NCBI RefSeq assembly: GCF_001192835.1
Contig: NZ_DF968182.1
Coordinates: 2,451,113 to 2,515,112 of the forward strand
From: Lentimicrobium saccharophilum
GTDB lineage: Bacteria; Bacteroidota; Bacteroidia; Bacteroidales; Lentimicrobiaceae
Length of the DNA: 64,000 nucleotides
Reading direction: 5' to 3'
A model generated the notes under the pieces. The model was given only the letters and a program-made list of their open reading frames with translations, was not told where the DNA came from and made no database searches. Made by a program: the position numbers and the translations under genes. Below, in pieces: positions 1 through 64,000 of this stretch (positions are counted from its first letter, which is position 1; each line of letters begins with the position of its first letter).

Positions 1-849
1 CTTATCATTTATTGCCTGTACAAGTCTAAAAGAATGCTCAACTACTGATGTTCCACTCTTATATAAGTAAACACGTTGATCTTTAAGGATTGTAAGATTT
101 CTTACTTTTTGGTCTTGACTTATCTCAAAATCTTCCAGAGCAATAAATCTTGCATCTGATTTCAGTCTTGTAACAAAAGTGTATTCTTCCTGGTCCAACT
201 TACAGAAAGTTTGTCGGTCAGATACTCCCCGATCAAAAACAAAGACATTGTCTTTGTTCTTGTCAATCACCCTGAATATCGCCTTAGGAATGGTGAGGTT
301 TTCGCTGATATGGCATTGCTGATTAAAAACCTCAACACTACTAGGAAACATATCGGTCAGACAAACAGTATATTTAATCTGCTTTTTACCATCTTTCTTA
401 CAGCCAACATGGATCCCATTTTCCAGTTTAGCAGCTGTCTGACAAACCATTGTTGAATCAACTCTGGATAATTTGTAATTCAAAGCCAGATCGTTTTCAT
501 CGTAGAGTTGAGAACATTGCTCGTATATAGCTTCATAGGCCTTTCGAAAAAAGTCAACATTCATAGTTGCAAGACGAGCAGATAGAGAGTTATATTTGGT
601 TGTGTTTTTATTTGGAATATTAAACAGCACCTTGTAATGGGTGGAGTTATAAAAATCCTCTAGCGACCTGAGACCAAGACGATCGCTTTCTATCAGTCCA
701 AACAGTAAAAGGCTAAAGACATTCCTGCCATAAAGCTTTTTTACCTGATAATCAACGTTGGTTTCTGAACTCAAATCAGCCAACAAGTCATCAGGTATAA
801 GCTTGAGTAAGTCTTGGACTTTTATACCCTGCTTACAATCTGTTCCCAT
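1..849 (-). CDS. IS4-family transposase, C-terminal part beyond window edge
   Basis: An uninterrupted minus-strand frame of 283 codons starts at ATG 849 and runs off the left edge. The N-terminal ~110 residues are helical and lysine-rich. Then come a VDST motif (~residue 130) and an FDRGVSDRQTF motif (~residue 205). These fit the first and second catalytic aspartates of IS4-type DDE transposases; FDRG is characteristic of that family. The YREK signature with the catalytic Glu would lie beyond the window, so intactness cannot be judged. The stretch is clearly more AT-rich than the genes to its right, as expected for a mobile element. The family call is fairly secure and the subgroup is not. 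Confidence 0.8.
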   Translation of the reverse strand, partial: MGTDCKQGIKVQDLLKLIPDDLLADLSSETNVDYQVKKLYGRNVFSLLLFGLIESDRLGLRSLEDFYNSTHYKVLFNIPNKNTTKYNSLSARLATMNVDFFRKAYEAIYEQCSQLYDENDLALNYKLSRVDSTMVCQTAAKLENGIHVGCKKDGKKQIKYTVCLTDMFPSSVEVFNQQCHISENLTIPKAIFRVIDKNKDNVFVFDRGVSDRQTFCKLDQEEYTFVTRLKSDARFIALEDFEISQDQKVRNLTILKDQRVYLYKSGTSVVEHSFRLVQAINDK

Positions 850-1205
850 TGCAGGAACAAATATAAGTCCTTAACAAGTTGATTGTCTTGATTATAGAGA
901 GTTTTTGCCAACAGTGGCAAACATATTTTGTTGATAACCAGCTATTTTCAGACAAACAAAGACATCACTGTTAATTACAATACCTTGTTTTGTTAAAAAC
1001 CTTTGATTTTCATGATGCCAAAGAACTTTTTGAAATGTCGTTTGATGTTTTGAACACTCCTAATTTCGGATTTGCGATTTCGGATTACCTTCGGTGAACT
1101 CACTTCGTTCGGTTGCGGATTTTGGATTGCGGATTTACCGGGTTGAACGTCGCTTCGCTGTATTTCTGATGCTTCAATGCTTTCAGCACAGGCAGTGATT
1201 GTGAA
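850..1205. other. non-coding flank of the IS-like element
   Basis: There is no credible gene here. The left part (850-1020) is AT-rich and probably belongs to the insertion element. It contains a perfect 7-bp inverted repeat, TTTGCCA / TGGCAAA, at 904-910 and 915-921. From about 1060 to 1140 there is a low-complexity run of variants of GCGGATTTCGGATT, a type of simple intergenic sequence. I could not define the terminal inverted repeat or the target-site duplication, because the other end is outside the window. Confidence 0.4.
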
Positions 1206-1940
1206 TTATCCGCCGCCCAGCACCAGGCTGGTGGCGCTCACCCACTTCGAAGCATCGGACAGATAATAAACAATTGAATTGGCCACATCTTCCGGATCGC
1301 CCAGGCCCAGAATCTGACGGGCTTCGATCATATTTACCGCTTCCTGCGAATAGTTGGCGGCGGTATCGTCGAGCATGGGGGTGCGCACAAATGCCGGAGC
1401 CACACAATTGACCCTGATGCCTTTGGGTGCCAGTTCCAGCGCCAGTACGCGGGCATAAGCCTCCAGGGCCGCTTTTGCACTGATGTACATGGCCCCGCCC
1501 ACAAAAGGATATCTTGTCGAAATGGAAGAAATATACACCAGCGAGCACTGGTTTTTAGCCAGCTTCTTTTTGCCGAGCAACCCCGCCGTAAGCAATACGG
1601 CTGCATCAAAACTCACGCGAAAGGTTTTAGCAATGGTTTCGGCGGTGATGAAGCGCGCCGGAGCCAGGTCGGAAATGCCGGTGCTGTATACCACCCCGTT
1701 CAGCACGGGCAGGGCAGCCACCAACCGGTCAATATCCGGTTGCAGGGTGAGATCGGCCGTGATTTGCTGATGCCCATCCCCTTCGAGTAACTGAAAGGTT
1801 TCATTCAGCCGGGCTGTGTCCCGGCCGGTAATCACCACCCCGGCGCCATACCCGCTGGCCGTAATGGCGGTTTGCCGCCCGAGCCCTGACGAAGCGCCGG
1901 TAACCAGAATTGTTTTACCGCTTAGATCAAATGCATTCAT
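1206..1940 (-). CDS. SDR-family oxidoreductase (FabG-like)
   Basis: This is a 244-aa classical short-chain dehydrogenase/reductase. It has the cofactor motif TGASSGLG (residues 14-21), a catalytic Ser near 138-139, and the YxxxK pair Tyr152/Lys156 (YISAK). It ends with the usual GG-containing tail. It is probably an NAD(P)H-dependent 3-oxoacyl-ACP or related carbonyl reductase. It follows the KAS III gene on the same strand with a 64-nt gap. Together they could condense and reduce a short acyl chain attached to a carrier protein, and both a carrier fusion and a free ACP are encoded nearby. The substrate is inferred from context only; many SDRs act on sugars or alcohols. Confidence 0.8.
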   Translation of the reverse strand: MNAFDLSGKTILVTGASSGLGRQTAITASGYGAGVVITGRDTARLNETFQLLEGDGHQQITADLTLQPDIDRLVAALPVLNGVVYSTGISDLAPARFITAETIAKTFRVSFDAAVLLTAGLLGKKKLAKNQCSLVYISSISTRYPFVGGAMYISAKAALEAYARVLALELAPKGIRVNCVAPAFVRTPMLDDTAANYSQEAVNMIEARQILGLGDPEDVANSIVYYLSDASKWVSATSLVLGGG

Positions 1941-2004
1941 ATCTGGAAATTCATCGTTTAGTTTACAAATTGCTACAGCGATTCTTCCCGAAGCGAGGCT
2001 CAGT

Positions 2005-3084
2005 TTATACTCCGGGCTGTGATGCCGGTTCCAGTTCCGTGAGCGGAGGCACCACCAGCCCTGAAGTTTCCATCAGTACACTACCCCACGACAGCCCGAT
2101 TCCGAAAGCTGAAAGCAGCAGTTTCCTGGGCTTTTGTTCCAGGGCCTCCCTGATTTGTGTAACCATCGTCAACGGGATGGAAGCGCAGCTGGTATTTCCG
2201 AAATCACGCAGGGAATATGGAACACGCTCTGGCTCCACCTTCAGCATTTTGCGGATGGTTTCGTTGATCAGGCGGTTGGCCTGATGAAAAAGCAGGTAGT
2301 CAAATTCGGGCAACTCGCGGCCAAAGTGCTTGAGGGTGGTTTTTATGTTTGGCACCACCTCACGCAACGAGAAGTTAAACACTTCAATGCCGTTCAGCGC
2401 AATCTGCAGCCGGTTGCGGTAAATGCCCTCGCCGTATTTTCTGGTTGCGAAAGATTTTTTACTTGCCAGGTTTCTCACGCCCCCGTCGTAAATAATGATG
2501 GCTTCATAGCCGCTGCCGTCGGTTTGCAGGTTGAACTGCATGGGTGCCGCGCCCGGATCAAATTCCAGGGCTGTAGCAGTGCCGGCGTCGCCAAACAGCG
2601 GATAGGTGCTTTTGTCACGATAGCTGGAGGTAACGTTCGACAAATCGCCTACCAGCAGCAATCCTTTATGCAGACCGGCCGCCTTCATCATGCTGCCGAT
2701 CACCGAAAGGCCGTAAACGTATCCCGAGCACCCCAGATTGATGTCGATGGCCATACAGCTTTTCGGCAGTTTCAAACGGTCCTGCAGGATGGCAGAGGTT
2801 GACGGGATGATGTAATCGCGGCTTTGGGATACAAATACCAGGATGCTGATCTCATTCCTGTCCCACTTCAGTTCGCCCAGCAATTGTTCAGCCGCCTGAA
2901 AACAAAGGTCGGATGTGGTCTGACCAGGTTCTGCCACATGGCGGTTTTCCACGCCAATGGTTTTGATTACCTGTTCCCGTTCCTTCACTTTAATCCATTT
3001 ATAATCATGGTTTGAAAGCGCTTTTGGGGGAACACAGGCCGACATGCCTGCCATCCGTATATCAGAAATACTGAAAATGGCCAT
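2005..3084 (-). CDS. 3-oxoacyl-ACP synthase III family protein
   Basis: This 359-aa thiolase-fold protein has the complete KAS III triad: Cys119 in LGCSGYVYG, His267 in LLFHQANR and Asn297 in FGNTSC. Length and motif spacing are those of FabH-type enzymes, which condense an acyl thioester with malonyl-ACP. It is unlikely to be the housekeeping FabH, because it sits among acyl-AMP ligases, a non-canonical ACP, a sulfotransferase and membrane acyl/glycosyl transferases. Such stand-alone KAS III enzymes often occur in polysaccharide or lipid tailoring loci. It is divergent from the plus-strand ligase gene at 3235. The family is secure; the substrate is unknown. Confidence 0.88.
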   Translation of the reverse strand: MAIFSISDIRMAGMSACVPPKALSNHDYKWIKVKEREQVIKTIGVENRHVAEPGQTTSDLCFQAAEQLLGELKWDRNEISILVFVSQSRDYIIPSTSAILQDRLKLPKSCMAIDINLGCSGYVYGLSVIGSMMKAAGLHKGLLLVGDLSNVTSSYRDKSTYPLFGDAGTATALEFDPGAAPMQFNLQTDGSGYEAIIIYDGGVRNLASKKSFATRKYGEGIYRNRLQIALNGIEVFNFSLREVVPNIKTTLKHFGRELPEFDYLLFHQANRLINETIRKMLKVEPERVPYSLRDFGNTSCASIPLTMVTQIREALEQKPRKLLLSAFGIGLSWGSVLMETSGLVVPPLTELEPASQPGV

Positions 3085-3178
3085 AAAAAAGGATTATAGT
3101 TAACCAGAACTACCCGGTTCTCATCTGGACTCTATCATCGCAAATGTACTTTAATTTTCAGTTGATCCCCCAATTTTC

Positions 3179-3186
3179 TAACTTTG
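3179..3186 (+). promoter_or_regulatory. Bacteroidota -7 promoter box before the ligase-ACP gene
   Basis: TAACTTTG matches the TAnnTTTG consensus of Bacteroidota primary-sigma promoters, 49 nt upstream of the ATG at 3235. A TTG lies at 3162-3164, but its 14-nt spacing is shorter than usual for a -33 box. Only the -7 match is good. Confidence 0.45.
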
Positions 3187-3234
3187 CATGACATCTTTCA
3201 TTCTCCGAATGAACAACAAAATATTGATTAATTG

Positions 3235-5250
3235 ATGATTACGACTGCTCCGGTTCCCGCCGACCTTGGACATCTGCCAGACAAAGCTACCATTGTAACT
3301 GTGTTGCAAACGAGGGCTGCCCTGCATCCGGAACGCAGGGTATTCACCTTTCTGGGCGACGGAGAAAATGAGACCGCGGTGATTACCTACGGCGGATTGC
3401 ACAAAGCTGCGACGACCATCGCAGGTAAAATATCCGCTATGGATCTTTCCGGGAAGAATGTTCTGATGTTTTATCCTGCCGGTATCGATTTCATTGCTGC
3501 ATTTTTTGGCTGTCTGTATGCCGGCGCAATTCCTGTTCCGGTATATCCACCCCGGAAAAACCGCTCCCTGAGCCGGATTCGCGTTATTTCAGCTGATTGT
3601 GATGCCAATGCAATCCTTGCTACAACAGAAATTAATAATTCGCTCGAGCGCAACTTTTCTGACGACCCTTACCTTTCTGCAATCCCATGGCTTGCAACAG
3701 AGGAACTTACTCCCAGACTATCAGATTTCAAGCCAGCAGACCCGGATCTTAATCAACTTGCGTTTCTTCAGTATACTTCAGGATCAACGGGTAACCCGAA
3801 GGGAGTGATGGTAAGTCACCGGAATATTATGGTAAACCTGAAGTCACTTCAGTTGTATATGCTCATTTGCCCTGAAGATACCAATGTCCATTGGGTTCCG
3901 CAATTTCACGATCTGGGATTAATTCTGGGCATCCTTTCAACAGTTTTCTCCGGTTCACACAGCGTACTGATCCCACCGTTTATATTTATTTCAAAGCCTA
4001 TTACCCTGCTCAAAGCCATCAGCAGATATGGCGCCAGACTGAGCGGAGGTCCAGATTTTGCATTTAACCATTGTATCGATAGAATCGCTAATGATGAACT
4101 TAGTGGTATTGATCTGTCAACGCTACGGATTATGTTCAGCGGGGCAGAACCCGTGCGAAAACAAACCATGGACAGATTCAGTGAAAAATTTTCATCCTGT
4201 GGTTTTAAAACCGGCGCCTTCTTTCCGGCTTACGGAATGGCGGAATCAACGCTGATCCTGACCGGCGCCAGAAATGAAAAGGGACCATTCAGTCTGCCTG
4301 TTAAAACCAATTCCCTTAAAGAGAATCTTATCGAAATGGCCGGCCCGGAAGATGATATACATTACATTGTCAGCAATGGTATCCCGATTATGGATACTGA
4401 AATAATTATTGTGAATCCTGACAATTCCCTCAAGTTGGAGGAAGATCGGGTGGGTGAAATATGGGTGAGCGGCACTACCATTACAAAAGGATACTGGGAT
4501 AATGAGAGGCTGACAGCTGAAACCTTCGGCGTTTCACCGGCCGGAATGAACGACCCCCGTTGGCTTCGAACAGGAGACCTAGGCTTTTTACATCAGGGGG
4601 AGTTGTATATTACCGGACGGCTTAAAAATTTGATCATTATTAACGGGAAGAACTTTTATCCCCAGGACATTGAGAAAACGGTTGAAAACTGCCATCCTTC
4701 CATCCGCAAAACCTGCGTAGCGGCTGTTCCGCTCGAAGTAAATTACAAAGAAAGCCTGTGCATCATTGCCGAACTGGAAAGGACATATCTGAGAAAGCCT
4801 GATACAGCAGGCATTCTTGAACACATCGTTGCATCGGTATCGGCCGAACATGAAATTCAGCCGGCGCGTATCAGCCTGATCCGCACCGGATCAATTCCCA
4901 AAACTTCGAGCGGAAAGATGATGCACAAAGCAGCCCGTGAAATGCTGCTCAAAGGTGAACTGGAGATTATTGCCGAAAAAATCTTTCCCGAAGCAGATTT
5001 TTCTGCAGAACTTCAACCTGATAACATCAGTCTGTCAGATTTTATCTGCAACTGGGTTTCTGCAAAACTGAATCAGGGGAAACCCGTGGGCAATTCAGAC
5101 GCACTGATTGCTTACGGAATTGATTCGCTCAAAGCCTCGGAACTTTCGGATGAAATCAAAAACAGATATGGCATAGAACTGCCGCCGTACCGGATGTTCG
5201 AAGATATTTCCATCGATCTGCTTGTCAGGGAAGCCGGCAGCAGGCAGTAA
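3235..5250 (+). CDS. fatty-acyl-AMP-ligase-like enzyme fused to an acyl carrier domain
   Basis: This 671-aa protein has two parts. Residues ~20-570 form an ANL-superfamily adenylation domain with the P-loop SGSTGNPKG (about 182-190), the core YGMAEST and RTGDLGF motifs, and the C-terminal lysine motif PKTSSGKMM. Residues ~590-670 form an acyl carrier domain with a phosphopantetheine attachment site GIDSL (Ser ~631). The enzyme would activate an acyl chain as its AMP ester and load it onto its own carrier arm. Early residues (PVPVYPPRKN) resemble fatty-acyl-AMP ligases rather than amino-acid adenylation domains. The frame is open from a TTG at 3232, but the ATG at 3235 is the better start. Confidence 0.85.
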   Translation: MITTAPVPADLGHLPDKATIVTVLQTRAALHPERRVFTFLGDGENETAVITYGGLHKAATTIAGKISAMDLSGKNVLMFYPAGIDFIAAFFGCLYAGAIPVPVYPPRKNRSLSRIRVISADCDANAILATTEINNSLERNFSDDPYLSAIPWLATEELTPRLSDFKPADPDLNQLAFLQYTSGSTGNPKGVMVSHRNIMVNLKSLQLYMLICPEDTNVHWVPQFHDLGLILGILSTVFSGSHSVLIPPFIFISKPITLLKAISRYGARLSGGPDFAFNHCIDRIANDELSGIDLSTLRIMFSGAEPVRKQTMDRFSEKFSSCGFKTGAFFPAYGMAESTLILTGARNEKGPFSLPVKTNSLKENLIEMAGPEDDIHYIVSNGIPIMDTEIIIVNPDNSLKLEEDRVGEIWVSGTTITKGYWDNERLTAETFGVSPAGMNDPRWLRTGDLGFLHQGELYITGRLKNLIIINGKNFYPQDIEKTVENCHPSIRKTCVAAVPLEVNYKESLCIIAELERTYLRKPDTAGILEHIVASVSAEHEIQPARISLIRTGSIPKTSSGKMMHKAAREMLLKGELEIIAEKIFPEADFSAELQPDNISLSDFICNWVSAKLNQGKPVGNSDALIAYGIDSLKASELSDEIKNRYGIELPPYRMFEDISIDLLVREAGSRQ

Positions 5251-5342
5251 AAATTTATACGACCAGTCCGCAACCGATGGTATAAAATCCGGTTTTGCCG
5301 GGGTGAATGAACATTTTTAAGGGGTGGTTTATTACCGGCCGG

Positions 5343-5576
5343 TTAGCTGACCCTTTCTTCAATAATCCTGTAAATATCTGCGACAGTCTTCGAATTCGCA
5401 ATATCCTCCGCATTGATGGCCACGTCGTATTCCGTCTTAACCATGGCAATAAGAATCAGTGCATTGATGGAATTCCATTCAAACACTTCCCTGAAAATAC
5501 TTTCCGGCTTCAGGGTTCCGGGCGTCAGGTCATCAAATTCTTCCTCAATGTGTGTAATAAAGTCGTCAATGTTCAT
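5343..5576 (-). CDS. acyl carrier protein, non-canonical
   Basis: This is a 77-aa free-standing carrier protein. The frame extends upstream, but the ATG at 5576 gives the normal ACP length and start. The predicted 4'-phosphopantetheine Ser is Ser36 in WNSINALI. The usual DSL is replaced by NSI, which marks a specialised rather than FabF-type housekeeping ACP. Acidic composition and C-terminal length agree with the family. It lies alone on the minus strand between the plus-strand ligase-carrier fusion and the B12-radical SAM gene. A likely role is to carry the chain made by the KAS III/SDR pair or activated by the second ligase. Confidence 0.75.
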   Translation of the reverse strand: MNIDDFITHIEEEFDDLTPGTLKPESIFREVFEWNSINALILIAMVKTEYDVAINAEDIANSKTVADIYRIIEERVS

Positions 5577-5718
5577 AAAAGCGGCGTTAATTGATGCGGC
5601 AAAGTTAGGAAGTTTCAAATACCAATACAGCAAAGCCGGAAATGTAAAATGAAATTTCACACATCAGGATAAAAGTATTTAGTAATATTGCCACCGGAAT
5701 TAGAGTCCGAAGATTGAA

Positions 5719-7206
5719 ATGACCGAAAAAAGGAAGAGAAAACTGCTTCTGATAAATCCGATAAACCAGCACCGGCTGGGCTTTTCAAATGACCCCAGCA
5801 CCAGTTACATGCCGTTGGGGCTCGGTATAATTGCCGCGCTTACACCTGACCACTGGGAGGTGGAACTGATTGATGAGAGTTTTGAACTGTGCACCTTCCG
5901 GCCTGTGGATATGGTAGGTTTCACCGCCTTTACGGCCAATGCTTTTCGCGCCTATGAACTAGCGGCCATGTTCAGAAGTCAGGGGGTGCATACCGTGATG
6001 GGCGGCATCCATGCCAGCATGATGCCCGAAGAGGTCGTCAACTATGTTGATACCACGGTTTCGGGCGAAGCCGAACTGGTCTGGCCCCAGGTGATCAGGG
6101 ATTTTGAGGAGGGCAGCGTTCAGAAATTGTACCAGGGTGGAATTACCCCGGTTGATAAAATACCGCTTATACGCAGGGATATTTACAAAAAATACCCCTA
6201 TGTGTATGATCTGATACAAATTTCACGTGGCTGTCCCATGGGCTGCGATTTCTGCTCGGTCACCAAAATGTGTGGTTCAAAATACCGTGAACGCCTGGTT
6301 GAAGAGGTACTTGATGAACTGGAACAGACAGACAGGCCACTGTTGTTTATTGTTGACGATCACCTGATCAATACCAACAAAGGGGCTGAAGAGCGGGCCA
6401 TCCGGCTTTTCAGGGGAATGGTTGAGCGGAAAATCAACAAGCTGTGGTTCGGACAGGCGGCCATGAATTTTGCCGATAACGACGAAGTGCTGCATTGGGC
6501 GGCCAAAAGCGGCTGCACCCTGATTTTGCTTGGCATTGAGGCCGAAAAACCCGAAGCCCTTAAAGATGCCCGCAAACGACTGAACCTGAAGAAGGGAGTG
6601 GATTACTACCAGGAAGCCTTCAGAAAAATCCACAAACACGGTATAGCCGTCCTGGGAGCTATGATCTTCGGTATGGAAAGCGACAACACGCAGGATTTAT
6701 ACAATCGAATGGAATTCTGCCTGAACAGCGGCATTGATGCCATGCAAACCAGCATCATGACCCCGTTGCCGGGCACCGACCTGTTTTTCCGGCTGCGCGA
6801 CCAGAAAAAGATCGATCTCTGTAATTATCCCGAAGACTGGAAGCATTACCACTTCAAGGAAGCCACGATGGGTACCAACCATATGACCCGCGAAGCGTTG
6901 CAGCAAACCATGCGCGACATCTGGATGAAGCTTTACAAAAAGGATAATATCCGCAAAATGATGTTTAAGACATTGTGGCGGACCGGAAACTTTAAAGCGG
7001 CCTACTGGGTTTACGGAACCAATCACAATTACGGGCGCATTGTGCTGGAGGACCTGCTCGGGGATCAGCCGGGCAACCTTAACCGAAACCTCGAATGGAT
7101 AGGCAGAAAACGTTCATGGTATATCCGCCTGACCAATCCTGTGTTGACCATTATTTATGCCATCTGGTGGAAATATATGGTAAGGCGGTTTACCGGCAGG
7201 CATTAG
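5719..7206 (+). CDS. B12-binding-domain radical SAM protein
   Basis: This 495-aa protein has an N-terminal cobalamin-binding-type Rossmann domain (residues ~8-140; LLLINPINQ, then MGGIHAS). A radical SAM domain follows, with the cluster ligands Cys172, Cys176 and Cys179 (CPMGCDFC) and the SAM-binding region around VDDHLIN. The C-terminal region (~370-490) resembles the tail of hopanoid/lipid-type B12 enzymes of the HpnP group. Relatives methylate unactivated carbons or rearrange lipid skeletons. In this cluster it could C-methylate the acyl or glycolipid product. Its end overlaps the convergent sulfotransferase gene by 4 nt. The specific reaction is inference. Confidence 0.82.
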   Translation: MTEKRKRKLLLINPINQHRLGFSNDPSTSYMPLGLGIIAALTPDHWEVELIDESFELCTFRPVDMVGFTAFTANAFRAYELAAMFRSQGVHTVMGGIHASMMPEEVVNYVDTTVSGEAELVWPQVIRDFEEGSVQKLYQGGITPVDKIPLIRRDIYKKYPYVYDLIQISRGCPMGCDFCSVTKMCGSKYRERLVEEVLDELEQTDRPLLFIVDDHLINTNKGAEERAIRLFRGMVERKINKLWFGQAAMNFADNDEVLHWAAKSGCTLILLGIEAEKPEALKDARKRLNLKKGVDYYQEAFRKIHKHGIAVLGAMIFGMESDNTQDLYNRMEFCLNSGIDAMQTSIMTPLPGTDLFFRLRDQKKIDLCNYPEDWKHYHFKEATMGTNHMTREALQQTMRDIWMKLYKKDNIRKMMFKTLWRTGNFKAAYWVYGTNHNYGRIVLEDLLGDQPGNLNRNLEWIGRKRSWYIRLTNPVLTIIYAIWWKYMVRRFTGRH

Positions 7207-8252
7207 TCGCCGGATTTTCGGGTGGCAGCTTTGCGGTATATCCTGTAAAACACCTGCAACTTCATAAAAACCCATGAAGCCGGTCCGTAAGGCAGGAGGC
7301 TGCCCAGCCGCATGGCCGTGTTCATCATACGGGCGTAGAGCAACACCGGCAACGATCTGATCATCAGCAAGGGATAACTACCCCTGAACTCCCTTTCATA
7401 ACCGTGCTCGTCTGCATTGCGACCGGCAACCATATCCATTACCTTTACTTCTTCCGGAGTCAGCGCGTCCTTCCAGATGGCAATGCGGCCCGTGTTTACC
7501 GGTTTCATCAGGCTCTCATGGTTCCGGATCTGGTATTCGGCGGCACGCTCTTTGGCCCCTTCCAGTTTTTTCCGGTATTCAAGCTGCTCCGGATAGAACT
7601 CCAGATTCAGAAAATTACAGATTTCGCGGGTTTTCTCCTCAGGGGCAGCGGCCAGATCCTCATAACGCAGGCGGAGTACCTGATCGGGCGCTTTGCGGAT
7701 AATTTTGTCCATCAGCTTGTTGGCCCTGACCCAGCGATAGGCGATCAGGGCCGGGATGGGCGCCTCGAAGGTTACTTTTCGCAACGAAACCAGGTTATCG
7801 CGGTAATCCCTGGTAATGTGGATAAACTTCGCGTCGGGAAACATCCTGAAAAGACGGTCGGCATAAAAGGAATAAACCGGATTCTTATCGCCGAACCACA
7901 GGGTTTCAGTCTTGTCGAACACCGACTGGTACCCCTGGTAAACCAGCCTTATCAGCAGATGAAAACTGATTTCTCCCTGATAACCGAGTATCCGCTCCTT
8001 CAACCCCTCTTTCTCCACCCTCCAGCGTTCGAAATAGGGCTGTTTGCTAAGGTCGGCATACAGTTCATCAACGGCGGCCTCGTCCCAGGTGCGTACTTTT
8101 TTGTACTTGCGGTAAAGATTCAGAATTACCGGGCTTTCGAATGGAATCACCACGTTGGGGTGCGCATCAAAAATGGAGCGAAGCAATGTGGTGCCCGAAC
8201 GCGGGCGGCCGATGATAAAAAAGAAAGGGACGTCTATAATATTTGTTGTCAT
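7203..8252 (-). CDS. sulfotransferase family protein
   Basis: This 349-aa protein has the PAPS 5'-phosphosulfate-binding loop GRPRSGTT (residues 15-22) near the N-terminus. The second PAPS motif follows around residues 140-160 (KFIHITRDYRDNLVSL). It is a cytosolic sulfotransferase of the bacterial Sulfotransfer_1/3 type, adding sulfate from PAPS to a hydroxyl or amine. It begins inside the stop of the second ligase gene (4-nt ATGA overlap at 8249-8252), so the two are translationally coupled. That coupling suggests that the activated acyl product, or the molecule carrying it, becomes sulfated. The acceptor is unknown. Confidence 0.82.
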   Translation of the reverse strand: MTTNIIDVPFFFIIGRPRSGTTLLRSIFDAHPNVVIPFESPVILNLYRKYKKVRTWDEAAVDELYADLSKQPYFERWRVEKEGLKERILGYQGEISFHLLIRLVYQGYQSVFDKTETLWFGDKNPVYSFYADRLFRMFPDAKFIHITRDYRDNLVSLRKVTFEAPIPALIAYRWVRANKLMDKIIRKAPDQVLRLRYEDLAAAPEEKTREICNFLNLEFYPEQLEYRKKLEGAKERAAEYQIRNHESLMKPVNTGRIAIWKDALTPEEVKVMDMVAGRNADEHGYEREFRGSYPLLMIRSLPVLLYARMMNTAMRLGSLLPYGPASWVFMKLQVFYRIYRKAATRKSGD

Positions 8253-9952
8253 ATGTTCAGAATAGCAGCCGGCAGGGTTGTTTCGGCAAACTCACCGGCA
8301 AGGTAGCGTTGCATCAGCTTATACCGTTGCAGTTTCCCGCTTGATGTTTTCGGGATTTCATTGGATTTAACCATCACCAGCTCATCAACGGTAATGCCCA
8401 GGTTGGCCCGCAGCAGGTTGCGCAGCTGCCTGAAGGTCTCCGTGGCCTTTTCACCGGGCGAACCGGCCAGAAAAGCGATCACTTTATCATGTCCCGTTTC
8501 GCGGCTGGTTGTACCACCGAAACAAACCTTGCCATAACTGATTTCGTCGACGGTGCAGGCCATGGTTTCCAGATCGTTGGCAAAATAGTTACGTCCGTTT
8601 TTAAAAATAATATCCTTGTGCCTGCCGCTCACATAAAGGTTGCCTTTGTAAAAGAAACCGATATCGCCGGTACGCAGCCATTCTCCGCAGAAGGCAGCCC
8701 GGGTGGCTTCGGGTTTCCGGTAATATCCACTGGTGATACCGGGTCCTTTCAACTGAATGTGGCCCGTCATTCCGTCCTCTACCGGACTGTCGTCATGACC
8801 GGTGATACGGATCCACGTGTCGTTCAGGGCAATGCCCACGCCCGACAGCAGCCTGGCACCCGGATCATCCACCGGCACTTCCACGGCTATGCCTTCCAGA
8901 TCGAGTCTGGTCGCATCAAAGGCAGTGATCACCGAAGGCCGCATCAGGGGCGTAAATGAAATGGCCAGCGTGGCTTCGGCCATCCCGTAAACCGGCATCA
9001 TGGCTTCGGTTCTGAATCCGAAGGGCTGCAGGCGCTCCACAAAATCGTTCATAATCTGCACCGAGATTGGCTCTGCCCCGTTGAGCATGGCCTTCATCGA
9101 AGAAAAATCCCAGTCCGGCAGGGTCTTTTTCCTGCTCAGATAGCGAAGTACCAACGCCAGCCCGAAGTTCGGACAGCCGGTAACGTTAATCCGGGACCCA
9201 CTCATCAGATCAAGCCACAAACCGGGATTCTTTATAAAATCTATCGTTTCGGTGTGAAACTGATAAATGGAGCAATAAAGTGGTACCAGATGGTACCCGA
9301 TCAGCCCCATATCGTGGAACAAAGGCATCCAGTTACCGGTGCGGTCAGGGAAATGCAGATCAAGGCCGATCCGGATGGCATCCATATTTACCATCAGGTT
9401 TTGATGGGTAAGCATAATGCCCTTGGGATCGCCCGTGCTGCCCGACGAAAACTGAACAAATGCCAGGTCGCCGGGTTGCAGATACGGTGCTTCAAAGTTT
9501 CCGCTACAATCAAGATCATTGACATGTTTAACTTTTTCATCAGGAAGCCCATCAGTCTCAGCCATTTCCTCACTGAAAAATATATAAGGTTCTCCGAACT
9601 GCCGGTAAACATTTTTCAGTTTCTCCACGGCAGGGTTGTATCCCGAAAAGGTAAGGGGCGGCTGGAGCACCGTAGGTACTACCCCCGCCAGGAAACAGGC
9701 CCAGAGCAGGGTGATGGTTTCCCGGTTCTGCCGGGTTGCAATGATGGCTTTGTCGCCGGACAGCATCCCCAGCGCCTGTAATCCGCAGGCAAGCGAAGTG
9801 GCCTCATTCAAAAGTTCAGCATAGGTTTGTCTGTCAATTTCCCCTTTCTCGTCCATATAACCGGTATACAGAGGCGCAGGGTATGCAGCAGCCCGCTTCA
9901 GCAGATCAGGCAGGGTAAGCTCAGGTTGATAGTAGGCAGAGTTTTCGGGCAT
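8249..9952 (-). CDS. fatty-acyl-AMP-ligase-like adenylating enzyme
   Basis: This is a 567-aa ANL-superfamily enzyme with the P-loop SSGSTGDPKG (~169-178), YGMAEATL, the RTGDIGFF core and the C-terminal PKTSSGKLQR motif holding the acyl-activating lysine. Unlike the paralogue at 3235 it has no carrier domain. It therefore probably loads a separate carrier, such as the NSI-type ACP at 5343. It is coupled by overlap to the sulfotransferase downstream and starts 9 nt after the stop of the upstream GT-C/TPR gene. Fatty-acyl-AMP ligase is preferred over acyl-CoA synthetase because of similarity in layout to the fused paralogue. Confidence 0.8.
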   Translation of the reverse strand: MPENSAYYQPELTLPDLLKRAAAYPAPLYTGYMDEKGEIDRQTYAELLNEATSLACGLQALGMLSGDKAIIATRQNRETITLLWACFLAGVVPTVLQPPLTFSGYNPAVEKLKNVYRQFGEPYIFFSEEMAETDGLPDEKVKHVNDLDCSGNFEAPYLQPGDLAFVQFSSGSTGDPKGIMLTHQNLMVNMDAIRIGLDLHFPDRTGNWMPLFHDMGLIGYHLVPLYCSIYQFHTETIDFIKNPGLWLDLMSGSRINVTGCPNFGLALVLRYLSRKKTLPDWDFSSMKAMLNGAEPISVQIMNDFVERLQPFGFRTEAMMPVYGMAEATLAISFTPLMRPSVITAFDATRLDLEGIAVEVPVDDPGARLLSGVGIALNDTWIRITGHDDSPVEDGMTGHIQLKGPGITSGYYRKPEATRAAFCGEWLRTGDIGFFYKGNLYVSGRHKDIIFKNGRNYFANDLETMACTVDEISYGKVCFGGTTSRETGHDKVIAFLAGSPGEKATETFRQLRNLLRANLGITVDELVMVKSNEIPKTSSGKLQRYKLMQRYLAGEFAETTLPAAILNI

Positions 9953-9961
9953 CGGTGATAC

Positions 9962-11977
9962 TTATTGTTGAGGCCGTCCTGAACGGCGCGCCAGGTCAAG
10001 ATAATAATCGGCTTTCGCTGAATCGCCAACCTTCTGGTAGTAATTCCGGAGCCGCATATTGAGTTCAAAATTATTCGGGTTAATCCGGATGGCCTGCTCA
10101 AAATATTCCAGGGCTTTGGCAGCATCCCCGCCGCGCATGGCATAAGTGCCCAGATTGATGTAGGGCAGGTCCAGCCCGGGCTCTATCGTAATAATATCTT
10201 CATTCAGGGCAATGGCCTTTTCGGTTTGTCCGGTCTTCTGATAGAGTTGGGCAAGGTTCGACATGGCCCTGATCTCGAAAGGCTGGAGTTCCAGCGCCCT
10301 TTCGTAATTCGAAATGGCTTTTTCAGGCTGACCGGTCACCTGATAGGTGTAACCCAGGTTATAAAACGCAGCCGTAAACTGCGGATTATGCTCCACGGCT
10401 TTTTCAAAGTACTGTATCGCCGAATCGGACTCGTTGAGCAGCAGCAGAAATGACTCACCCAGGTTATTCCAGGCATCGGCATAGGCAGGATACACCCTGG
10501 TTGCCTGTTTAAAATGCTTTATGCAAATCCGGGCATCAGGGACAATCTGCTGCCGCGGCACGCCCGATTTCAGCCTTTCCACTACCGAAGAACGCAGATT
10601 GGTAGCATAGATAAAATTAGCTTTAGCCGATTGCTCCAGATAGGGCATATCCGCGGCATAAAGGGTCAGCTCATCCTTCCAGTCGCGGTTGCGGTCGATG
10701 GTTTTGGCGGTAGCCGGGATGGCAAGAATCACCGCAATGAGTACCGCGTAATTCTTCACCCTGGCCGGCAAGAGCTCTCCGGCAGTAACCGGGCCGAAAA
10801 TCCTGAATATCCCGTAAACCAGCGCAAGTACAAATCCCAGGGAAGCAATATAGAGGAAGCGCTCCGCCACTATTCCCGTGGGAGGAGCAATCAGGTTGGA
10901 AAACAGCGAAATATTCACCAGGTAGAAAAGTATGGCAAATGATAGCAGGTGTTTTTCCCTGATCTTCCACAATGCAAATCCAAGCAACCCTAAATGGATC
11001 AGCAGCGAAAGCCATACCATCGGGTTTGCCAGACCGGTAACGGGAATCATATTAAATCCATAGTAGAACCCCAGCGGATGGGGGAAAACCAGTTTCTGAA
11101 GGTAAAACAGCATCACCATCATGGAGGTCCCCAGACGCTCGGCAAGGGAGGCGCCCATAAGCAGAGGATTCTCGATAAACTGCAGGGAACGGGTGGTCTC
11201 ACCCAGAAAAATTCTTGGCACCACAACCGCAACGGCCAGCACCAGCAGCAACGGAATCAGCATCAGCAATATCTGACGGGGTCTGACATCCGTAAAGAAA
11301 TAAAACACCAGCGGAATCACCGCCAGAAAGGTCATCACATTGGCTTTGGACAGGTAGCCCAGCCCAAAAAACAAGGTACCCCACAATATGTTAATCTTTT
11401 TACCTGAATCGCAAAATCTCAGAAAGTATTTCAGCGAAAGCAGGGCTCCCAGAAAACTGAGCAGCTCTTCCCTGTTCTTCAGGCTCGCCACCACTTCGGT
11501 ATGCAGGGGGTGCGCCAGAAACAACATCACGGTAAGCAAGGGTAACAACACATGATATTTTCCGAGCAGCCGCCGCAACAGTATAAACAGCAGGATTCCG
11601 GTAAGGGCGTAAAGCAGGACATTTAAGAAATGGCTCACGTGGGGATTCTCGCCGAAAAACTGCCACTCAAGGGCAAAAGTGGCTTTGGCCAGCGGGCGGT
11701 AACCGAAGTTGTGCTGTCCGCCCTCCTCGGCATTCAGGTTGATGTAATACGATGAGAAGATGGCGGGGATGGCCCTGATACCCTGCTGGGTGAGGGGATT
11801 CTTTCCGGTAACATAGACATCGTCGAGAGAATACCGGTTATTGATGGTGTTTCCGTATAGAATAAACGCAAATGCCGTGATCAGAAGATGATAAGGCAGA
11901 TTGCCCCACGATCGGGTGTTTGCCTTCTTTTCCGGTTTGGAAGTCAGGGGTTTGCTCCTCTTCTTGGGCGTACTCAT
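9962..11977 (-). CDS. GT-C-type membrane glycosyltransferase-like protein with C-terminal TPRs
   Basis: This is a 671-aa protein from the ATG at 11977. An in-frame upstream extension is less likely. Roughly residues 25-430 hold about ten hydrophobic segments. An acidic pair follows the first segment (SLDD, extracytoplasmic side), and an HNFGYRPL-like loop is also present, as in PMT/TMTC-type O-mannosyltransferases. The C-terminal ~200 residues are tetratricopeptide repeats (for example NPQFTAAFYNLGYTYQVTGQ). It probably transfers a sugar from a polyprenyl donor outside the membrane or scaffolds such a reaction. It heads the minus-strand ligase-sulfotransferase operon. A purely structural TPR membrane protein cannot be excluded. 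Confidence 0.65.
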   Translation of the reverse strand: MSTPKKRSKPLTSKPEKKANTRSWGNLPYHLLITAFAFILYGNTINNRYSLDDVYVTGKNPLTQQGIRAIPAIFSSYYINLNAEEGGQHNFGYRPLAKATFALEWQFFGENPHVSHFLNVLLYALTGILLFILLRRLLGKYHVLLPLLTVMLFLAHPLHTEVVASLKNREELLSFLGALLSLKYFLRFCDSGKKINILWGTLFFGLGYLSKANVMTFLAVIPLVFYFFTDVRPRQILLMLIPLLLVLAVAVVVPRIFLGETTRSLQFIENPLLMGASLAERLGTSMMVMLFYLQKLVFPHPLGFYYGFNMIPVTGLANPMVWLSLLIHLGLLGFALWKIREKHLLSFAILFYLVNISLFSNLIAPPTGIVAERFLYIASLGFVLALVYGIFRIFGPVTAGELLPARVKNYAVLIAVILAIPATAKTIDRNRDWKDELTLYAADMPYLEQSAKANFIYATNLRSSVVERLKSGVPRQQIVPDARICIKHFKQATRVYPAYADAWNNLGESFLLLLNESDSAIQYFEKAVEHNPQFTAAFYNLGYTYQVTGQPEKAISNYERALELQPFEIRAMSNLAQLYQKTGQTEKAIALNEDIITIEPGLDLPYINLGTYAMRGGDAAKALEYFEQAIRINPNNFELNMRLRNYYQKVGDSAKADYYLDLARRSGRPQQ

Positions 11978-12148
11978 AATGCACAGGTTACGTAAAGCGC
12001 CGGATTCAGATCCCGGCAGCCGGGTATCTCCGTTTTCAGGCGCAAAGTAACACAAAAATCAGATTGACCCGTAAGTGTTTATCCGGGAACCCCCTGCCAA
12101 CCGCCCGGGCGATTTTGGAATAAATTCGCCGAAAAACTGCATTTTCCC

Positions 12149-12156
12149 TACTTTTG
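12149..12156 (+). promoter_or_regulatory. Bacteroidota -7 promoter box before the MBOAT gene
   Basis: TACTTTTG matches TAnnTTTG, 22 nt before the ATG at 12179. I found no convincing -33 TTG at normal spacing, so this is a half-supported promoter call. Confidence 0.4.
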
Positions 12157-12178
12157 TCCGGCACAATGCGCCGGCCAC

Positions 12179-13630
12179 ATGTTGTTCAATTCCATCGGAT
12201 ACCTGATATTTCTTCCGCTCACCGTAGCGGCGTATTATGCGCTTCCGGGAAAATGGCGCTGGATATTACTGCTGGCGGCAAGCTACCTGTTTTACGCCAT
12301 GTGGAAGGTAGAGTATGTGCTGCTGCTGATGGCCGCCACCGCCGTTTCGTATTATGCAGCCCTGGGCATGGAAGCCCACACCGTTAAAAAGCGGAAGAAG
12401 CCCTGGCTATGGACTGCCCTGACCGTCAACCTGGGCATGCTGTTCATATTCAAATATCTGGGCTTCTTCACCGGACTGATTTCCGGATTGTCGGATCTGA
12501 CGGGGCTTCCCGGACAAATTCCGTATTATGCCATTTTGCTCCCTGTCGGGATTTCATTCTACACATTTCAAACGCTGGGATATGTCATCGACGTATACAG
12601 GGGAGTTACAAAACCAGAAAAACACGCCGGAATTTTTGCCCTGTATGTCACCTTCTTTCCTCAGCTGGTAGCCGGCCCCATCGAAAGGGCGCGCAACCTG
12701 ATGCCGCAGTTCCGGCAGGAACACGCCTTCGATCCGGCTGCTTTCGCTTCAGGACTTCGGCTGATCCTTTGGGGGTTGTTCAAGAAAATCGTGATAGCCG
12801 ACCGCATTGCCATGCTGGTACAGCCGGTATACGGACAACCTGAATACTTTCACGGTATACAGATCGCCATCGCACTCCCCCTGCTGATTATCCAGGTATA
12901 TGCCGACTTTTCAGGTTACACCGATATTGCCATTGGTTCCGCCCGGCTGATGGGTTTCAGGCTGAGCCGGAACTTCAACCGGACTTTCTCAGCCCGGTCG
13001 GTGGCTGATTTCTGGAACCGCTGGCACATTACCCTCACCACCTGGCTCAGGGATTACGTCTACTTCTCGCTGCCCTCCAGATTCAGGGGCAAAACAGCTG
13101 CCTGGCGCCTTAACCTGAACCTGATCATCACATTCACCCTGGTGGGCTTCTGGCATGGCGCCCAATGGAACTTCCTGATTTTCGGATTAATACATGGCAT
13201 CTATATGGCCCTTGCCATTATCAGCAAGCCCATGATGGAAAAGTTTAACCGCTTCAGCGGGCTGGCTGCCGCCCCCGCGCTGCTCAAAGCACTGAACCAG
13301 GCGTCAACTTTTCTGCTGGTCAGTGCCACAGGCTTTTTCTTCGGACAGCACAGTTTCTCCTCCACCCTCACCCTGATCGGAAATATCGCCGACTTCAGCA
13401 ATACCGGCATTGCCCTGAGGCAAATGTTGCAAAACAACGACTTTACCCTCAGCCTGATCCTGATTGTGTTTATGCTGCGCTTTGAGGCGCTGGCCGGCCG
13501 GCCGGGATGGAAGGAGCATTTTATGCAACGGCCGCTGCCCGTGAGGCTTGCTGCATATCTGGCCGTTTTGTTCTTTCTGCTTATTTTCGGGATTTTTACA
13601 CGCCAGGAATTCTTTTATTTCCAGTTTTAA
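12179..13630 (+). CDS. MBOAT-family O-acyltransferase (AlgI/DltB-like)
   Basis: This 483-aa polytopic membrane protein opens with the MLFNSIGYLIFLP start typical of AlgI-type MBOAT proteins. It contains DFSGYTDIAIG, FWNRWHITLT (His283) and the catalytic VGFWHGAQWNF motif (His326). The family moves acyl groups, usually acetyl, across the membrane onto extracellular polysaccharide or lipid. The next gene begins 2 nt after its stop and encodes the expected SGNH-like extracytoplasmic partner. A role in O-acylating the glycolipid or polysaccharide made by this cluster is a reasonable inference. Confidence 0.9.
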   Translation: MLFNSIGYLIFLPLTVAAYYALPGKWRWILLLAASYLFYAMWKVEYVLLLMAATAVSYYAALGMEAHTVKKRKKPWLWTALTVNLGMLFIFKYLGFFTGLISGLSDLTGLPGQIPYYAILLPVGISFYTFQTLGYVIDVYRGVTKPEKHAGIFALYVTFFPQLVAGPIERARNLMPQFRQEHAFDPAAFASGLRLILWGLFKKIVIADRIAMLVQPVYGQPEYFHGIQIAIALPLLIIQVYADFSGYTDIAIGSARLMGFRLSRNFNRTFSARSVADFWNRWHITLTTWLRDYVYFSLPSRFRGKTAAWRLNLNLIITFTLVGFWHGAQWNFLIFGLIHGIYMALAIISKPMMEKFNRFSGLAAAPALLKALNQASTFLLVSATGFFFGQHSFSSTLTLIGNIADFSNTGIALRQMLQNNDFTLSLILIVFMLRFEALAGRPGWKEHFMQRPLPVRLAAYLAVLFFLLIFGIFTRQEFFYFQF

Positions 13631-13632
13631 AG

Positions 13633-14598
13633 ATGGACAGACAAAAACAGTTTTTCAGAAATGCGCTGATATTCCTGCTGCTGACACTGGCAGTGAATGC
13701 AGTGCTGAATGCTGTTTATGACCGCACGATGATCTACCACCGCCTGAACCGGAACCAGGACAGGCAGTTTGAGGAGTACAACGACACCCTTACCTTTCTG
13801 ATGCTGGGCAATTCGCACGACATGATCAATCCGGCAATTACCGGCAACAGTTTCAATTATGCATCGCCGGGCGAGGTGTACACCCAGACCTATTATAAGC
13901 TGAAATACATCCTTGAGAAAACAGGGAAGGCCCCTGAATATGCCGTGCTCTCAGTGGATCCGGCCAACTTCAGCCCCAAAGCCGAAAACACCCTGAAGTT
14001 CGACGGGTACTGGCGCAAATATGTGGATTATCCGGCCCTGGCCAGGGAAACCGGAGATTACGACTATTACATCAAATGGTTTACCGGCCGCTTCTGCGCT
14101 TATATCGGAAACTACAAGTTTATTTACATGTCGGTACTCTTTCGCGATGCCGATTTCACCCAGGTGAAAAACGGGTATCGCCCTCCGCGCGATTACCGGA
14201 ACTTTGCAGAAGAACCTGACCGGAATGCGCTGGGGCTCGAAAGGGCTACATCTTACCTCGCAGGCTATGGCAATAAGCCCGACAAGGGCCCTGAAACCTA
14301 TTTCCGGAAAATCCTCAGCCTCTGCCGTGATTACGGCATTACCCCCGTCCTGGTAAGGATGCCCCTCACCGATGAGTACCTTATGCACGCCCGTAAACTG
14401 GTCGATCTGGATAACCTTGACCGGCAGATTGAAGAAATCGCCGGTGAAGTCAGTGGAAACTATATTCTGCTTGATTTCAGGGAAGCGCTGAGCGGGAGGC
14501 CGGAGTTGTTTTTCAATGCAGACCATGTGAATCCCCGGGGTGCCGATATCGTCAGCGAAAAATTCAGGGCAAGGATGCAGGCACACATCAACCCGTAA
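13633..14598 (+). CDS. SGNH-hydrolase-like partner of the MBOAT acyltransferase
   Basis: This is a 321-aa protein from the ATG at 13633. The frame is open further upstream inside the MBOAT gene, but this ATG precedes a clear membrane anchor (residues ~9-27). A GNSHDMINP block (~residue 60) and a C-terminal NADHVNPRG block (~residue 298) match the Ser-nucleophile and Asp-x-x-His positions of SGNH-fold esterase/acyltransferases such as AlgJ/AlgX or DltD partners. It probably receives the acyl group from the MBOAT protein and places it on the final acceptor. The sequence is divergent, so the fold call rests on motifs plus gene pairing. Confidence 0.68.
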   Translation: MDRQKQFFRNALIFLLLTLAVNAVLNAVYDRTMIYHRLNRNQDRQFEEYNDTLTFLMLGNSHDMINPAITGNSFNYASPGEVYTQTYYKLKYILEKTGKAPEYAVLSVDPANFSPKAENTLKFDGYWRKYVDYPALARETGDYDYYIKWFTGRFCAYIGNYKFIYMSVLFRDADFTQVKNGYRPPRDYRNFAEEPDRNALGLERATSYLAGYGNKPDKGPETYFRKILSLCRDYGITPVLVRMPLTDEYLMHARKLVDLDNLDRQIEEIAGEVSGNYILLDFREALSGRPELFFNADHVNPRGADIVSEKFRARMQAHINP

Positions 14599-14804
14599 AA
14601 GCGGAAATCTACGGACAAGATGCCCGCTTATCTTGTTCCGGCTTATGCGTGAACAGGCAGGCAGATTTTTGTATCAACAACTCCTGAATACAATTTCCAA
14701 AAAAAAGAAACCCGACAAGCCGGAATAACATCCCCTTTCAAGGTGAACCGGCTCGTCAGGCTGGCTTTATCAGCTGTATACTTCAGCAGATACTATGCAA
14801 TATT

Positions 14805-15680
14805 TTATTTCAGGCTTCCTTTGCCCGGGATGCCGTTGGTCCGTGACCAGGTAAGGGTTTTGCTGATCATCGACAAACCAGCGATACCGGTAACCTCCAG
14901 CACGTTTCCATTGCCAGTAACTTTGGCTTTGCAGTCGAATGTGCGACCGGTTTGCGGCTGGTAAGCCTTTCCACCTTCATAAATCTTTTTGGCAGCATTG
15001 TATTTCAGGTTATAAACCATCTGGGTGCCAAGCACAGGGTTGTTCCTTTTGGCCTTGTTCGGGTTATTCACGTCTCTTACCGGTTTGCCCGATTTGTCGT
15101 TGGGCTGGCGCAGCCATACGATTTTACCATTATACACATCCCCTGTTTTGGTAAAATGAATGATAGACGCTTTGTTGGCAGTAAGCCAGTACCCGGTAAT
15201 GTCCTTGGGCGTGGTCACCGGTGATTTCTTTTCGTCCGAAGCCTTTACGGGAGCAACTGATTTGGGCTTAATAGGTGCTGTTTCTTTGGATGACTGCTTT
15301 TGCGGTGCAACTTTTTGATTTGCCGGTGTTGCTTTCTGGGGAGCCACGGATTTGGGGTTCCCGGCCGGGGCAACTTCTTTGGTGGCTTGTTTCTGAGGAG
15401 CGGCTTTTTTATCGGCCGGAGCAACCTTACCCTGAACCTGTTTCTGTGGCACACCCTTCTGATTTGCCGGCGTTACCTGGGGTGCAGGCTTGGGAGCCAC
15501 CTCTTTTGTGGTTTGCGCTTTCGTCTCCTTCGCAGCAGTACCTGCGGGCTTCATTTGCTTTACAACTACCGAAGGTTTTGCTGTTTCAGATTCTTTGGTC
15601 GACTGCTTTTCCGGTTGTGTCTGGGCAAAAGTTGCCGAAGTCACAAACATGAGAGCAAGCGTCAAAATTTTGAATTTCAT
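14805..15680 (-). CDS. secreted DUF2147 protein with long Lys/Pro/Ala/Gln-rich linker
   Basis: This 291-aa protein has an N-terminal signal peptide (cleavage near ATFAQ, residue 20). Residues ~20-165 are a low-complexity segment with repeated VAPQKQ / ANQK / PKSVAP-like units. The C-terminal ~120 residues match DUF2147 (ITGYWLT, then KIVWLRQPND, then TLTWSRTNG). DUF2147 proteins are small periplasmic or secreted proteins of unknown biochemical role. They usually consist of little more than the domain, so the long basic spacer is unusual. It could bind cell-wall or nucleic-acid polyanions, which is inference. It is convergent with the SGNH-like gene. Confidence 0.75.
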   Translation of the reverse strand: MKFKILTLALMFVTSATFAQTQPEKQSTKESETAKPSVVVKQMKPAGTAAKETKAQTTKEVAPKPAPQVTPANQKGVPQKQVQGKVAPADKKAAPQKQATKEVAPAGNPKSVAPQKATPANQKVAPQKQSSKETAPIKPKSVAPVKASDEKKSPVTTPKDITGYWLTANKASIIHFTKTGDVYNGKIVWLRQPNDKSGKPVRDVNNPNKAKRNNPVLGTQMVYNLKYNAAKKIYEGGKAYQPQTGRTFDCKAKVTGNGNVLEVTGIAGLSMISKTLTWSRTNGIPGKGSLK

Positions 15681-15886
15681 GGCACAATGATTTTGGTGTA
15701 TAGATTTGAAATAACATCTGAGGCTGATGCAAAAATAACACCATAAACCAATTTTTTAAACAACAAATATGGTTTTGTAGACAAATTGCACTTGTCACGG
15801 GAATAAAAACTGAATTTCAGCGGTACGTCAGGCCAACTGCAAAACATTTACCATATTTGGCTACTTTAGCGGAATAAACAAGGGGT

Positions 15887-17017
15887 ATGAAAATTCCTTT
15901 CAACAAGCCTCATTTCACCGGCAGGGAAGCGTTTCATCTTTCCGAAGCGGCCATCCTCGGCCACCTGGCCGGCAACGGGCACTACACACAATTATGCCAG
16001 GGATTTTTCGAAGAGCGGTATGGTTTTCGCAAGGCCCTGCTTACCACCAGCTGTACAGATGCACTTGAACTGGCTGCCCTGGTGCTCGGTATCGCTCCGG
16101 GAGACGAGGTAATCATGCCTTCCTATACGTTTGTCTCCACGGCCAATGCCTTCGCGCTGAGGGGCGCAAAAATCGTGTTTGCCGACAGCAACCCGCTAAA
16201 CCCCAATATTGATGCCGGCTCCCTTGCCGGTCTGATCACTGAAAAAACCCGTGCCATCGTGGTGGTGCATTACGGAGGTATCGCCTGCGATATGCAGACC
16301 ATCATGGAACTTGCCGCGATGCACCGGCTTTTTGTTGTTGAAGATGCTGCCCAGTGCGTGGATGCATTCTGCAATGACACTCCCCTGGGATCGTTCGGGC
16401 ACCTGGCTGCTTTTTCGTTTCACGAAACGAAAAACATCACCTCAGGAGAAGGTGGCATGCTGGTAGTGAACGATGCTTCGCTTATAGAACGGGCCGAAAT
16501 TGTACGCGAAAAAGGAACCAACCGTGCTGCCTTTTCCCGTGGGGAAGTAGAGAAATACGAATGGGTAAGCCTTGGCAGTTCATTCCTGCCCAACGAACTT
16601 ACAGCGGCCTTTCTTTACGGCCAGCTCGAACACCTCGACATCATCCAGCAAAACCGGATGGAGAGCTGGCAACGCTACCGGAATTTGCTCAGCCCGCTTG
16701 AAAATAAAGGGTATATCGGCCTGCCTTACGTGCCTGATTATGCCGCACACAACGCCCATCTGTTTTACATCACTGCCAATTCACAGGCAGAAAGGGATCA
16801 ATTGCTGAACCACCTGGCCGGGCAGGGTATTCATGCTGTCTTTCATTACCTGAGCCTTCATTCTTCGCCCTATTTCAGCAATAAGCACGACGGCCGTGAA
16901 CTGCCCGATGCAGTGCGCTATGCATCCACACTGATCCGGCTACCTCTGTTCTTCGGACTGAACGAAGACGAAACCGGTTATATCGCTGCCTGCATTAAAT
17001 CATTTTTCGAGAGATGA
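15887..17017 (+). CDS. wecE: dTDP-4-amino-4,6-dideoxygalactose transaminase
   Basis: This is a 376-aa DegT/DnrJ/EryC1-type PLP aminotransferase. IPFNKPHFTG at the start, the SCTDALELAAL pyridoxal-phosphate pocket and the Lys182 Schiff-base site in SFHETKNI are all characteristic of WecE/RffA. The full length matches E. coli WecE. The enzyme converts dTDP-4-keto-6-deoxyglucose to dTDP-Fuc4N for surface polysaccharide. No other dTDP-sugar gene is near. It therefore may feed the neighbouring glycolipid cluster or a distant O-antigen locus. The next gene overlaps its stop by 4 nt. Confidence 0.9.
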   Translation: MKIPFNKPHFTGREAFHLSEAAILGHLAGNGHYTQLCQGFFEERYGFRKALLTTSCTDALELAALVLGIAPGDEVIMPSYTFVSTANAFALRGAKIVFADSNPLNPNIDAGSLAGLITEKTRAIVVVHYGGIACDMQTIMELAAMHRLFVVEDAAQCVDAFCNDTPLGSFGHLAAFSFHETKNITSGEGGMLVVNDASLIERAEIVREKGTNRAAFSRGEVEKYEWVSLGSSFLPNELTAAFLYGQLEHLDIIQQNRMESWQRYRNLLSPLENKGYIGLPYVPDYAAHNAHLFYITANSQAERDQLLNHLAGQGIHAVFHYLSLHSSPYFSNKHDGRELPDAVRYASTLIRLPLFFGLNEDETGYIAACIKSFFER

Positions 17018-17430
17018 ACGCCACCTTTTTCTTCCGTTCGAAACGTTCGGTTTGGTACACGCTGGCAACCCTCTTTACCATAGGGATTTTTATCCTGCTG
17101 CTGTTGCAGAAACCGTGGTTTATCGGACTGCTGATGCTGCCACTGATCGTCTTTATGGTTTCGATCTATTTCCGGACCCATTACCGCATTCATCCGGTAA
17201 ACGGACTTACCGTTACCTGCGGACTCTTTTACAAAAAAACATTTGACCTGATGAGCCTGCAAAGCATACGGCCGACAAGTAATCCGCTGTCATCGCCGGC
17301 CCTTTCGCTGAAACGGCTGGAACTGCGCTTTCGGAACAGGGAAACCATAATGATATCCCCGGTAAAACAAGAAGAATTTATTGAGTTGCTTAAGTCAATC
17401 AATCCGGAAATAGAGTTGAAAAAACGGTAA
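17014..17430 (+). CDS. two-helix membrane protein with bacterial PH-like domain
   Basis: This 138-aa protein has two closely spaced hydrophobic segments (~15-50). A soluble domain follows, with YRIHPVNGLTVTCGLFYKKTFDL and a terminal REEFIELLKSINPE-like helix, the layout of bPH2 (YdbS/YdbT) proteins. It is translationally coupled to wecE by an ATGA overlap at 17014-17017. The function of such proteins is unknown, though membrane-associated scaffolding has been suggested for the family. Pairing with an aminotransferase is unusual. Confidence 0.6.
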   Translation: MNATFFFRSKRSVWYTLATLFTIGIFILLLLQKPWFIGLLMLPLIVFMVSIYFRTHYRIHPVNGLTVTCGLFYKKTFDLMSLQSIRPTSNPLSSPALSLKRLELRFRNRETIMISPVKQEEFIELLKSINPEIELKKR

Positions 17431-17472
17431 AAAAAACCAGTCCGGTAAATGTCAGACCTCAGGAACCTATAT

Positions 17473-17570
17473 ATCCTGTGAATCCTGTAGATCCTGTAAA
17501 TCCTGTAAATCCTGTCAGTAACATTACGGGACCAGGATAACCCAATCTGTAAATCCTGTAGATCCTGTCT
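17473..17570. repeat. 9-bp tandem repeats (ATCCTGTAR)
   Basis: Five adjacent 9-bp units of the ATCCTGTAA/ATCCTGTAG type occupy 17473-17517. Three more degenerate units occupy 17545-17570. The last unit runs into the stop codon region of the SufT-like gene on the minus strand. This is a simple-sequence tract between convergent genes. A copy-number change at its right end could alter the C-terminus of the downstream gene. Confidence 0.85.
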
Positions 17571-17892
17571 ACAAAAACCCCAGATCCAGCAACGCCTCTT
17601 CGCTCATCATGTCTTTTGTCCAGGGAGGATCAAAAGTAATTTCCACCTTGCAGCCTTCAATCCCGTCAATGGTCATCACGATTTCTTCCACCTCCACGGG
17701 GAGGGTTTCAGCCACCGGGCAGTTGGGTGCGGTGAGGGTCATGGTGATGTGCGCCACCGATTGTTCGTCAATGCTGATGTTATAAATCAGTCCCAGATCG
17801 TAGATATTCACCGGAATCTCGGGATCGTAAACTGTTTTAAGTTTATCGATGATCTGATTGCCAAGATCCAGGGTTTTTTCGTGATCCATCAT
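17569..17892 (-). CDS. MIP18/DUF59-family Fe-S assembly protein (SufT-like)
   Basis: This 107-aa protein has the DUF59 signatures DPEIPVNIYDLGLIY, the MTLTAPNCP motif with its conserved Cys, and the terminal DPPWTKDMMSEEALLDLG. Proteins of this family (SufT, PaaD, MIP18) help deliver or mature iron-sulfur clusters. It is the last gene of the suf operon, 26 nt after sufE. A Met pair at the start (17892 or 17889) leaves a one-residue ambiguity. Confidence 0.88.
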   Translation of the reverse strand: MMDHEKTLDLGNQIIDKLKTVYDPEIPVNIYDLGLIYNISIDEQSVAHITMTLTAPNCPVAETLPVEVEEIVMTIDGIEGCKVEITFDPPWTKDMMSEEALLDLGFL

Positions 17893-17918
17893 GTGTCTTG
17901 TTTTAATTTGCTACCCTG

Positions 17919-18350
17919 TCAATTTCCCATGGATGCCTTGGTTTTAAACGCCAATGCATACATTTTGATCTGTTTGATCATCGACAGCATTCCGTTTGAC
18001 CGGGTGGGCGAAAGGTGCTCGGTAAGCCCGATATCATTAAGAAAGTCGGTGGAAGAATCGAGGATATCCTGAGGCGTTTGCCCTGAAAATGACCTGATCA
18101 GCAGGTTGGCAATGCCTTTTGTAATTACCGCATCGCTGTCGGCAGTAAAATGAATCAGGTTTCCGTCGAACTCGGCATGCAGCCACACCCTCGACTGGCA
18201 ACCCTGGATCAGGTTCGCTTCAACTTTATATTTTTCATCAATCAGTGGAAGCGATTTCCCAAGTTCAATCAGGTAGTTGTATTTATCCATCCAGTCGTCA
18301 AAGTTTTCAAACTCGCTCACAATCGCACTGGTGGTTTCTTCTATTTTCAT
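17919..18350 (-). CDS. sufE: cysteine desulfurase sulfur acceptor SufE
   Basis: This 143-aa SufE-family protein has the persulfide-accepting Cys51 in the loop LIQGCQSRVWL. SufE takes sulfur from SufS and passes it to the SufBCD scaffold. Length and motif are normal. It starts 22 nt after the sufS stop on the same strand, in a typical Bacteroidota suf gene order. Confidence 0.93.
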   Translation of the reverse strand: MKIEETTSAIVSEFENFDDWMDKYNYLIELGKSLPLIDEKYKVEANLIQGCQSRVWLHAEFDGNLIHFTADSDAVITKGIANLLIRSFSGQTPQDILDSSTDFLNDIGLTEHLSPTRSNGMLSMIKQIKMYALAFKTKASMGN

Positions 18351-18372
18351 AATAAAGACTTATTCGGAAAGT

Positions 18373-19620
18373 TTACAGAAAAAATTCCTTCACCTTATCA
18401 ATGGCCTCCATCAGACGGTCGATCTCCTGTTTAGTATTGTAAAACGCAAAGGATGCCCTGATGGTTCCCGAAATGCCGAGGCTGTCCATCAGCGGCTGGG
18501 TACAGTGTGTTCCTGTGCGCACCGCGATGCCCATGTGGTCGATGATGGTACCTGCATCGTAAGGATGAATGCCGTTAATCAGAAATGAGATCAGGCTGGC
18601 CTTTCCGGGAGCAGTGCCTATAATCCTGACCAATGGATCGGCCGACAGTTTTTCCGTGGCATAAGCAAGCAGTTCGTGCTCCCAGGCTCCGATCTGGTCA
18701 AGCCCTATGCCGCTGATATAATCAATGGCAGCGCCAAATCCTATCACATCACCTACATTGGGGGTACCGGCTTCAAATTTGAAGGGGAGCTCATTGTAAA
18801 GGGTTTTTTCAAAGGTCACGTTTTTGATCATCTCGCCTCCGCCCTGGTACGGTGGCATGGCATTCAGCACCTCTTCCCGCCCGTAAAGGCCTCCGATGCC
18901 CATAGGCCCGTAAACCTTATGCGCCGAAAAAGCGTAAAAATCACAGCCGATGTCCTGAACGTCCACCTTCATGTGCGATAGCGCCTGAGCTCCGTCAATC
19001 AGCACAGTGATGCCCTTTTCGTGCGCCATGCGGGTAATCTCCTTCACGGGATTAACGGTGCCCAGCGTATTGGAAATATGGGTGATGGCAACCATTCGGG
19101 TCTTTTCACCGAGCATGTCAGCATAAGCCTGCATGTCCAGACTTCCGTCAGGATGCAGGGGACAAACCTTCAGTGCAGCCCCTTTTTCTTCGCAAAGCAT
19201 CTGCCAGGGAACGATGTTGGAATGGTGTTCCATGCCCGAAATCAGGATCTCATCTCCCTGCCCGATGTTGGCCCGTCCCCATGAAGCAGCCACCAGGTTG
19301 ATGGATTCGGTACAACCCCGCGTATAAATGATTTCATGACTGAACCTGGCATTAACGAAATGCTGAATCTTCTCACGCACCTCTTCGAAAGCCACCGTAG
19401 CCTGCTGGCTGAGGTAATGTACCCCCCGATGGACATTCGAATTCAGCCCGGTATAATAATTAACCAGGGCATCAATCACTACCTGTGGCTTCTGGGTAGT
19501 GGCGGCATTATCGAAATAGACCAGCGGTTTATTGTGAACTTTACGGCCCAGAATGGGGAAATCAACCCTGATTTTTTCAGGATCAATTCCGGTAACCTGC
19601 GTTTTCAGCTCTGGACTCAT
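18373..19620 (-). CDS. sufS: cysteine desulfurase SufS
   Basis: This is a 415-aa class V (group II) PLP enzyme. The Schiff-base Lys235 lies in SAHKVYGPMG, and the catalytic Cys373 lies in RTGTHCTQP, the short-loop arrangement of SufS/CsdA rather than IscS. It removes sulfur from L-cysteine to form a protein persulfide passed to SufE. The gene lies between sufD and sufE, 61 nt downstream of sufD. Confidence 0.94.
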   Translation of the reverse strand: MSPELKTQVTGIDPEKIRVDFPILGRKVHNKPLVYFDNAATTQKPQVVIDALVNYYTGLNSNVHRGVHYLSQQATVAFEEVREKIQHFVNARFSHEIIYTRGCTESINLVAASWGRANIGQGDEILISGMEHHSNIVPWQMLCEEKGAALKVCPLHPDGSLDMQAYADMLGEKTRMVAITHISNTLGTVNPVKEITRMAHEKGITVLIDGAQALSHMKVDVQDIGCDFYAFSAHKVYGPMGIGGLYGREEVLNAMPPYQGGGEMIKNVTFEKTLYNELPFKFEAGTPNVGDVIGFGAAIDYISGIGLDQIGAWEHELLAYATEKLSADPLVRIIGTAPGKASLISFLINGIHPYDAGTIIDHMGIAVRTGTHCTQPLMDSLGISGTIRASFAFYNTKQEIDRLMEAIDKVKEFFL

Positions 19621-19681
19621 CGCTATGCTTGATTATTAAATTTAAGATCCGGATTTCATCCGGCGAAGGCATTGAATCCCC

Positions 19682-21094
19682 TCAGATTTTACTCATGTCA
19701 ATTTCAAAAGAAACCTTCTGTTCCCTGGAATTACAATGCAGTACACACTGATCACAGATGGAAAGCTCGCCGCGTAAACGTTTCTTCACCAAATCATCGA
19801 TCCGCTGTTTCAACTGAGGAATAGAGATTTTGTTAACAATCTCGGCAGCAAAGGCATACATCAGCAGCATCCTGGCATTATCCGCACTGATTCCTCTCGA
19901 CCGCAGGTAAAACATGGCTTCGCTGTCGAGCTGGCCCACGGTAGCTCCATGGCTGCACTTTACATCGTCGGCGTAAATCTCGAGAAAAGGCTTTGAATCA
20001 ATCACGGCCTTATCCGAAATCAGGATATTTTTATTGTTCTGGTATGCATTGGTACGCTGGGCGTCCTTTCTTACCAGGATATGACCGTTGAAAACGCCGC
20101 TGGCCTGATCGTCAAGGATACCCTTGAAAAGTTCATTGCTTGTACAATCGGGCACTGCATGATCAACAAACACTTGATTGTCGATGTGTTGATCCCTGTC
20201 CATCAGGTAAACGCCGAGAATATCCGCGTGACTTCCCCTTCCATTCAGCCTTACATAAACCTCGTTGCGGATAAGTCCTCCGTTGAGGCTGATAGCATTG
20301 GTGGAAAGATTGGCGCCCGCTTCAAGATGAAAAAAGACGTTATTGATCAGCGCTGACCGGTCGTTCTTGTTCTGCAGTTTATAATGATCAAGGCGGGCAT
20401 TGTCGGAAAGTACAACTTCACTCACAGAATTGATAAAGCCCACCTGATCGTCCACCGAATCGTCGCAGTGTACCAGGCGGAGGCTGCTGTTCCTGCCAAG
20501 GATCACCAGGTTTCTGGGCTGCACAAATACAGGGTCAGCCGAGTGAACCAGGTTTACAATCTGTATGATTTCATTAACTTCAACATTATCAGGGACATAA
20601 ATAAACACTCCGTCGCGCGACAGGGCGGTATTCAGCGCGCTCAGACTGTTATCATGAACCGGAGCATATCTTCCATAATGCGCAGCAATAAGGTCAGCGT
20701 GTTTTTCAAAGGCTTCTTCCATACTGCATACCACCACGCCCTGCGATGCCTGTGACAGTTTATTGCCCCTTTCGATAAACCAACCGTTGAGCTGGGCGAC
20801 CATATAAGTATCGAATCCAGGCACTTCGCAACGGAAGATCTCTTCCAGATCAACATCGGCTGCCTGCGGCGCCAGGGGAAAAGTAAATCCATGATTCAGC
20901 ACCCTGCTCAAATCGGTATTGCGCCATTTCTCGAGTTTGGTATGCGGAAATCCTGAGCGTGCAAACCCGGCAATGGCTTCACGCCGCCCGGCAATCACCT
21001 CAGGCGAATCTGACAGGGCATACGATGCAATGCGCTCATCAAAGAGTTTAAGCAAAGTTTCCCTGGTATTGTAATTGGTTGTTGTTCCGTCCAT
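19682..21094 (-). CDS. sufD: Fe-S cluster assembly protein SufD
   Basis: This is a 470-aa protein from the ATG at 21094 (MDGTTTNYN). An in-frame ATG at 21136 would overlap sufC and is less likely. The C-terminal beta-helix core carries the conserved DVKCSHGATVGQLD and YLRSRGIS motifs that define SufB/SufD paralogues. With SufB and SufC it forms the scaffold on which clusters are built; SufD is thought to aid iron entry. It starts 20 nt after the sufC stop. Confidence 0.92.
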   Translation of the reverse strand: MDGTTTNYNTRETLLKLFDERIASYALSDSPEVIAGRREAIAGFARSGFPHTKLEKWRNTDLSRVLNHGFTFPLAPQAADVDLEEIFRCEVPGFDTYMVAQLNGWFIERGNKLSQASQGVVVCSMEEAFEKHADLIAAHYGRYAPVHDNSLSALNTALSRDGVFIYVPDNVEVNEIIQIVNLVHSADPVFVQPRNLVILGRNSSLRLVHCDDSVDDQVGFINSVSEVVLSDNARLDHYKLQNKNDRSALINNVFFHLEAGANLSTNAISLNGGLIRNEVYVRLNGRGSHADILGVYLMDRDQHIDNQVFVDHAVPDCTSNELFKGILDDQASGVFNGHILVRKDAQRTNAYQNNKNILISDKAVIDSKPFLEIYADDVKCSHGATVGQLDSEAMFYLRSRGISADNARMLLMYAFAAEIVNKISIPQLKQRIDDLVKKRLRGELSICDQCVLHCNSREQKVSFEIDMSKI

Positions 21095-21114
21095 AATTCC
21101 TGTATTTAGGGCAT

Positions 21115-21861
21115 TCAGGCTTCCGACCTGATCCATTCATAACCCTTTTCTTCCAGTTCCATGGCCAGTTCCTTCCCGCCTGAGCGGACAATCCGTCCAT
21201 CGAACAAAACGTGTACAATATCCGGAACGATATACTCAAGCAAACGCTGATAATGGGTAATGACCAGAAAGGCATTGTCGGGCCTGCGTAACTTGTTCAC
21301 TCCGCCGGCCACAACCTTCAGGGCGTCAATATCAAGGCCCGAGTCGGTTTCATCAAGTATCGCCAGACTGGGTTCCAGCATGGCCATCTGAAAAATCTCG
21401 TTTTTCTTTTTCTCACCTCCGGAGAACCCTTCATTCACCGAACGGTTGGCCAGCTTGGCATGGATATCGAGCATACGCTTTTTCTCTTCCATTTTTGCCA
21501 GAAACTCATTGGCCGGCATGGGATCAAGACCGTGATATTTACGCTGTTCGTTGACGGCTGTACGCATAAAGTTGGTGATGCTCACCCCGGGAATTTCCAC
21601 AGGATACTGGAATCCGAGAAATATCCCCTCACTGGCACGGTCCTCCACCGCCATCTCGAGCAGGTTCTTGCCCTTGTAAAGAATTTCTCCTTCTTCAATT
21701 TCAAAGATATCGCGGCCTGCTATGACTGAAGCCAATGTGCTCTTACCGGTTCCGTTGGGGCCCATGATGGCGTGCACTTCTCCGGGCCTTACTTCAAGAT
21801 TGATCCCTTTCAGGATCTCCTTTCCATCAATGGAAACCCGCAGGTTTTTTATACTAAGCAT
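21115..21861 (-). CDS. sufC: Fe-S cluster assembly ATPase SufC
   Basis: This is a 248-aa ABC-type ATPase with Walker A GPNGTGKS (34-41), the signature SGGEKKKNE and Walker B LAILDETDSGLDIDAL. These are hallmark SufC features; the ETDSGLD stretch distinguishes it from transport ATPases. It powers conformational change of the SufBCD complex in the cytosol. It lies 97 nt after sufB. Confidence 0.95.
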   Translation of the reverse strand: MLSIKNLRVSIDGKEILKGINLEVRPGEVHAIMGPNGTGKSTLASVIAGRDIFEIEEGEILYKGKNLLEMAVEDRASEGIFLGFQYPVEIPGVSITNFMRTAVNEQRKYHGLDPMPANEFLAKMEEKKRMLDIHAKLANRSVNEGFSGGEKKKNEIFQMAMLEPSLAILDETDSGLDIDALKVVAGGVNKLRRPDNAFLVITHYQRLLEYIVPDIVHVLFDGRIVRSGGKELAMELEEKGYEWIRSEA

Positions 21862-21958
21862 AATGTGGTTTTGTTATTTAAAGTTTTCTGAGTCTTTTGT
21901 ATAAAACTGTTGATACGAAATCTGACCTCGCCGGTGACTGCAGTGTCGCGCAGCATCA

Positions 21959-23407
21959 TTAACCTACGCTGCCCTCCAGGCTGATGGAGAGCAGTTTCTG
22001 CGCCTCAACGGCAAATTCCATGGGTAACTGCTTCAGCACTTCCCGGGCGTAGCCGTTCACAATCAGGCCTATGGCACTTTCGGTACTGATGCCCCGCTGG
22101 TTGCAATAAAACAACTGGTCATCCGAAATTTTCGAAGTGGTTGCTTCATGCTCTACAATAGAAGTCTTGTTTTCCGTTTTGATATAGGGGAATGTGTGTG
22201 CCCCGCATTTATCGCCTAAAAGCAGGGAGTCGCACTGCGAAAAATTACGCCCATTTTCTGCCCTTTTGGTCATCTTTACCAGCCCGCGGTAACTGTTGTT
22301 GCTGTATCCGGCAGAAATCCCCTTGGAGATAATGGTGCTTTTGGTGTTCTTGCCCAGATGGATCATTTTTGAACCCGTATCGGCCTGCTGATAATTATTG
22401 GTAACCGCCACCGAATAAAATTCGCCCACCGAATGGTCGCCCATCAGCACCACGCTGGGATACTTCCACGTGATGGCCGAACCGGTTTCAACCTGCGTCC
22501 ACGATATCTTTGAATTGTTTCCCTTGCAGATGCCACGTTTGGTAACAAAGTTATAGATGCCGCCTTCGCCCTGCTTATTGCCGGGATACCAGTTTTGCAC
22601 GGTCGAGTACTTCACCTCGGCGTCTTTCAGGGCGATGATCTCCACAATGGCGGCGTGCAGCTGGTTCTCATCGCGCATGGGGGCCGTACAGCCTTCCATG
22701 TAACTCACATAACTGCCCTCATCACCAATGATCAGCGTACGCTCAAACTGACCGGTATTGGCGGCATTGATGCGGAAATAAGTCGATAATTCAATGGGAC
22801 AACGCACCCCTTTGGGGATATAACAGAATGACCCGTCACTGAAAACGGCCGAATTCAGGGCTGCAAAATAGTTGTCGTCTGACGGAACAACGGTACCCAT
22901 GTATTGCTTGACAAGTTCAGGAACCTTTTGTACGGCCTCGCTGAATGAACAGAAAATAATACCCTGTTTTTCAAGCGTTTCCGAAAAAGTGGTTTTCACC
23001 GAAACCGAGTCGATCACCGCGTCCACGGCTACACCGGTAAGACGTTTCTGCTCTTCAAGTGAAATGCCGAGTTTGTTGAATGTTTCAATCAGCTCGGGAT
23101 CCACCTCATCCAGGCTGGCCAGCTCTTTTTTCTTTTTCGGGGCAGCGTAGTAAATGATGTCCTGATAGTTGATGGGCGGATGGTGCAGGTGTGCCCAGGT
23201 GGGTTCCGTCATCCCGAGCCATTTGCGGTAAGCATTCAGCCGGAACTCAAGCAGCCACTCCGGCTCATTCTTTTTGGCAGAAATAAAGCGGATGGTGTCT
23301 TCCGACAAGCCCCTGGGGGCAGTTTCCATCTCTATATCAGTATAAAAACCGTACTTGTACTCTCCCTGCGTTACTTCATCCAGTATGTTGTTAGGGTCCT
23401 TTTCCAT
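21959..23407 (-). CDS. sufB: Fe-S cluster assembly protein SufB
   Basis: This 482-aa protein has the SufB-specific blocks [25 protein letters not shown]-like (around the middle) and [18 protein letters not shown]. Conserved Cys and His/Glu residues near the C-terminus ([16 protein letters not shown]) are also present. SufB receives sulfur from SufE and holds the nascent cluster. It is the first gene of the suf operon (sufB-C-D-S-E-sufT order), with a promoter-like box 53 nt upstream. Confidence 0.95.
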
Positions 23408-23421
23408 TTCCCTTATGATCT

Positions 23422-23467
23422 TGATTGAGTGCTTAATCAGATTAAATAAAGATAGTCCGCAAAGATA
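23422..23467 (-). promoter_or_regulatory. suf operon promoter region
   Basis: On the minus strand TATCTTTG (23460-23467) matches the TAnnTTTG -7 consensus, 53 nt upstream of sufB. Between it and the start lies a TGATT / AATCA inverted repeat (arms 23422-23426 and 23435-23439), a possible operator in the 5' leader. No regulator gene of the IscR/SufR type is seen in the operon. Confidence 0.4.
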
Positions 23468-23794
23468 GTAATTTTAGATGTTTCAGGGGGTATGAGAATT
23501 TCACCCCGCCCGGACACCACTCTCTTTTTCTCTCTGCAGGCCTTGTCTGTATGCATAACAATCGTTATGGTGAGTTGTTGCTGCCACCCTGAAAGATATT
23601 ATCCGGATTGTGCCTTTAAAGTCTCCTGAATAACATTATTTACCCATCAAAAAAATTCAACTTTGCCCGGATTAAAAGATTTAAAAGGATCGCGGGCAGC
23701 ATTGCAACCATCAATGAAGCAGAAGCGGGAATTGGTCCCGCAATCCGCTGAACGGCAAAGTACAGATTGTTTACCTTTGCAAAAAATATCAACC
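23468..23794. other. divergent intergenic region sufB / thiL
   Basis: There is no supported gene in this stretch. It carries divergent transcription starts. For thiL, TACCTTTG at 23772-23779 matches TAnnTTTG, 15 nt before the chosen ATG at 23795. This argues against the longer reading frame beginning at 23663. I see no TPP riboswitch-like structure before thiL. Confidence 0.45.
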
Positions 23795-24850
23795 ATGACT
23801 GAAGACATTTCGCCCAAACGCACAGAGCTCTCCGAGCTGGGTGAGTTTGGCCTGATTGACCGCCTTACGGCCGGGCTGAAACCTTTCAATGCCTCAACCC
23901 TGAAAGGCGTGGGCGATGATTGCGCCGTGATTGACCACGGCGATCATGTAAGCCTTATTACCAAGGACTTACTGATAGAAGGGGTACATTTCGACCTTTC
24001 GTATGCCCCCCTGAAACACCTGGGATACAAAGCCGCGGCAGTGAATATTTCCGATATTGTGGCTATGAATGGGAAAGCTGAGCAAATGCTGGTGGGGATT
24101 TCTGTTTCAAACCGCTTTTCGGTAGAAGCTCTCGAAGAGCTGTATGCAGGAATCCGTCTGGCCTGTGAACGCTATAAAGTTGACCTTGTCGGCGGCGACA
24201 CCACCTCCTCGGTATCCGGTCTCTTTATTTCGATCACCGTTATTGGCCGGGCTTCAAAAGATGAAGTGGTTTACCGGAATACCGCCCGCCAGAACGACCT
24301 GATCTGCGTAAGCGGCGACCTTGGCGGCGCCTATATGGGGCTGTTGCTCCTCGAACGCGAAAAACAGGTATACAAGGCCAATCCCCAGATGCAGCCCGAC
24401 CTGGAAGGATTCGACTATATCCTTGAAAGACAACTGAAGCCGGAGCCAAGAACGGATGTGCTTGAAAAACTCAGAAAAGCCGGGATCAAGCCCACAGCCA
24501 TGATTGATATCTCCGACGGTTTGGCTTCGGAAATCCTCCATATAGCAAAAGACTCCGGCTTGGGCTGCAGGATTTACGAAAACAAGATTCCCGTGGATAT
24601 TGTAACCGCAGAAGTTGCCGCGGAATTTCAGATTGATCCCGTTACTGCAGCCATGAACGGAGGTGAAGATTATGAACTGCTCTTTACCGCCGATGTGAAT
24701 GACTTTGAAAAACTTAAAGAACTTAAAGGCATCCACATCATTGGCCATATGACTGAAAAAGCAGAAGGCGAATACCTGATCAGCGAGGGTGGCAGCCTTT
24801 ATCCTATTGAAGCGCAGGGATTCAATCACATGCGCGACAAACAGGCATAA
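23795..24850 (+). CDS. thiL: thiamine-monophosphate kinase
   Basis: This is a 351-aa protein from the ATG at 23795 (MTEDISPKRTELSELGEFGLIDRL). This start has a promoter box just before it and restores the normal ThiL length; a longer frame from 23663 is rejected. The GVGDDCAVI, LVGGDTTSS, AMIDISDGLASE and NGGEDYELLF motifs are diagnostic for ThiL in the AIR synthase-like superfamily. It phosphorylates thiamine monophosphate to thiamine pyrophosphate. It is followed by uvrC 63 nt downstream. Confidence 0.94.
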   Translation: MTEDISPKRTELSELGEFGLIDRLTAGLKPFNASTLKGVGDDCAVIDHGDHVSLITKDLLIEGVHFDLSYAPLKHLGYKAAAVNISDIVAMNGKAEQMLVGISVSNRFSVEALEELYAGIRLACERYKVDLVGGDTTSSVSGLFISITVIGRASKDEVVYRNTARQNDLICVSGDLGGAYMGLLLLEREKQVYKANPQMQPDLEGFDYILERQLKPEPRTDVLEKLRKAGIKPTAMIDISDGLASEILHIAKDSGLGCRIYENKIPVDIVTAEVAAEFQIDPVTAAMNGGEDYELLFTADVNDFEKLKELKGIHIIGHMTEKAEGEYLISEGGSLYPIEAQGFNHMRDKQA

Positions 24851-24913
24851 TGTCATTCAGGAGGTCCTGCGATTTAAACACAGCTATACAAAAATCCTCA
24901 GCGCCTGAAAGAT

Positions 24914-26734
24914 ATGCCAGCCGAAAAGATCAGTAAAATTCTCAAAACCCTGCCCTCAAACCCCGGGGTGTATCAATACTTTGATAAAGAGGGCAGGATA
25001 ATTTATATCGGCAAGGCTAAAAACCTGAAAAAGCGGGTGATGTCATACTTTAACAAGGATGCATCACTCACGGGAAAAGTCAGGGTGCTGGTATCGAAAA
25101 TTGCCGATATCCGGTGGATTGTCGTGGATTCGGAATACGATGCGCTGCTGCTCGAAAACAACCTGATCAAGGAGTACCAGCCGCGCTACAACATCATGCT
25201 GAAAGATGACAAGACCTATCCATGGATCTGCATCAAAAAAGAACCATTCCCCAGGGTATTTCCCACACGGAACCTGATCAGGGACGGCAGCGAGTATTTC
25301 GGGCCTTATGCTTCCGTGAAGATGATGAATACCCTGCTTGATCTGGTAAGGCAACTCTATCCGCTGCGCAACTGCAGCCTTAACCTGGGTAAAAAACAGA
25401 TCGAAGCAGGAAAATACAAGGTATGCCTTGAATTCCATATCGGCAACTGCCTGGGGCCATGTGAAGGACTTCAGTCCGAAGAAGATTACATGGAGACCAT
25501 CCGCGGCATACGGAGCATCATCCGCGGCAATATCGGGATGGTGAGGAATCAGCTTCATGAACTGATGAAACAACATGCCGATGCATTCGCCTTTGAAAAA
25601 GCCCAGATCATCAAGGAGAAAATTGAGCTGCTCGACCGTTTCCAGAGCAAATCGCTGGTTGTCAATCCTTCCATCAACAATGTGGATGTTTTTTCAATCA
25701 TTGAGGATGCTCAAGCGGCCTATGTCAATTTCGTGAAAGTGGCTTCGGGGGCCATTATACAATCACATACCGTTGAACTGAAGAAAAAACTGGACGAAAC
25801 CACCGAAGAGTTGTTGTCGCTAGCCATTGCAGACCTGCATCCCCGTTTCACCAGCGGCGCAACGGAAATCATCGTTCCGCTGATGCCAGAATTTCAGTTG
25901 CTGGGCATCACCTATACCGTGCCGCAAAGGGGCGATAAAAAGCAGTTGCTGGAGCTTTCGGAACGCAATGCGAAGTATTACCAGCTCGACAAACAGCGTC
26001 AGAAAGAACTTGTCGATCCGGAACGTCGCGTAAACCGTATCCTCGATACCATAAAGAAAGACCTGGGGCTTAAAGAGCAGCCCGTACACATGGAATGTTT
26101 CGACAATTCCAATATTCAGGGCAGCTTTCCGGTGGCGGCCATGGTGGTATTCCGCCATGCGAAACCCGAGAAAAAAGACTACCGGCATTTCAACATCAAA
26201 ACCGTTGAAGGACCCAATGACTTTGCTTCCATGGAAGAGGTGGTTTACCGGCGTTACAGCAGGCTGCTCGAAGAGGGCAGCAGTCTGCCGCAGGTGGTAA
26301 TCATCGACGGCGGTAAGGGACAGCTGAGCTCAGCAATGACTAGTATACAAAAACTAGGACTGCAGGATAAAATACAGCTGATCGGCATCGCCAAAAAACT
26401 GGAAGAGCTTTATTTCCCGGGTGATCCGCTACCCCTGCATCTTGATAAAAAATCGGAAACCCTGAGGGTTATACAGCAGATGCGTGACGAAGCGCACCGT
26501 TTTGGCATCACCCACCACCGCAAGCGCCGCGAAAAAGGAACCATCAAAACCAGCCTGAGCGATATCGAAGGCATCGGCAGCGCAACCGCCCAAACCCTTC
26601 TGAGAAAATTCAAATCGGTAAAAAACATAAAAATGGCCACCCTGGATGAACTGAAGGCAGCCATCGGAAATAACCGTGCTGAAATTGTTTATGCACATTT
26701 TGCTGAGGAAAAAGAAAAAAAGCAGGATAAATAA
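24914..26734 (+). CDS. uvrC: excinuclease ABC subunit C
   Basis: This 606-aa protein has the UvrC domain order: an N-terminal GIY-YIG nuclease (GVYQYFDKEGRIIYIGKAKNL, residues ~17-37), a Cys-containing linker, a UVR motif (~205-240), the RNase H-like nuclease with the MECFDNSNIQG and VVIDGGKGQL blocks, and a C-terminal helix-hairpin-helix (EGIGSATAQTLLRKF). It makes both incisions in nucleotide excision repair with UvrAB. Length is normal. Confidence 0.96.
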   Translation: MPAEKISKILKTLPSNPGVYQYFDKEGRIIYIGKAKNLKKRVMSYFNKDASLTGKVRVLVSKIADIRWIVVDSEYDALLLENNLIKEYQPRYNIMLKDDKTYPWICIKKEPFPRVFPTRNLIRDGSEYFGPYASVKMMNTLLDLVRQLYPLRNCSLNLGKKQIEAGKYKVCLEFHIGNCLGPCEGLQSEEDYMETIRGIRSIIRGNIGMVRNQLHELMKQHADAFAFEKAQIIKEKIELLDRFQSKSLVVNPSINNVDVFSIIEDAQAAYVNFVKVASGAIIQSHTVELKKKLDETTEELLSLAIADLHPRFTSGATEIIVPLMPEFQLLGITYTVPQRGDKKQLLELSERNAKYYQLDKQRQKELVDPERRVNRILDTIKKDLGLKEQPVHMECFDNSNIQGSFPVAAMVVFRHAKPEKKDYRHFNIKTVEGPNDFASMEEVVYRRYSRLLEEGSSLPQVVIIDGGKGQLSSAMTSIQKLGLQDKIQLIGIAKKLEELYFPGDPLPLHLDKKSETLRVIQQMRDEAHRFGITHHRKRREKGTIKTSLSDIEGIGSATAQTLLRKFKSVKNIKMATLDELKAAIGNNRAEIVYAHFAEEKEKKQDK

Positions 26735-26851
26735 TCCGCCGCTCTCCCAATAGTATATCATCCTGGTGCTTCAACCGGAAAAATCCGTAAATTCGTGACT
26801 ATTCAAAACCCAATCTAAGTAAGTATGGCCGTTCTTCAATGATTCATCTAT

Positions 26852-27607
26852 ATGGAAACAGCAGACCTGAAAAAACAATACAAAGAAGAACTGAGGCAAC
26901 TGCAGATTGAGCTGATCAGGCTTCAGAAACGGATACAGGATCAGCACCTGAGGCTGGCGATTATTTTTGAGGGCCGCGATACCGCCGGAAAGGGTGGCGC
27001 CATTTACCGTTTCACCCGCTATCTTAACCCCAGGGCCATGCGGGTGGTCGCCCTGCCAAAACCTACAGAAGTAGAAAAAGGACAGTGGTATTTCCAGCGC
27101 TACATCAAAGAACTGCCCAATCCGGGCGAAATCGTGTTTTTCGACCGCAGCTGGTACAACCGGGCGGTGGTTGAACCGGTCATGGGATTCTGCACTAAGG
27201 AACAATATGAACTTTTTCTGAAACAGGCACCGGTATTTGAACAGATGCTGCTCGAAGACGGCATTATACTGATCAAGTTCTGGTTCTCCATCAATATTAC
27301 CGAACAAAAAGTAAGAATTGAAGACCGGATCAATAACCCGCTGAAGGTCTGGAAACTCAGCACCGTGGATTTGAAAGCCCAGCAGATGTGGGACGAATTT
27401 ACCTGGTACAAAAACCAGATGTTCCTCCGGACCCACCGGCCCGATAATCCCTGGGTGATCGTAAAAGGAAACGACAAGCCGGTAGCCCGGATGGAAGCCA
27501 TGCGGTATGTGCTTGCCCGGATGGATTACCCTGAAAAAGCTCAGGCCAGGGTTTCATTTGAACCAAATCCGGAAATAATCAACATATTCGATCCTTCGAT
27601 GATCTGA
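26852..27607 (+). CDS. polyphosphate kinase 2 family protein
   Basis: This 251-aa protein has Walker A EGRDTAGKGG (residues ~40-49), the Walker B-like FFDRSWYNRAVVEPVMGF motif and the lid-module arginines expected of PPK2. Class I PPK2 enzymes use polyphosphate to phosphorylate nucleoside diphosphates, and some also act on monophosphates. The N-terminal 35 residues are a charged helix. It is a single-domain form and convergent with the isoaspartyl peptidase. Substrate class is not decidable from motifs alone. Confidence 0.9.
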   Translation: METADLKKQYKEELRQLQIELIRLQKRIQDQHLRLAIIFEGRDTAGKGGAIYRFTRYLNPRAMRVVALPKPTEVEKGQWYFQRYIKELPNPGEIVFFDRSWYNRAVVEPVMGFCTKEQYELFLKQAPVFEQMLLEDGIILIKFWFSINITEQKVRIEDRINNPLKVWKLSTVDLKAQQMWDEFTWYKNQMFLRTHRPDNPWVIVKGNDKPVARMEAMRYVLARMDYPEKAQARVSFEPNPEIINIFDPSMI

Positions 27608-27640
27608 ATACCAAAGGTCTGCAATCGGAACTCCGGAGAT

Positions 27641-28612
27641 TTACCTGAACATCAGCACCCGGGGTTCAGCCCCTTGTTTTACAAAACCCCTGAACATACC
27701 CGGAGTATTGAACGGCATGGAGATATTACCGTTTTTGTCCACGGCAATAAGTCCGCCGGCACCACCCTGACTTTTAAGCTTTTCGTTGATGATATACTCT
27801 GCCGCCTGTTCCAACGTTTCCCCAAGGTAAAGCATGCGGGCGGAAACATCGTAGGCCACTGAATTCCGGATAAAATACTCGCCGTGGCCCGTACACGATA
27901 CGGCACAGCTTTCATTGGAGGCGTAGGTCCCTGCCCCTATCACCGGAGAATCGCCGATGCGGCCGTATTTCTTGAAGGTCATGCCTCCGGTTGAGGTAGC
28001 GGCGGCCAGATTACCGTGGCTGTCGAGGGCAACGGCTCCTACGGTGCCTTTGCGCCCTTCCTGTTCAAGTCTTTCCTTTACTTTCATGTATTCCTGCCAG
28101 CTTTCATCGGTATGGAAGTACGAAGGATCCACCATCTGAAGGCCCTGCTCCCGGGCAAAGGCTTCGGCACCTTTTCCCGAAAGCATCACATGTTGAGAAG
28201 AGTCCATCACCCGACGGGCAGCTTCCACAGGACTGCGGATAATGGTAACCCCGGCAACCGCACCGGCCTTGCCGGTAAAACCATCCATCACCGAAGCATC
28301 CAGTTCGTTCTTCCCTTCTGCATTAAAAACAGCGCCTTTCCCCGAATTGAACAGCGGGCATTCTTCCATAAACTGAACCGCGGCAATCACCGCATCCATG
28401 GCTGTACCCCCACCGGCCAGCACCTGTTGCCCCGCGGTAAGCGCTTCCTGTAGTTTTGCTTCATAAATTACCTGCTTTTCAGGGGCGACGCGCGCCGGGG
28501 TGATATTGCCGGCCCCGCCGTGAATGACCAGAACCCAGCCGGGCTGCTGTGCCATCGCATGCGGCAACGCTATCAGGAAACAGATAATAAAAGTCAATGT
28601 CAGGTGTTTCAT
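27641..28612 (-). CDS. secreted isoaspartyl peptidase/L-asparaginase (Ntn hydrolase)
   Basis: This 323-aa protein has a signal peptide (residues 1-21, ending AMA). The family N-terminus VLVIHGGAGNI is followed by the autocatalytic cleavage site GRKGT|VGAVALD, with Thr190 becoming the nucleophile of the beta subunit. The GGM and TGHGEYFIR substrate-pocket motifs are present. The enzyme removes isoaspartyl residues from damaged peptides and hydrolyses asparagine. The signal peptide places it in the periplasm. It is followed upstream on the same strand by an unrelated exporter gene. Confidence 0.92.
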   Translation of the reverse strand: MKHLTLTFIICFLIALPHAMAQQPGWVLVIHGGAGNITPARVAPEKQVIYEAKLQEALTAGQQVLAGGGTAMDAVIAAVQFMEECPLFNSGKGAVFNAEGKNELDASVMDGFTGKAGAVAGVTIIRSPVEAARRVMDSSQHVMLSGKGAEAFAREQGLQMVDPSYFHTDESWQEYMKVKERLEQEGRKGTVGAVALDSHGNLAAATSTGGMTFKKYGRIGDSPVIGAGTYASNESCAVSCTGHGEYFIRNSVAYDVSARMLYLGETLEQAAEYIINEKLKSQGGAGGLIAVDKNGNISMPFNTPGMFRGFVKQGAEPRVLMFR

Positions 28613-28671
28613 AAAAAAGTGCTTTTATCTTCAAGGTCAATAACTCACAGAACGGTGAACAATCCCGGATT

Positions 28672-29445
28672 TCAGGAAAACATCCCCCGTATGTCGATGA
28701 TGCCGAAAAGATCAGCAGAGGTAATGAAAATAATCACAATAATAAACCACCGGATGAAGTTTGCGCCCCAGTTTACCGCATAGCGGGAAGCAATGTACGC
28801 ACCCATGATGTTGCCAATCGCGTGTATCAGCCCGAACTGCCAGTTGACTTTATCGTTGACTACAAAAACCACCAGGGCGAAAATGGTATACAACAGCACG
28901 ATGAAAACCTTGATGGCATTGGCTTTCACCAGATCGTAGCCCGCCCCGAGCACGATACCGGCCAGCAGAAAGTAACCCACACCTACCTGCACAAACCCTC
29001 CGTAAATGCCGATCGCGAAAAAGATCAGCATCTGCAAAGGGCTTACCTTTTTCAGCTGCAGGGCTTCCTGCCCTTTCAGCCATTTAGCGGGCTTTGTCAG
29101 GATAAAAAACACCATCATCAGCATCACTGCGGCAATTGCTTTGCGAAAAGTGGCTTCATCAATCTGTACCGACAATTGCGCCCCGATGATGGAACCGATA
29201 ACAGTTGGGATGGAAAGCCACAAAGCCTTGCGGGTGTCGAGCAGTTTCTGCTGCCTGAAGGTGGTAACGGAGGTCATGTTCTGCAGAATCACCGCAATGC
29301 GGTTGGTTCCGTTGGCGACATCGGCCGGAAGGCCCATAAACATAAACAGCGACAGCGAGATGATGGTACCTCCGCCGGCCAGGGTATTGATAAAACCGAC
29401 AAAAACGCCCGAAACAATCAGGGCAATGACTTCGAGGCTCGACAT
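28672..29445 (-). CDS. TauE/SafE-family sulfite/anion exporter
   Basis: This is a 257-aa membrane protein from the ATG at 29445. The frame is open from a TTG at 29466, but the ATG fits the family start (MSSLEVIALIVSG). Seven to eight hydrophobic helices form the two TauE/SafE repeats. The first has FINTLAGGGTIISL and the second has GIYGGFVQVGVGYFLLAG. The family exports sulfite, sulfoacetate or related anions. The substrate here is unknown. Confidence 0.87.
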   Translation of the reverse strand: MSSLEVIALIVSGVFVGFINTLAGGGTIISLSLFMFMGLPADVANGTNRIAVILQNMTSVTTFRQQKLLDTRKALWLSIPTVIGSIIGAQLSVQIDEATFRKAIAAVMLMMVFFILTKPAKWLKGQEALQLKKVSPLQMLIFFAIGIYGGFVQVGVGYFLLAGIVLGAGYDLVKANAIKVFIVLLYTIFALVVFVVNDKVNWQFGLIHAIGNIMGAYIASRYAVNWGANFIRWFIIVIIFITSADLFGIIDIRGMFS

Positions 29446-29561
29446 AGCAGACGATTGGACAAGCAAATGTAAGGAAACTTATCCGAAAGTTGCAGCCACT
29501 AATACCCTTGTGTTCCCGTTAAGCCTTCCTGTTTCATGGATGTTTCGCAAAACATTAATCC

Positions 29562-29569
29562 TATCTTTG
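29562..29569 (+). promoter_or_regulatory. Bacteroidota -7 promoter box
   Basis: TATCTTTG matches TAnnTTTG, 25 nt before the ATG at 29595, in the divergent spacer after the TauE-type gene. No clear -33 element is seen. Confidence 0.45.
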
Positions 29570-29594
29570 CACCCTCTGAATAAGCCCGCTTATC

Positions 29595-30548
29595 ATGACT
29601 GAACCCAACCTTACCGGCAGAATGCGAAAGTCGGTGATGATAGCCTTACCAAAGGGGCTGAAAACCGCCTGGTGGCTGATAAAAATTACCGTCCCTGTTT
29701 CGCTGGCCGTGATGCTGCTCGACCATTACGGCATCCTCAGCATGGTTGCCGGTTATACCAGTCCGCTGTTCAGCAGGCTGGGGCTCCCCGGCGCTTCGGC
29801 AGTGGTTTTTATCACCAGTATTTTTACCAATATTTACTCGGTGGTAGCCATCCTGGCCATGCTTGACTTTCCGCTGCGTGAAGGCACCATACTGGCGGTA
29901 ATGTGCCTGATTTCCCACGGGTTCCTGATTGAATCGGCAGTAATGAAAAGGACAGGCTCATCCGTGGCACGCATGGTGCTGGTACGTTTAACGGGAAGTT
30001 TTCTTGCCGCCTGGCTGTTGAACCTGGTAATGCCCGGCAATATGTCTGAGGTTCCCCTGCTTGTATCCGGAACCGGTATTGGTCTGACAGCGGCGCTGCT
30101 TCACTGGCTTACCTCGATCACCTCCACAGTGTTGAAGATTCTGGTGCTGGTGAACCTGCTGCTGATCGCGCAACAACTGATGGAGGAATTCGGATGGATT
30201 GCGGCCATCAATAAACCATTGGGACCGGTGATGAAAGTCTTTGGGTTGCCACGCAGTGCCACCCTTTCATGGGTGGTAGCCAACCTGATCGGCCTCGCCT
30301 ATGGTTCGGCCATTATGATTGATCAGCGCGAAAAGGGAAGGATGAACCGCAGCGATGCCGATCTGCTCAACCATCACGTAGCGGTATCACATTCGCAACT
30401 GGAGGATCCCCTGCTTTTTATTACCCTTGGCTATACCCTGCACTGGCTGATCTGGCCACGTATGCTTGTGGCCCTGCTGGCGGTATGGCTACGGAAACTT
30501 GAACTGCGATGGTCGCGACAACGCGCCCGCCTGCCGGAGCCGGTCTAA
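29595..30548 (+). CDS. nucleoside-recognition (Gate) domain membrane protein
   Basis: This 317-aa protein has eight or so hydrophobic segments and the Gate-domain pattern (FITSIFTNIYSVVAILAMLDF, then WVVANLIGLAYGSAIMIDQ) found in nucleoside-recognition and spore maturation-type membrane proteins. The Bacteroidota versions are of unknown function but resemble nucleoside or cation transporters. Its end overlaps the convergent OhrR gene by 4 nt. Confidence 0.8.
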   Translation: MTEPNLTGRMRKSVMIALPKGLKTAWWLIKITVPVSLAVMLLDHYGILSMVAGYTSPLFSRLGLPGASAVVFITSIFTNIYSVVAILAMLDFPLREGTILAVMCLISHGFLIESAVMKRTGSSVARMVLVRLTGSFLAAWLLNLVMPGNMSEVPLLVSGTGIGLTAALLHWLTSITSTVLKILVLVNLLLIAQQLMEEFGWIAAINKPLGPVMKVFGLPRSATLSWVVANLIGLAYGSAIMIDQREKGRMNRSDADLLNHHVAVSHSQLEDPLLFITLGYTLHWLIWPRMLVALLAVWLRKLELRWSRQRARLPEPV

Positions 30549-30997
30549 TCCGTTTCATTTGCAGACAGTAATCTGATCAGCGCGGTGAGGCGCGCCTTCA
30601 GGTCGGTCAGTTCGCCGGCTCTCAGGTCTCCTTTCATCAGTTGACTTACCAATGCTTCGGGAATACGCGCAGCCTCCTCCTGCATGGCCCTTCCCTTGTC
30701 TGTAAGCTCAATCATCACCTTCCGTTCATCTTCCGGCGAACGCTTCCGCACAATCAGCCCCGTCTGCTCCATCCGCTTCAGCAACGGCGTAATGGTGTTG
30801 GTATTGAGAATAAGTTTTCTGGCTATATCGGTCACCGGCAAACGGTCTTTTTCCCACAATATCATCAACACAAGATACTGGGGGTAGGTTATCCCCAATT
30901 TTTCCAGATAGGGCTGATATTCGCGCGTAATCAGGCGGGAGGCCGCATATACGGGGAAGCAGAGCTGATTTTCGAGTTTAAGTTGTTCGTAGGCCAT
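30545..30997 (-). CDS. ohrR: OhrR/MarR-type peroxide-sensing regulator
   Basis: This is a 150-aa MarR-fold protein from the ATG at 30997; an upstream GTG at 31048 is less likely. The N-terminus LENQLCFPVYAASRLITREYQPYLEKLGITYPQYLVL matches OhrR closely and includes the reactive Cys13. The winged-helix recognition region is ITPLLKRMEQTGLIVRKRSPEDERKVMIELT. Reduced OhrR represses DNA, and oxidation of the Cys by organic peroxides releases it. It is the last gene of an operon with a glutathione peroxidase and a DoxX protein. Its probable operators lie upstream of that operon at 32083-32133. Confidence 0.88.
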   Translation of the reverse strand: MAYEQLKLENQLCFPVYAASRLITREYQPYLEKLGITYPQYLVLMILWEKDRLPVTDIARKLILNTNTITPLLKRMEQTGLIVRKRSPEDERKVMIELTDKGRAMQEEAARIPEALVSQLMKGDLRAGELTDLKARLTALIRLLSANETD

Positions 30998-31098
30998 GGT
31001 AAACGCATTTAAATTTACTTCACCGGAAACAGGCAGTGGAGTTTCCACCCGTGCTCAGGCAAAATTAAGTAATGAATGGATCGAAGGCGACGGAATTT

Positions 31099-31587
31099 TC
31101 AGGATATCCCCAGCACCTTGCGGATGTATGGTTCCAGGGCCGCTGGTTTGGTAACCGGAGCAAAACGTTTGTAAGGCCTGCCTTTGGTGTCGATCAGGAA
31201 TTTGGTGAAGTTCCATTTAATCTTTTTGCTCAGTAAACCCCTCAATTCGGTCGTCAGGTATTTAAAGACGGGATGTGCCGTTTCGCCGTTGACATCCACC
31301 TTGGCAAACATGGGGAAGGTAACGCCGTAGTTGATCAGGCAGCCCTCCGAAATGGAAGTTTCATCGCCCGGCTCCTGGTTGGCAAACTGGTTGCAGGGAA
31401 AACCAAGGATTACAAACCCTTTGTCTTCGTATTTTTTATAGAGTTCTTCCAATCCTTCATACTGGGGTGTGAGTCCGCATTTGCTGGCTGTGTTTACCAC
31501 AAGAATAGCTTTCCCCTTGTAGGTTTCCATGCTGACCGGCTTTCCGTTCAGGCTTTTCGCTTCAAACTGATAAAAGTTGTTGTTCAT
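31099..31587 (-). CDS. glutathione peroxidase family protein (Cys type)
   Basis: This is a 162-aa thioredoxin-fold peroxidase. The peroxidatic Cys37 lies in NTASKCGLTPQYEGL, the FPCNQFANQEPG motif carries the conserved Gln, and the KWNFTKFLID motif carries the Trp/Asn. Many bacterial members use thioredoxin rather than glutathione. It would reduce organic or lipid hydroperoxides in the cytosol. Its position between a DoxX gene and ohrR explains its likely control by OhrR. Confidence 0.92.
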   Translation of the reverse strand: MNNNFYQFEAKSLNGKPVSMETYKGKAILVVNTASKCGLTPQYEGLEELYKKYEDKGFVILGFPCNQFANQEPGDETSISEGCLINYGVTFPMFAKVDVNGETAHPVFKYLTTELRGLLSKKIKWNFTKFLIDTKGRPYKRFAPVTKPAALEPYIRKVLGIS

Positions 31588-31605
31588 GATGATTTTAAAA
31601 TAGTT

Positions 31606-32049
31606 TTAACTCTTGTTTTTAAATGCTTTAAATGCCCCGGTGGACCATAAGGCCCATGCAATGAGTACAGGCTGAAAGAAAAGGCGGATAAGCCGTGCCC
31701 GGTCGGTATCCAGGCCGAATGCATCAATCTGGTTCACATACTGCGCGATGTTTCCCGGGAAAATGATCACGAAGAAAAGCGCCACCACCCAGCCAGTCAG
31801 TGCTTTCCATTTGGGCAGAATCACCAGCGCCAGGCCCAGGATTATTTCCGCAAAACCCGAAAGCAACACGGTGAGGTCATCGGGGACCGGCACCCAGTCG
31901 GGCACCTGGGCGACAAATTCCGCCCGCGCAAAGGTCAAGTGACTAATACCTACAAACAGCAGGCTCAGGCCAAGCAGGATTCTGAAAAGGCTTAATATCC
32001 AATGAGTTTTAACATTGTAACCCCTCTGCAGTCTTTCTGAAATCTTCAT
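31606..32049 (-). CDS. DoxX-family membrane protein
   Basis: This is a 147-aa protein from the ATG at 32049. A GTG at 32094 also opens the frame, but it falls at the predicted transcription start. Four hydrophobic segments and the GISHLTFA, FAEIILGLALVI and FPGNIAQY blocks fit the DoxX/DoxD family. Members are linked to redox balance and often sit beside peroxide-response genes. It is the first gene of the DoxX-peroxidase-OhrR operon. Confidence 0.82.
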   Translation of the reverse strand: MKISERLQRGYNVKTHWILSLFRILLGLSLLFVGISHLTFARAEFVAQVPDWVPVPDDLTVLLSGFAEIILGLALVILPKWKALTGWVVALFFVIIFPGNIAQYVNQIDAFGLDTDRARLIRLFFQPVLIAWALWSTGAFKAFKNKS

Positions 32050-32082
32050 TTCGCTGGAATTTGATTTTTTATCTTTCACGAT

Positions 32083-32133
32083 TATATCGTTCACGATGCA
32101 AAAATAATAAAAATTTATATCGCAAACGATATA
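32083..32133 (-). promoter_or_regulatory. promoter with paired palindromic operator, probable OhrR sites
   Basis: Two related palindromes flank a -7 box. The distal one, TATATCG-CAAA-CGATATA (32116-32133), is perfect. The proximal one, TATATCG-TTCA-CGAT (32083-32097), is partial. Between them, on the minus strand, TATTTTTG (32099-32106) matches TAnnTTTG. The central TTTG of the distal palindrome (32123-32126) could be the -33 box. The arrangement fits repression by a MarR-type dimer. The regulator encoded in the same operon is the obvious candidate. Confidence 0.7.
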
Positions 32134-32244
32134 ATGATTTTTTTAACAAAAATTATCTGTGGTTACGAGGAGATAATTCATCAGGCAAGCGGGCTTCCGG
32201 TTATTTAAAAAGCCTGTACAAGAAGAGTAAAGTGCGTTTGAAGA

Positions 32245-33996
32245 CTACCTGAGTGTCTTTAACCGGCTGTGACGGGCACCATAGACAAAGTAAAGCACCA
32301 GTCCGATTAACAGCCAGATCAGGAAACGCAGCCAGTTGGTGATGCCCAGCTGCGACATCAGGTAAAAATTGGTGAGCAGGCCCAGGGCGGGAATCAGTGA
32401 AAGTTCCTTCTTCACGGCGATCCAGGTGACGGATACAGCCACAATCAGGAATGCGGCATGCGGTATTTTATGTTTCACCACATCCCATACGGTTTCTCCG
32501 GGAAGCCGGTCGAAACTGATCAATGCCTGCAGGTCTTCGGGATCAAGTTTCAGCAGAATCAGAAACACGCCCAACCAGATAACCGGCAGCCAGTAACGGC
32601 TGTTGATGTAAGTAACCCTGAACTTTCCGCTGCCTTTACGCCCGAGGTTTCCGGCGGGGGTTTTCTTCCCGTCGAGGATCAGGATACCGCCCGAGACCAG
32701 GACAAAGGCGAAAAGGGTTCCGATACTTGTGAGATCGGTGACTTCCGTGAGGTTCATAAAAAGTGTCGGCACGGCCACCAGAATTCCGGTAATGATGGTG
32801 GAAAAGGCAGGTGTCTGGTACCGGGGGTGAAGTTTGGCAAACACCGGGGGCAGCAAACCGTCGCGGCTCATGCTCATCCATATGCGCGGCTGTCCAACCT
32901 GAAATACCAGCAGTACGCTGGCCATGGCGATTACGGCGCTCAGGGCGATGATGCCCGACAGTTTTGTCAGGTGCAGCCTGTCAAATACAAAGGCCAGCGG
33001 ATCACTCACCCCGAGCAGGTGGTAACTCACCATGCCGGTGAGCACCAGGCTGATGGCCACATAGAGCACTGTGGTAATGATCAGTGAATAGATCATGGAT
33101 CGGGGAAGGTCGCGTTGCGGATTTTTACACTCTTCGGCGGTGGTAGAGATGGCATCAAAGCCAATGTAGGCAAAAAACACGCCCGAGACGCCCTTCAGCA
33201 CGCCGCCGATGCCGTTTGGAGCGAAGGGGCTCCAGTTTTCAGGATTGATATAAAACGCGCCAACGGCGATCACCATCAGCAGAATGGCGACTTTCAGCAG
33301 TACCATGATATTGCTGGCCCTTTTCGACTCCCGTATCCCCCTGTACACCAGCCAGGTGATAAAGACAACAATGGCAAACGCGGGGACATCGGCGATCAGC
33401 CGGAGCCCGCCCAATGCAGGCGACATGGTCCAGGCGCGCCAGGCTTCGGCCAGTTCACCCGGCAAATCCGCAACGGGCATGCCGGCAGCAAGCAATTCCG
33501 AGGCTTCCTTAAATCCCCGGGATGCACTCAGGTAATCGATGGTGAGGTAATCGGGAATATGAATGCCGAATCCTGACAGCAATCCGCAGAAATATCCGCT
33601 CCATGAAATGGCCACAGCGATATTTCCCACGGCATATTCCATAATCAGATCCCATCCGATAATCCAGGCCACCAGCTCTCCAAAACTGGCGTAAGCATAT
33701 GTGTATGCACTTCCGCTAAGGGGAATGGATGAGGCAAACTGTGCATAGCAAAGCGCTGAAAATCCGCAGGCTATGGCCGAAAAAACAAAGAGGAGAGAGA
33801 CAGCCGGCCCTCCGTAAGAAGCAGCATTCCCGATGGTACTGAATATCCCTGCACCGATAATGGCTGCAATGCCAAAAGAGGTAAGATCGCGCACGCCGAG
33901 GTCTTTGCGCATCAGGTGCCCGGCTTCCTGCTCATTTTTTGCGTGAGCAAGAATCATGTCGATGGACTTGCGACGGAAGAGGTGTCGGAAATGCAA
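32245..33996 (-). CDS. APC-superfamily cationic amino acid permease
   Basis: This is a 583-aa transporter with about 14 hydrophobic helices and the APC helix 1 motif GIAAIIGAGIFSTIG. The GFDAISTTAEE motif of CAT/YfnA-type permeases is also present. The frame begins with TTG at 33996. The resulting N-terminus LFRRKSIDMILAHAK resembles the usual CAT-type start, so I keep it; the first ATG is at 33957. It probably imports amino acids at the inner membrane. It lies 97 nt upstream of the carB end, in the same direction as carAB but not part of that operon. Confidence 0.88.
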   Translation of the reverse strand: MHFRHLFRRKSIDMILAHAKNEQEAGHLMRKDLGVRDLTSFGIAAIIGAGIFSTIGNAASYGGPAVSLLFVFSAIACGFSALCYAQFASSIPLSGSAYTYAYASFGELVAWIIGWDLIMEYAVGNIAVAISWSGYFCGLLSGFGIHIPDYLTIDYLSASRGFKEASELLAAGMPVADLPGELAEAWRAWTMSPALGGLRLIADVPAFAIVVFITWLVYRGIRESKRASNIMVLLKVAILLMVIAVGAFYINPENWSPFAPNGIGGVLKGVSGVFFAYIGFDAISTTAEECKNPQRDLPRSMIYSLIITTVLYVAISLVLTGMVSYHLLGVSDPLAFVFDRLHLTKLSGIIALSAVIAMASVLLVFQVGQPRIWMSMSRDGLLPPVFAKLHPRYQTPAFSTIITGILVAVPTLFMNLTEVTDLTSIGTLFAFVLVSGGILILDGKKTPAGNLGRKGSGKFRVTYINSRYWLPVIWLGVFLILLKLDPEDLQALISFDRLPGETVWDVVKHKIPHAAFLIVAVSVTWIAVKKELSLIPALGLLTNFYLMSQLGITNWLRFLIWLLIGLVLYFVYGARHSRLKTLR

Positions 33997-34092
33997 AGGC
34001 GGATTTTTTACTTACCAAAAGTAAAAATAAATCAGTTAGATGACAAAACAGCATCATTTATCACCTGAAATCCTCAGAAATCAGACAGATGA

Positions 34093-37000
34093 TCACCATC
34101 CGCCATATTCATTCCAGGACTTAAGTTCCAGTTCATCCAGTGAAAGCCGGCATCCTGCAGTTATAAAAGCAGCAGCCAGCTGTGCATTGGTGATCAGCGG
34201 AATATTGAAATCGATGGCGCTCCGCCTGATGGTATAGTCGTTGTGCAGCTCTGTTTTTGAGAGGTCCTTCGGGATATTGATAACCAGGTCAACCCGGCGT
34301 TCGCGGATATATTCGAGGGTATTGGGGGTTTGCGCTTCATCGGGCCAATGAAGTACACCGGCCTGAATCCCGTTTCCCTCCAGAAACCTGGCTGTGCCCC
34401 GTGTGGCGAAGAGGGGAATTCCTTTCGCGGCAAGCATCCGGGCGGGCTCAAGCAACTGCACCTTTGACTTCACATCTCCGCTGGAAATCAGCACGCCGCG
34501 CTCCGGCATCCGGTAACCCACCGAAAACATGGCCTTAAGCAAGGCATCATGGAAGGTCTCACCCAGACAAGCTACTTCACCTGTGGAGGCCATATCCACC
34601 CCCAGTACCGGATCTGCCTTGGCAAGGCGCGAAAAGGAAAACTGGCTTGCCTTGATGCCGAGGTAGTCAATATCAAACATGTTTTTGTGCGGCACTTCCA
34701 CCGCTTCACCGAGCATTACCCGGGTGGCAAGATCTATAAAATTGATCTTCAGCACTTTTGACACAAACGGGAAGCTCCTGGATGCGCGCAGGTTACATTC
34801 AATCACCTTGATGTGGTTGTCCTTCGCAAGAAACTGAATATTAAAGGGCCCGCTGATCTCCAGCGCGCCGGCAATCTGACGGGTGATGCGTTTGATGCGG
34901 CGGGTGGTTTCAAGATATAACTTCTGCGCCGGGAAAACGATGGTAGCGTCTCCGGAATGTACCCCCGCAAATTCAACATGTTCCGAAATGGCGTAAACCA
35001 CCAGACTGCCATTGGCAGCCACAGCATCCACCTCAATCTCCTTGGCGGATTCGATAAATTCAGAGACAACCACCGGATGTTCCTTCGAAACCTTAGCGGC
35101 CACCTGCAGAAAATGTTTCAGGTCTTCAGGATTTGAAACCACATTCATTGCAGCACCTGACAACACGTACGACGGACGGATAAGCAACGGATAACCCACT
35201 TCGGAAGCAAAAGTTTCAATCTCAGCCAAACTGCTCAGCTCACGCCAGCGTGGCTGATCTACCCCGAGCCTGTCGAGCAGGGACGAGAATTTATGACGGT
35301 CTTCCGCCATATCGATGTTTACCGGTGAGGTGCCCAGTATATTCACCCCTGAGCGGTAGAGCCGCATTGCCAGGTTATTGGCTATCTGCCCGCCGGTTGA
35401 CAGTATGGTTCCCAAAGGTTGCTCCGCATCAAGTATATCCATGACCCTCTCGAAACTCAGCTCATCGAAATACAAACGATCGCACATATCATAGTCGGTA
35501 CTTACCGTTTCGGGATTGTAATTGATCATTACCGGACGGTAACCAAGTCTTCTGGTCGTCTGCAGGGCATTCACACCCGACCAGTCAAACTCAACCGAGC
35601 TGCCGATGCGGTAGGCCCCGGAACCCAGTACCACCACCGATTTCTTATCATCCTGCGGGGCAATATCCGAAACATCTCCGTTGTAGGTAAGGTAGAGATA
35701 GTTGGTAAAAGCCGGATATTCTGCAGCCAGGGTATCTATCTGCTTGATAACCGGCTTTATATGGTGAGTTATGCGCCAGGCACGTACCTTCAGCAAACGT
35801 TCGTGCATAGTCCCGGAATCGCCGCCCATCAGTAAACGGGCCAGCTGAAAATCGGAAAAACCCAGTCTTTTGGCTGCCAGCATCAGCTCCGGGCTGATGG
35901 TAGCGAGGGAATATCCGGCGAGTGTAGCTGCCATCCGGCTGATGTTAGCCAACCCCTGAAGGAACCAGGCATCTATGCGGGTAAGCTCATGCAGACGCTC
36001 TACCGTATAACCCCTCGAAAATGCCTCCGCCAGCGCATAAATGCGCATATCGGTCGGTTCGCTGAGACTCTGGTCGAGATCAGGAAAATCAAGATGCTCA
36101 TTGGCAACAAAACCGTGCAGTCCCAGCCCTGTCATGCGCAACCCCTTTTGTATGGCTTCTTCAAAAGTCCGGCCGATCGACATAACCTCCCCCACCGACT
36201 TCATACTGGAACCGATCTCTTTGGAAACGCCCGTGAACTTATTCAGGTCCCATCGCGGTATTTTACAGACGATGTAATCAAGGGCCGGCTCAAAAAGCGC
36301 TGAAGTGGTGCGGGTAACGCTGTTCTTCAGTTCATGAAGTCCATAACCCAATGCCAGTTTGGCAGCCACATGCGCCAAAGGATATCCTGTGGCTTTTGAA
36401 GCCAGCGCCGAAGACCGCGAAAGCCTTGCATTGACTTCAATTACCCGGTAAGCTTCCGAATCCGGATCCAGCGCAAACTGAACATTGCACTCACCGACAA
36501 TTCCCACGCTACGGACAATCTGTATGGAGATGCTGCGCAGTTTATGATACTCGGCATTGCTTAAGGTCTGTGAAGGCGCCACCACGATGCTCTCACCCGT
36601 ATGAATGCCAAGGGGATCGAAATTCTCCATGTTGCACACGGTGATGCAGTTGTCGTATTTGTCCCTGACCACCTCGTATTCAATTTCCTTCCAGCCTTTC
36701 AGGGATTCTTCGATCAGGATCTGATCCGAATAGGAAAAGGCATTCCCCGCCAGGCGTTCCAGTTCGTCCATATCGCTGCAGAAACCTGATCCCTGGCCAC
36801 CCAGGGTAAAGGCAGCCCTCACGATAATGGGGAATCCGAGCTTCCCGGCGGCAGCCCGGGCCTCTTCTGCTGTAGTCACGGCGATGCTCCTCGGTGTATC
36901 CACCCCTATGGCATGCAGCTTATCGGCAAAAAGCCTGCGGTCTTCGGTTTCGATGATGGCTTCAACGGGGGTTCCAAGCACCCGCACCCCATACCGCTCA

Positions 37001-37320
37001 AGAGTGCCTTGTCTGAAAAGTTCCACTCCGCAATTCAGCGCTGTCTGGCCTCCAAATGCAAGCAGAATACCATCAGGACGCTCCTTTTCTATAATTTTTC
37101 CTACAAAAAGCGGGGTAACCGGCAGAAAATAGACGGTATCGGCAACACCTTGCGAGGTTTGCACGGTTGCGATGTTCGGGTTGATCAGCACCGTGTGAAT
37201 TCCCTCCTCCCGCAATGCTTTCAGCGCCTGAGACCCGCTGTAGTCAAATTCCCCGGCTTCTCCGATTTTCAGGGCTCCCGAGCCAAGCACAAGCACTTTT
37301 CTGATCTGGTGTTTCTTCAT
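34093..37320 (-). CDS. carB: carbamoyl-phosphate synthase large subunit
   Basis: This is a 1075-aa protein from the ATG at 37320 (MKKHQIRKVLVLGSG); a TTG lies 15 nt earlier. Two homologous ATP-grasp halves are visible: the first has GSGALKIGEAGEFDYSG, the second, near residue 560, has VLGSGAYRIGSSVEFDW. A C-terminal MGS-like allosteric domain follows. It makes carbamoyl phosphate for arginine and pyrimidines from bicarbonate, ATP and glutamine-derived ammonia. The carA gene lies just upstream with a 21-nt gap. Confidence 0.96.
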   Translation of the reverse strand: MKKHQIRKVLVLGSGALKIGEAGEFDYSGSQALKALREEGIHTVLINPNIATVQTSQGVADTVYFLPVTPLFVGKIIEKERPDGILLAFGGQTALNCGVELFRQGTLERYGVRVLGTPVEAIIETEDRRLFADKLHAIGVDTPRSIAVTTAEEARAAAGKLGFPIIVRAAFTLGGQGSGFCSDMDELERLAGNAFSYSDQILIEESLKGWKEIEYEVVRDKYDNCITVCNMENFDPLGIHTGESIVVAPSQTLSNAEYHKLRSISIQIVRSVGIVGECNVQFALDPDSEAYRVIEVNARLSRSSALASKATGYPLAHVAAKLALGYGLHELKNSVTRTTSALFEPALDYIVCKIPRWDLNKFTGVSKEIGSSMKSVGEVMSIGRTFEEAIQKGLRMTGLGLHGFVANEHLDFPDLDQSLSEPTDMRIYALAEAFSRGYTVERLHELTRIDAWFLQGLANISRMAATLAGYSLATISPELMLAAKRLGFSDFQLARLLMGGDSGTMHERLLKVRAWRITHHIKPVIKQIDTLAAEYPAFTNYLYLTYNGDVSDIAPQDDKKSVVVLGSGAYRIGSSVEFDWSGVNALQTTRRLGYRPVMINYNPETVSTDYDMCDRLYFDELSFERVMDILDAEQPLGTILSTGGQIANNLAMRLYRSGVNILGTSPVNIDMAEDRHKFSSLLDRLGVDQPRWRELSSLAEIETFASEVGYPLLIRPSYVLSGAAMNVVSNPEDLKHFLQVAAKVSKEHPVVVSEFIESAKEIEVDAVAANGSLVVYAISEHVEFAGVHSGDATIVFPAQKLYLETTRRIKRITRQIAGALEISGPFNIQFLAKDNHIKVIECNLRASRSFPFVSKVLKINFIDLATRVMLGEAVEVPHKNMFDIDYLGIKASQFSFSRLAKADPVLGVDMASTGEVACLGETFHDALLKAMFSVGYRMPERGVLISSGDVKSKVQLLEPARMLAAKGIPLFATRGTARFLEGNGIQAGVLHWPDEAQTPNTLEYIRERRVDLVINIPKDLSKTELHNDYTIRRSAIDFNIPLITNAQLAAAFITAGCRLSLDELELKSWNEYGGW

Positions 37321-37341
37321 GATCCTCTGATTCAAAAATTA

Positions 37342-38424
37342 CTAACGTCCTGAAAAGCGGCCGACCTCAGACAAAAATTCATCGAACAGGTACTCAGTGT
37401 CTGTCGGTCCGCTGGATGCTTCAGGATGAAACTGCACCGAAAAATGGGGCAATTCACGGTGCCTGATTCCTTCGTTCGTGCCGTCGTTGAGGTTGATAAA
37501 CCATTCCTCCCATTCGCTGCCAAGGGTTTTACTGTCTATTGCGAAGCCATGGTTCTGCGAAGTGACCAAAGCTTTGTTGGTACCGGCCTGAAGCACCGGC
37601 TGGTTATGACTCCGGTGACCGTATCTGAGCTTAAAGGTATCGGCACCCGAGGCCAGCGCCATCAGCTGGTTTCCCAGACAAATCCCGAACACGGGTTTTG
37701 GATGTGTCAACTGACGTTGCAAATGCCTGATGGTTGCTTCACATTTTTTCGGATCTCCCGGGCCGTTTGACAGGAACAGCCCGTCGTATTCCAGACCGGT
37801 GAAATCATAATCCCAGGGAACCCTGATCACCGTGGTGTCGCGCTTGAGGAAGTGGCGGATGATATTATACTTAACGCCAAGATCGACCAACAGAATCCGG
37901 TACCGGCCATTTCCATACCGGATTACTTCCTTCGTACTGACTTCGGCCACCAGATTCTCCGAATTGGGATTACGCCAGTTTACCTCTTCCCCATCCACGA
38001 TGATTTTTCCTGTCATGGCTCCGTGCTCGCGGATTACCTGGGTAAGTGCACGGGTATCAATCCCTTCAATCGCGGGAATGCTGTGTTCACCCAGCCAGGA
38101 GGCAAGGCTCCTGCCTGCGTTCCAATGGCTGTATTGTTCGGAATATGAAGAGATGACCAGCCCGCTGATATGGATCTGATCAGATTCAAAAAAAGCGGGT
38201 AAACCCGCTTCTGAAATTGTGTCAGGAACACCATAGTTGCCGATCAGGGGATATGTGAGGACCAGTATCTGCCCCCTGTATGAGGGATCGGTAAGGCTCT
38301 CGGGGTAACCGGTCATGGCGGTGTTAAAAACCACCTCACCCGAGACACTTCCCGTGTGCCCGAATGAGTATCCGCTGAACGACATGCCATTTGAGAGCAA
38401 AAGTTTTGCAGGGATTCTTGTCAT
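37342..38424 (-). CDS. carA: carbamoyl-phosphate synthase small subunit
   Basis: This is a 360-aa class I glutamine amidotransferase. The N-terminal CPSase domain (LLSNGMSFSGYSFGHTG) leads to the GATase triad, with the nucleophile in FGICLGNQLMA and the catalytic His/Glu region at VQFHPEASSGPTDTEYLF. It supplies ammonia to CarB. A TAnnTTTG-type box (TATTTTTG, 38468-38475 on the minus strand) lies 43 nt upstream, so carAB appears to be a two-gene operon. Confidence 0.95.
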   Translation of the reverse strand: MTRIPAKLLLSNGMSFSGYSFGHTGSVSGEVVFNTAMTGYPESLTDPSYRGQILVLTYPLIGNYGVPDTISEAGLPAFFESDQIHISGLVISSYSEQYSHWNAGRSLASWLGEHSIPAIEGIDTRALTQVIREHGAMTGKIIVDGEEVNWRNPNSENLVAEVSTKEVIRYGNGRYRILLVDLGVKYNIIRHFLKRDTTVIRVPWDYDFTGLEYDGLFLSNGPGDPKKCEATIRHLQRQLTHPKPVFGICLGNQLMALASGADTFKLRYGHRSHNQPVLQAGTNKALVTSQNHGFAIDSKTLGSEWEEWFINLNDGTNEGIRHRELPHFSVQFHPEASSGPTDTEYLFDEFLSEVGRFSGR

Positions 38425-38467
38425 CTGAAAAATAAATTGATCTCCGACAGGGAGCCTTTTGTATCTA

Positions 38468-38475
38468 CAAAAATA
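38468..38475 (-). promoter_or_regulatory. carAB -7 promoter box
   Basis: TATTTTTG on the minus strand matches TAnnTTTG at a normal distance from the carA start. No attenuator or PyrR-type site is evident between it and the gene. Confidence 0.4.
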
Positions 38476-38596
38476 GATGTTTAATATGTCATGCCTGACT
38501 TAATCCATAATAATTTATCAACAAAACTTTAACCGGATACCGTGATAGAACTATGCATTATCAGTAACGCGCATTATCACCCCTCTCACAACCAAA

Positions 38597-39040
38597 AGCC
38601 CCGAAGGGGCGGAATATAACATCGAAGGGCGAAGCCCTTCGTATACCCAACTCCCTCCAAACCGCCAGCCCTGAAAGGGCGGAATATATTACCGAAAGGT
38701 GCAGCCCTTCGCATCCTCAGCAACCTCCAAACCACCAGCCCTGAAAGGGCGGAATACCAAAACGAAGGGTACAGCCCTTCGTCACGACAACTCACTCACG
38801 GCCAAAAGCCCTGAAAGGGCGGAATATCATAACGAAGGGTGCTGCCCTGCGCTTTACCCGTAAACTCACGGCCACCAGCCCTGAAAGGGCGGAATATATT
38901 ACCGAAGGGTACAGCCCTGCGTTACTACATCTAACCCCAAGCATGAAGCCCCGAAGGGGCGTAATACCATAACGAAGGGTACAGCCCTTCGCTTTATCAG
39001 CACGCTCGCAGCCACCAGCCCTGAAAGGGCGGAATATCTT
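38597..39040. repeat. seven-unit hairpin array with exact 70-bp period
   Basis: Units start at 38597, 38667, 38737, 38807, 38877, 38947 and 39017, exactly 70 bp apart. Each has a ~45-nt conserved part and a ~25-nt variable part. The conserved part has two hairpins: GCCCT-GAA-AGGGC, then GGAATA, then a second stem CGAAGGG-TACA-GCCCTTCG. Units 1 and 6 have GCCCC-GAA-GGGGC, so both arms changed together. Unit 7 is cut off after the first hairpin. No protein is credible from it. It looks like a REP-type or unnamed structured repeat family; it lies between carA and an unrelated plus-strand gene. Confidence 0.92.
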
Positions 39041-39361
39041 CCTGAAAAAAAATCAGCATCAATTCATAATCTAAAAAAAATATATCAAGAGACCCGTTAT
39101 ACCGTATTCAGTATTCAGCATCTGACACTAAATCAGTTTGTTTAACCGGATCACAACTACACAAGTTTCCAAGCGTAAACCACAGATAACGGGAAATAAA
39201 AATAAAAATACCACAATAAAACTTTGAAAATTTAAAGTATCTATATAGCTTTGTCCTGATACATCAGACGGATTTGCATATTTTTATTGATATCATCCGA
39301 GAAAATAAATAAATTGGACCCTACAGGGAACACTTTCCGGGACCGCATAATCATCAGAAAA
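39041..39361. other. AT-rich intergenic spacer
   Basis: After the array the sequence turns strongly AT-rich up to the hydrolase gene at 39362. I see no gene, RNA or clear promoter in it. An upstream in-frame codon at 39287 could extend the following gene, but the Met at 39362 directly precedes the membrane segment. Confidence 0.3.
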
Positions 39362-40003
39362 ATGCTTCCAATGGCAATACTGGTGCTGGCGGTAATCGGA
39401 CTGATGTTGGGGCAGGCCGCTGACAGGAGGCTCTCAGGAATTTCCGTAGAGTCAATGCCTGATAGAAATAATCTGTTGCTTCCTGAATTACTGGACGGAG
39501 ACATCGTTTTCAGAAAGGGAAGAAGTCTGGTAAGTGCAGTTGTAATGATGAACGATCCTTCCACGGCCTATTCCCACGTTGGAATCGTCATACATATTGA
39601 CGGAGAGCCCTTTGTGGTCCATGCCGTTCCCGGAGAGCCCGATGAAAACGGGGAAGAAATAGTCAGATGTGATAAAACAGCTGATTTTTTAAGCATCGAC
39701 AAGGCAAGCCGGTATGCTGTTTATCGTCTTTGCAGAGATACTGCCGGTTTTTCGGCCCGGGCCGCTTCCAAAGCAATGGAATATTATGAAAAGAAGCTGG
39801 CATTTGACAAAGCGTTTGATATCAGAAGCGATGAACGGCTTTACTGCACCGAGCTGGTATGGAAGGCCTATCTTTCATCCGGAATCAACCTGACCGGCAA
39901 CCGCTTTACACAGCTGAGTATGAATTTGCTGGCCGACAGCCTGATTTTGCCCGGACAACTGATTCACAGCAACTTGCTGAAAGAAATACTACTTAATCAC
40001 TAA
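39362..40003 (+). CDS. YiiX/YebB-like permuted papain-fold hydrolase
   Basis: This is a 213-aa protein from the ATG at 39362, followed by an N-terminal hydrophobic segment. The catalytic arrangement of permuted NlpC/P60-like enzymes is present: LLDGDIVFRKG, then His in YSHVGIVIH, then a C-terminal Cys in LYCTELVWKAY. Family members are thought to act on lipids or peptidoglycan-derived substrates. The probable location is the periplasmic face or cell envelope. It is followed 16 nt later by a DUF4878 lipoprotein gene, and the pair ends at a terminator. Confidence 0.8.
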   Translation: MLPMAILVLAVIGLMLGQAADRRLSGISVESMPDRNNLLLPELLDGDIVFRKGRSLVSAVVMMNDPSTAYSHVGIVIHIDGEPFVVHAVPGEPDENGEEIVRCDKTADFLSIDKASRYAVYRLCRDTAGFSARAASKAMEYYEKKLAFDKAFDIRSDERLYCTELVWKAYLSSGINLTGNRFTQLSMNLLADSLILPGQLIHSNLLKEILLNH

Positions 40004-40019
40004 CCTAAAATTCATCATT

Positions 40020-40424
40020 ATGAAAAAAATCATGCTTGTTACCCTGGCCCTGGTCACCATGGCTGCATTCAGTTTACTTGTTTCCTGTTCGGGATCCGGC
40101 AAAACACCCGCAGATATAAGCAAGTCATTCATTTACAGCCTTGAGAAGGGAGATGTTGACGCAGCATATGACCTGCTGAATGGCACCGGCGAGGCGACAG
40201 AAGAAGAAATGCAGAAGATGAAAGCTTTTCTGGGGGAAGGATCCAAACAGATTGCAGAAAAGAAAGGAATCAAATCCATTGAGGTAGTTAAAGAAACCAT
40301 CAGTGAGGACGGCACCAAAGCTGATGTTACCCTGAAAGTCACCTATGGGAATGGAGAAGAGGATGAATCAGAATCTGTTCTGAGAAAGACAGAAGAAGGT
40401 TGGAAAATTTCCATAGAAAAATAA
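40020..40424 (+). CDS. DUF4878 lipoprotein
   Basis: This 134-aa protein has a type II signal peptide with lipobox LLVSC (Cys ~23). A small NTF2-like domain follows: PADISKSFIYSLEKGDVDAAYDLL, then ADVTLKVTYGNGEEDES, then EEGWKISIEK. This is the standard DUF4878 layout common in Bacteroidota. It is a periplasm-facing lipoprotein of unknown role, in the same transcript as the YiiX-like gene. Confidence 0.85.
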   Translation: MKKIMLVTLALVTMAAFSLLVSCSGSGKTPADISKSFIYSLEKGDVDAAYDLLNGTGEATEEEMQKMKAFLGEGSKQIAEKKGIKSIEVVKETISEDGTKADVTLKVTYGNGEEDESESVLRKTEEGWKISIEK

Positions 40425-40470
40425 TTCACTCTGATCTGCATTAAAACCGGCAAAATTGCCGGATGGTATT

Positions 40471-40505
40471 ACCCGGTGGCCTCTACTCCACCGGGTTTGT
40501 TTTTC
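40471..40505 (+). terminator. intrinsic terminator after the DUF4878 gene
   Basis: A perfect 9-bp stem ACCCGGTGG / CCACCGGGT (40471-40479, 40488-40496) with an 8-nt loop is followed by TTGTTTTTCT. It ends the YiiX-DUF4878 transcript. Confidence 0.85.
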
Positions 40506-40625
40506 TTTACCTGGAACTTTATATGTGGTATCTTTCCCGCTTAGAATGAATATCTCACAGCTACATTGCCGGTTAAAAAAAAATATTTAGCTTTACCCCA
40601 TTATCGCAAACCAAAACCCGGGGAT

Positions 40626-41582
40626 ATGCACGAAGATCTGTTGTTGCTCGATAACATACGGTTGAATTTCAGCCAGGCCAGTCTGCACATCATGAACATC
40701 ACCATCGGATTTATTATGTTCGGGGTGGCGCTCGAAATCAAATGGGATCAATTCAGGGACGTATTGAGAAATCCGAGGAAGGTGATCGTCGGCCTGTTAG
40801 CCCAGTACCTCGTATTGCCTGCAGTAACATTTCTGGCGGTCTGGTTGCTGGGAGGTTACATAACACCGGCGGTTGCTTTCGGTATGATACTGGTGGCTTC
40901 GTGTCCGGGCGGAAATGTTTCCAACTTTATTTCGAGTGTGGCCAAAGCCAATGTCGCCCTTTCGGTGAGCCTGACAGCTGCAGCCACCGTGCTGGCCCTG
41001 ATCTTTACCCCCCTTAACTTTGCTTTCTGGGGAAAGCTCTATTCCACCACCTCCCCCCTGCTCAGGCCCATCGTGATTGATCCGGTTGATATGTTCCGCA
41101 CGGTAATCATACTGCTTGGCATTCCAGTGGCGGCAGGCATTTTGTTCTCACAGAAACTGCCCCGGATTACCGAGAAAATCAAAAAGCCGATCAAAACCCT
41201 CTCGCTGCTGATTTTCGCGGCCTTCGTCATCATGGCATTCAGAAATAACTACGGCTATTTCATCATGTATGCCAAATGGATTATAATTATTGTACTGATT
41301 CATAATGGCATGGCATTGCTTTCCGGATACTTTACCGCTTCTGCATTTGGCCTGAACCAGATTGACCGCCGCACCATCTCCATTGAAACCGGAATACAGA
41401 ACTCTGGTTTGGGGCTGGTTTTGCTTTTCAATCCGAAAATCTTTCCCCCGGAATTGAATATGGGCGGAATGGCCTTTATCGCAGCCTGGTGGGGAATCTG
41501 GCATATCCTGTCAGGTTTAGGATTAGCCACCTTCTGGAGCTGGGGAAGGCCGCTCAGAAAAACGGAAGTTGTATCATCCTGA
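40626..41582 (+). CDS. bile acid:sodium symporter (BASS) family transporter
   Basis: This is a 318-aa protein from the ATG at 40626; the frame is open from a TTG at 40566. About nine to ten hydrophobic helices carry BASS motifs, including LVASCPGGNVSNFISSVAKANVALSVSLT and SIETGIQNSGLGLVLL. The family imports organic acids with sodium. Despite the name, bacterial members take up pantoate, pyruvate or other acids. The substrate is unknown here. The next gene, plsC-like, starts 46 nt later. Confidence 0.85.
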   Translation: MHEDLLLLDNIRLNFSQASLHIMNITIGFIMFGVALEIKWDQFRDVLRNPRKVIVGLLAQYLVLPAVTFLAVWLLGGYITPAVAFGMILVASCPGGNVSNFISSVAKANVALSVSLTAAATVLALIFTPLNFAFWGKLYSTTSPLLRPIVIDPVDMFRTVIILLGIPVAAGILFSQKLPRITEKIKKPIKTLSLLIFAAFVIMAFRNNYGYFIMYAKWIIIIVLIHNGMALLSGYFTASAFGLNQIDRRTISIETGIQNSGLGLVLLFNPKIFPPELNMGGMAFIAAWWGIWHILSGLGLATFWSWGRPLRKTEVVSS

Positions 41583-41628
41583 AATCATGACAATTTCTTC
41601 CGGAAATTATCACTAAGCCAGCCTTCTT

Positions 41629-42981
41629 ATGGGATTAAACAATATTGAGCACACCCCGGTATGGTATCGCCTGCTCTATGCCTTGGCAAACCTGTTCTTC
41701 AGGCTGTTTTACCGCAGAATCACCGTTACCGGAAAACACCATGTACCCAAAGGGGAACAGCTGATTTTCGCCTCCAATCACCAGAACGCCCTGATGGATG
41801 CGCTGGCCATGCTTTTCGCCTATGGGAAACCGGTTGTTTTTCTGGCCAGGGCCGATATTTTCAAAAAACAGCGCATTGCCCGGTTGCTTTACTTCCTCAA
41901 GATACTTCCCGTGTTCAGGCCCCGCGACGGCGCCGAAACCATGAACCAGAATTACGAAACCTTTGCCCGTACCTCAAGGGTACTCAAAGCCGGTGTGCCG
42001 ATAGCCATCCTGCCCGAGGGAACCCACAGCCCCATTAAAAAACTGCAGCCCCTGAAAAAGGGAATCTGCCGCATAGCCTTCCTCACCGCCGAATCACAGG
42101 ATTTCAAATCCGATATCCTGATAGTACCCGTAGGCATCGACTACACCCATTACAGCCGGGCGGGCACCGAGCTGCTCGTCAATTACGGAGAACCTATCCA
42201 TGTGGCTGAGTATTATGCGCTCTACCGTGAAAATCCCCAAAAAGCCATATTGCAGCTCCGCGACCGCCTGGCAGCAGCCATCAAACCCCTGATGATCCAT
42301 GTGGAGCAGGAAGAATATTACCATACAGTTCAGCAACTGCTGCTGATAAACCGTGAAAACAGAGGCAAACCGGAGCCTGGCGAAAACAAACGCGGTCATC
42401 ATTTCGCAGCCGACAGGGACTTCATCGGCCGGCTCGATCTTGCGGCCGCAGCCGACCCGGCGATGCTGCCCGCACTTGAACAGGCCTGTACCAGCTATTT
42501 CAACCTGCTCAGCCATTATAAACTGCGCGACAGATTGTTTCACCCGCCGCAGGCAGGTCTGCTGACAATTATACTTCAGGCACTGTTCTCCCTGCTCCTG
42601 TTACCGGTGCACCTTGCCGGAATGATTTTCAATTATCTCCCCTACAAACTTCCGGTAATCATTACCAAAAAAGTCAAGGACAAGCAGTTCCTCAGTTCGC
42701 TGCATTATGGCCTTGGTATGGTCTTTTTCCTCTTCTGGTACCTGATTGCAGGAATTGTTCTGGGTTTCATAACCGGTAATCTTATAATCACAATTTCCGC
42801 ATTGATTTTCCTGGCCGCAGCAGGCCTTTTTGCCTTCTATCATTATATCCGCCTGAAAGTTCTCATAGGCCGGTTCAGGCTGCTGATGCTGAAAAATACC
42901 GGTGATGAAGAATATCACCACATTAAAGCCGCCAGGGAAGCCATCCTTCAGTTGCTGAAAAACAACGGGCTGACTGAATAA
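41629..42981 (+). CDS. PlsC-type 1-acylglycerol-3-phosphate acyltransferase with C-terminal membrane domain
   Basis: This 450-aa protein has a PlsC domain in residues ~35-240 with the catalytic HX4D motif in ASNHQNALMDALAM. The FPEG-like block is ILPEGTHSP. A charged linker and two to four C-terminal hydrophobic helices (~300-420) follow. Ordinary PlsC proteins are ~240 aa, so this is the long Bacteroidota form. It probably acylates a lysophospholipid or a glycolipid at the inner membrane. A role in phosphatidic acid synthesis is possible but not shown. Confidence 0.85.
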   Translation: MGLNNIEHTPVWYRLLYALANLFFRLFYRRITVTGKHHVPKGEQLIFASNHQNALMDALAMLFAYGKPVVFLARADIFKKQRIARLLYFLKILPVFRPRDGAETMNQNYETFARTSRVLKAGVPIAILPEGTHSPIKKLQPLKKGICRIAFLTAESQDFKSDILIVPVGIDYTHYSRAGTELLVNYGEPIHVAEYYALYRENPQKAILQLRDRLAAAIKPLMIHVEQEEYYHTVQQLLLINRENRGKPEPGENKRGHHFAADRDFIGRLDLAAAADPAMLPALEQACTSYFNLLSHYKLRDRLFHPPQAGLLTIILQALFSLLLLPVHLAGMIFNYLPYKLPVIITKKVKDKQFLSSLHYGLGMVFFLFWYLIAGIVLGFITGNLIITISALIFLAAAGLFAFYHYIRLKVLIGRFRLLMLKNTGDEEYHHIKAAREAILQLLKNNGLTE

Positions 42982-43227
42982 TACCGGGGTTTCGCCGCTT
43001 CTCCCAAGCCAGACCATCTATCCGCAAAGCAAAGTGCCATCCGCTTTTCACCGGGCCAATAAGGTTATCCGGTTCACAAGCCTGATCTGCAGCTTCACCG
43101 GCCGGAATCGCCGGCTCACCGGGATAAACTTTCAAATGACTGCTTTACGCAGCAATTTTGCATCCTAACCTTTAATAATGAAGACAGTTTGACCGGAAAC
43201 GCACACCTGTATTTCAAAAATGAACAC
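42982..43227. other. spacer upstream of the ABC exporter control region
   Basis: There is no gene here. It separates the acyltransferase from the exporter control elements at 43228-43305. Within it I see no TAnnTTTG box on the plus strand that would serve the exporter, which agrees with use of the sigma-54-type element. Confidence 0.3.
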
Positions 43228-43247
43228 CAAACAGGAAACCCTGTTTG
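43228..43247. promoter_or_regulatory. palindromic upstream activator site
   Basis: CAAACAGG-AAAC-CCTGTTTG is a perfect 8-bp inverted repeat with a 4-nt spacer. It is centred about 53 bp upstream of the sigma-54-type -24 element. This is the expected form and place for a site bound by a dimeric sigma-54 enhancer-binding activator. No such activator gene is in the window. Confidence 0.6.
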
Positions 43248-43289
43248 CCACACACCGGTATAATGCTGATTTTCAACTAGTCAGATTTA

Positions 43290-43305
43290 TGGCACAATTC
43301 ATGCT
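43290..43305 (+). promoter_or_regulatory. sigma-54-type -24/-12 promoter for the ABC exporter operon
   Basis: TGGCACAATTCATGCT has the GG of TGGCAC and the GC of TGC exactly 12 positions apart, as sigma-54 promoters require. It matches nearly all consensus positions of TGGCACGnnnnTTGCW. The gene starts 72 nt downstream, leaving a leader of about 60 nt. Confidence 0.7.
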
Positions 43306-43376
43306 TTTAAAGGGGATTACAGTGACACAGTAAGTGCTGCTGCTGTAAATAAAAAACAAAAAAGTAAAAAGGGCAG

Positions 43377-44075
43377 ATGATCCGTTTAACCAACATCAAC
43401 AAATCATACTTCACGGGCAGTAATGAACTGCATGTTTTGAAAGGGATCGACCTCAACATTGAGGGCGGTGAATTTGTCTCTGTCATGGGATCTTCAGGCT
43501 CGGGAAAATCGACCCTGCTTAACATACTGGGAATCCTTGACAACTACGATACCGGCGACTACTACCTCGACAACACCCTGATCCGTAACCAGAGCGAAAC
43601 CAAAGCGGCTGCCCTTCGCAACCGCTACATCGGGTTTGTGTTTCAGTCATTCAACCTGATATCGTTCAAAAATGCCGTGGAGAACGTTGCCCTTCCGCTG
43701 TACTACCAGGATGTACCGCGCAAAAAGCGCAACCGCATCGCCATGGAATACCTTGAGCGGATGGGATTGAAAGAGTGGGCCGAACATATGCCCAATGAGC
43801 TGTCGGGCGGGCAAAAACAGCGTATAGCCATTGCCCGCGCCCTGATTTCGAAACCAAAGGTAATCCTTGCCGATGAACCAACCGGAGCGCTTGACACAAC
43901 TACTTCCTACGAAGTAATGCAGATCCTTAAAGAAATCAATCAGGAAGGGATCACCATCATCATCGTAACGCACGAAAACGACATTGCCCACATGACCAAA
44001 CGCATCATCCGGCTCAAAGACGGCATAATCGACAGCGAAGTACTGAACGGCAAAACACCGGCTTTGAATAATTAA
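43377..44075 (+). CDS. ABC transporter ATPase (MacB/LolD-like)
   Basis: This 232-aa ATPase has Walker [10 protein letters not shown] (residues ~40-48), Q-loop VFQSFNL, signature [15 protein letters not shown] and Walker [12 protein letters not shown]. The subfamily works with FtsX-like permeases in mechanotransmission exporters such as MacAB-TolC or LolCDE. The gene is followed by two permease genes and an adaptor gene. It starts the operon controlled by the sigma-54-type promoter. Confidence 0.93.
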
Positions 44076-44113
44076 AATAAGTCACATTAACCCATAAACC
44101 CTTTCCTCCGATT

Positions 44114-45346
44114 ATGTTCGACACCGATAAATGGCAGGAGATCTTCAGCACCATCAAAAAGAACAAGCTCAGGACATTCCTGACCGGGTTCAGCGTTGCC
44201 TGGGGGATTTTTATGCTGATGATCCTGCTCGGCTCCGGAAACGGACTGCAAAACGGGGTTAACAAGCAGTTTGAGTCTTCGGCCACCAATACCATCTGGG
44301 TATGGAGCGGTCAGACCAGTATGCCTTACAAGGGTATGAAACCCGGGCGCAACATTCAGCTGGTTAATGAAGATTATGACGCGGTAAAAAAATCGGTTAA
44401 AGGGATAGATAAAAGTTCCTCTCGCTACAATATGTGGGGCAGCAACACCTTGTCCTACAAAAAGCAGTTCGGATCCTTCAATGTAAGGAATGTATATCCC
44501 GATTATGCGCATATCGAAAAGATAACAATTATCAAAGGACGGTTTATCAACGACCCCGATATCAGTCAGTTCAGAAAAGTTACCGTGATCAGTACAAAGG
44601 TAGAGGAAGCGCTTTTCAAGGGGGAAGATCCGATGGGCAAGTACATAAGTGTAAACGGAGTCCCCTTCAAGGTGATCGGCCTTTTTACCGACGAGGACAA
44701 CCGCGACGACAACATGCAGACGATTTACCTGCCCATTTCAACGGCCCAGCGGGTATTTTCGGGCGACAACCGCATCAATACCATTGCCATCACCGTTGGC
44801 GATGCCTCGGTGGACGAAAGCAAACAGATTGAGCAGGAAGTGAGATCAAAGCTGGCCGCCCTGCATAAATTCGACCCCACCGACCCGCGGGCGATCTTTA
44901 CCTGGAACAGTCTGGAAGAATTTCAGAAGTTTATCCGGCTGTTTTCCAGTATCAGGATGTTTATCTGGGTGATTGGTTTCGGAACCATCATCGCGGGCAT
45001 TGTAGGGGTAAGCAACATTATGATGATTGTAGTGAAAGACCGTACCAAGGAAATAGGTATCCGCAAAGCCATGGGGGCAACCCCCTGGAGCATTGTCAGC
45101 CTGGTTCTTCAGGAAGCGGTGCTGATTACCTCCTTTGCGGGATATTTCGGGCTGGTACTCGGCGTGGTAGTGCTGGAGACCGTTGGCAGCAAAATAGAAT
45201 CGGAATTTTTCTCCCAGCCATCGGTTGATCTCAGGATTGCCATCTATGCGCTGGTTCTGCTTGTTTTGAGCGGGGCGCTGGCAGGGTTTATCCCTGCCCG
45301 GAAAGCGGCTGCCATCAAACCCATTGAAGCACTGAGGGACGAGTGA
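44114..45346 (+). CDS. MacB-type ABC permease (FtsX/MacB periplasmic core)
   Basis: This 410-aa protein has one N-terminal transmembrane helix (after FDTDKWQEIFSTIKKNKLRTF). A large periplasmic core domain follows (~50-270), then three C-terminal helices containing GVSNIMMIVVKDRTKEIGIRKAMGA and the closing PARKAAAIKPIEALRDE. This is the MacB-PCD plus FtsX architecture. It would pair with the ATPase just upstream. A second, similar but distinct permease follows, suggesting a heterodimeric transporter. Confidence 0.9.
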   Translation: MFDTDKWQEIFSTIKKNKLRTFLTGFSVAWGIFMLMILLGSGNGLQNGVNKQFESSATNTIWVWSGQTSMPYKGMKPGRNIQLVNEDYDAVKKSVKGIDKSSSRYNMWGSNTLSYKKQFGSFNVRNVYPDYAHIEKITIIKGRFINDPDISQFRKVTVISTKVEEALFKGEDPMGKYISVNGVPFKVIGLFTDEDNRDDNMQTIYLPISTAQRVFSGDNRINTIAITVGDASVDESKQIEQEVRSKLAALHKFDPTDPRAIFTWNSLEEFQKFIRLFSSIRMFIWVIGFGTIIAGIVGVSNIMMIVVKDRTKEIGIRKAMGATPWSIVSLVLQEAVLITSFAGYFGLVLGVVVLETVGSKIESEFFSQPSVDLRIAIYALVLLVLSGALAGFIPARKAAAIKPIEALRDE

Positions 45347-45380
45347 GGCGGACGGGTTTTCTTAGTTTTCAAAAAGAACT

Positions 45381-45547
45381 GACAAGGAGACGGGGGGACA
45401 AGGGGAAGGTAAGTCTGGGGACAAGGGGAAGGGGAGACAAGGAGACAAAGTGAAGAAACTACTGATTGCAACAGCAAGAACATAAATTACTTGAACACAG
45501 GAACACCAGAACACCAGAACACATAAACACCCGAACACATAAACACT
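45381..45547. repeat. two low-complexity tracts between the permease genes
   Basis: A purine-rich tract of GGGGACAAGGGGAAGG-like units (about 45381-45450) is followed by a run of ACACCAGA / ACACATAA / ACACCCGA-like units (about 45494-45547). The second tract ends just before the ATG of the next permease at 45556. Such tracts between cotranscribed genes are variable in many Bacteroidota. They are not coding in any supported frame. Confidence 0.8.
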
Positions 45548-45555
45548 TAACAACA

Positions 45556-46821
45556 ATGTTTGACCTCGATCGCTGGCAGGAAATTATGAGTGCACTGAAG
45601 AAGAACAAGCTGCGTACCTTCTTCACGGCATTTGGCGTGTTCTGGGGTATCTTTATGCTGGTGATCATGCTTGGATCGGGAACCGGGCTGAAAAACGGCG
45701 TTACCAGCGATTTCGGGGACTTTGCCACCAACAGCGTGTTTATGTGGACCCGCCCGACAACCGTCCCTTTCAAAGGCCTTCCGCGCGGGAGGAATTTTAA
45801 TTTCAAGGCGGATGATGTTGAAGCCTTGAGGCGCGAAATCCCTGAAATAGAATACCTGGCGCCCAGAACGCAGACCGGTGGCTTCCGCGGGGGCAACAAC
45901 GTGGTGAGGGGCACCAAATCAGGAGCATTCTCAATAATGGGAGACTATCCCGAATGGAACCTGATAGACCCCGTGGTGATTGACAACGGACGTTTCCTGA
46001 ACCATGCCGACATCAAAGAGAAAAGGAAAGTAGCCGTAATCGGCAACAAGGTAAATGAAGTGCTTTTCGCCCCCGGCGAAAATGCCGTCGGACAATACAT
46101 TCAGATACAGGGAATTTACTTTCAGGTAATCGGGGTCTTTAAACCGAAGAACTCAGGGGTAAACTTCGGCGGTGACAAAGAACAGAGCGTTTTTATTCCG
46201 CTTACCACCTTTCAGCGGGTTTACAATTGGGGCGATATCATCGGCTGGTTTGCCTTTACCTCCAAACCCGGGGTACCCGCTTCGGTGGTCGAAGAAAAAG
46301 CTTCGGCACTGCTCAGGAGACGCCACTCCGTTTCGCCCGATGATCCCCAGGCCATCGGCTCATTTAATCTTGAAAAGCAGTACAACCAGATGACCGGCCT
46401 GTTTGCCGGCATCAACGGACTGATCTGGATCGTGGGCATCGGCACCCTGCTGGCCGGGGTGATCGGCATCAGCAATATTATGCTGGTCATCGTGAAAGAA
46501 CGTACCAAAGAAATCGGGATACAACGGGCCATCGGCGCAAGCCCGCTCAACATCATCTCTCAGATCATCACCGAATCGGTATTTCTAACCACCTTCGCAG
46601 GCTATGTCGGACTGGTAATCGGAGTGGGAATCCTCGAGCTGGTGAACTATGCCCTGACCAACAGCGGCGGGGATTCGAACATGTTTCAGAATCCGAATAT
46701 AGATTTCAATATGGCCATCTCTGCACTGATAATTTTGGTTATTTCGGGAGCGGTGGCCGGATTGATCCCCGCCCGGAAGGCAGTCAGTATTAAGCCCATT
46801 GATGCCCTCAGGTATGAATAA
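45556..46821 (+). CDS. MacB-type ABC permease, second copy
   Basis: This is a 421-aa protein from the ATG at 45556 (MFDLDRWQEIMSALKKNKLRTF); the frame is open further upstream through the repeat tract. It is paralogous to the preceding permease along its whole length: N-terminal helix, periplasmic core, three terminal helices, IMLVIVKERTKEIGIQRAIGASP and PARKAVSIKPIDALRYE. Sequence divergence in the periplasmic domain suggests different contact surfaces. A heterodimeric exporter is the simplest reading. Confidence 0.9.
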   Translation: MFDLDRWQEIMSALKKNKLRTFFTAFGVFWGIFMLVIMLGSGTGLKNGVTSDFGDFATNSVFMWTRPTTVPFKGLPRGRNFNFKADDVEALRREIPEIEYLAPRTQTGGFRGGNNVVRGTKSGAFSIMGDYPEWNLIDPVVIDNGRFLNHADIKEKRKVAVIGNKVNEVLFAPGENAVGQYIQIQGIYFQVIGVFKPKNSGVNFGGDKEQSVFIPLTTFQRVYNWGDIIGWFAFTSKPGVPASVVEEKASALLRRRHSVSPDDPQAIGSFNLEKQYNQMTGLFAGINGLIWIVGIGTLLAGVIGISNIMLVIVKERTKEIGIQRAIGASPLNIISQIITESVFLTTFAGYVGLVIGVGILELVNYALTNSGGDSNMFQNPNIDFNMAISALIILVISGAVAGLIPARKAVSIKPIDALRYE

Positions 46822-46854
46822 ATCAAATGCGTTAACTCTCTAATTCAGCATACA

Positions 46855-47955
46855 ATGAAAAAGGTTCTTAAAATCGTCCTCGGCCTGGTAATTCTGGTGG
46901 TTTTTGCAGGCACCATCGTATATCTCTACCGTAAATCGCAGGCCAAGCCGGTAATTTATGAAACAACGGCGGCAACGGTTACCGATATCGTCAGGAAAAC
47001 CGTGGCTACAGGTAAGGTAGTCCCGCGCAAGGAGATAGAAATCAAACCGCAGGTCTCCGGCATTATTGCCGAACTCTATGTTGAGCCCGGCGAGAAGGTA
47101 AAAGTCGGGGATATGATCGCCAAGGTAAGGATAATTCCCAATATGATCAGCCTGAACGAAGCCGAATCAAGGCTTAACCGCGCCAGGATCTCGCTTGACG
47201 ATGCCCGGAAAAACTACGACAGGCAGAAATCGCTTTTCGAGAGCAGGGTAATCGCCGAGGCCGAACTTCAGACCTATGATGTGGCGCTGAAAACAGCCCG
47301 TCAGGATGTGGAAGCAGCCGAAAACAACCTTCAGCTTATCCGCGAAGGCATCACGAAAAACGCCGGATCCGCCAGCAATACCATTATCCGTTCCACCATC
47401 GCCGGGATGGTGCTGACAGTACCCGTTGAAGTGGGCAACTCGGTGATAGAGAGCAACACCTTCAACGACGGCACCACCATTGCCACGGTTGCCGATATGG
47501 GTGAAATGATCTTCAAGGGCAAGGTGGACGAATCGGAGGTTGGCAAACTGCACGAGGGGATGGAGCTGATCCTTACCGTCGGTGCCATTGATGCGGAAAG
47601 GTTTACCGCCAGCCTGGAGCATATCTCCCCGAAAGGGGTGGAGGAAAACGGCGCCATACAGTTTGAAATCCGCGCTGCCGTTTCGCTCAAAGAAAACCTT
47701 TTTATCCGCGCCGGATACAGCGCCAATGCAGATATTGTGCTGGAACGCCGCGACAGCGTGCTTTCGGTACAGGAGAGCCTGGTTAAATATGAGGGCGATT
47801 CGGCCTGGGTGGAAGTGGAAACCGGCCCGCAGACCTTCGAAAAACGCGTGATCAAAACAGGACTGAGCGACGGCATCAATGTGGAAGTGCTGGAAGGCAT
47901 CTCGAAAGAGGATAAAATTAAAATTCAAATTGCTCCGGCAACGGCGCCAAAATAG
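46855..47955 (+). CDS. MacA/HlyD-type periplasmic adaptor protein
   Basis: This 366-aa membrane-fusion protein has an N-terminal membrane anchor (~5-22). The barrel-sandwich pieces are VVPRKEIEIKPQVSGIIAELYVEPGEKVKVGDMIAKV and the paired GMVLTVPVEVGNSV. A short coiled coil (~100-155) and a beta-barrel (~200-290) follow. It links the inner-membrane ABC permease to an outer-membrane TolC-type channel, which is not encoded here. It is the last gene of the operon, followed by a terminator. Confidence 0.92.
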   Translation: MKKVLKIVLGLVILVVFAGTIVYLYRKSQAKPVIYETTAATVTDIVRKTVATGKVVPRKEIEIKPQVSGIIAELYVEPGEKVKVGDMIAKVRIIPNMISLNEAESRLNRARISLDDARKNYDRQKSLFESRVIAEAELQTYDVALKTARQDVEAAENNLQLIREGITKNAGSASNTIIRSTIAGMVLTVPVEVGNSVIESNTFNDGTTIATVADMGEMIFKGKVDESEVGKLHEGMELILTVGAIDAERFTASLEHISPKGVEENGAIQFEIRAAVSLKENLFIRAGYSANADIVLERRDSVLSVQESLVKYEGDSAWVEVETGPQTFEKRVIKTGLSDGINVEVLEGISKEDKIKIQIAPATAPK

Positions 47956-47985
47956 ATCATAACCTGACGTAAGAATATTTGCCAC

Positions 47986-48014
47986 AGCCCGGGATGAAAA
48001 TTTCCGGGCTTTTT
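47986..48014 (+). terminator. intrinsic terminator of the exporter operon
   Basis: The stem AGCCCGG / CCGGGCT (47986-47992, 48004-48010) with an 11-nt loop is followed by a T run. It lies 31 nt after the adaptor gene stop. Confidence 0.8.
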
Positions 48015-48249
48015 AGTGATTCCATTTCTTAACCGGAATGATGAATTTTAACGCTATCCCAGCTGAATAACATTTTGCTTCGCTGAACTCAACTCCTCTT
48101 ACGGATCGAATCACACATCACTTTGGACATTATTGAATTTTCGATTCAACAAAATTCTCTATATTTGATACGATATGCTAAAAGCTTGATAGGATCAAAC
48201 AATACCACCATAATCAATGCAGATAAGCTACTTTACAAAAATCGATTTT

Positions 48250-48951
48250 ATGAAAGTCACTGCTGTTTTATTATTCCTGTTCCCATGTTTCTTATCCTTA
48301 TCAGGACAGGAAAACACACCCAGAACTGTTGGGGTGATTTATGAATTGTCTGATTCCATTCATCAATATCATGTTGGATTTACCATATTCGAAAATTTCG
48401 AGAAAGTTTACCCGCAAAATAAGGGTACAAATAAAATTATCGAAGAAATGCTTAACCGGGAAATCAGATATATAACCGGACTGAAAGTTTACAAATTAAA
48501 TTATAGTTTTAAAGAAATAGATCAGATGATTAAAACGAAAGCAACTGATCCTATTTCGGCATACGATATTATTATGGTCATTCTGGATGAGGGGGTTACG
48601 ACATCATCCGGATATATTGTCAATACCCATAAAGGCAGGGGCGTTTTTACAAATTTTACCAGGGGTATCACCATATATGCAAACCTGGGCGTGGAATTAA
48701 TCAATACCTCCACGAACAAAAGAGTTATCTACGATTTAAAAAACAATGTGCTCAGCTCTGAAGGAGTAAACAGAGCTGTTTTCAGGTACAAGAAGAAATT
48801 CTTAGAATCCGGCGAAAGCAAGAAAGAAATCAGTGATGACAAGTTGACGGAAATACAAAACAACCTGCTGGAAATGTATCAAATGCAGGCAAAAAAGGCA
48901 TTTGATCCATATGTACTTTCTAAAATGGTTTCAGAATTATTCAAGCAATAG
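48250..48951 (+). CDS. secreted protein of unknown function
   Basis: This is a 233-aa protein from the ATG at 48250; an in-frame ATG at 48217 would put 11 residues before the signal peptide. The N-terminus is a signal peptide ending near LSLSGQ. The rest is soluble, with a repeated Tyr/Ile-rich beta pattern (for example RGITIYANLGVELINTSTNKRVIYDL) and a charged C-terminal helix. I do not recognise a family. The gene is clearly more AT-rich than its neighbours, so recent acquisition is possible. It stands alone, with AT-rich spacers on both sides. Confidence 0.6.
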   Translation: MKVTAVLLFLFPCFLSLSGQENTPRTVGVIYELSDSIHQYHVGFTIFENFEKVYPQNKGTNKIIEEMLNREIRYITGLKVYKLNYSFKEIDQMIKTKATDPISAYDIIMVILDEGVTTSSGYIVNTHKGRGVFTNFTRGITIYANLGVELINTSTNKRVIYDLKNNVLSSEGVNRAVFRYKKKFLESGESKKEISDDKLTEIQNNLLEMYQMQAKKAFDPYVLSKMVSELFKQ

Positions 48952-49454
48952 AGAATTCTTTAGTAGATATATTAACTAACTAAAGCAACGGCTTGACAAT
49001 TCCGGCAAGAGGTTTGGAAACATCAGATTTTCTGCCATTGTCTATGTTGAGAAGACTATGTAGCATTTCATAATTCAATTAAATATTTGCACCTCTGTGA
49101 TATATAACGATCGGAGTGAATCTACACCGGGCTGTTCATTAATAAATTCTTATGAATGATCAAGGAATACAATCAAGCCTCAGAAACCGGTGGTGACGTA
49201 ATTTAAGTCCTGGAGCGGGGAACGCCCGATACCGAAGTGTAGAACTATATATTAAAACTAACGAAAGAAAAATATAATTCCGGATTATTGGCTGAGGAAT
49301 ATATGGAAAGAACTGATTTTTAGCAGGATCATGAAATGCAATTAAAATAATATGGATTTGAAATTAATTACAATGTATAATATGCATGGATGCGGGCCCT
49401 TTTCGATTAAATTCGCGCTTACAAAATCTTATAGCAGGTAAAACAATAAGTAAT
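48952..49454. other. intergenic region without recognisable genes
   Basis: About 500 nt of AT-rich sequence. I found no protein-coding frame with a credible start and no tRNA-like fold. Confidence 0.35.
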
Positions 49455-50084
49455 ATGAAGAAAATAATTTTCGCACTATTTATCATTGTTCTGGTATTTC
49501 AACCGGTATCGGGATTTTCTCAATCATTTGCAAAAATTTACAACTCTCCGACCGACTTTTTCAATGGTATCTGCGACAGTTCTCAGGGAATAAGTGTAGA
49601 ACGGCGTACCCGGGGTCAGATCATTATGAATGGAGGCAACGACTTTAAGATTTCTTCTGAAGACAAAGTCCTCAGCAAGAAGCTGAAAAAACAAGTTTGG
49701 GGTGTAGTGTGCAACGACTCATTATTTATTAATGGCCGGCCGCTCAAACTGGGCGGTTCCTGGTATGGGTATACCGAGATAATTGGAAAAAGACTCTTTT
49801 TGCTTGCCGGCATACCACTCGATAAAGACTTTCAGGACCAGATGGCCATTGCCTCAATGATGGGTGGGCCACTCGTGGCAGGTATTGCAGGGGCCGATCT
49901 CGCTCTGGTAAGATATTACTATGAAGTATACCTGCCATACGGGTCCATTTCAATTTTGAAGAAAGAAAAAATGGCAGAATTGCTTGCAACCGCTCCTGAT
50001 CTTGCGCAAAGTTATGCCCTTGAGGAAGAACCGGAAAAGATTCCGGTTCTCAAACGCTACCTGCTTGAGTTGAAAAAACGATAA
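49455..50084 (+). CDS. secreted protein of unknown function
   Basis: This is a 209-aa protein from the ATG at 49455 (MKKIIFALFIIVLVFQPVSGFSQ), a good signal peptide. The mature part begins FAKIYNSPTDFFNGICDSSQGI and contains a short hydrophobic Gly/Ala stretch (ASMMGGPLVAGIAGADLALV, near residue 145) that could be a hairpin or weak membrane segment. A KR-rich tail follows. I do not recognise a family. It is next to, but on the opposite strand from, the peptide-maturase operon, and the two are convergent. Confidence 0.6.
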   Translation: MKKIIFALFIIVLVFQPVSGFSQSFAKIYNSPTDFFNGICDSSQGISVERRTRGQIIMNGGNDFKISSEDKVLSKKLKKQVWGVVCNDSLFINGRPLKLGGSWYGYTEIIGKRLFLLAGIPLDKDFQDQMAIASMMGGPLVAGIAGADLALVRYYYEVYLPYGSISILKKEKMAELLATAPDLAQSYALEEEPEKIPVLKRYLLELKKR

Positions 50085-50203
50085 TATTCCAAAGAGAACA
50101 AAAAGGACGCTATTTTCGAAAATAAGCTACCTGCTTTGAACTGTTTCATCCGCCCGGTAACTCTCCATCGATGCCACGCAACTTGCATAAGGTGAATTAC
50201 AAC

Positions 50204-50932
50204 TTACATCCCCCCCGAATCAAGAAAGAAGGTCTGTCCTGTCACAGTGTAAGCATCCTCCGAAAGCAGGTAGCTGATCATTGAGGTCACCGATTCGACG
50301 CTCACGGGGCTTTGCAGGGGCGAGCTGCTGATAAACGCCTCCTTGGCCCTGCCGGGGACTACGGCGCTCATGCCCAGGTCGAGGAATCCCAGCGCCAGGG
50401 CGTTTGAGCGGATGCCCTTACGCCCCCACTCCCGCGCTGTATTCAGGCTGAACGACTCCAGCCCTCCCTTGGTGGCGGCATACATGGCCAGACCGTTTAC
50501 CCCGGTTCCGGAACAAAACGACGAGATATGAATGATGCTTCCTCTGGTCTGATGCCTGATGAAATTCCGGATCACATATTTGGTGAGCAGCAGGGGCGTG
50601 GTCAGGTTCAGCCGGATCAGCTCCTCCACCTGCTTCTCCTGCATCCTGGGGATCAGTTCATTGTACGAAACCGCCGCATTGTTGATAAATGCGTGCAAAG
50701 GGGTAGTGGCCCCTATAAACTCATTAAAAATTCGGGTTTCTAACCCGCCGCTGTCGAGCAGGTCGTACGAAAGCCAGTTCAGCCTGCCGGGATACTGCCC
50801 GGAAAGTTTATCAAACTCAAGCGTGGTATTCCGGCTTATTCCGTAAACGGTCCACCCGCCCTGCCCAAGAAGCGACCGGGTGATCACGAGTCCAAGTCCG
50901 CGCGAAACGCCGGTTATCAATATATTTTTCAT
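50204..50932 (-). CDS. SDR oxidoreductase at the end of the maturase operon
   Basis: This is a 242-aa classical SDR with TGVSRGLG (residues 7-14), NNAA (84-87), Ser138, and the Tyr151/Lys155 pair in YAATK. It is a full-length, intact oxidoreductase. Its ATG overlaps the stop of the 185-aa gene (ATGA at 50929-50932), so it is translationally coupled to the maturase operon. A role as a tailoring enzyme, for example reducing or oxidising a modified residue of the peptide, is inference. A free metabolite could also be the substrate. Confidence 0.8.
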   Translation of the reverse strand: MKNILITGVSRGLGLVITRSLLGQGGWTVYGISRNTTLEFDKLSGQYPGRLNWLSYDLLDSGGLETRIFNEFIGATTPLHAFINNAAVSYNELIPRMQEKQVEELIRLNLTTPLLLTKYVIRNFIRHQTRGSIIHISSFCSGTGVNGLAMYAATKGGLESFSLNTAREWGRKGIRSNALALGFLDLGMSAVVPGRAKEAFISSSPLQSPVSVESVTSMISYLLSEDAYTVTGQTFFLDSGGM

Positions 50933-51486
50933 ATTCCGTTATTTTCAGGTGTTTTAAAACTCCGGTATGCGCTGATGACCGCCTGATCGGCCGGCCCGCT
51001 TTGCCGGTGGACAATAATGACTGCATTCAGTTCAGGTATTTCCACATACCTAAAGCCATGTTCGCGCGCAACGTCCGACAACAGGCTCCGGTATATCAGC
51101 AGCTTGCGCGACATTCCGCCCTTTGCGGGAATTGCTTCGTTGTATGCGTAACTTCCGCTCAATACCATGCAGGCCTGTGGTTCCTTTGTAAAGATTTCCA
51201 TCCTGAATACCGCGAAGCAGGTCTTCACCGTTTTCCGTATATTTACCTGATACCCTTCCAGGCTGGTGAGCCTTTTGAAACAATCGGCCTCATCGCGCCA
51301 CATGGCGGGGAAAAAGTCCGTGATATAGAGAAAATCCCCGAACCGGCTCAGGTTGTATAAATAGGTGAGTTTTTCCGGCCGGTTGAAACAATCCGCTTCA
51401 AAGCGGAACTGAACCATCCTGTTGAACGGCACATCGGCCCCGGGTTGCGGTTCGGAAAGGAAATAAGGATAAATGCCGTTTTCCAT
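50929..51486 (-). CDS. unrecognised 185-aa protein of the maturase operon
   Basis: This is a 185-aa protein from the ATG at 51486 (MENGIYPYFLSEPQPG), 5 nt after the stop of the last maturase gene; the frame is open further upstream inside that gene. No signal peptide or membrane segment is seen. It is a mixed alpha/beta soluble protein with four cysteines (in ADCFNR, ADCFKR, KTCF and QACM) and two near-repeats of the EADCF type at about residues 30 and 63. I cannot assign a family. Its tight position between the maturases and the SDR points to a role in the same pathway. Confidence 0.55.
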   Translation of the reverse strand: MENGIYPYFLSEPQPGADVPFNRMVQFRFEADCFNRPEKLTYLYNLSRFGDFLYITDFFPAMWRDEADCFKRLTSLEGYQVNIRKTVKTCFAVFRMEIFTKEPQACMVLSGSYAYNEAIPAKGGMSRKLLIYRSLLSDVAREHGFRYVEIPELNAVIIVHRQSGPADQAVISAYRSFKTPENNGI

Positions 51487-51491
51487 GATGA

Positions 51492-52901
51492 TTACTGATT
51501 GGTTTCGTAGGCAGGCGCCGCTGTACTGAAAACCCCTGACATCCAGAAACCGGGCTGTTGAACCAGGCATTGCAGCTTTTCGGCATCCGCGGCACTTTTC
51601 ACTTTCCTGAGAAGCGATTGCCGGGTAAATTCACGGGTAAAGCGGCAGACTTCGTCCAGCATTTCAGGCCTGTAAACGGAGGCCTGAGCCAGGCAACCGC
51701 CCCCGCAATGCCATCTTGCAAAGCAATTTTGACAGGCTTCACGGTTAAACGCATCGTAATTCATCAGACTGCTGAAGGCCGTTTCATCAAATGAGGGCTT
51801 GCCGTTCGCGCTGAGGCGACCATAACAAAATCCGCCGAAATCAGGGTCACCGGGCCACGACACCCTGTGGCAGACCGTGATGCGGCCATCCGGGACCAGG
51901 CAATACTCGCCTTCGCAGAAACGGCCCGAAATAGCATCGGTAAACAGGCCGTTAAGACAATAAACATCTATCCCAGACTTCAGCCCCAGTTCCCTGGCCC
52001 TGAAATAATTATCAATAAAATCGTTGTAAAACTTCCTGAGTTTTTCAGGGGTATCCAGTTGCTGAGGATCATCCACGGGCTGCAGTTTCACCTGCCGCAC
52101 ACCCGGGAAGTGCCCCGAAAGGTGCTCAACCATTTCTACCAGGCGGCTCACGTTTGCGCTGGTAATATTGGGTTTTATCAGCGGATGCAATCCGTAATCC
52201 AGCATGCGGAAGATATTTTCGCGCACCAGCCGGTAGTTTCCGCGCTGCAGGTTCTGCACATCCTCAAGCACCTCAAAAGAGACCCCGGGCGTAACAAAAC
52301 TGGCTTTCAATACATCAAGCATTTGCTGATTGAGGACCGATCCGTTGGTAGTGAAACCAATCCCCAGCCTGAAACCTTTGGCCCTGGAGCGCTTCCGGGC
52401 ATACTCTATACCGGCCCGCACCACATCCCAGGCAAGGGCAGGTTCGCCGCCTCCGAGAAATGATATGAACAAATCGCGGGAAGCCAGCCTTTGCGGATCA
52501 ATAAACCAGTCAAGCATGTCCTTTAATACGCTGAACGGTAACCTGCTCTGATCTGAATGGCTTCCGGCGGCATAACAGTAACTACAGCTGAAATTACAAT
52601 CGTAGTTCGGAATCACGGAAAGCTTGGTAATCTTGTTCGGATCGTAAACGGGTTTCTGAGGCTCCGTTGCCGGGATCAATTGCTTAAGAACCTCACCGGC
52701 AGGCTCCGGAGAATGAATTCTGTTAAGCGCAACCGTTTCCAGGCTGTCAAGACCATCGGGGGATACAAAAATCAGTTTGTACGCCAACGGCGAATAAACC
52801 ATAAATACAGCATGTCCCGGCAAGCCAAACCAGTCGCCGGCCGGCACCGGATATACTCCTGCCCTTGAAAGACCCGGCCATATGGAATTGGTTGCTGACA
52901 T
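51492..52901 (-). CDS. radical SAM/SPASM peptide maturase, paralogue F
   Basis: This 469-aa enzyme has the radical SAM ligands Cys102, Cys106 and Cys109 (CNFSCSYCY), the SAM-contact GGGEP (150-154), TNG near 185 and the shared VQNLQR motif (215-220). A complete seven-Cys SPASM region for two auxiliary clusters is present: Cys329, 344, 390, 393, 399, 403 and 419 (CFARWHCGGGC core). The first ~90 residues form a separate domain with VYSPLA, also found in the five neighbours. It starts 3 nt after paralogue E. SPASM maturases modify ribosomal peptides, often at Cys, by radical chemistry. The likely substrate is the 29-aa peptide at 57380. Confidence 0.88.
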   Translation of the reverse strand: MSATNSIWPGLSRAGVYPVPAGDWFGLPGHAVFMVYSPLAYKLIFVSPDGLDSLETVALNRIHSPEPAGEVLKQLIPATEPQKPVYDPNKITKLSVIPNYDCNFSCSYCYAAGSHSDQSRLPFSVLKDMLDWFIDPQRLASRDLFISFLGGGEPALAWDVVRAGIEYARKRSRAKGFRLGIGFTTNGSVLNQQMLDVLKASFVTPGVSFEVLEDVQNLQRGNYRLVRENIFRMLDYGLHPLIKPNITSANVSRLVEMVEHLSGHFPGVRQVKLQPVDDPQQLDTPEKLRKFYNDFIDNYFRARELGLKSGIDVYCLNGLFTDAISGRFCEGEYCLVPDGRITVCHRVSWPGDPDFGGFCYGRLSANGKPSFDETAFSSLMNYDAFNREACQNCFARWHCGGGCLAQASVYRPEMLDEVCRFTREFTRQSLLRKVKSAADAEKLQCLVQQPGFWMSGVFSTAAPAYETNQ

Positions 52902-52904
52902 AGG

Positions 52905-54260
52905 TTAATAAATGTTGTTTTCCGGTTCCTTCAATAGATCATTAATCCCTGATGGAACTGTCATTACCAGGTTATCATAAAGGAACCTGCGTGTAAATTC
53001 GCGGGTAAAGTTACAATGGGCATCCAGGGAGGCCTTATCCAGCCGGGTGCGTACCATCAGGCATCCGCCCCCGCAGTTCCAGCGGGCAAAACAGTCATTG
53101 CATTCAGGGTGTGCATGCAGGTCATCGTTCATCAGCCGGGTGAATTTCTCCATGTCAAACGTCAGCCTGTCATTGTCCGCTTTGCCATACACGCAGGCTT
53201 CATACCCCGTGTCGGAAGGTGCCGCAATGGTGTGGCAGATGCTGATGCTGCCGCCGGGGGTAAGGCAGAGCTGACCACGGCAGTATCGGGTGGTAAGACG
53301 GTCGAAACGCTCCATCAGGGAGCAGAAGAGATGCAGGCCGTTTTTACGGGCAAAATGCCGTGCCGCGAAAAAACCATCCAGGTAGCGGGTATAAAATGCT
53401 TCCAGTTCAACTGCTGAGGTAAAAAGGCTGTTGTCAACCACCGGATCGAAACTGAATTCGGTGATTGCCGGGAACCTGTGCCGCGCCTGTTGCAGCATTT
53501 CCACCTGCCGTCCGGCATTTCCGGGGGTAATGGTAGCGCTTACCGATGGAATCAATCCGGCATTCAACAGGCAATCAATGCCCGCGACCACCTGCCGGTA
53601 ATGGCCGCGTTGTTTTTGCTGCACATCTTCGAGAATTTCGAATGAGATGCAGGGATGAATGCCCGGGGCCAGCAGTTCACGGGCGATATCGTCGTTGATC
53701 AGCGCCCCGTTGGTCATCATCATCACGGTAAGTGAAAGGCCGTTCTGCGCTGCCAGCCGGCGCGCTCCGGCAATGGCCGGAAAAAGGACCCTTCGTAAAA
53801 GCAGGGGTTCTCCGCCGCCGGTGATAAAGATGCTTCGCTCCCTCGAGGATGAACGGCCGGCATCAAGCAGATGCCTGATGGCCGCTTCAAGTTGTTCAGA
53901 AGCAATTTCAGCCCCCGATCTGCTTCCGGCGGAGTAACAGTAACTGCAATGAAAGTTGCAATTAAATCCGGCAATAACCGATAGGGTATTGTATTCAAGG
54001 GGAGAAAAAACAGGTTTTACCGTCCGTACCGGTCTCAGCATGTTTTCATATTCACGGGGCATGCCCTGCGCTCCGCAACCGGTGAGCCAGGCTTCAAATA
54101 GGCCGCGTTTTTCAGGACTCAACAGCATCGCGGAAGCAGCAAAGGGTGCATAAAGAATGCTATGTTCCCTGTGCTCCGGCCGGAATTCAGGGCCGGGCGG
54201 GATCACGAAAACTTTCTTTGGTTCGGTTGCAGCTTGCTGATTCATACCTGCCTTATCCAT
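52905..54260 (-). CDS. radical SAM/SPASM peptide maturase, paralogue E
   Basis: This 451-aa enzyme has ligands Cys101, Cys105 and Cys108 (CNFHCSYCY), GGGEP, the shared VQQKQRGHY motif and the full SPASM pattern: RYCRGQ, SISIC, then CNDCFARWNCGGGC, then HCNF. The N-terminal domain carries YAPFA in place of YSPLA. The ATG at 54260 overlaps paralogue D by 8 nt; a second Met at 54245 would avoid the overlap. It is the most divergent in the GGGEP surroundings (FITGGGEPLLLRR), so it may act on a different residue or step. Catalytically it looks intact. Confidence 0.87.
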   Translation of the reverse strand: MDKAGMNQQAATEPKKVFVIPPGPEFRPEHREHSILYAPFAASAMLLSPEKRGLFEAWLTGCGAQGMPREYENMLRPVRTVKPVFSPLEYNTLSVIAGFNCNFHCSYCYSAGSRSGAEIASEQLEAAIRHLLDAGRSSSRERSIFITGGGEPLLLRRVLFPAIAGARRLAAQNGLSLTVMMMTNGALINDDIARELLAPGIHPCISFEILEDVQQKQRGHYRQVVAGIDCLLNAGLIPSVSATITPGNAGRQVEMLQQARHRFPAITEFSFDPVVDNSLFTSAVELEAFYTRYLDGFFAARHFARKNGLHLFCSLMERFDRLTTRYCRGQLCLTPGGSISICHTIAAPSDTGYEACVYGKADNDRLTFDMEKFTRLMNDDLHAHPECNDCFARWNCGGGCLMVRTRLDKASLDAHCNFTREFTRRFLYDNLVMTVPSGINDLLKEPENNIY

Positions 54261-55617
54261 TCATTTTTATCAACATACCGGACACCTCTTCCGGATTCAG
54301 TTCGGTCAGAGATTTTCCATACAGGTTATGGATTTGCGATTCCGCCTTTTCAAGCAATCCCCGTTTTACCATTTTCCGGGTAATGCGGCATACCTCCTCC
54401 AGATGCGCATCGCTGTATGTGGAGTTTCGGAAATGGCAACCTCCACCGCAATGCCATTTGGCAAAACAGGAATGGCATTTTTTATTCTCAAGCACATTAT
54501 CGTCAAGATGATGCCGGAAAAGATCCTGGTCAATCAGTGCTTTCCCTTCAGTGCCGGCCTGCCCGATGATAAATTCGGGGTATAGCGGGGATGCCGGGGA
54601 TGAAACCGCGAAACAGATGCTGTATTTCCCTTCGGCCGTGAGCGCGAGGCTTCCTGAGCAACCCCGTGCCCTGAGCGATGCGGCTTTGGCCAGCTCAATG
54701 CTGCTGATTTCCACGCCGGCAGCCTTTGCAACCGCCCTTGCCCTGACAAAATACCTGTAATAGTCGTCGAGGAAAGCGCCCAGCGCGACAGGATCAGCAA
54801 AAAGACCGGCATCCACCACAAAGTCGAAGGAAGCCCTGCGGATATCCGGAAAATTGCTGATAAGGGCGATGGCCATTTCTTCCTGACGGTGGACGTTAAG
54901 GGGAGTAATTACCGCATTGATGGTCGGGAAGATTCCGGCCGCCGACATGCGGTGAAGGTTTCGGCTGACCTCTTCGTACCGGCCGCGCTGGGCCTGTTGT
55001 ACATCCGGAAGGATATCGAAAGAAACGTTGGCCTTGATCTGATACTTCCGGATCAGGCTGAGCATTTCACGGTTCAGCAGCGTGCCGTTGGTTGCAAATG
55101 AAAAGCCGGTTTCAATCCCAAGTTTATCCGAAAGATCCGACGCCACCTCCACGCTTTCTTTAATCAGTTCCCACGAGAGAAAAGGTTCCCCTCCGCCTCC
55201 GAAAGAAATATAAAGTTGCCGGTTATTTTGTCCGTGAATGCTGATGAAATTCCGGATGGCGCCCAGGAGTACCTCCCGGTCAAGCCGCTGCTTACTCCGG
55301 CCGGCAGCCGCATAGCAATAGCTGCAGTTGAGGTTGCATATTTCGTTTGGCAGAATGGTGAGGGAAGAAAGCTGCGCGGGATTTGAAGCAATGGGATTTC
55401 GTTCCTTAACGGGAATAAAGTCAAGCAGCGGCCGGAGCGTTTCATCCGTCACAGGTGAGCCGGGATGATTGAGGCAGAGCTGTTCAGCCCGGGTAATTAA
55501 AGGATTGTCGGCCAGCACAGCATTCCCGGCAAGGGGAGAATACAGCAGGGATAATCCGGGATTTTCATCCGGGAAAAGGCAGAAAATTTCCGATTGGTTT
55601 AATGCCGGAGTGACCAT
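54253..55617 (-). CDS. radical SAM/SPASM peptide maturase, paralogue D
   Basis: This 454-aa enzyme has ligands Cys94, Cys98 and Cys101 (CNLNCSYCY), GGGGEP, VQQAQRGRY and SPASM cysteines in RGCSGS, KYSIC, CHSCFAKWHCGGGC and EVCRI. The N-terminal domain includes LYSPLAGNAVL. After the SPASM region a ~40-residue helical tail ends in EEVSGMLIKMNG. A 149-nt gap separates it from paralogue C, the largest gap among the tandem maturases apart from the peptide locus itself. Confidence 0.87.
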   Translation of the reverse strand: MVTPALNQSEIFCLFPDENPGLSLLYSPLAGNAVLADNPLITRAEQLCLNHPGSPVTDETLRPLLDFIPVKERNPIASNPAQLSSLTILPNEICNLNCSYCYAAAGRSKQRLDREVLLGAIRNFISIHGQNNRQLYISFGGGGEPFLSWELIKESVEVASDLSDKLGIETGFSFATNGTLLNREMLSLIRKYQIKANVSFDILPDVQQAQRGRYEEVSRNLHRMSAAGIFPTINAVITPLNVHRQEEMAIALISNFPDIRRASFDFVVDAGLFADPVALGAFLDDYYRYFVRARAVAKAAGVEISSIELAKAASLRARGCSGSLALTAEGKYSICFAVSSPASPLYPEFIIGQAGTEGKALIDQDLFRHHLDDNVLENKKCHSCFAKWHCGGGCHFRNSTYSDAHLEEVCRITRKMVKRGLLEKAESQIHNLYGKSLTELNPEEVSGMLIKMNG

Positions 55618-55766
55618 GCTGATCCAATATAGCTTTTAAGTCTTACTTAAACCATTTTTTGGTTAATTATCTTATCCTCATTCCATTACGGAATAATACC
55701 ATAATGCTCACATACCTGAATCCATTCATCTGATACATTGCGCCGGTCCATTTCCGGTGACAAGTT

Positions 55767-57131
55767 TCAGATAGCGGGATTGGCGGCTACCGAGGCTTTC
55801 AGGGTAGTCCCGTAATATTCAGCGTACTGTTTTTCAAGCCGGTCGAGCAGCACCCTGCGCACAAAGTTGCGGGTATAATCGCAGATTACCTCCTGCACCT
55901 CCGCACTATATATATACTGCTGGGCCTGACACCCGCCGCCGCAGTGGAAACGGGCAAAGCAATTGCTGCACTTTTCTTTTCTGAAAACATCGTCGTTGAG
56001 CAACCATGCATATTTCTCCCGGTCAATTTTCATCTCCCCGTTTTCAATCCGGCCAAAAATGCTGTCGGCATATCCGGGGTCCTGAGGCGCCGAAATCCGT
56101 GTGCAGATGCTGATCTCGCCCGAGGGTGTCAGACTGAATTCGCCGGGGCAGAAACGCTCAATCAGCAGGTTAATGTTGCGCGAAGCCGAACACTCCACAT
56201 GTATGCCGTGCTTTTCCCCTGCCTCCAGGGCGGCAAAGAAATTATCGGTATAGTCATCGTAAAAAGCCCTGAGCTGATCCGTATCCGTAAAGGAACCGTC
56301 ATCGGTCACAGCCTCCATCATCAGGTTATTGACAGGCCTGTACCTGAGGGCCACCTCTTCAACCATTCGTGTCATCAGTTTCACATTGGCCGTTGTAATG
56401 GTTGACCTGATGCGGGTATTGATGCCCGCTTCGAGCAGGCGCTGAAGGTTTCCGGCAACCAGCCCGTAATTTTTACGCTGCAGGTTCTGTATCTCCTCAA
56501 GAATCTCGAAAGATACCGAGACCATAACATCGTGTTTTTTCAGCAGTTCCAGTTGTTCATCATTGATCAGGGAACCATTGGTCACCAGGGAAAAGTCAAT
56601 GGTGAAACCACCCTTCTCAGCCAGCTCCGAGGCATACTCAATCCCATATTTTACCAGGTCCCACGAAAGCATGGGCTCTCCGCCGCCGAGGAAGGAAATC
56701 ACCAGCTCTTTGCGAATGATGCGCTCAGGATCGATAAACTTCTCCAGTGCGGTTTTCAATTGTTCTTTTTCGAGTACCCTTCCATTCCTGCCTTTGGCAG
56801 AATAACAGTAGCTGCAGGCAAAGTTGCATACGGAATTGGGCAGAACGGGAAGCCTGAAAAAAGTATCGGGCGATTCGCGGCGCGGAACGAGCTTTTCCAG
56901 CGGTTCATGATCCAGCAGGGCTTCCACGGTCTGCACAATGGTTTCATCGGTCACCTCCGGATCCCCTTTCAGGAATTGTTCCATCTTCCGGATGTTATCC
57001 GGTGTGGCGATCAGGGCGCTGTCGGCCAAAGGGGCATAAACGATGCAGACCGCGTCATCGGGCCTGCCGAAATAGGCGCCTGCAGGAATGCTGAAAATAT
57101 GGGATCTGTTAAGTAAAGGCGTTTCAGTCAT
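55767..57131 (-). CDS. radical SAM/SPASM peptide maturase, paralogue C
   Basis: This 454-aa enzyme has ligands Cys102, Cys106 and Cys109 (CNFACSYCY), GGGEP, IQNLQRKNY and SPASM cysteines in RFCPGE, EISIC, CSNCFARFHCGGGC and VICDY. The N-terminal domain contains VYAPLADSALI. It is the first maturase after the precursor peptide gene and its terminator, so its transcription probably depends on read-through. It resembles paralogue F in the IQNLQR motif and the SPASM core. It is the strongest candidate for the first acting enzyme on the peptide, which is inference from position. Confidence 0.88.
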   Translation of the reverse strand: MTETPLLNRSHIFSIPAGAYFGRPDDAVCIVYAPLADSALIATPDNIRKMEQFLKGDPEVTDETIVQTVEALLDHEPLEKLVPRRESPDTFFRLPVLPNSVCNFACSYCYSAKGRNGRVLEKEQLKTALEKFIDPERIIRKELVISFLGGGEPMLSWDLVKYGIEYASELAEKGGFTIDFSLVTNGSLINDEQLELLKKHDVMVSVSFEILEEIQNLQRKNYGLVAGNLQRLLEAGINTRIRSTITTANVKLMTRMVEEVALRYRPVNNLMMEAVTDDGSFTDTDQLRAFYDDYTDNFFAALEAGEKHGIHVECSASRNINLLIERFCPGEFSLTPSGEISICTRISAPQDPGYADSIFGRIENGEMKIDREKYAWLLNDDVFRKEKCSNCFARFHCGGGCQAQQYIYSAEVQEVICDYTRNFVRRVLLDRLEKQYAEYYGTTLKASVAANPAI

Positions 57132-57325
57132 GGGATGAAGATTAGCCTGGTTTGTAGTTTCACGGTACTATTTGCGGCAGGATTTCAACTTCCTGCAAAA
57201 TGGGGTAATGCAAATTTCAATATTTCCTGATTAAGAATAGGTCTAAATTGGTACCGGAACAGGAGGAGACGGGCATGAACCTTTGAAAGTTAATCCCGGC
57301 AGAAAAGTAAACCGGCAGTATGGCA

Positions 57326-57359
57326 TTAAAAAAGTGATGCTGCCGGGGCAGCATCACTT
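57326..57359 (-). terminator. intrinsic terminator directly after the precursor peptide gene
   Basis: A 13-bp stem (arms 57332-57344 and 57347-57359, AAGTGATGCTGCC and its complement, loop of about 2-4 nt) is followed on the minus strand by six Ts. It starts 21 nt after the peptide stop codon. It would make most transcripts end after the peptide and let a smaller share read into paralogue C, a common way to make precursor in excess of its enzymes. Confidence 0.88.
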
Positions 57360-57379
57360 CAATGGGGTTGTCAGGCGAA

Positions 57380-57469
57380 CTAGTTGTTGCACTTGCAACC
57401 ACCGCAATGATCACAGCATGCGTAAACACCTTTCTTCACGGTTTTTACCTTAAATACAACAGTAATCAT
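57380..57469 (-). CDS. Cys-rich RiPP precursor peptide (29 aa)
   Basis: This is a 29-codon gene from ATG 57469 to TAG. The first ~15 residues are a Val/Lys-rich, Cys-free stretch (leader-like). The tail YACCDHCGGCKCNN holds five cysteines (18, 19, 22, 25, 27) plus His21 and a GG pair. It lies alone in the 534-nt gap between maturases B and C, has a strong terminator right behind it, and is the only Cys-dense mini-gene in the operon. Short leader plus Cys-rich core next to SPASM enzymes is the standard design of thioether-type RiPPs. Too short for routine gene calling. I know no close named precursor family; expression needs proof. Confidence 0.82.
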   Translation of the reverse strand: MITVVFKVKTVKKGVYACCDHCGGCKCNN

Positions 57470-57556
57470 GGCAGGATAACTTTTGATGATGCCTACTTCT
57501 TTTTACAGTAGTCGTTCGGCATGTTTCTACTCGTGCGCACCAGGGTGCCGCTGATG

Positions 57557-57576
57557 CAAATATCTGATAAAATTTA
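57557..57576 (-). promoter_or_regulatory. candidate promoter of the precursor peptide gene
   Basis: In the 196-nt spacer before the peptide two near-matches to TAnnTTTG occur on the minus strand: GATATTTG (57557-57564) and TAAATTTT (57569-57576), each 7 of 8. A small hairpin GCACC-AG-GGTGC (57537-57548) would lie in the leader. The -33 element is unclear. Separate transcription of the peptide is likely from the layout, but the exact start is not established. Confidence 0.35.
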
Positions 57577-57665
57577 CCTTTTGTCCAGTTAAATATCGCA
57601 TTTCAACTTATTTATTCTGATTCTAAGTAAGGCTTTCAACCGTGTATCCGGAAGTTGCTCCCGGA

Positions 57666-59084
57666 TCAGCCAACAGGATAAACAGGAGAAATTTCATCTT
57701 CCTCTGATGAAAAGATTTGAAGTATATCCTCACCTTTATCGCGGAAATGCCTGCGTTGCACTCTGCCGGTCAGTTCCTGAGCCACCAGTTCGCGGGTAAA
57801 GTCGCAGAGGACTTCCAGGCGGGCTTCATCATACAGATCGTTGGGGCACATGCAACCACCGGCGCAGTACCATTTGGCAAAACAATGTTCACATTTGTTA
57901 AAACTATAAACATTTTCGCTGCAGATTTCCGAGAACTTCTCCATATCAAAACTCAGGTTGCCCTGATCGTCTGCCCAGCCATATACCCGTTTTTGAAAAG
58001 ATTTTTCGAGGGGGGACGACACGCAATAGCAGATGGTGAGGTCGCCCCGGGGGGTAAGGGTTAACTTGGGCGGACAGCCGCGGTCGAGGATTTCGCCGAT
58101 ATTGTTAAGAATACGGCACTCTATGATACAGCCCTTTTCGCGAGCCATTTGCCTTACACGGAAAATTTCCCTGGTGAATTTTGCATAAAAACCGCGCAAA
58201 TCCTGCGCTGTAGCGAATATTTCGGGGTCCACCACCGGCTCAAAGATCATCGATTTTACAGCCGGAAAACGCCTGAACATCCTATCGGCCATCTGATCCA
58301 TCCTTTCCACGTTTTCAGGGGTGATGGTTGCGTTCACCGAAGGCTCATGCCCGCTGCGGATCAGGCAGTCGAGCGTGGCCATCACTTTTTCATAGTGTCC
58401 GCGCTGTTTTTGCTGGACATCCTCCAGGATGTCAAACGAGATATTCGGCAATACCCTGTGCATTTTCAGGAAACCGGCCATTTCATCATTCATCACGGTT
58501 CCGTTGGTAATCAGGGTGATGTCCACCCTGAATCCCTGCTCACCGGCCCTTTTCCCGGCATATTCAATTCCCTTTTTCACCAGTTCCCACTCCAGCATCG
58601 GCTCTCCGCCCCCGATAAACGAGATGGTAAGGTAGCGGCTTTTCAGCCGGCCGGCATCGATGAAATAATCAAGCGCCCCGCTGAGCTTCTCCCAGCCAAG
58701 CCGCTCCGCTGAACGTCCGCCGGCAGCATAACAGTATGAACAAGAAAGGTTACACGCCTGAGTTGGCAGTATGGAAAGCTTTTGCAGATCCTTCGGAGCG
58801 GATATCCGGGCGATTCTGTCTCCGGCAGGGGTAATGCGGCTAAGGGCTTTGGCGGCTGTGGCAAGTTGAGGACTGACGTATCGGTTATTGTCATTCCGGA
58901 GCAGAGAATCAAGTTGCTGCACGGCATCGCCCTTTGCCAGCAACATGGCATTGGCCAGGGGTGATAATACCAGCCAGACATCCTGTTGCGTATGAACAAA
59001 ATAAACATCCCCCTGCCCAAGCGGGATAAAAAAATCCTTTATGTCCTGTGCGGCAGTTTTCATCATCCGGGCCTTTACATACAA
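57666..59084 (-). CDS. radical SAM/SPASM peptide maturase, paralogue B
   Basis: This 472-aa enzyme has ligands Cys111, Cys115 and Cys118 (CNLSCSYCY), GGGEP, VQQKQRGHY and SPASM cysteines in RGCPPK, LTICYC, CEHCFAKWYCAGGC and VLCDF. The core GGGC is AGGC here, and two extra cysteines (LTICYC, GGCMC) are present. The N-terminal domain carries VLSPLANAMLL. The start at 59084 overlaps paralogue A by 10 nt; Met codons at 59066 and 59063 are alternatives. It is the gene just upstream of the precursor peptide region. Confidence 0.87.
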   Translation of the reverse strand: MYVKARMMKTAAQDIKDFFIPLGQGDVYFVHTQQDVWLVLSPLANAMLLAKGDAVQQLDSLLRNDNNRYVSPQLATAAKALSRITPAGDRIARISAPKDLQKLSILPTQACNLSCSYCYAAGGRSAERLGWEKLSGALDYFIDAGRLKSRYLTISFIGGGEPMLEWELVKKGIEYAGKRAGEQGFRVDITLITNGTVMNDEMAGFLKMHRVLPNISFDILEDVQQKQRGHYEKVMATLDCLIRSGHEPSVNATITPENVERMDQMADRMFRRFPAVKSMIFEPVVDPEIFATAQDLRGFYAKFTREIFRVRQMAREKGCIIECRILNNIGEILDRGCPPKLTLTPRGDLTICYCVSSPLEKSFQKRVYGWADDQGNLSFDMEKFSEICSENVYSFNKCEHCFAKWYCAGGCMCPNDLYDEARLEVLCDFTRELVAQELTGRVQRRHFRDKGEDILQIFSSEEDEISPVYPVG

Positions 59085-60391
59085 TGATTTTTTGGTTTCC
59101 GGATCAGCAGATTGTAGAGCATGTCGCGGTGAAAATTACAGACTTCGAGAAGCTGCTCCACGCTGAAATGATCGCGGCAGGCAAGGCAGCCGCCACCGCA
59201 GTGCCATCGTGCAAAACAGTCGTTGCATTCGCTGAAATGCGCGGCATTGTATTGAAGGAGCCGGTCAAATTTCACCTGATCCATATCCGGTTTGCCCGAT
59301 AAAGTCACACTCCCGTAGCAGTACCTGTCATAGGCAGGATCGGATGGGGACGAAACCTTATGACACAAACTCAGGGTTCCTTCAGCCGTGAGGCAGAGGT
59401 ACCCCGGGCAAAAACGGTCGCGCAAACGGCTGAACTTTTCCAGTATGGTATTCCCCGTTTCCAATCCCTTGTCGCGGAAAGCCTCCCAGGCCCTGAAATA
59501 ATTCCTGACAAAGCTCCGGTAAAAAGCCGACAGATCTTCAGTGCCCGTAAAAAGACGCTTATCCATCACCGGATCGAAATTCACTTTTTTAACTTCCGGG
59601 TATGAATGATGCACCGCTTCCAGCATTTCCTCCATGCGTTCCACCCCTGCAGGGGTGATGGTGGTAAAAATTTCAGGGATAATCCCCCGGCTGATCAGCG
59701 TCCGGATATGCTTATGAACCTTCCGAAACGCGCCCCTCTGCTTTTGCTGAAGCTCTTCGAGAATCTCGAAAGAAACGCACACCCTTATCCGGTGGCGGAG
59801 CAGCGTGCGGATGATTTCTTCATTCAGGATGCTGCCGTTGGTAATGATCCTGATGTAGAGTTTAAAGCCACTTTCAGCCGCCAGATCCGCGGCGTAGTCC
59901 AACCCCGCGCTTATCAGGGGCCAGGAGAGCATGGGCTCGCCGCCGCCGGCAATCAGGATGTTCAGCTCACAGGGTTCAATGCGGGCAGGATCAATAAAGT
60001 ACTTCAGCATCGCCCTGAGCGCCTCCGGGCTTAACTCGCTGTCAGAGCGCCCCTTTGCCGAATAACAATATGAACAGGAAAAGTTGCATTTCTGGTTGGG
60101 AAGGATGGAGAGGGTGTCGCCCTGCCCGGGCTCTCTGTAATGATGCAGCACCTGTCCCCTACCGAACGCGAACAGGCCTTCGAGCAACTGTTCCGCTCCG
60201 GGTACGGTCGCGGCAGGAAGCCCGCCGCTAATCACTTTCTGCAGCATCATCACTTCCCCGCGCTCAGCAGCAGCAACATATCCCGACAAAGGAGAGAACA
60301 ACAGCATCCCTCCTCCGGCAATGGCCTGATCCTCCTCCCTGACCGGAATCGCATACACGCCTGCTTCGCTGAGTATTAAGAAGTCTGACAT
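59075..60391 (-). CDS. radical SAM/SPASM peptide maturase, paralogue A
   Basis: This 438-aa enzyme has ligands Cys102, Cys106 and Cys109 (CNFSCSYCY), AGGGEP, LQQKQRGAF and SPASM cysteines in RFCPGY, LSLC, CNDCFARWHCGGGC and EVCNF. The N-terminal domain has LFSPLSGYV. It is the first gene of the six-maturase run and lacks the long C-terminal tail of its neighbours. Together with B it lies upstream of the precursor gene, whereas C to F lie downstream. Confidence 0.87.
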   Translation of the reverse strand: MSDFLILSEAGVYAIPVREEDQAIAGGGMLLFSPLSGYVAAAERGEVMMLQKVISGGLPAATVPGAEQLLEGLFAFGRGQVLHHYREPGQGDTLSILPNQKCNFSCSYCYSAKGRSDSELSPEALRAMLKYFIDPARIEPCELNILIAGGGEPMLSWPLISAGLDYAADLAAESGFKLYIRIITNGSILNEEIIRTLLRHRIRVCVSFEILEELQQKQRGAFRKVHKHIRTLISRGIIPEIFTTITPAGVERMEEMLEAVHHSYPEVKKVNFDPVMDKRLFTGTEDLSAFYRSFVRNYFRAWEAFRDKGLETGNTILEKFSRLRDRFCPGYLCLTAEGTLSLCHKVSSPSDPAYDRYCYGSVTLSGKPDMDQVKFDRLLQYNAAHFSECNDCFARWHCGGGCLACRDHFSVEQLLEVCNFHRDMLYNLLIRKPKNHCM

Positions 60392-60691
60392 AGGAAGGTC
60401 AAAGATGAAAAGGATTTCGGAATTATCACAGTTTTTCAGACGTTTTTCAGGTATCCATTCTTCAAAACCGGCTGTTTGAACAGATTATTTGCGAGAAAAA
60501 TTAGCGTATCCGCTACACATGCAATTTCGTGCAGAACTTCAATGTAAAAATATCGCGGGACGCGGCGCCTCACATAACCGGTTTATTCTCCATTTCCAGC
60601 CAGCATACGATGTCTGAACGCCACCGGATGAACAGACTGTCCCTTACATTTCCGGCCTGATAAATGAATTACAGTAAATCAATCCAATCGC
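60392..60691. other. spacer before the maturase operon
   Basis: There are 300 nt between the transglutaminase-like gene and maturase A, both on the minus strand. I see no Cys-rich small ORF here comparable to the peptide at 57380. A near-match to the -7 box lies only 9 nt before the maturase start, too close to be convincing. The promoter for A and B therefore remains unplaced. Confidence 0.35.
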
Positions 60692-63355
60692 CTATTTATC
60701 CGCTTCTTTGAGTTGCTTAAGCAACTGATCGCCCAGGCCGATGCGGTATCCTTCGGAGTGCCAGCTGATCTCTCCCCTGGCGTTGATCACGGCAACCACG
60801 GGCCACTGGGGAATTCCATCAATGGAACAAACCGTGCTGACCGCGGCAGCCACCTCCCCTCCGGTATCATGCCCGAACAGCGCAGCGCCCGGCAGATCGC
60901 GATAAACAGAAGGGGAAAATGCGCGTGTCATTTTATCAGAGGCTACCAGAAACAATACCCTGCCTCCCCACTGATCGAGGGCGGTTTTCACAGCCCTGAT
61001 ATCCTCCATCAGGTGTTTGGTCGGCTCCTTTGAGGGATCGATCAGGGCTACCACCATGCCCTTTGTACCTGTCAGGGAACCCAGTTTTATGACTTCGCCG
61101 TCCTCCAGTGTTCTGAAGGTTGCGCTCAGGTTGGCTTTGCCCAGAATCCCCGATTTTTCGGTGGCGGCTGCCAGGCTGATGTCAACCACCTGCGTCTCAC
61201 CTTCCGTGACCCTGAAGTATGAAATACCAGCAACCACTTCTCCCCCGCTTTGCCGGTTGCCGGTTATCAGCCGGTAATAGCCGGTATCCACCGTCACGGT
61301 GGCCGGAAACTTCAGCAATGAAGCGTCATACTCATAATCCAGGGTTACAAAGCGGCCCCTGTCGTAACGGGCAATGGTGTAATGCACATAATAACGGGGC
61401 ACAAAGTCTTTATCGGCCGAAAGATTGCGGAAGGTGACACTGCCGCGGGGGACAGAGCCCTTAACGGACTGTGCGGCAAAGAACACATCGTGCCATTCAC
61501 CGGCCTTATAGTATTGCGGCCTCCGGGTGGCAGGCTCAAGGCGGGCAGGAATGCCGAAACTGCGGCTGATGGCCACAAACAGCAGGTTGCGCGAGTATTC
61601 ATCCGCCCGGCCAAGTTGCAGCATTCCCTCAGGGCTCAGCGGCACACCATAATAGTTGTTGATCGTATCCGGTAAAATGTTGGCTGCAATCCACTCCCTG
61701 ATTTTCACGGGGTCTGCACGGAACTCCGCGGCCATAACAGCCGGAAAGACCTGTTGTATGTAACTGCGCCAGCCGGTTACAAACTCCTTCCCGATACGCG
61801 GAGAGAGAATGTAACGGCGATAATCATCGTCCGGAATCGCTTGAACAGGCTGATAGGTCTTGAGTGCTTCAAGATGGTCAGTCAGCGTGGAAGCCTGAAT
61901 ATCATGAAGGTCCTTTTCCGAAATATTGGCCAGCAACGCCATGCCGGTTTCCCGGTCACCAGGCTTCAGGCTCTTGACAAAACTGCTGATTTCAGGCCAG
62001 TTGCCCCGGCTGAGTGAAAGAAATTTCCATAGTTTAGCTGGACTCAGATTATGTTCGGCAGCCAGTTGCGCCCCGGTCAGGGAATCAATAAAGGTCGCGA
62101 TGTATATGGCCCGGATCGAATCTTCCTGAAGCAAACGGATGTTATTCTGCGCTGCATGCAAAGAATCTGACGGCTGGATGGCCTGTTTCGCCGGGGGATG
62201 GAGCGTATAAACCCCTTCCGGGAAGAATGTGGAAGCATCCCCCAGCCTCACATGCACGGTATCCTGTTCATCGGCGTGTACCAGGGCGGAAGCGGAAATT
62301 CCCTGATGCGAAATATGCAACATCAGGTCGCCGAATCCGGTGGTAACGGCACAGGTGCCGTTCTCCGCTGTATATTGAGTCACAATGGGGTAAAACTCTG
62401 CATAATTATACAACCCGAACTCTACCCTGGCGCCCGGGACAGGCGTTCCCTCAGGACCGGTCACTTTTACCGGGAGACTTTTTACGCGGGTATAGTTCTT
62501 TAAGAGGTTAAGCCTGGCATAGCATTCCCGGCTCTCCACCACCTCTTCGCTGCCGTTGTATTTGCCAAAAACAAAGGTGTGGGTCATCATGGCGCGCTTC
62601 ACGGGTTCGGCAAACCAGGCCAAATCGAGGGCCGGCTCCGGTTCGCAGGCGCCCAGGAAATGCCAGTTGCCGTCAATCCACACTTCCACCCAGGCATGAT
62701 TGTCGTCGGTATGAGCCCAGCGCGGGGTATAAACCTGACGGGCAGGGATGCCCACAGAACGCATGGCCGACACGGTAAAGGTGGATTCCTCACCGCAACG
62801 CCCGAACGCGGTGCGCACGGTGGTCAACGGACCCGATGTCCGTTCATCGGCCGATTTGTAGATCACCTTTTCGTGACACCAGTGGTTTACTTCCAGGGCC
62901 GCTTCTGCCATCGCCATTCCGGCAATCCGGTCCTTCAGTTCCCTGAAAAACACCTGACGCGCGGTATCGGTATACTCGTTATTGACCCGGTAGGGCAAGA
63001 CAAAATGCAGAAAAACATCCTCAGGAACGGAAGCTCCCCAACTGAAAAACGAGCGGGCTTCCAGGGCGGTCTTTACCTGCTTCAGGTAATAGACGCCGTC
63101 GTGCATGGCCAGATCGCTCAGCGGCATAAAGGCATACAGAAATTCCAGCCCTTCTTTCTCTTCCACACTCAGATCCTGTTCAAAAACGCTGAAAAGTACC
63201 GAATCGCGCCCTGCAGCCAGGGACTTCCGGGCCAGGAAGTGGGAATGCACCGCCTCGCGGTAGGCCTTGTCCTGAATGAGATGGCTGCCCGAACCGGGGC
63301 CTTTGCAGGATACTACGCTTAAGATCAGAAGAATAGGTAAAATCAGCTGCTTCAT
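60692..63355 (-). CDS. transglutaminase-like lipoprotein with degenerate second core and thioredoxin-like tail
   Basis: This 887-aa lipoprotein has lipobox SVVSC (Cys17). Residues ~150-250 form a transglutaminase-like core with Cys187 (GRCGEES) and His220 (DNHAW). A beta-sandwich region follows (~290-370). A second core (~590-640, SFGIPARLEP) lacks the Cys. The C-terminal ~130 residues resemble a thioredoxin fold without a CxxC pair. Such multi-domain proteins are common in Bacteroidota and mostly uncharacterised; many are proteases or cell-surface factors. It is on the same strand 300 nt upstream of the maturase operon, but a functional tie is unproven. Confidence 0.75.
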   Translation of the reverse strand: MKQLILPILLILSVVSCKGPGSGSHLIQDKAYREAVHSHFLARKSLAAGRDSVLFSVFEQDLSVEEKEGLEFLYAFMPLSDLAMHDGVYYLKQVKTALEARSFFSWGASVPEDVFLHFVLPYRVNNEYTDTARQVFFRELKDRIAGMAMAEAALEVNHWCHEKVIYKSADERTSGPLTTVRTAFGRCGEESTFTVSAMRSVGIPARQVYTPRWAHTDDNHAWVEVWIDGNWHFLGACEPEPALDLAWFAEPVKRAMMTHTFVFGKYNGSEEVVESRECYARLNLLKNYTRVKSLPVKVTGPEGTPVPGARVEFGLYNYAEFYPIVTQYTAENGTCAVTTGFGDLMLHISHQGISASALVHADEQDTVHVRLGDASTFFPEGVYTLHPPAKQAIQPSDSLHAAQNNIRLLQEDSIRAIYIATFIDSLTGAQLAAEHNLSPAKLWKFLSLSRGNWPEISSFVKSLKPGDRETGMALLANISEKDLHDIQASTLTDHLEALKTYQPVQAIPDDDYRRYILSPRIGKEFVTGWRSYIQQVFPAVMAAEFRADPVKIREWIAANILPDTINNYYGVPLSPEGMLQLGRADEYSRNLLFVAISRSFGIPARLEPATRRPQYYKAGEWHDVFFAAQSVKGSVPRGSVTFRNLSADKDFVPRYYVHYTIARYDRGRFVTLDYEYDASLLKFPATVTVDTGYYRLITGNRQSGGEVVAGISYFRVTEGETQVVDISLAAATEKSGILGKANLSATFRTLEDGEVIKLGSLTGTKGMVVALIDPSKEPTKHLMEDIRAVKTALDQWGGRVLFLVASDKMTRAFSPSVYRDLPGAALFGHDTGGEVAAAVSTVCSIDGIPQWPVVAVINARGEISWHSEGYRIGLGDQLLKQLKEADK

Positions 63356-63771
63356 GTCAATTCGTTTTAATGGCGGTGAAAATTATAAATGTTTACCGAA
63401 TGTGGGCTTAATTTTCTGCTAAAGATGTTCATTTCATTAAAAATTTCAGCAGTGAAGTCCGCCAAAATCACGGTATTTTCTAACCATCACCGTTCCCCCT
63501 TTTTTATAATCTTTCTAAACTGCCAATTAATATTGAAAATTCTGAATTTCATTTCCAAATCCTTTTAATATTGCAAACCGGAATCAGTATTTAGCACAAA
63601 AGCCTTTCCCGGAATATAGCAGCGGTAGAGAATATTAAGGATAAATTGCGGAAAAGGCATAGATATAAGAGCAGAATAATTTTCATTTTTTGAAGGATAA
63701 ATTCCTGGATTTAAGTGGTTTCAGCTCCTATAATGTTTCTCATACGAATGTCAAACAATGTCAGTCTATAT
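63356..63771. other. divergent AT-rich spacer
   Basis: This 416-nt AT-rich region lies between two divergent genes and should carry both promoters. I see no convincing TAnnTTTG pair in either direction and no RNA gene. A short frame at 63690-63875 overlaps the start of the next gene in another frame and is not credible. Confidence 0.3.
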
Positions 63772-64000
63772 ATGAAAAAGTCTATCCTTATTTCTCTTTT
63801 AGCTCTTGTTGTCTCCTTTTCTGCAGTTTCCCAAACCGGACAATCAGCCCTCGATCAGTCTACGTCCTTGGTTGAACGCGGGATAGAATTATATGATAAC
63901 AATGAGTTTCACAAAGCAATAGAAGTTTTTGATTCAGTAAGTCCCTGTGATCCCAATTATGCCTGGGCGGTTTATGAAAAATCGCTTTGCCGTTGGCAAC
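63772..64000 (+). CDS. secreted TPR-like protein, 3' part beyond window edge
   Basis: 76 codons are visible from the ATG at 63772. The N-terminus is a signal peptide (MKKSILISLLALVVSFSAVSQ) with cleavage near SQTGQ. The next residues LVERGIELYDNNEFHKAIEVFDSV fit the first helix pair of a tetratricopeptide repeat. The gene is cut by the window end. Function is unknown. It is divergent from the transglutaminase-like gene. Confidence 0.7.
   Translation, partial: MKKSILISLLALVVSFSAVSQTGQSALDQSTSLVERGIELYDNNEFHKAIEVFDSVSPCDPNYAWAVYEKSLCRWQ

Follow-up and report, generated by a model that had tools for sequence, protein, structure and literature searches.

SPASM enzymes of the maturase kind act on peptides. 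Tiny precursors give rise to PQQ and to mycofactocin—the latter with SDR partners—and the product of TigE is poly-cyclopropylglycine. The opening of PMC9062424 agrees with this TigE chemistry. Radical-SAM RiPP loci mostly carry one or two such enzymes, with several in some NHLP/Nif11 clusters, as far as the accessible sections of the literature describe them. In these sections, thuricin CD has two radical SAM enzymes for two peptides and ruminococcin C likewise has two radical SAM enzymes; the accessible part of PMC4289311 gives two per precursor for one clostridial cluster and 'several' for NHLP/Nif11 clusters. Mycofactocin relies on one radical SAM enzyme, and SCIFF precursors bear six Cys in about 45 residues (both from the accessible part of PMC8326336). 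For the freyrasin precursor, PapB alone makes six Cys–Asp links in CX3D motifs (accessible part of PMC9413430).

The locus described here lies in the window—the whole 64-kb stretch of DNA that was analysed—and is carried entirely by its minus strand, to which the coordinates of its elements refer. The initial annotation had described six adjacent full-length radical SAM/SPASM paralogues, a 29-codon ORF, a 185-aa protein and an SDR, and all of these are found in place. The array is headed by maturase A (59075-60391, 438 aa, with CxxxCxxC and seven SPASM Cys) and maturase B (57666-59084, 472 aa from a TTG or 466 aa from an ATG at 59066), which in the window both lie upstream of the peptide ORF. 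The latter encodes the 29-aa Cys-rich precursor peptide MITVVFKVKTVKKGVYACCDHCGGCKCNN (57380-57469), whose family is present in all nine genomes that carry the system. Maturase C (55767-57131, 454 aa) represents the class right after the peptide and is followed by maturase D (54253-55617, 454 aa), the extra copy maturase E (52905-54260, 451 aa), maturase F (51492-52901, 469 aa), its putative partner protein G (50929-51486, 185 aa), and the SDR (50204-50932, 242 aa; PF13561, E 8e-33). The junctions A/B, D/E, E/F, F/G, and G/SDR are overlaps or gaps within 8 bases and hence operon-like.

PapB (NF047865) is the best NCBIfam family for all six maturases, which reach 66.1-121.7 bits and miss its cut-off of 340. 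The SCIFF maturase family (TIGR03974) is missed likewise (52.0-106.2 bits, cut-off 425), and none of the NCBIfam families listed reaches its cut-off for the six. The likeness to PapB and freyrasin lies in the combination of radical SAM and SPASM with a Cys-rich precursor; however, freyrasin is the work of one enzyme on a CX3D core, whereas the present locus combines five to six enzymes with a CX3D-free core. Among solved structures, CteB (5wgg/5why) is nearest to maturase C by sequence (E 9e-28). In the predicted model of maturase C, the one maturase modelled, the N-terminal domain consists of three strands followed by helices, and the model aligns with CteB over residues 9-433, this domain included (5why: Z 24.4, rmsd 4.7, 381 aligned). 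TigE (8vpo) ties with CteB as a predicted fold match (Z 24.2, rmsd 4.5, 382 aligned), but differs by its precursor, and no sequence hint of its chemistry is seen in this locus. Thuricin CD, ruminococcin C, and NHLP/Nif11 clusters share with it the presence of more than one radical SAM enzyme per peptide locus; in the accessible sections on these systems, however, none is seen with five to six SPASM maturases per 29-aa precursor, the NHLP/Nif11 number being given as 'several'. Mycofactocin and PQQ share a very short precursor, a SPASM maturase, and a peptidase with this system (in part from PMC8326336), and mycofactocin also shares the SDR, but their Val-Tyr or Glu-Tyr core end is absent from this peptide. 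The mycofactocin maturase family (TIGR03962) gives 33.9-40.7 bits for four of the six maturases, the other two falling outside the best 25, and its cut-off of 265 is missed. No earlier description of this layout was found in the open-access literature searched, a scope that does not extend to subscription journals and preprints.

The same system is present in eight further genomes, nine in total. In all of them the peptide lies 5' of C: the two adjoin in six, a 236-aa ORF stands between them in G407 and G408, and in G004 they occupy the ends of two contigs. The expectation that homologous loci might consistently lack the 29-codon gene, raised in the initial annotation as a refutation, is thereby contradicted. 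Five genomes share the gene order pep-C-D-A-F-G-B-SDR-M42-MT (split over two contigs in G409, where C and D are cut), and at the locus of five relatives an M42 aminopeptidase and a methyltransferase join the set; the window's locus bears neither, and M42 is also absent from the genomes G000, G004, and G013. Across a sample of 393 genomes from the order, three (G000, G004, and G044) match the peptide profile, and the profile of C matches the same three plus the divergent G199. Within the genus, the locus is found in 3 of 19 genomes, and the empty site is visible in genus mates without it. More distant loci vary: G1044 bears two SPASM maturases and a similar peptide with five Cys, G199 lacks this peptide and carries other Cys-rich peptides, the divergent relatives in G1246 and G1121 lack it as well, and so does a truncated 244-aa relative in G033. 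Other radical SAM matches from the genome scan (L038-L042, E 4e-17 to 4e-5) and one from the viral scan (L119, E 8e-7) were excluded from use. A plasmid home was considered and rejected: 96 plasmid records match, all below 60% identity (23.5-31.5% among the five matches listed). The cluster is rare and occurs in Bacteroidales bacteria.

A short precursor gene beside modification enzymes—the general mark of a RiPP locus—is thus kept together in nine of nine genomes. We consider it quite probable that the locus encodes a RiPP pathway in which five to six SPASM maturases share the work on a core some 12-16 residues long. Points that weigh against it are the divergent relatives without the peptide, the missing SDR at the G044 locus, the placement of E among the A rows of the maturase tree, and the failure of the Pfam model PF13186 to score in the locus. 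The initial annotation had left two options: one core that receives several modifications, or a set of enzymes whose peptides are encoded elsewhere. The presence of the peptide at all nine loci supports the first; the second is rejected for this peptide family only.

In G044, a G-like part is fused to the maturase F orthologue (34% over 174 aa, E 7e-34). Protein G has no Pfam or NCBIfam match at E 0.1. Its predicted model (pLDDT 85.7) shows a GNAT-like arrangement and its best VIA rows are mostly acetyltransferases, with a Z of at most 7.1 that is suggestive only; Foldseek gives no row at E <= 0.001. Judged by this model, protein G is possibly an acyltransferase. A relation to microtubule proteins was discarded, as the best PDB sequence match reaches only E 0.005 and was taken as chance. 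An SDR homologue is found at the locus in eight of the nine system genomes, with none in the 21-kb stretch around the G044 locus. A refinement compatible with the RiPP reading is that the product is an intracellular peptide-derived cofactor or metallophore and not a secreted antibiotic or signal. The tiny precursor, the SDR, M42, and methyltransferase in the pathway, and the precedent of PQQ and mycofactocin point in this direction, as do the flanks of the nine stretches (ORFs of at least 100 aa, up to about 10 kb a side), which hold no shared family recognisable as a transporter. The MacAB-like genes beside the window's locus (named by eye; 45466-47955) also occupy the empty site; they were rejected as product exporter or system part because, in genus mates that lack the locus, their homologues adjoin an 887-aa gene. 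Against the cofactor or metallophore reading, no client enzyme was identified, the mycofactocin maturase model stays far below its cut-off, exporters can be unlinked, and the patchy distribution, together with one relative on an integrase-bearing contig, suits a secondary metabolite equally. An intracellular cofactor or metallophore is hence a possibility that we hold to be somewhat less probable than its opposite.

In a six-way alignment, all window maturases show CxxxCxxC, GGGEP, and seven invariant SPASM-type C-terminal Cys, in line with the intact motifs that had been ascribed to them. CxxxCxxC and likewise CxxCx5CxxxC are present in 44 of 44 rows of the tree alignment. All six pass PF04055 (51.7, 56.4, 61.7, 55.1, 43.5, and 43.4 bits for A to F, against a cut-off of 29.5); the Pfam SPASM model PF13186 gives no score in the locus (none at E 0.1 for the six), its sole match in the genome lying elsewhere. 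The maturase tree comprises 44 rows; it omits the near copies G013 and L035, C and D of G409 (both cut by contig ends), L118, and G1121. Classes B (support 100/100, 7 rows), C (100/99, 6 rows), D (100/99, 6 rows), and F (100/99, 7 rows) each form one clade. The window's A groups with A of G004 and G044 (98/85), and E is placed, weakly supported (90/51), among the A rows, so that the A rows need two changes. The six class labels together require 5 changes on the tree, which is the minimum, versus a mean of 22.8 after shuffling. Classes B, C, D, and F are hence orthologous, A less cleanly so, and A, B, C, D, and F recur in nine of nine system genomes. These old orthologous classes speak against the paralogues being unrelated recent insertions, the second refutation that had been envisaged. 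The arrangement of the window does recur in relatives, but the set they have in common counts five maturases, with E found in the window's genus only.

One might argue that the maturases do serve the peptide, but that the array is mostly redundant duplication and one or two enzymes would be enough: the paralogues belong to one family with pairwise identities of 33-42%, E is restricted to one genus, and in G1044 a similar peptide is accompanied by two SPASM maturases. However, each of B, C, D, and F holds together as a single clade across families, all seven loci of the tree have A-type genes, and purifying selection is seen on every gene compared. The dN/dS of the six maturases is 0.07-0.26 versus G004—E marking the upper end with 0.26—and 0.05-0.38 versus the much closer G013. 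Redundant copies are expected to be lost or converted over a divergence like that between G000 and G004, which makes a mostly redundant array unlikely.

The peptide itself ends in a near-fixed CCDxCGGCxCNN, with five Cys within the last 12 residues; its identity outside the window's genus is 62-69%. In the alignments, the core holds a single Asp, immediately after CC, and neither CX3D nor CX3E. The peptide gene differs from that of G004 by three synonymous and no nonsynonymous changes, and from that of G013 by one and none. The recurrence of a 29-aa ORF of the same family in every one of the nine locus-bearing genomes is beyond chance; in L033 and L103, the peptide starts at an ATG within a longer open frame. 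The Cys-rich end, together with the His that G044 and the window's genus have at core position 4, would also suit an unmodified metal-binding or thiol peptide of metallothionein-like kind, the substrate of the enzymes being different and unlinked. Yet, peptide and C-orthologue occur in the same 3 of 393 genomes and are neighbours whenever a single contig covers the two. Also, each of nine genomes searched with the peptide profile (eight system genomes, all but G1195, and the variant G410) has a single strong copy and no strong second precursor of this family; the weak matches among them have E 0.079 (G013) and 0.65 (G004). We thus regard the metal-binding alternative as very improbable.

On its 5' side, the peptide gene is preceded by a possible promoter element, GATATTTG (57557-57564), seen in the sequence and one mismatch away from the Bacteroidota promoter consensus TAnnTTTG. 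ATATTTGCATC is common to the peptide upstream regions of the window, G004, G013, and G044. The 5' leader also holds an inverted repeat, ATGCC..CTACT / AGTAG..GGCAT (57489-57522), which was spotted by eye and is identical in G004 and G013. The DUF805b RNA was rejected as a riboswitch dedicated to the system: its other copies in the same genomes precede genes unrelated by eye. At gathering score, G044, G1044, and the window's genus lack it in the region 5' of the peptide gene, and the open-access literature searched yielded no paper on DUF805b, nor on DUF805 with a riboswitch. Directly 3' of the peptide gene lies a terminator-like hairpin with a T run (57324-57364; z -4.3 versus mononucleotide shuffles). 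A hairpin follows the peptide ORF in every locus folded (11 in one set, 10 in another), with z of -2.9 to -5.8 against mononucleotide shuffles in the 11, and the T run is not universal, with none in L118. It is very improbable that this short Cys-rich ORF with its recurring hairpin is a regulatory leader peptide, in which ribosome stalling at Cys codons controls read-through while the enzymes act elsewhere, as no antiterminator pairing of the hairpin 5' arm with the coding region exceeds mononucleotide shuffles (z -1.4 to 0.7, 10 loci), amino acid conservation is not limited to Cys but includes D, GG, CN, and the Lys-rich N-terminal stretch, maturases A and B precede the ORF in the window, and SPASM enzymes of such kind act on peptides.

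For the RiPP pathway with divided labour, a mechanism can be proposed. The peptide would be a precursor whose N-terminal part, roughly residues 1-16, is a Lys-rich leader and whose core is the Cys-rich CCDxCGGCxCNN; that it is modified is our inference, as are the kind and order of the modifications and the leader/core border. RRE-like N-terminal domains of the maturases may bind the leader, and A, B, C, D, and F—plus E in the window's genus—would act in turn on the peptide, each probably altering one specific position of this short core. Thioethers that join Cys to a carbon of Asp, Asn, Gly, or another residue would be the most likely changes. As PapB makes six links alone (accessible part of PMC9413430), the number of links does not have to match that of the five enzymes. 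One maturase per Cys was rejected as a general rule because the window has six maturases for five Cys and G1044 two for five. Protein G might work with maturase F and the SDR might adjust the redox state. In the relatives that have them, the M42 aminopeptidase would remove the leader and the methyltransferase would finish the product; being absent from G000, G004, and G013, M42 cannot account for leader removal there. The hairpin after the peptide gene is proposed to damp read-through, so that the peptide would be made in excess over the enzymes. Taken together, one may picture a radical-SAM assembly line, in which five maturases, separate since before these Bacteroidales families diverged, make one change each on a Cys core of 12 to 13 residues and, with F–G, the SDR, an M42 trimmer, and the methyltransferase, yield a densely bridged intracellular cofactor or metal ligand; this full picture is speculative and, in our judgement, about three times more likely to be wrong than right.

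Five to six anciently distinct radical enzymes beside one 29-residue peptide, which very probably is the substrate of all of them, represent an unusually large toolkit for a substrate of this size. Many enzymes, one tiny core, and a set that recurs across families would allow a test of how SPASM enzymes divide sites, order, and regiochemistry among them—on a substrate that, at 29 residues, is easily synthesised. Should the product prove to be a cofactor or metal ligand, Bacteroidales would add another peptide-derived one to PQQ and mycofactocin.

The genes of the window's locus lie on the minus strand in the order A, B, peptide, C, D, E, F, G (185 aa), and SDR—six paralogous maturases, a 29-codon ORF, a 185-aa protein, and a short-chain dehydrogenase/reductase, as the initial annotation had it. 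Five gene junctions overlap or abut; gaps precede A, flank the peptide, and separate C from D. A search for this arrangement in other Bacteroidota, which the annotation had proposed as a check, finds the system—the peptide with maturase classes A, B, C, D, and F—in eight more genomes: Lentimicrobium sp. ACE_NR_BACT3 (G013), Bacteroidales UBA5833 (G004), Bacteroidales STF1_8 (G044), Odoribacter sp. UBA944 (G406), an uncultured Bacteroidaceae (G407), an uncultured Bacteroides sp. (G408), Ca. Cryptobacteroides merdigallinarum (G409, locus on two contigs), and G1195, taken from the family sample of 247 genomes centered on a holder. G407 and G408 are near copies (98–99% in the maturases), and the window's genome (G000) and G013 are near copies as well. 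The search with C covered 60 genomes including the window's own, 35 of which match at E 0.001, mostly weakly, to other radical SAM proteins; scanning GTDB species genomes with C orthologues gave 13 loci, five of them weak. The system is rare: C-type matches occur in 4/393 genomes of the order (E 1e-45), 1/395 of the phylum (1e-40), and 3/301 and 4/247 of two family samples centered on holders, counts that take in the center genomes and divergent relatives.

Gene order differs between these loci. The window's genus has A-B-peptide-C-D-E-F-G-SDR and G044 peptide-C-D-A-F:G-B, in which a single protein of 635 aa unites F and G (34% identity over 174 aa, E 7e-34). G406, G407, G408, G409, and G1195, here labeled gut-type from some of their genus names, share peptide-C-D-A-F-G-B-SDR-M42-methyltransferase, M42 being an aminopeptidase. 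As a side observation, a 358–381 aa protein without Pfam match lies 3′ of the methyltransferase in G407 and G409 (L034 20255–21331; L076 10752–11897, minus strand) and is a possible further locus member. In maturase trees of 11 and 44 rows, B, C, D, and F each form one orthologous class across families (support 100/99 or better, 6–7 rows each). A-type genes are present in 7/7 loci of the tree, the A label requiring two changes, and E, found in the window's genus only, branches among the A rows (90/51)—hence, A and E may stem from an old duplication. With dN/dS of 0.07–0.26 against G004 and 0.05–0.38 against the close G013, all six maturases are under purifying selection.

Homologous loci consistently lacking the 29-codon gene, named beforehand as one observation that would refute the proposal, are not what the system's holders show: the ORF lies upstream of C in 9/9 genomes, with a 236-aa ORF between the two in G407 and G408 and a contig break in G004. 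Outside the window's genus the peptides are 62–69% identical to the window's; the N-terminus is Lys-rich, and CCDxCGGCxCNN is nearly fixed. Against G004, the gene shows three synonymous and no replacement changes. A peptide profile gives one strong copy (E 1.5e-11 or better) in each of nine genomes—eight system holders and G410, which carries a variant locus—and no strong second copy in any of them, the next best standing at E 0.079. Within the 393-genome order sample, the peptide occurs only in G000, G004, and G044, the genomes with C orthologues; the divergent G199 has other Cys-rich peptides instead. Every locus folded (11 in one set, 10 in another) has a hairpin after the stop codon of the peptide gene. 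Directly upstream of the peptide gene, the candidate cis-regulatory DUF805b RNA (RF02914) was seen in gut-type loci and one variant at 39–50 bits (L033 9737–9773; L034 9033–9067; L036 6228–6262; L037 714–748; L103 16063–16097, minus strand), with a look-alike below report at the gathering score in L090. None lies at the window's peptide, and G000 has two sub-threshold copies elsewhere, ahead of other genes.

Variant loci extend the picture. L037 (SIG119, in G410) and L118 (1107–16757 of an IMG/VR contig with a phage-type tyrosine recombinase, which may be a mobile carrier) encode a 28-aa peptide ending in CCDCFGGGCRCN(H/N), five SPASM maturases each—one in L037 without GGGEP—a membrane-type protein that in L118 matches RCK weakly and below threshold, M42, and a B12-binding radical SAM protein; the last gene of L037 is formyltransferase-like. 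In L090 (G1044), the peptide has 34 aa and is accompanied by two SPASM maturases, M42, and a radical SAM protein that shares 50% identity with the B12 type of L037. Five cysteines are present in all nine aligned peptide rows. Since maturase number varies (2, 5, 6), one enzyme per Cys is rejected as a rule. No such peptide was found in the fetched stretches around the single divergent relatives in G1246 and G1121 or the truncated one in G033. Several further observations were made: a conserved protein of 608–643 aa inside the variant loci (L037 5072–6898; L118 9334–11265), for which L118 gives a Slo-like RCK match that is weak and sub-threshold, could be a partner resembling a potassium channel; L053 (G199, 4543–6588) is a different locus, where radical SAM and M42 genes stand with some four small ORFs rich in Cys that share a VSEL/VSNL-type start and, by eye, a tyrosine-recombinase-like neighbor; L077 (G410:C26, 1003–5051), where a second M42 lies beside two proteins of radical SAM-like type and an ORF of 86 aa rich in Cys and Gly, is perhaps another RiPP system of the same genome; and a 783-aa protein in L105 (3746–6097, minus strand) with 33 cysteines and a radical SAM-like start, matching F over 411 aa, is possibly a two-domain maturase.

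Protein G of the system is present in 3/19 genomes of the window's genus, the 887-aa upstream gene in 18/19. Eight of the 15 mates with this gene and without the locus were examined. In six, it is convergent to the homologue of the MacA-like gene bordering the locus (window 46855–47955), the aligned ends lying 132 bp (L140), 260 bp (L141), 870 bp (L138), 1.8 kb (L139), and 5.3–5.4 kb (L136, L137) apart; L135 ends too early, and L142 has another window gene as neighbor. The window's interval (47956–60691) measures 12.7 kb. With flanks kept and the locus absent, it was either lost in other lineages or gained in one, gain being the simpler reading. Mates hold 0.1–5.4 kb of other DNA there, and the interval could be a hotspot for insertions within the genus.

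As to chemistry, all six maturases bear the intact CxxxCxxC and seven C-terminal cysteines initially annotated, together with GGGEP, and reach 43.4–61.7 bits with the Radical_SAM profile (cut-off 29.5). The Pfam SPASM model scores nowhere in the locus, and hence the SPASM label rests on the Cys pattern, on matches to SPASM maturase families of NCBIfam, and on how C folds. In the NCBIfam listing of the top 25 families per maturase, no family reaches its cut-off (PapB, 66–122 of 340 bits needed; SCIFF, 52–106 of 425); the predicted model of C (pLDDT 78.5) matches the folds of CteB and TigE at Z 24. The nearest relatives, PapB and CteB, form thioethers; by analogy, the maturases here might do so as well, with Asp, Asn, and Gly of the Cys-rich core as possible acceptors. 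For later steps, the model of G (pLDDT 85.7) yields a VIA list of mostly acetyltransferases, yet with Z 7.1 at most and no Foldseek row at E 0.001, so that a GNAT-like G is only a lead. In each of the five gut-type genomes the locus includes the M42 peptidase (PF05343), and the variant loci carry it too. Genome-wide, G000, G004, and G013 have none and G044 gives only a sub-threshold match, so that in these genomes the leader would be removed by other means or not at all.

In the accessible parts of the open-access literature, no description was found of a single precursor accompanied by five or six SPASM maturases: the sections available of a Bacteroidales RiPP mining study of 1,136 genomes (PMC10352776) hold no such layout and mention neither M42 nor a short-chain dehydrogenase, those of PMC10885120 on leader proteases do not mention M42, and those of PMC5682303 do not treat arrays. 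As far as excerpts of PMC4289311 go, radical SAM enzyme number tends to track precursor number, one case having two enzymes for each precursor and NHLP/Nif11 clusters "several"; excerpts of PMC8326336 and PMC9413430 describe single enzymes carrying out several links or steps. No transporter family common to the flanks compared was found, which leans weakly toward a product kept inside the cell. In our reading, each of the five shared maturase classes has its own task on a common substrate.
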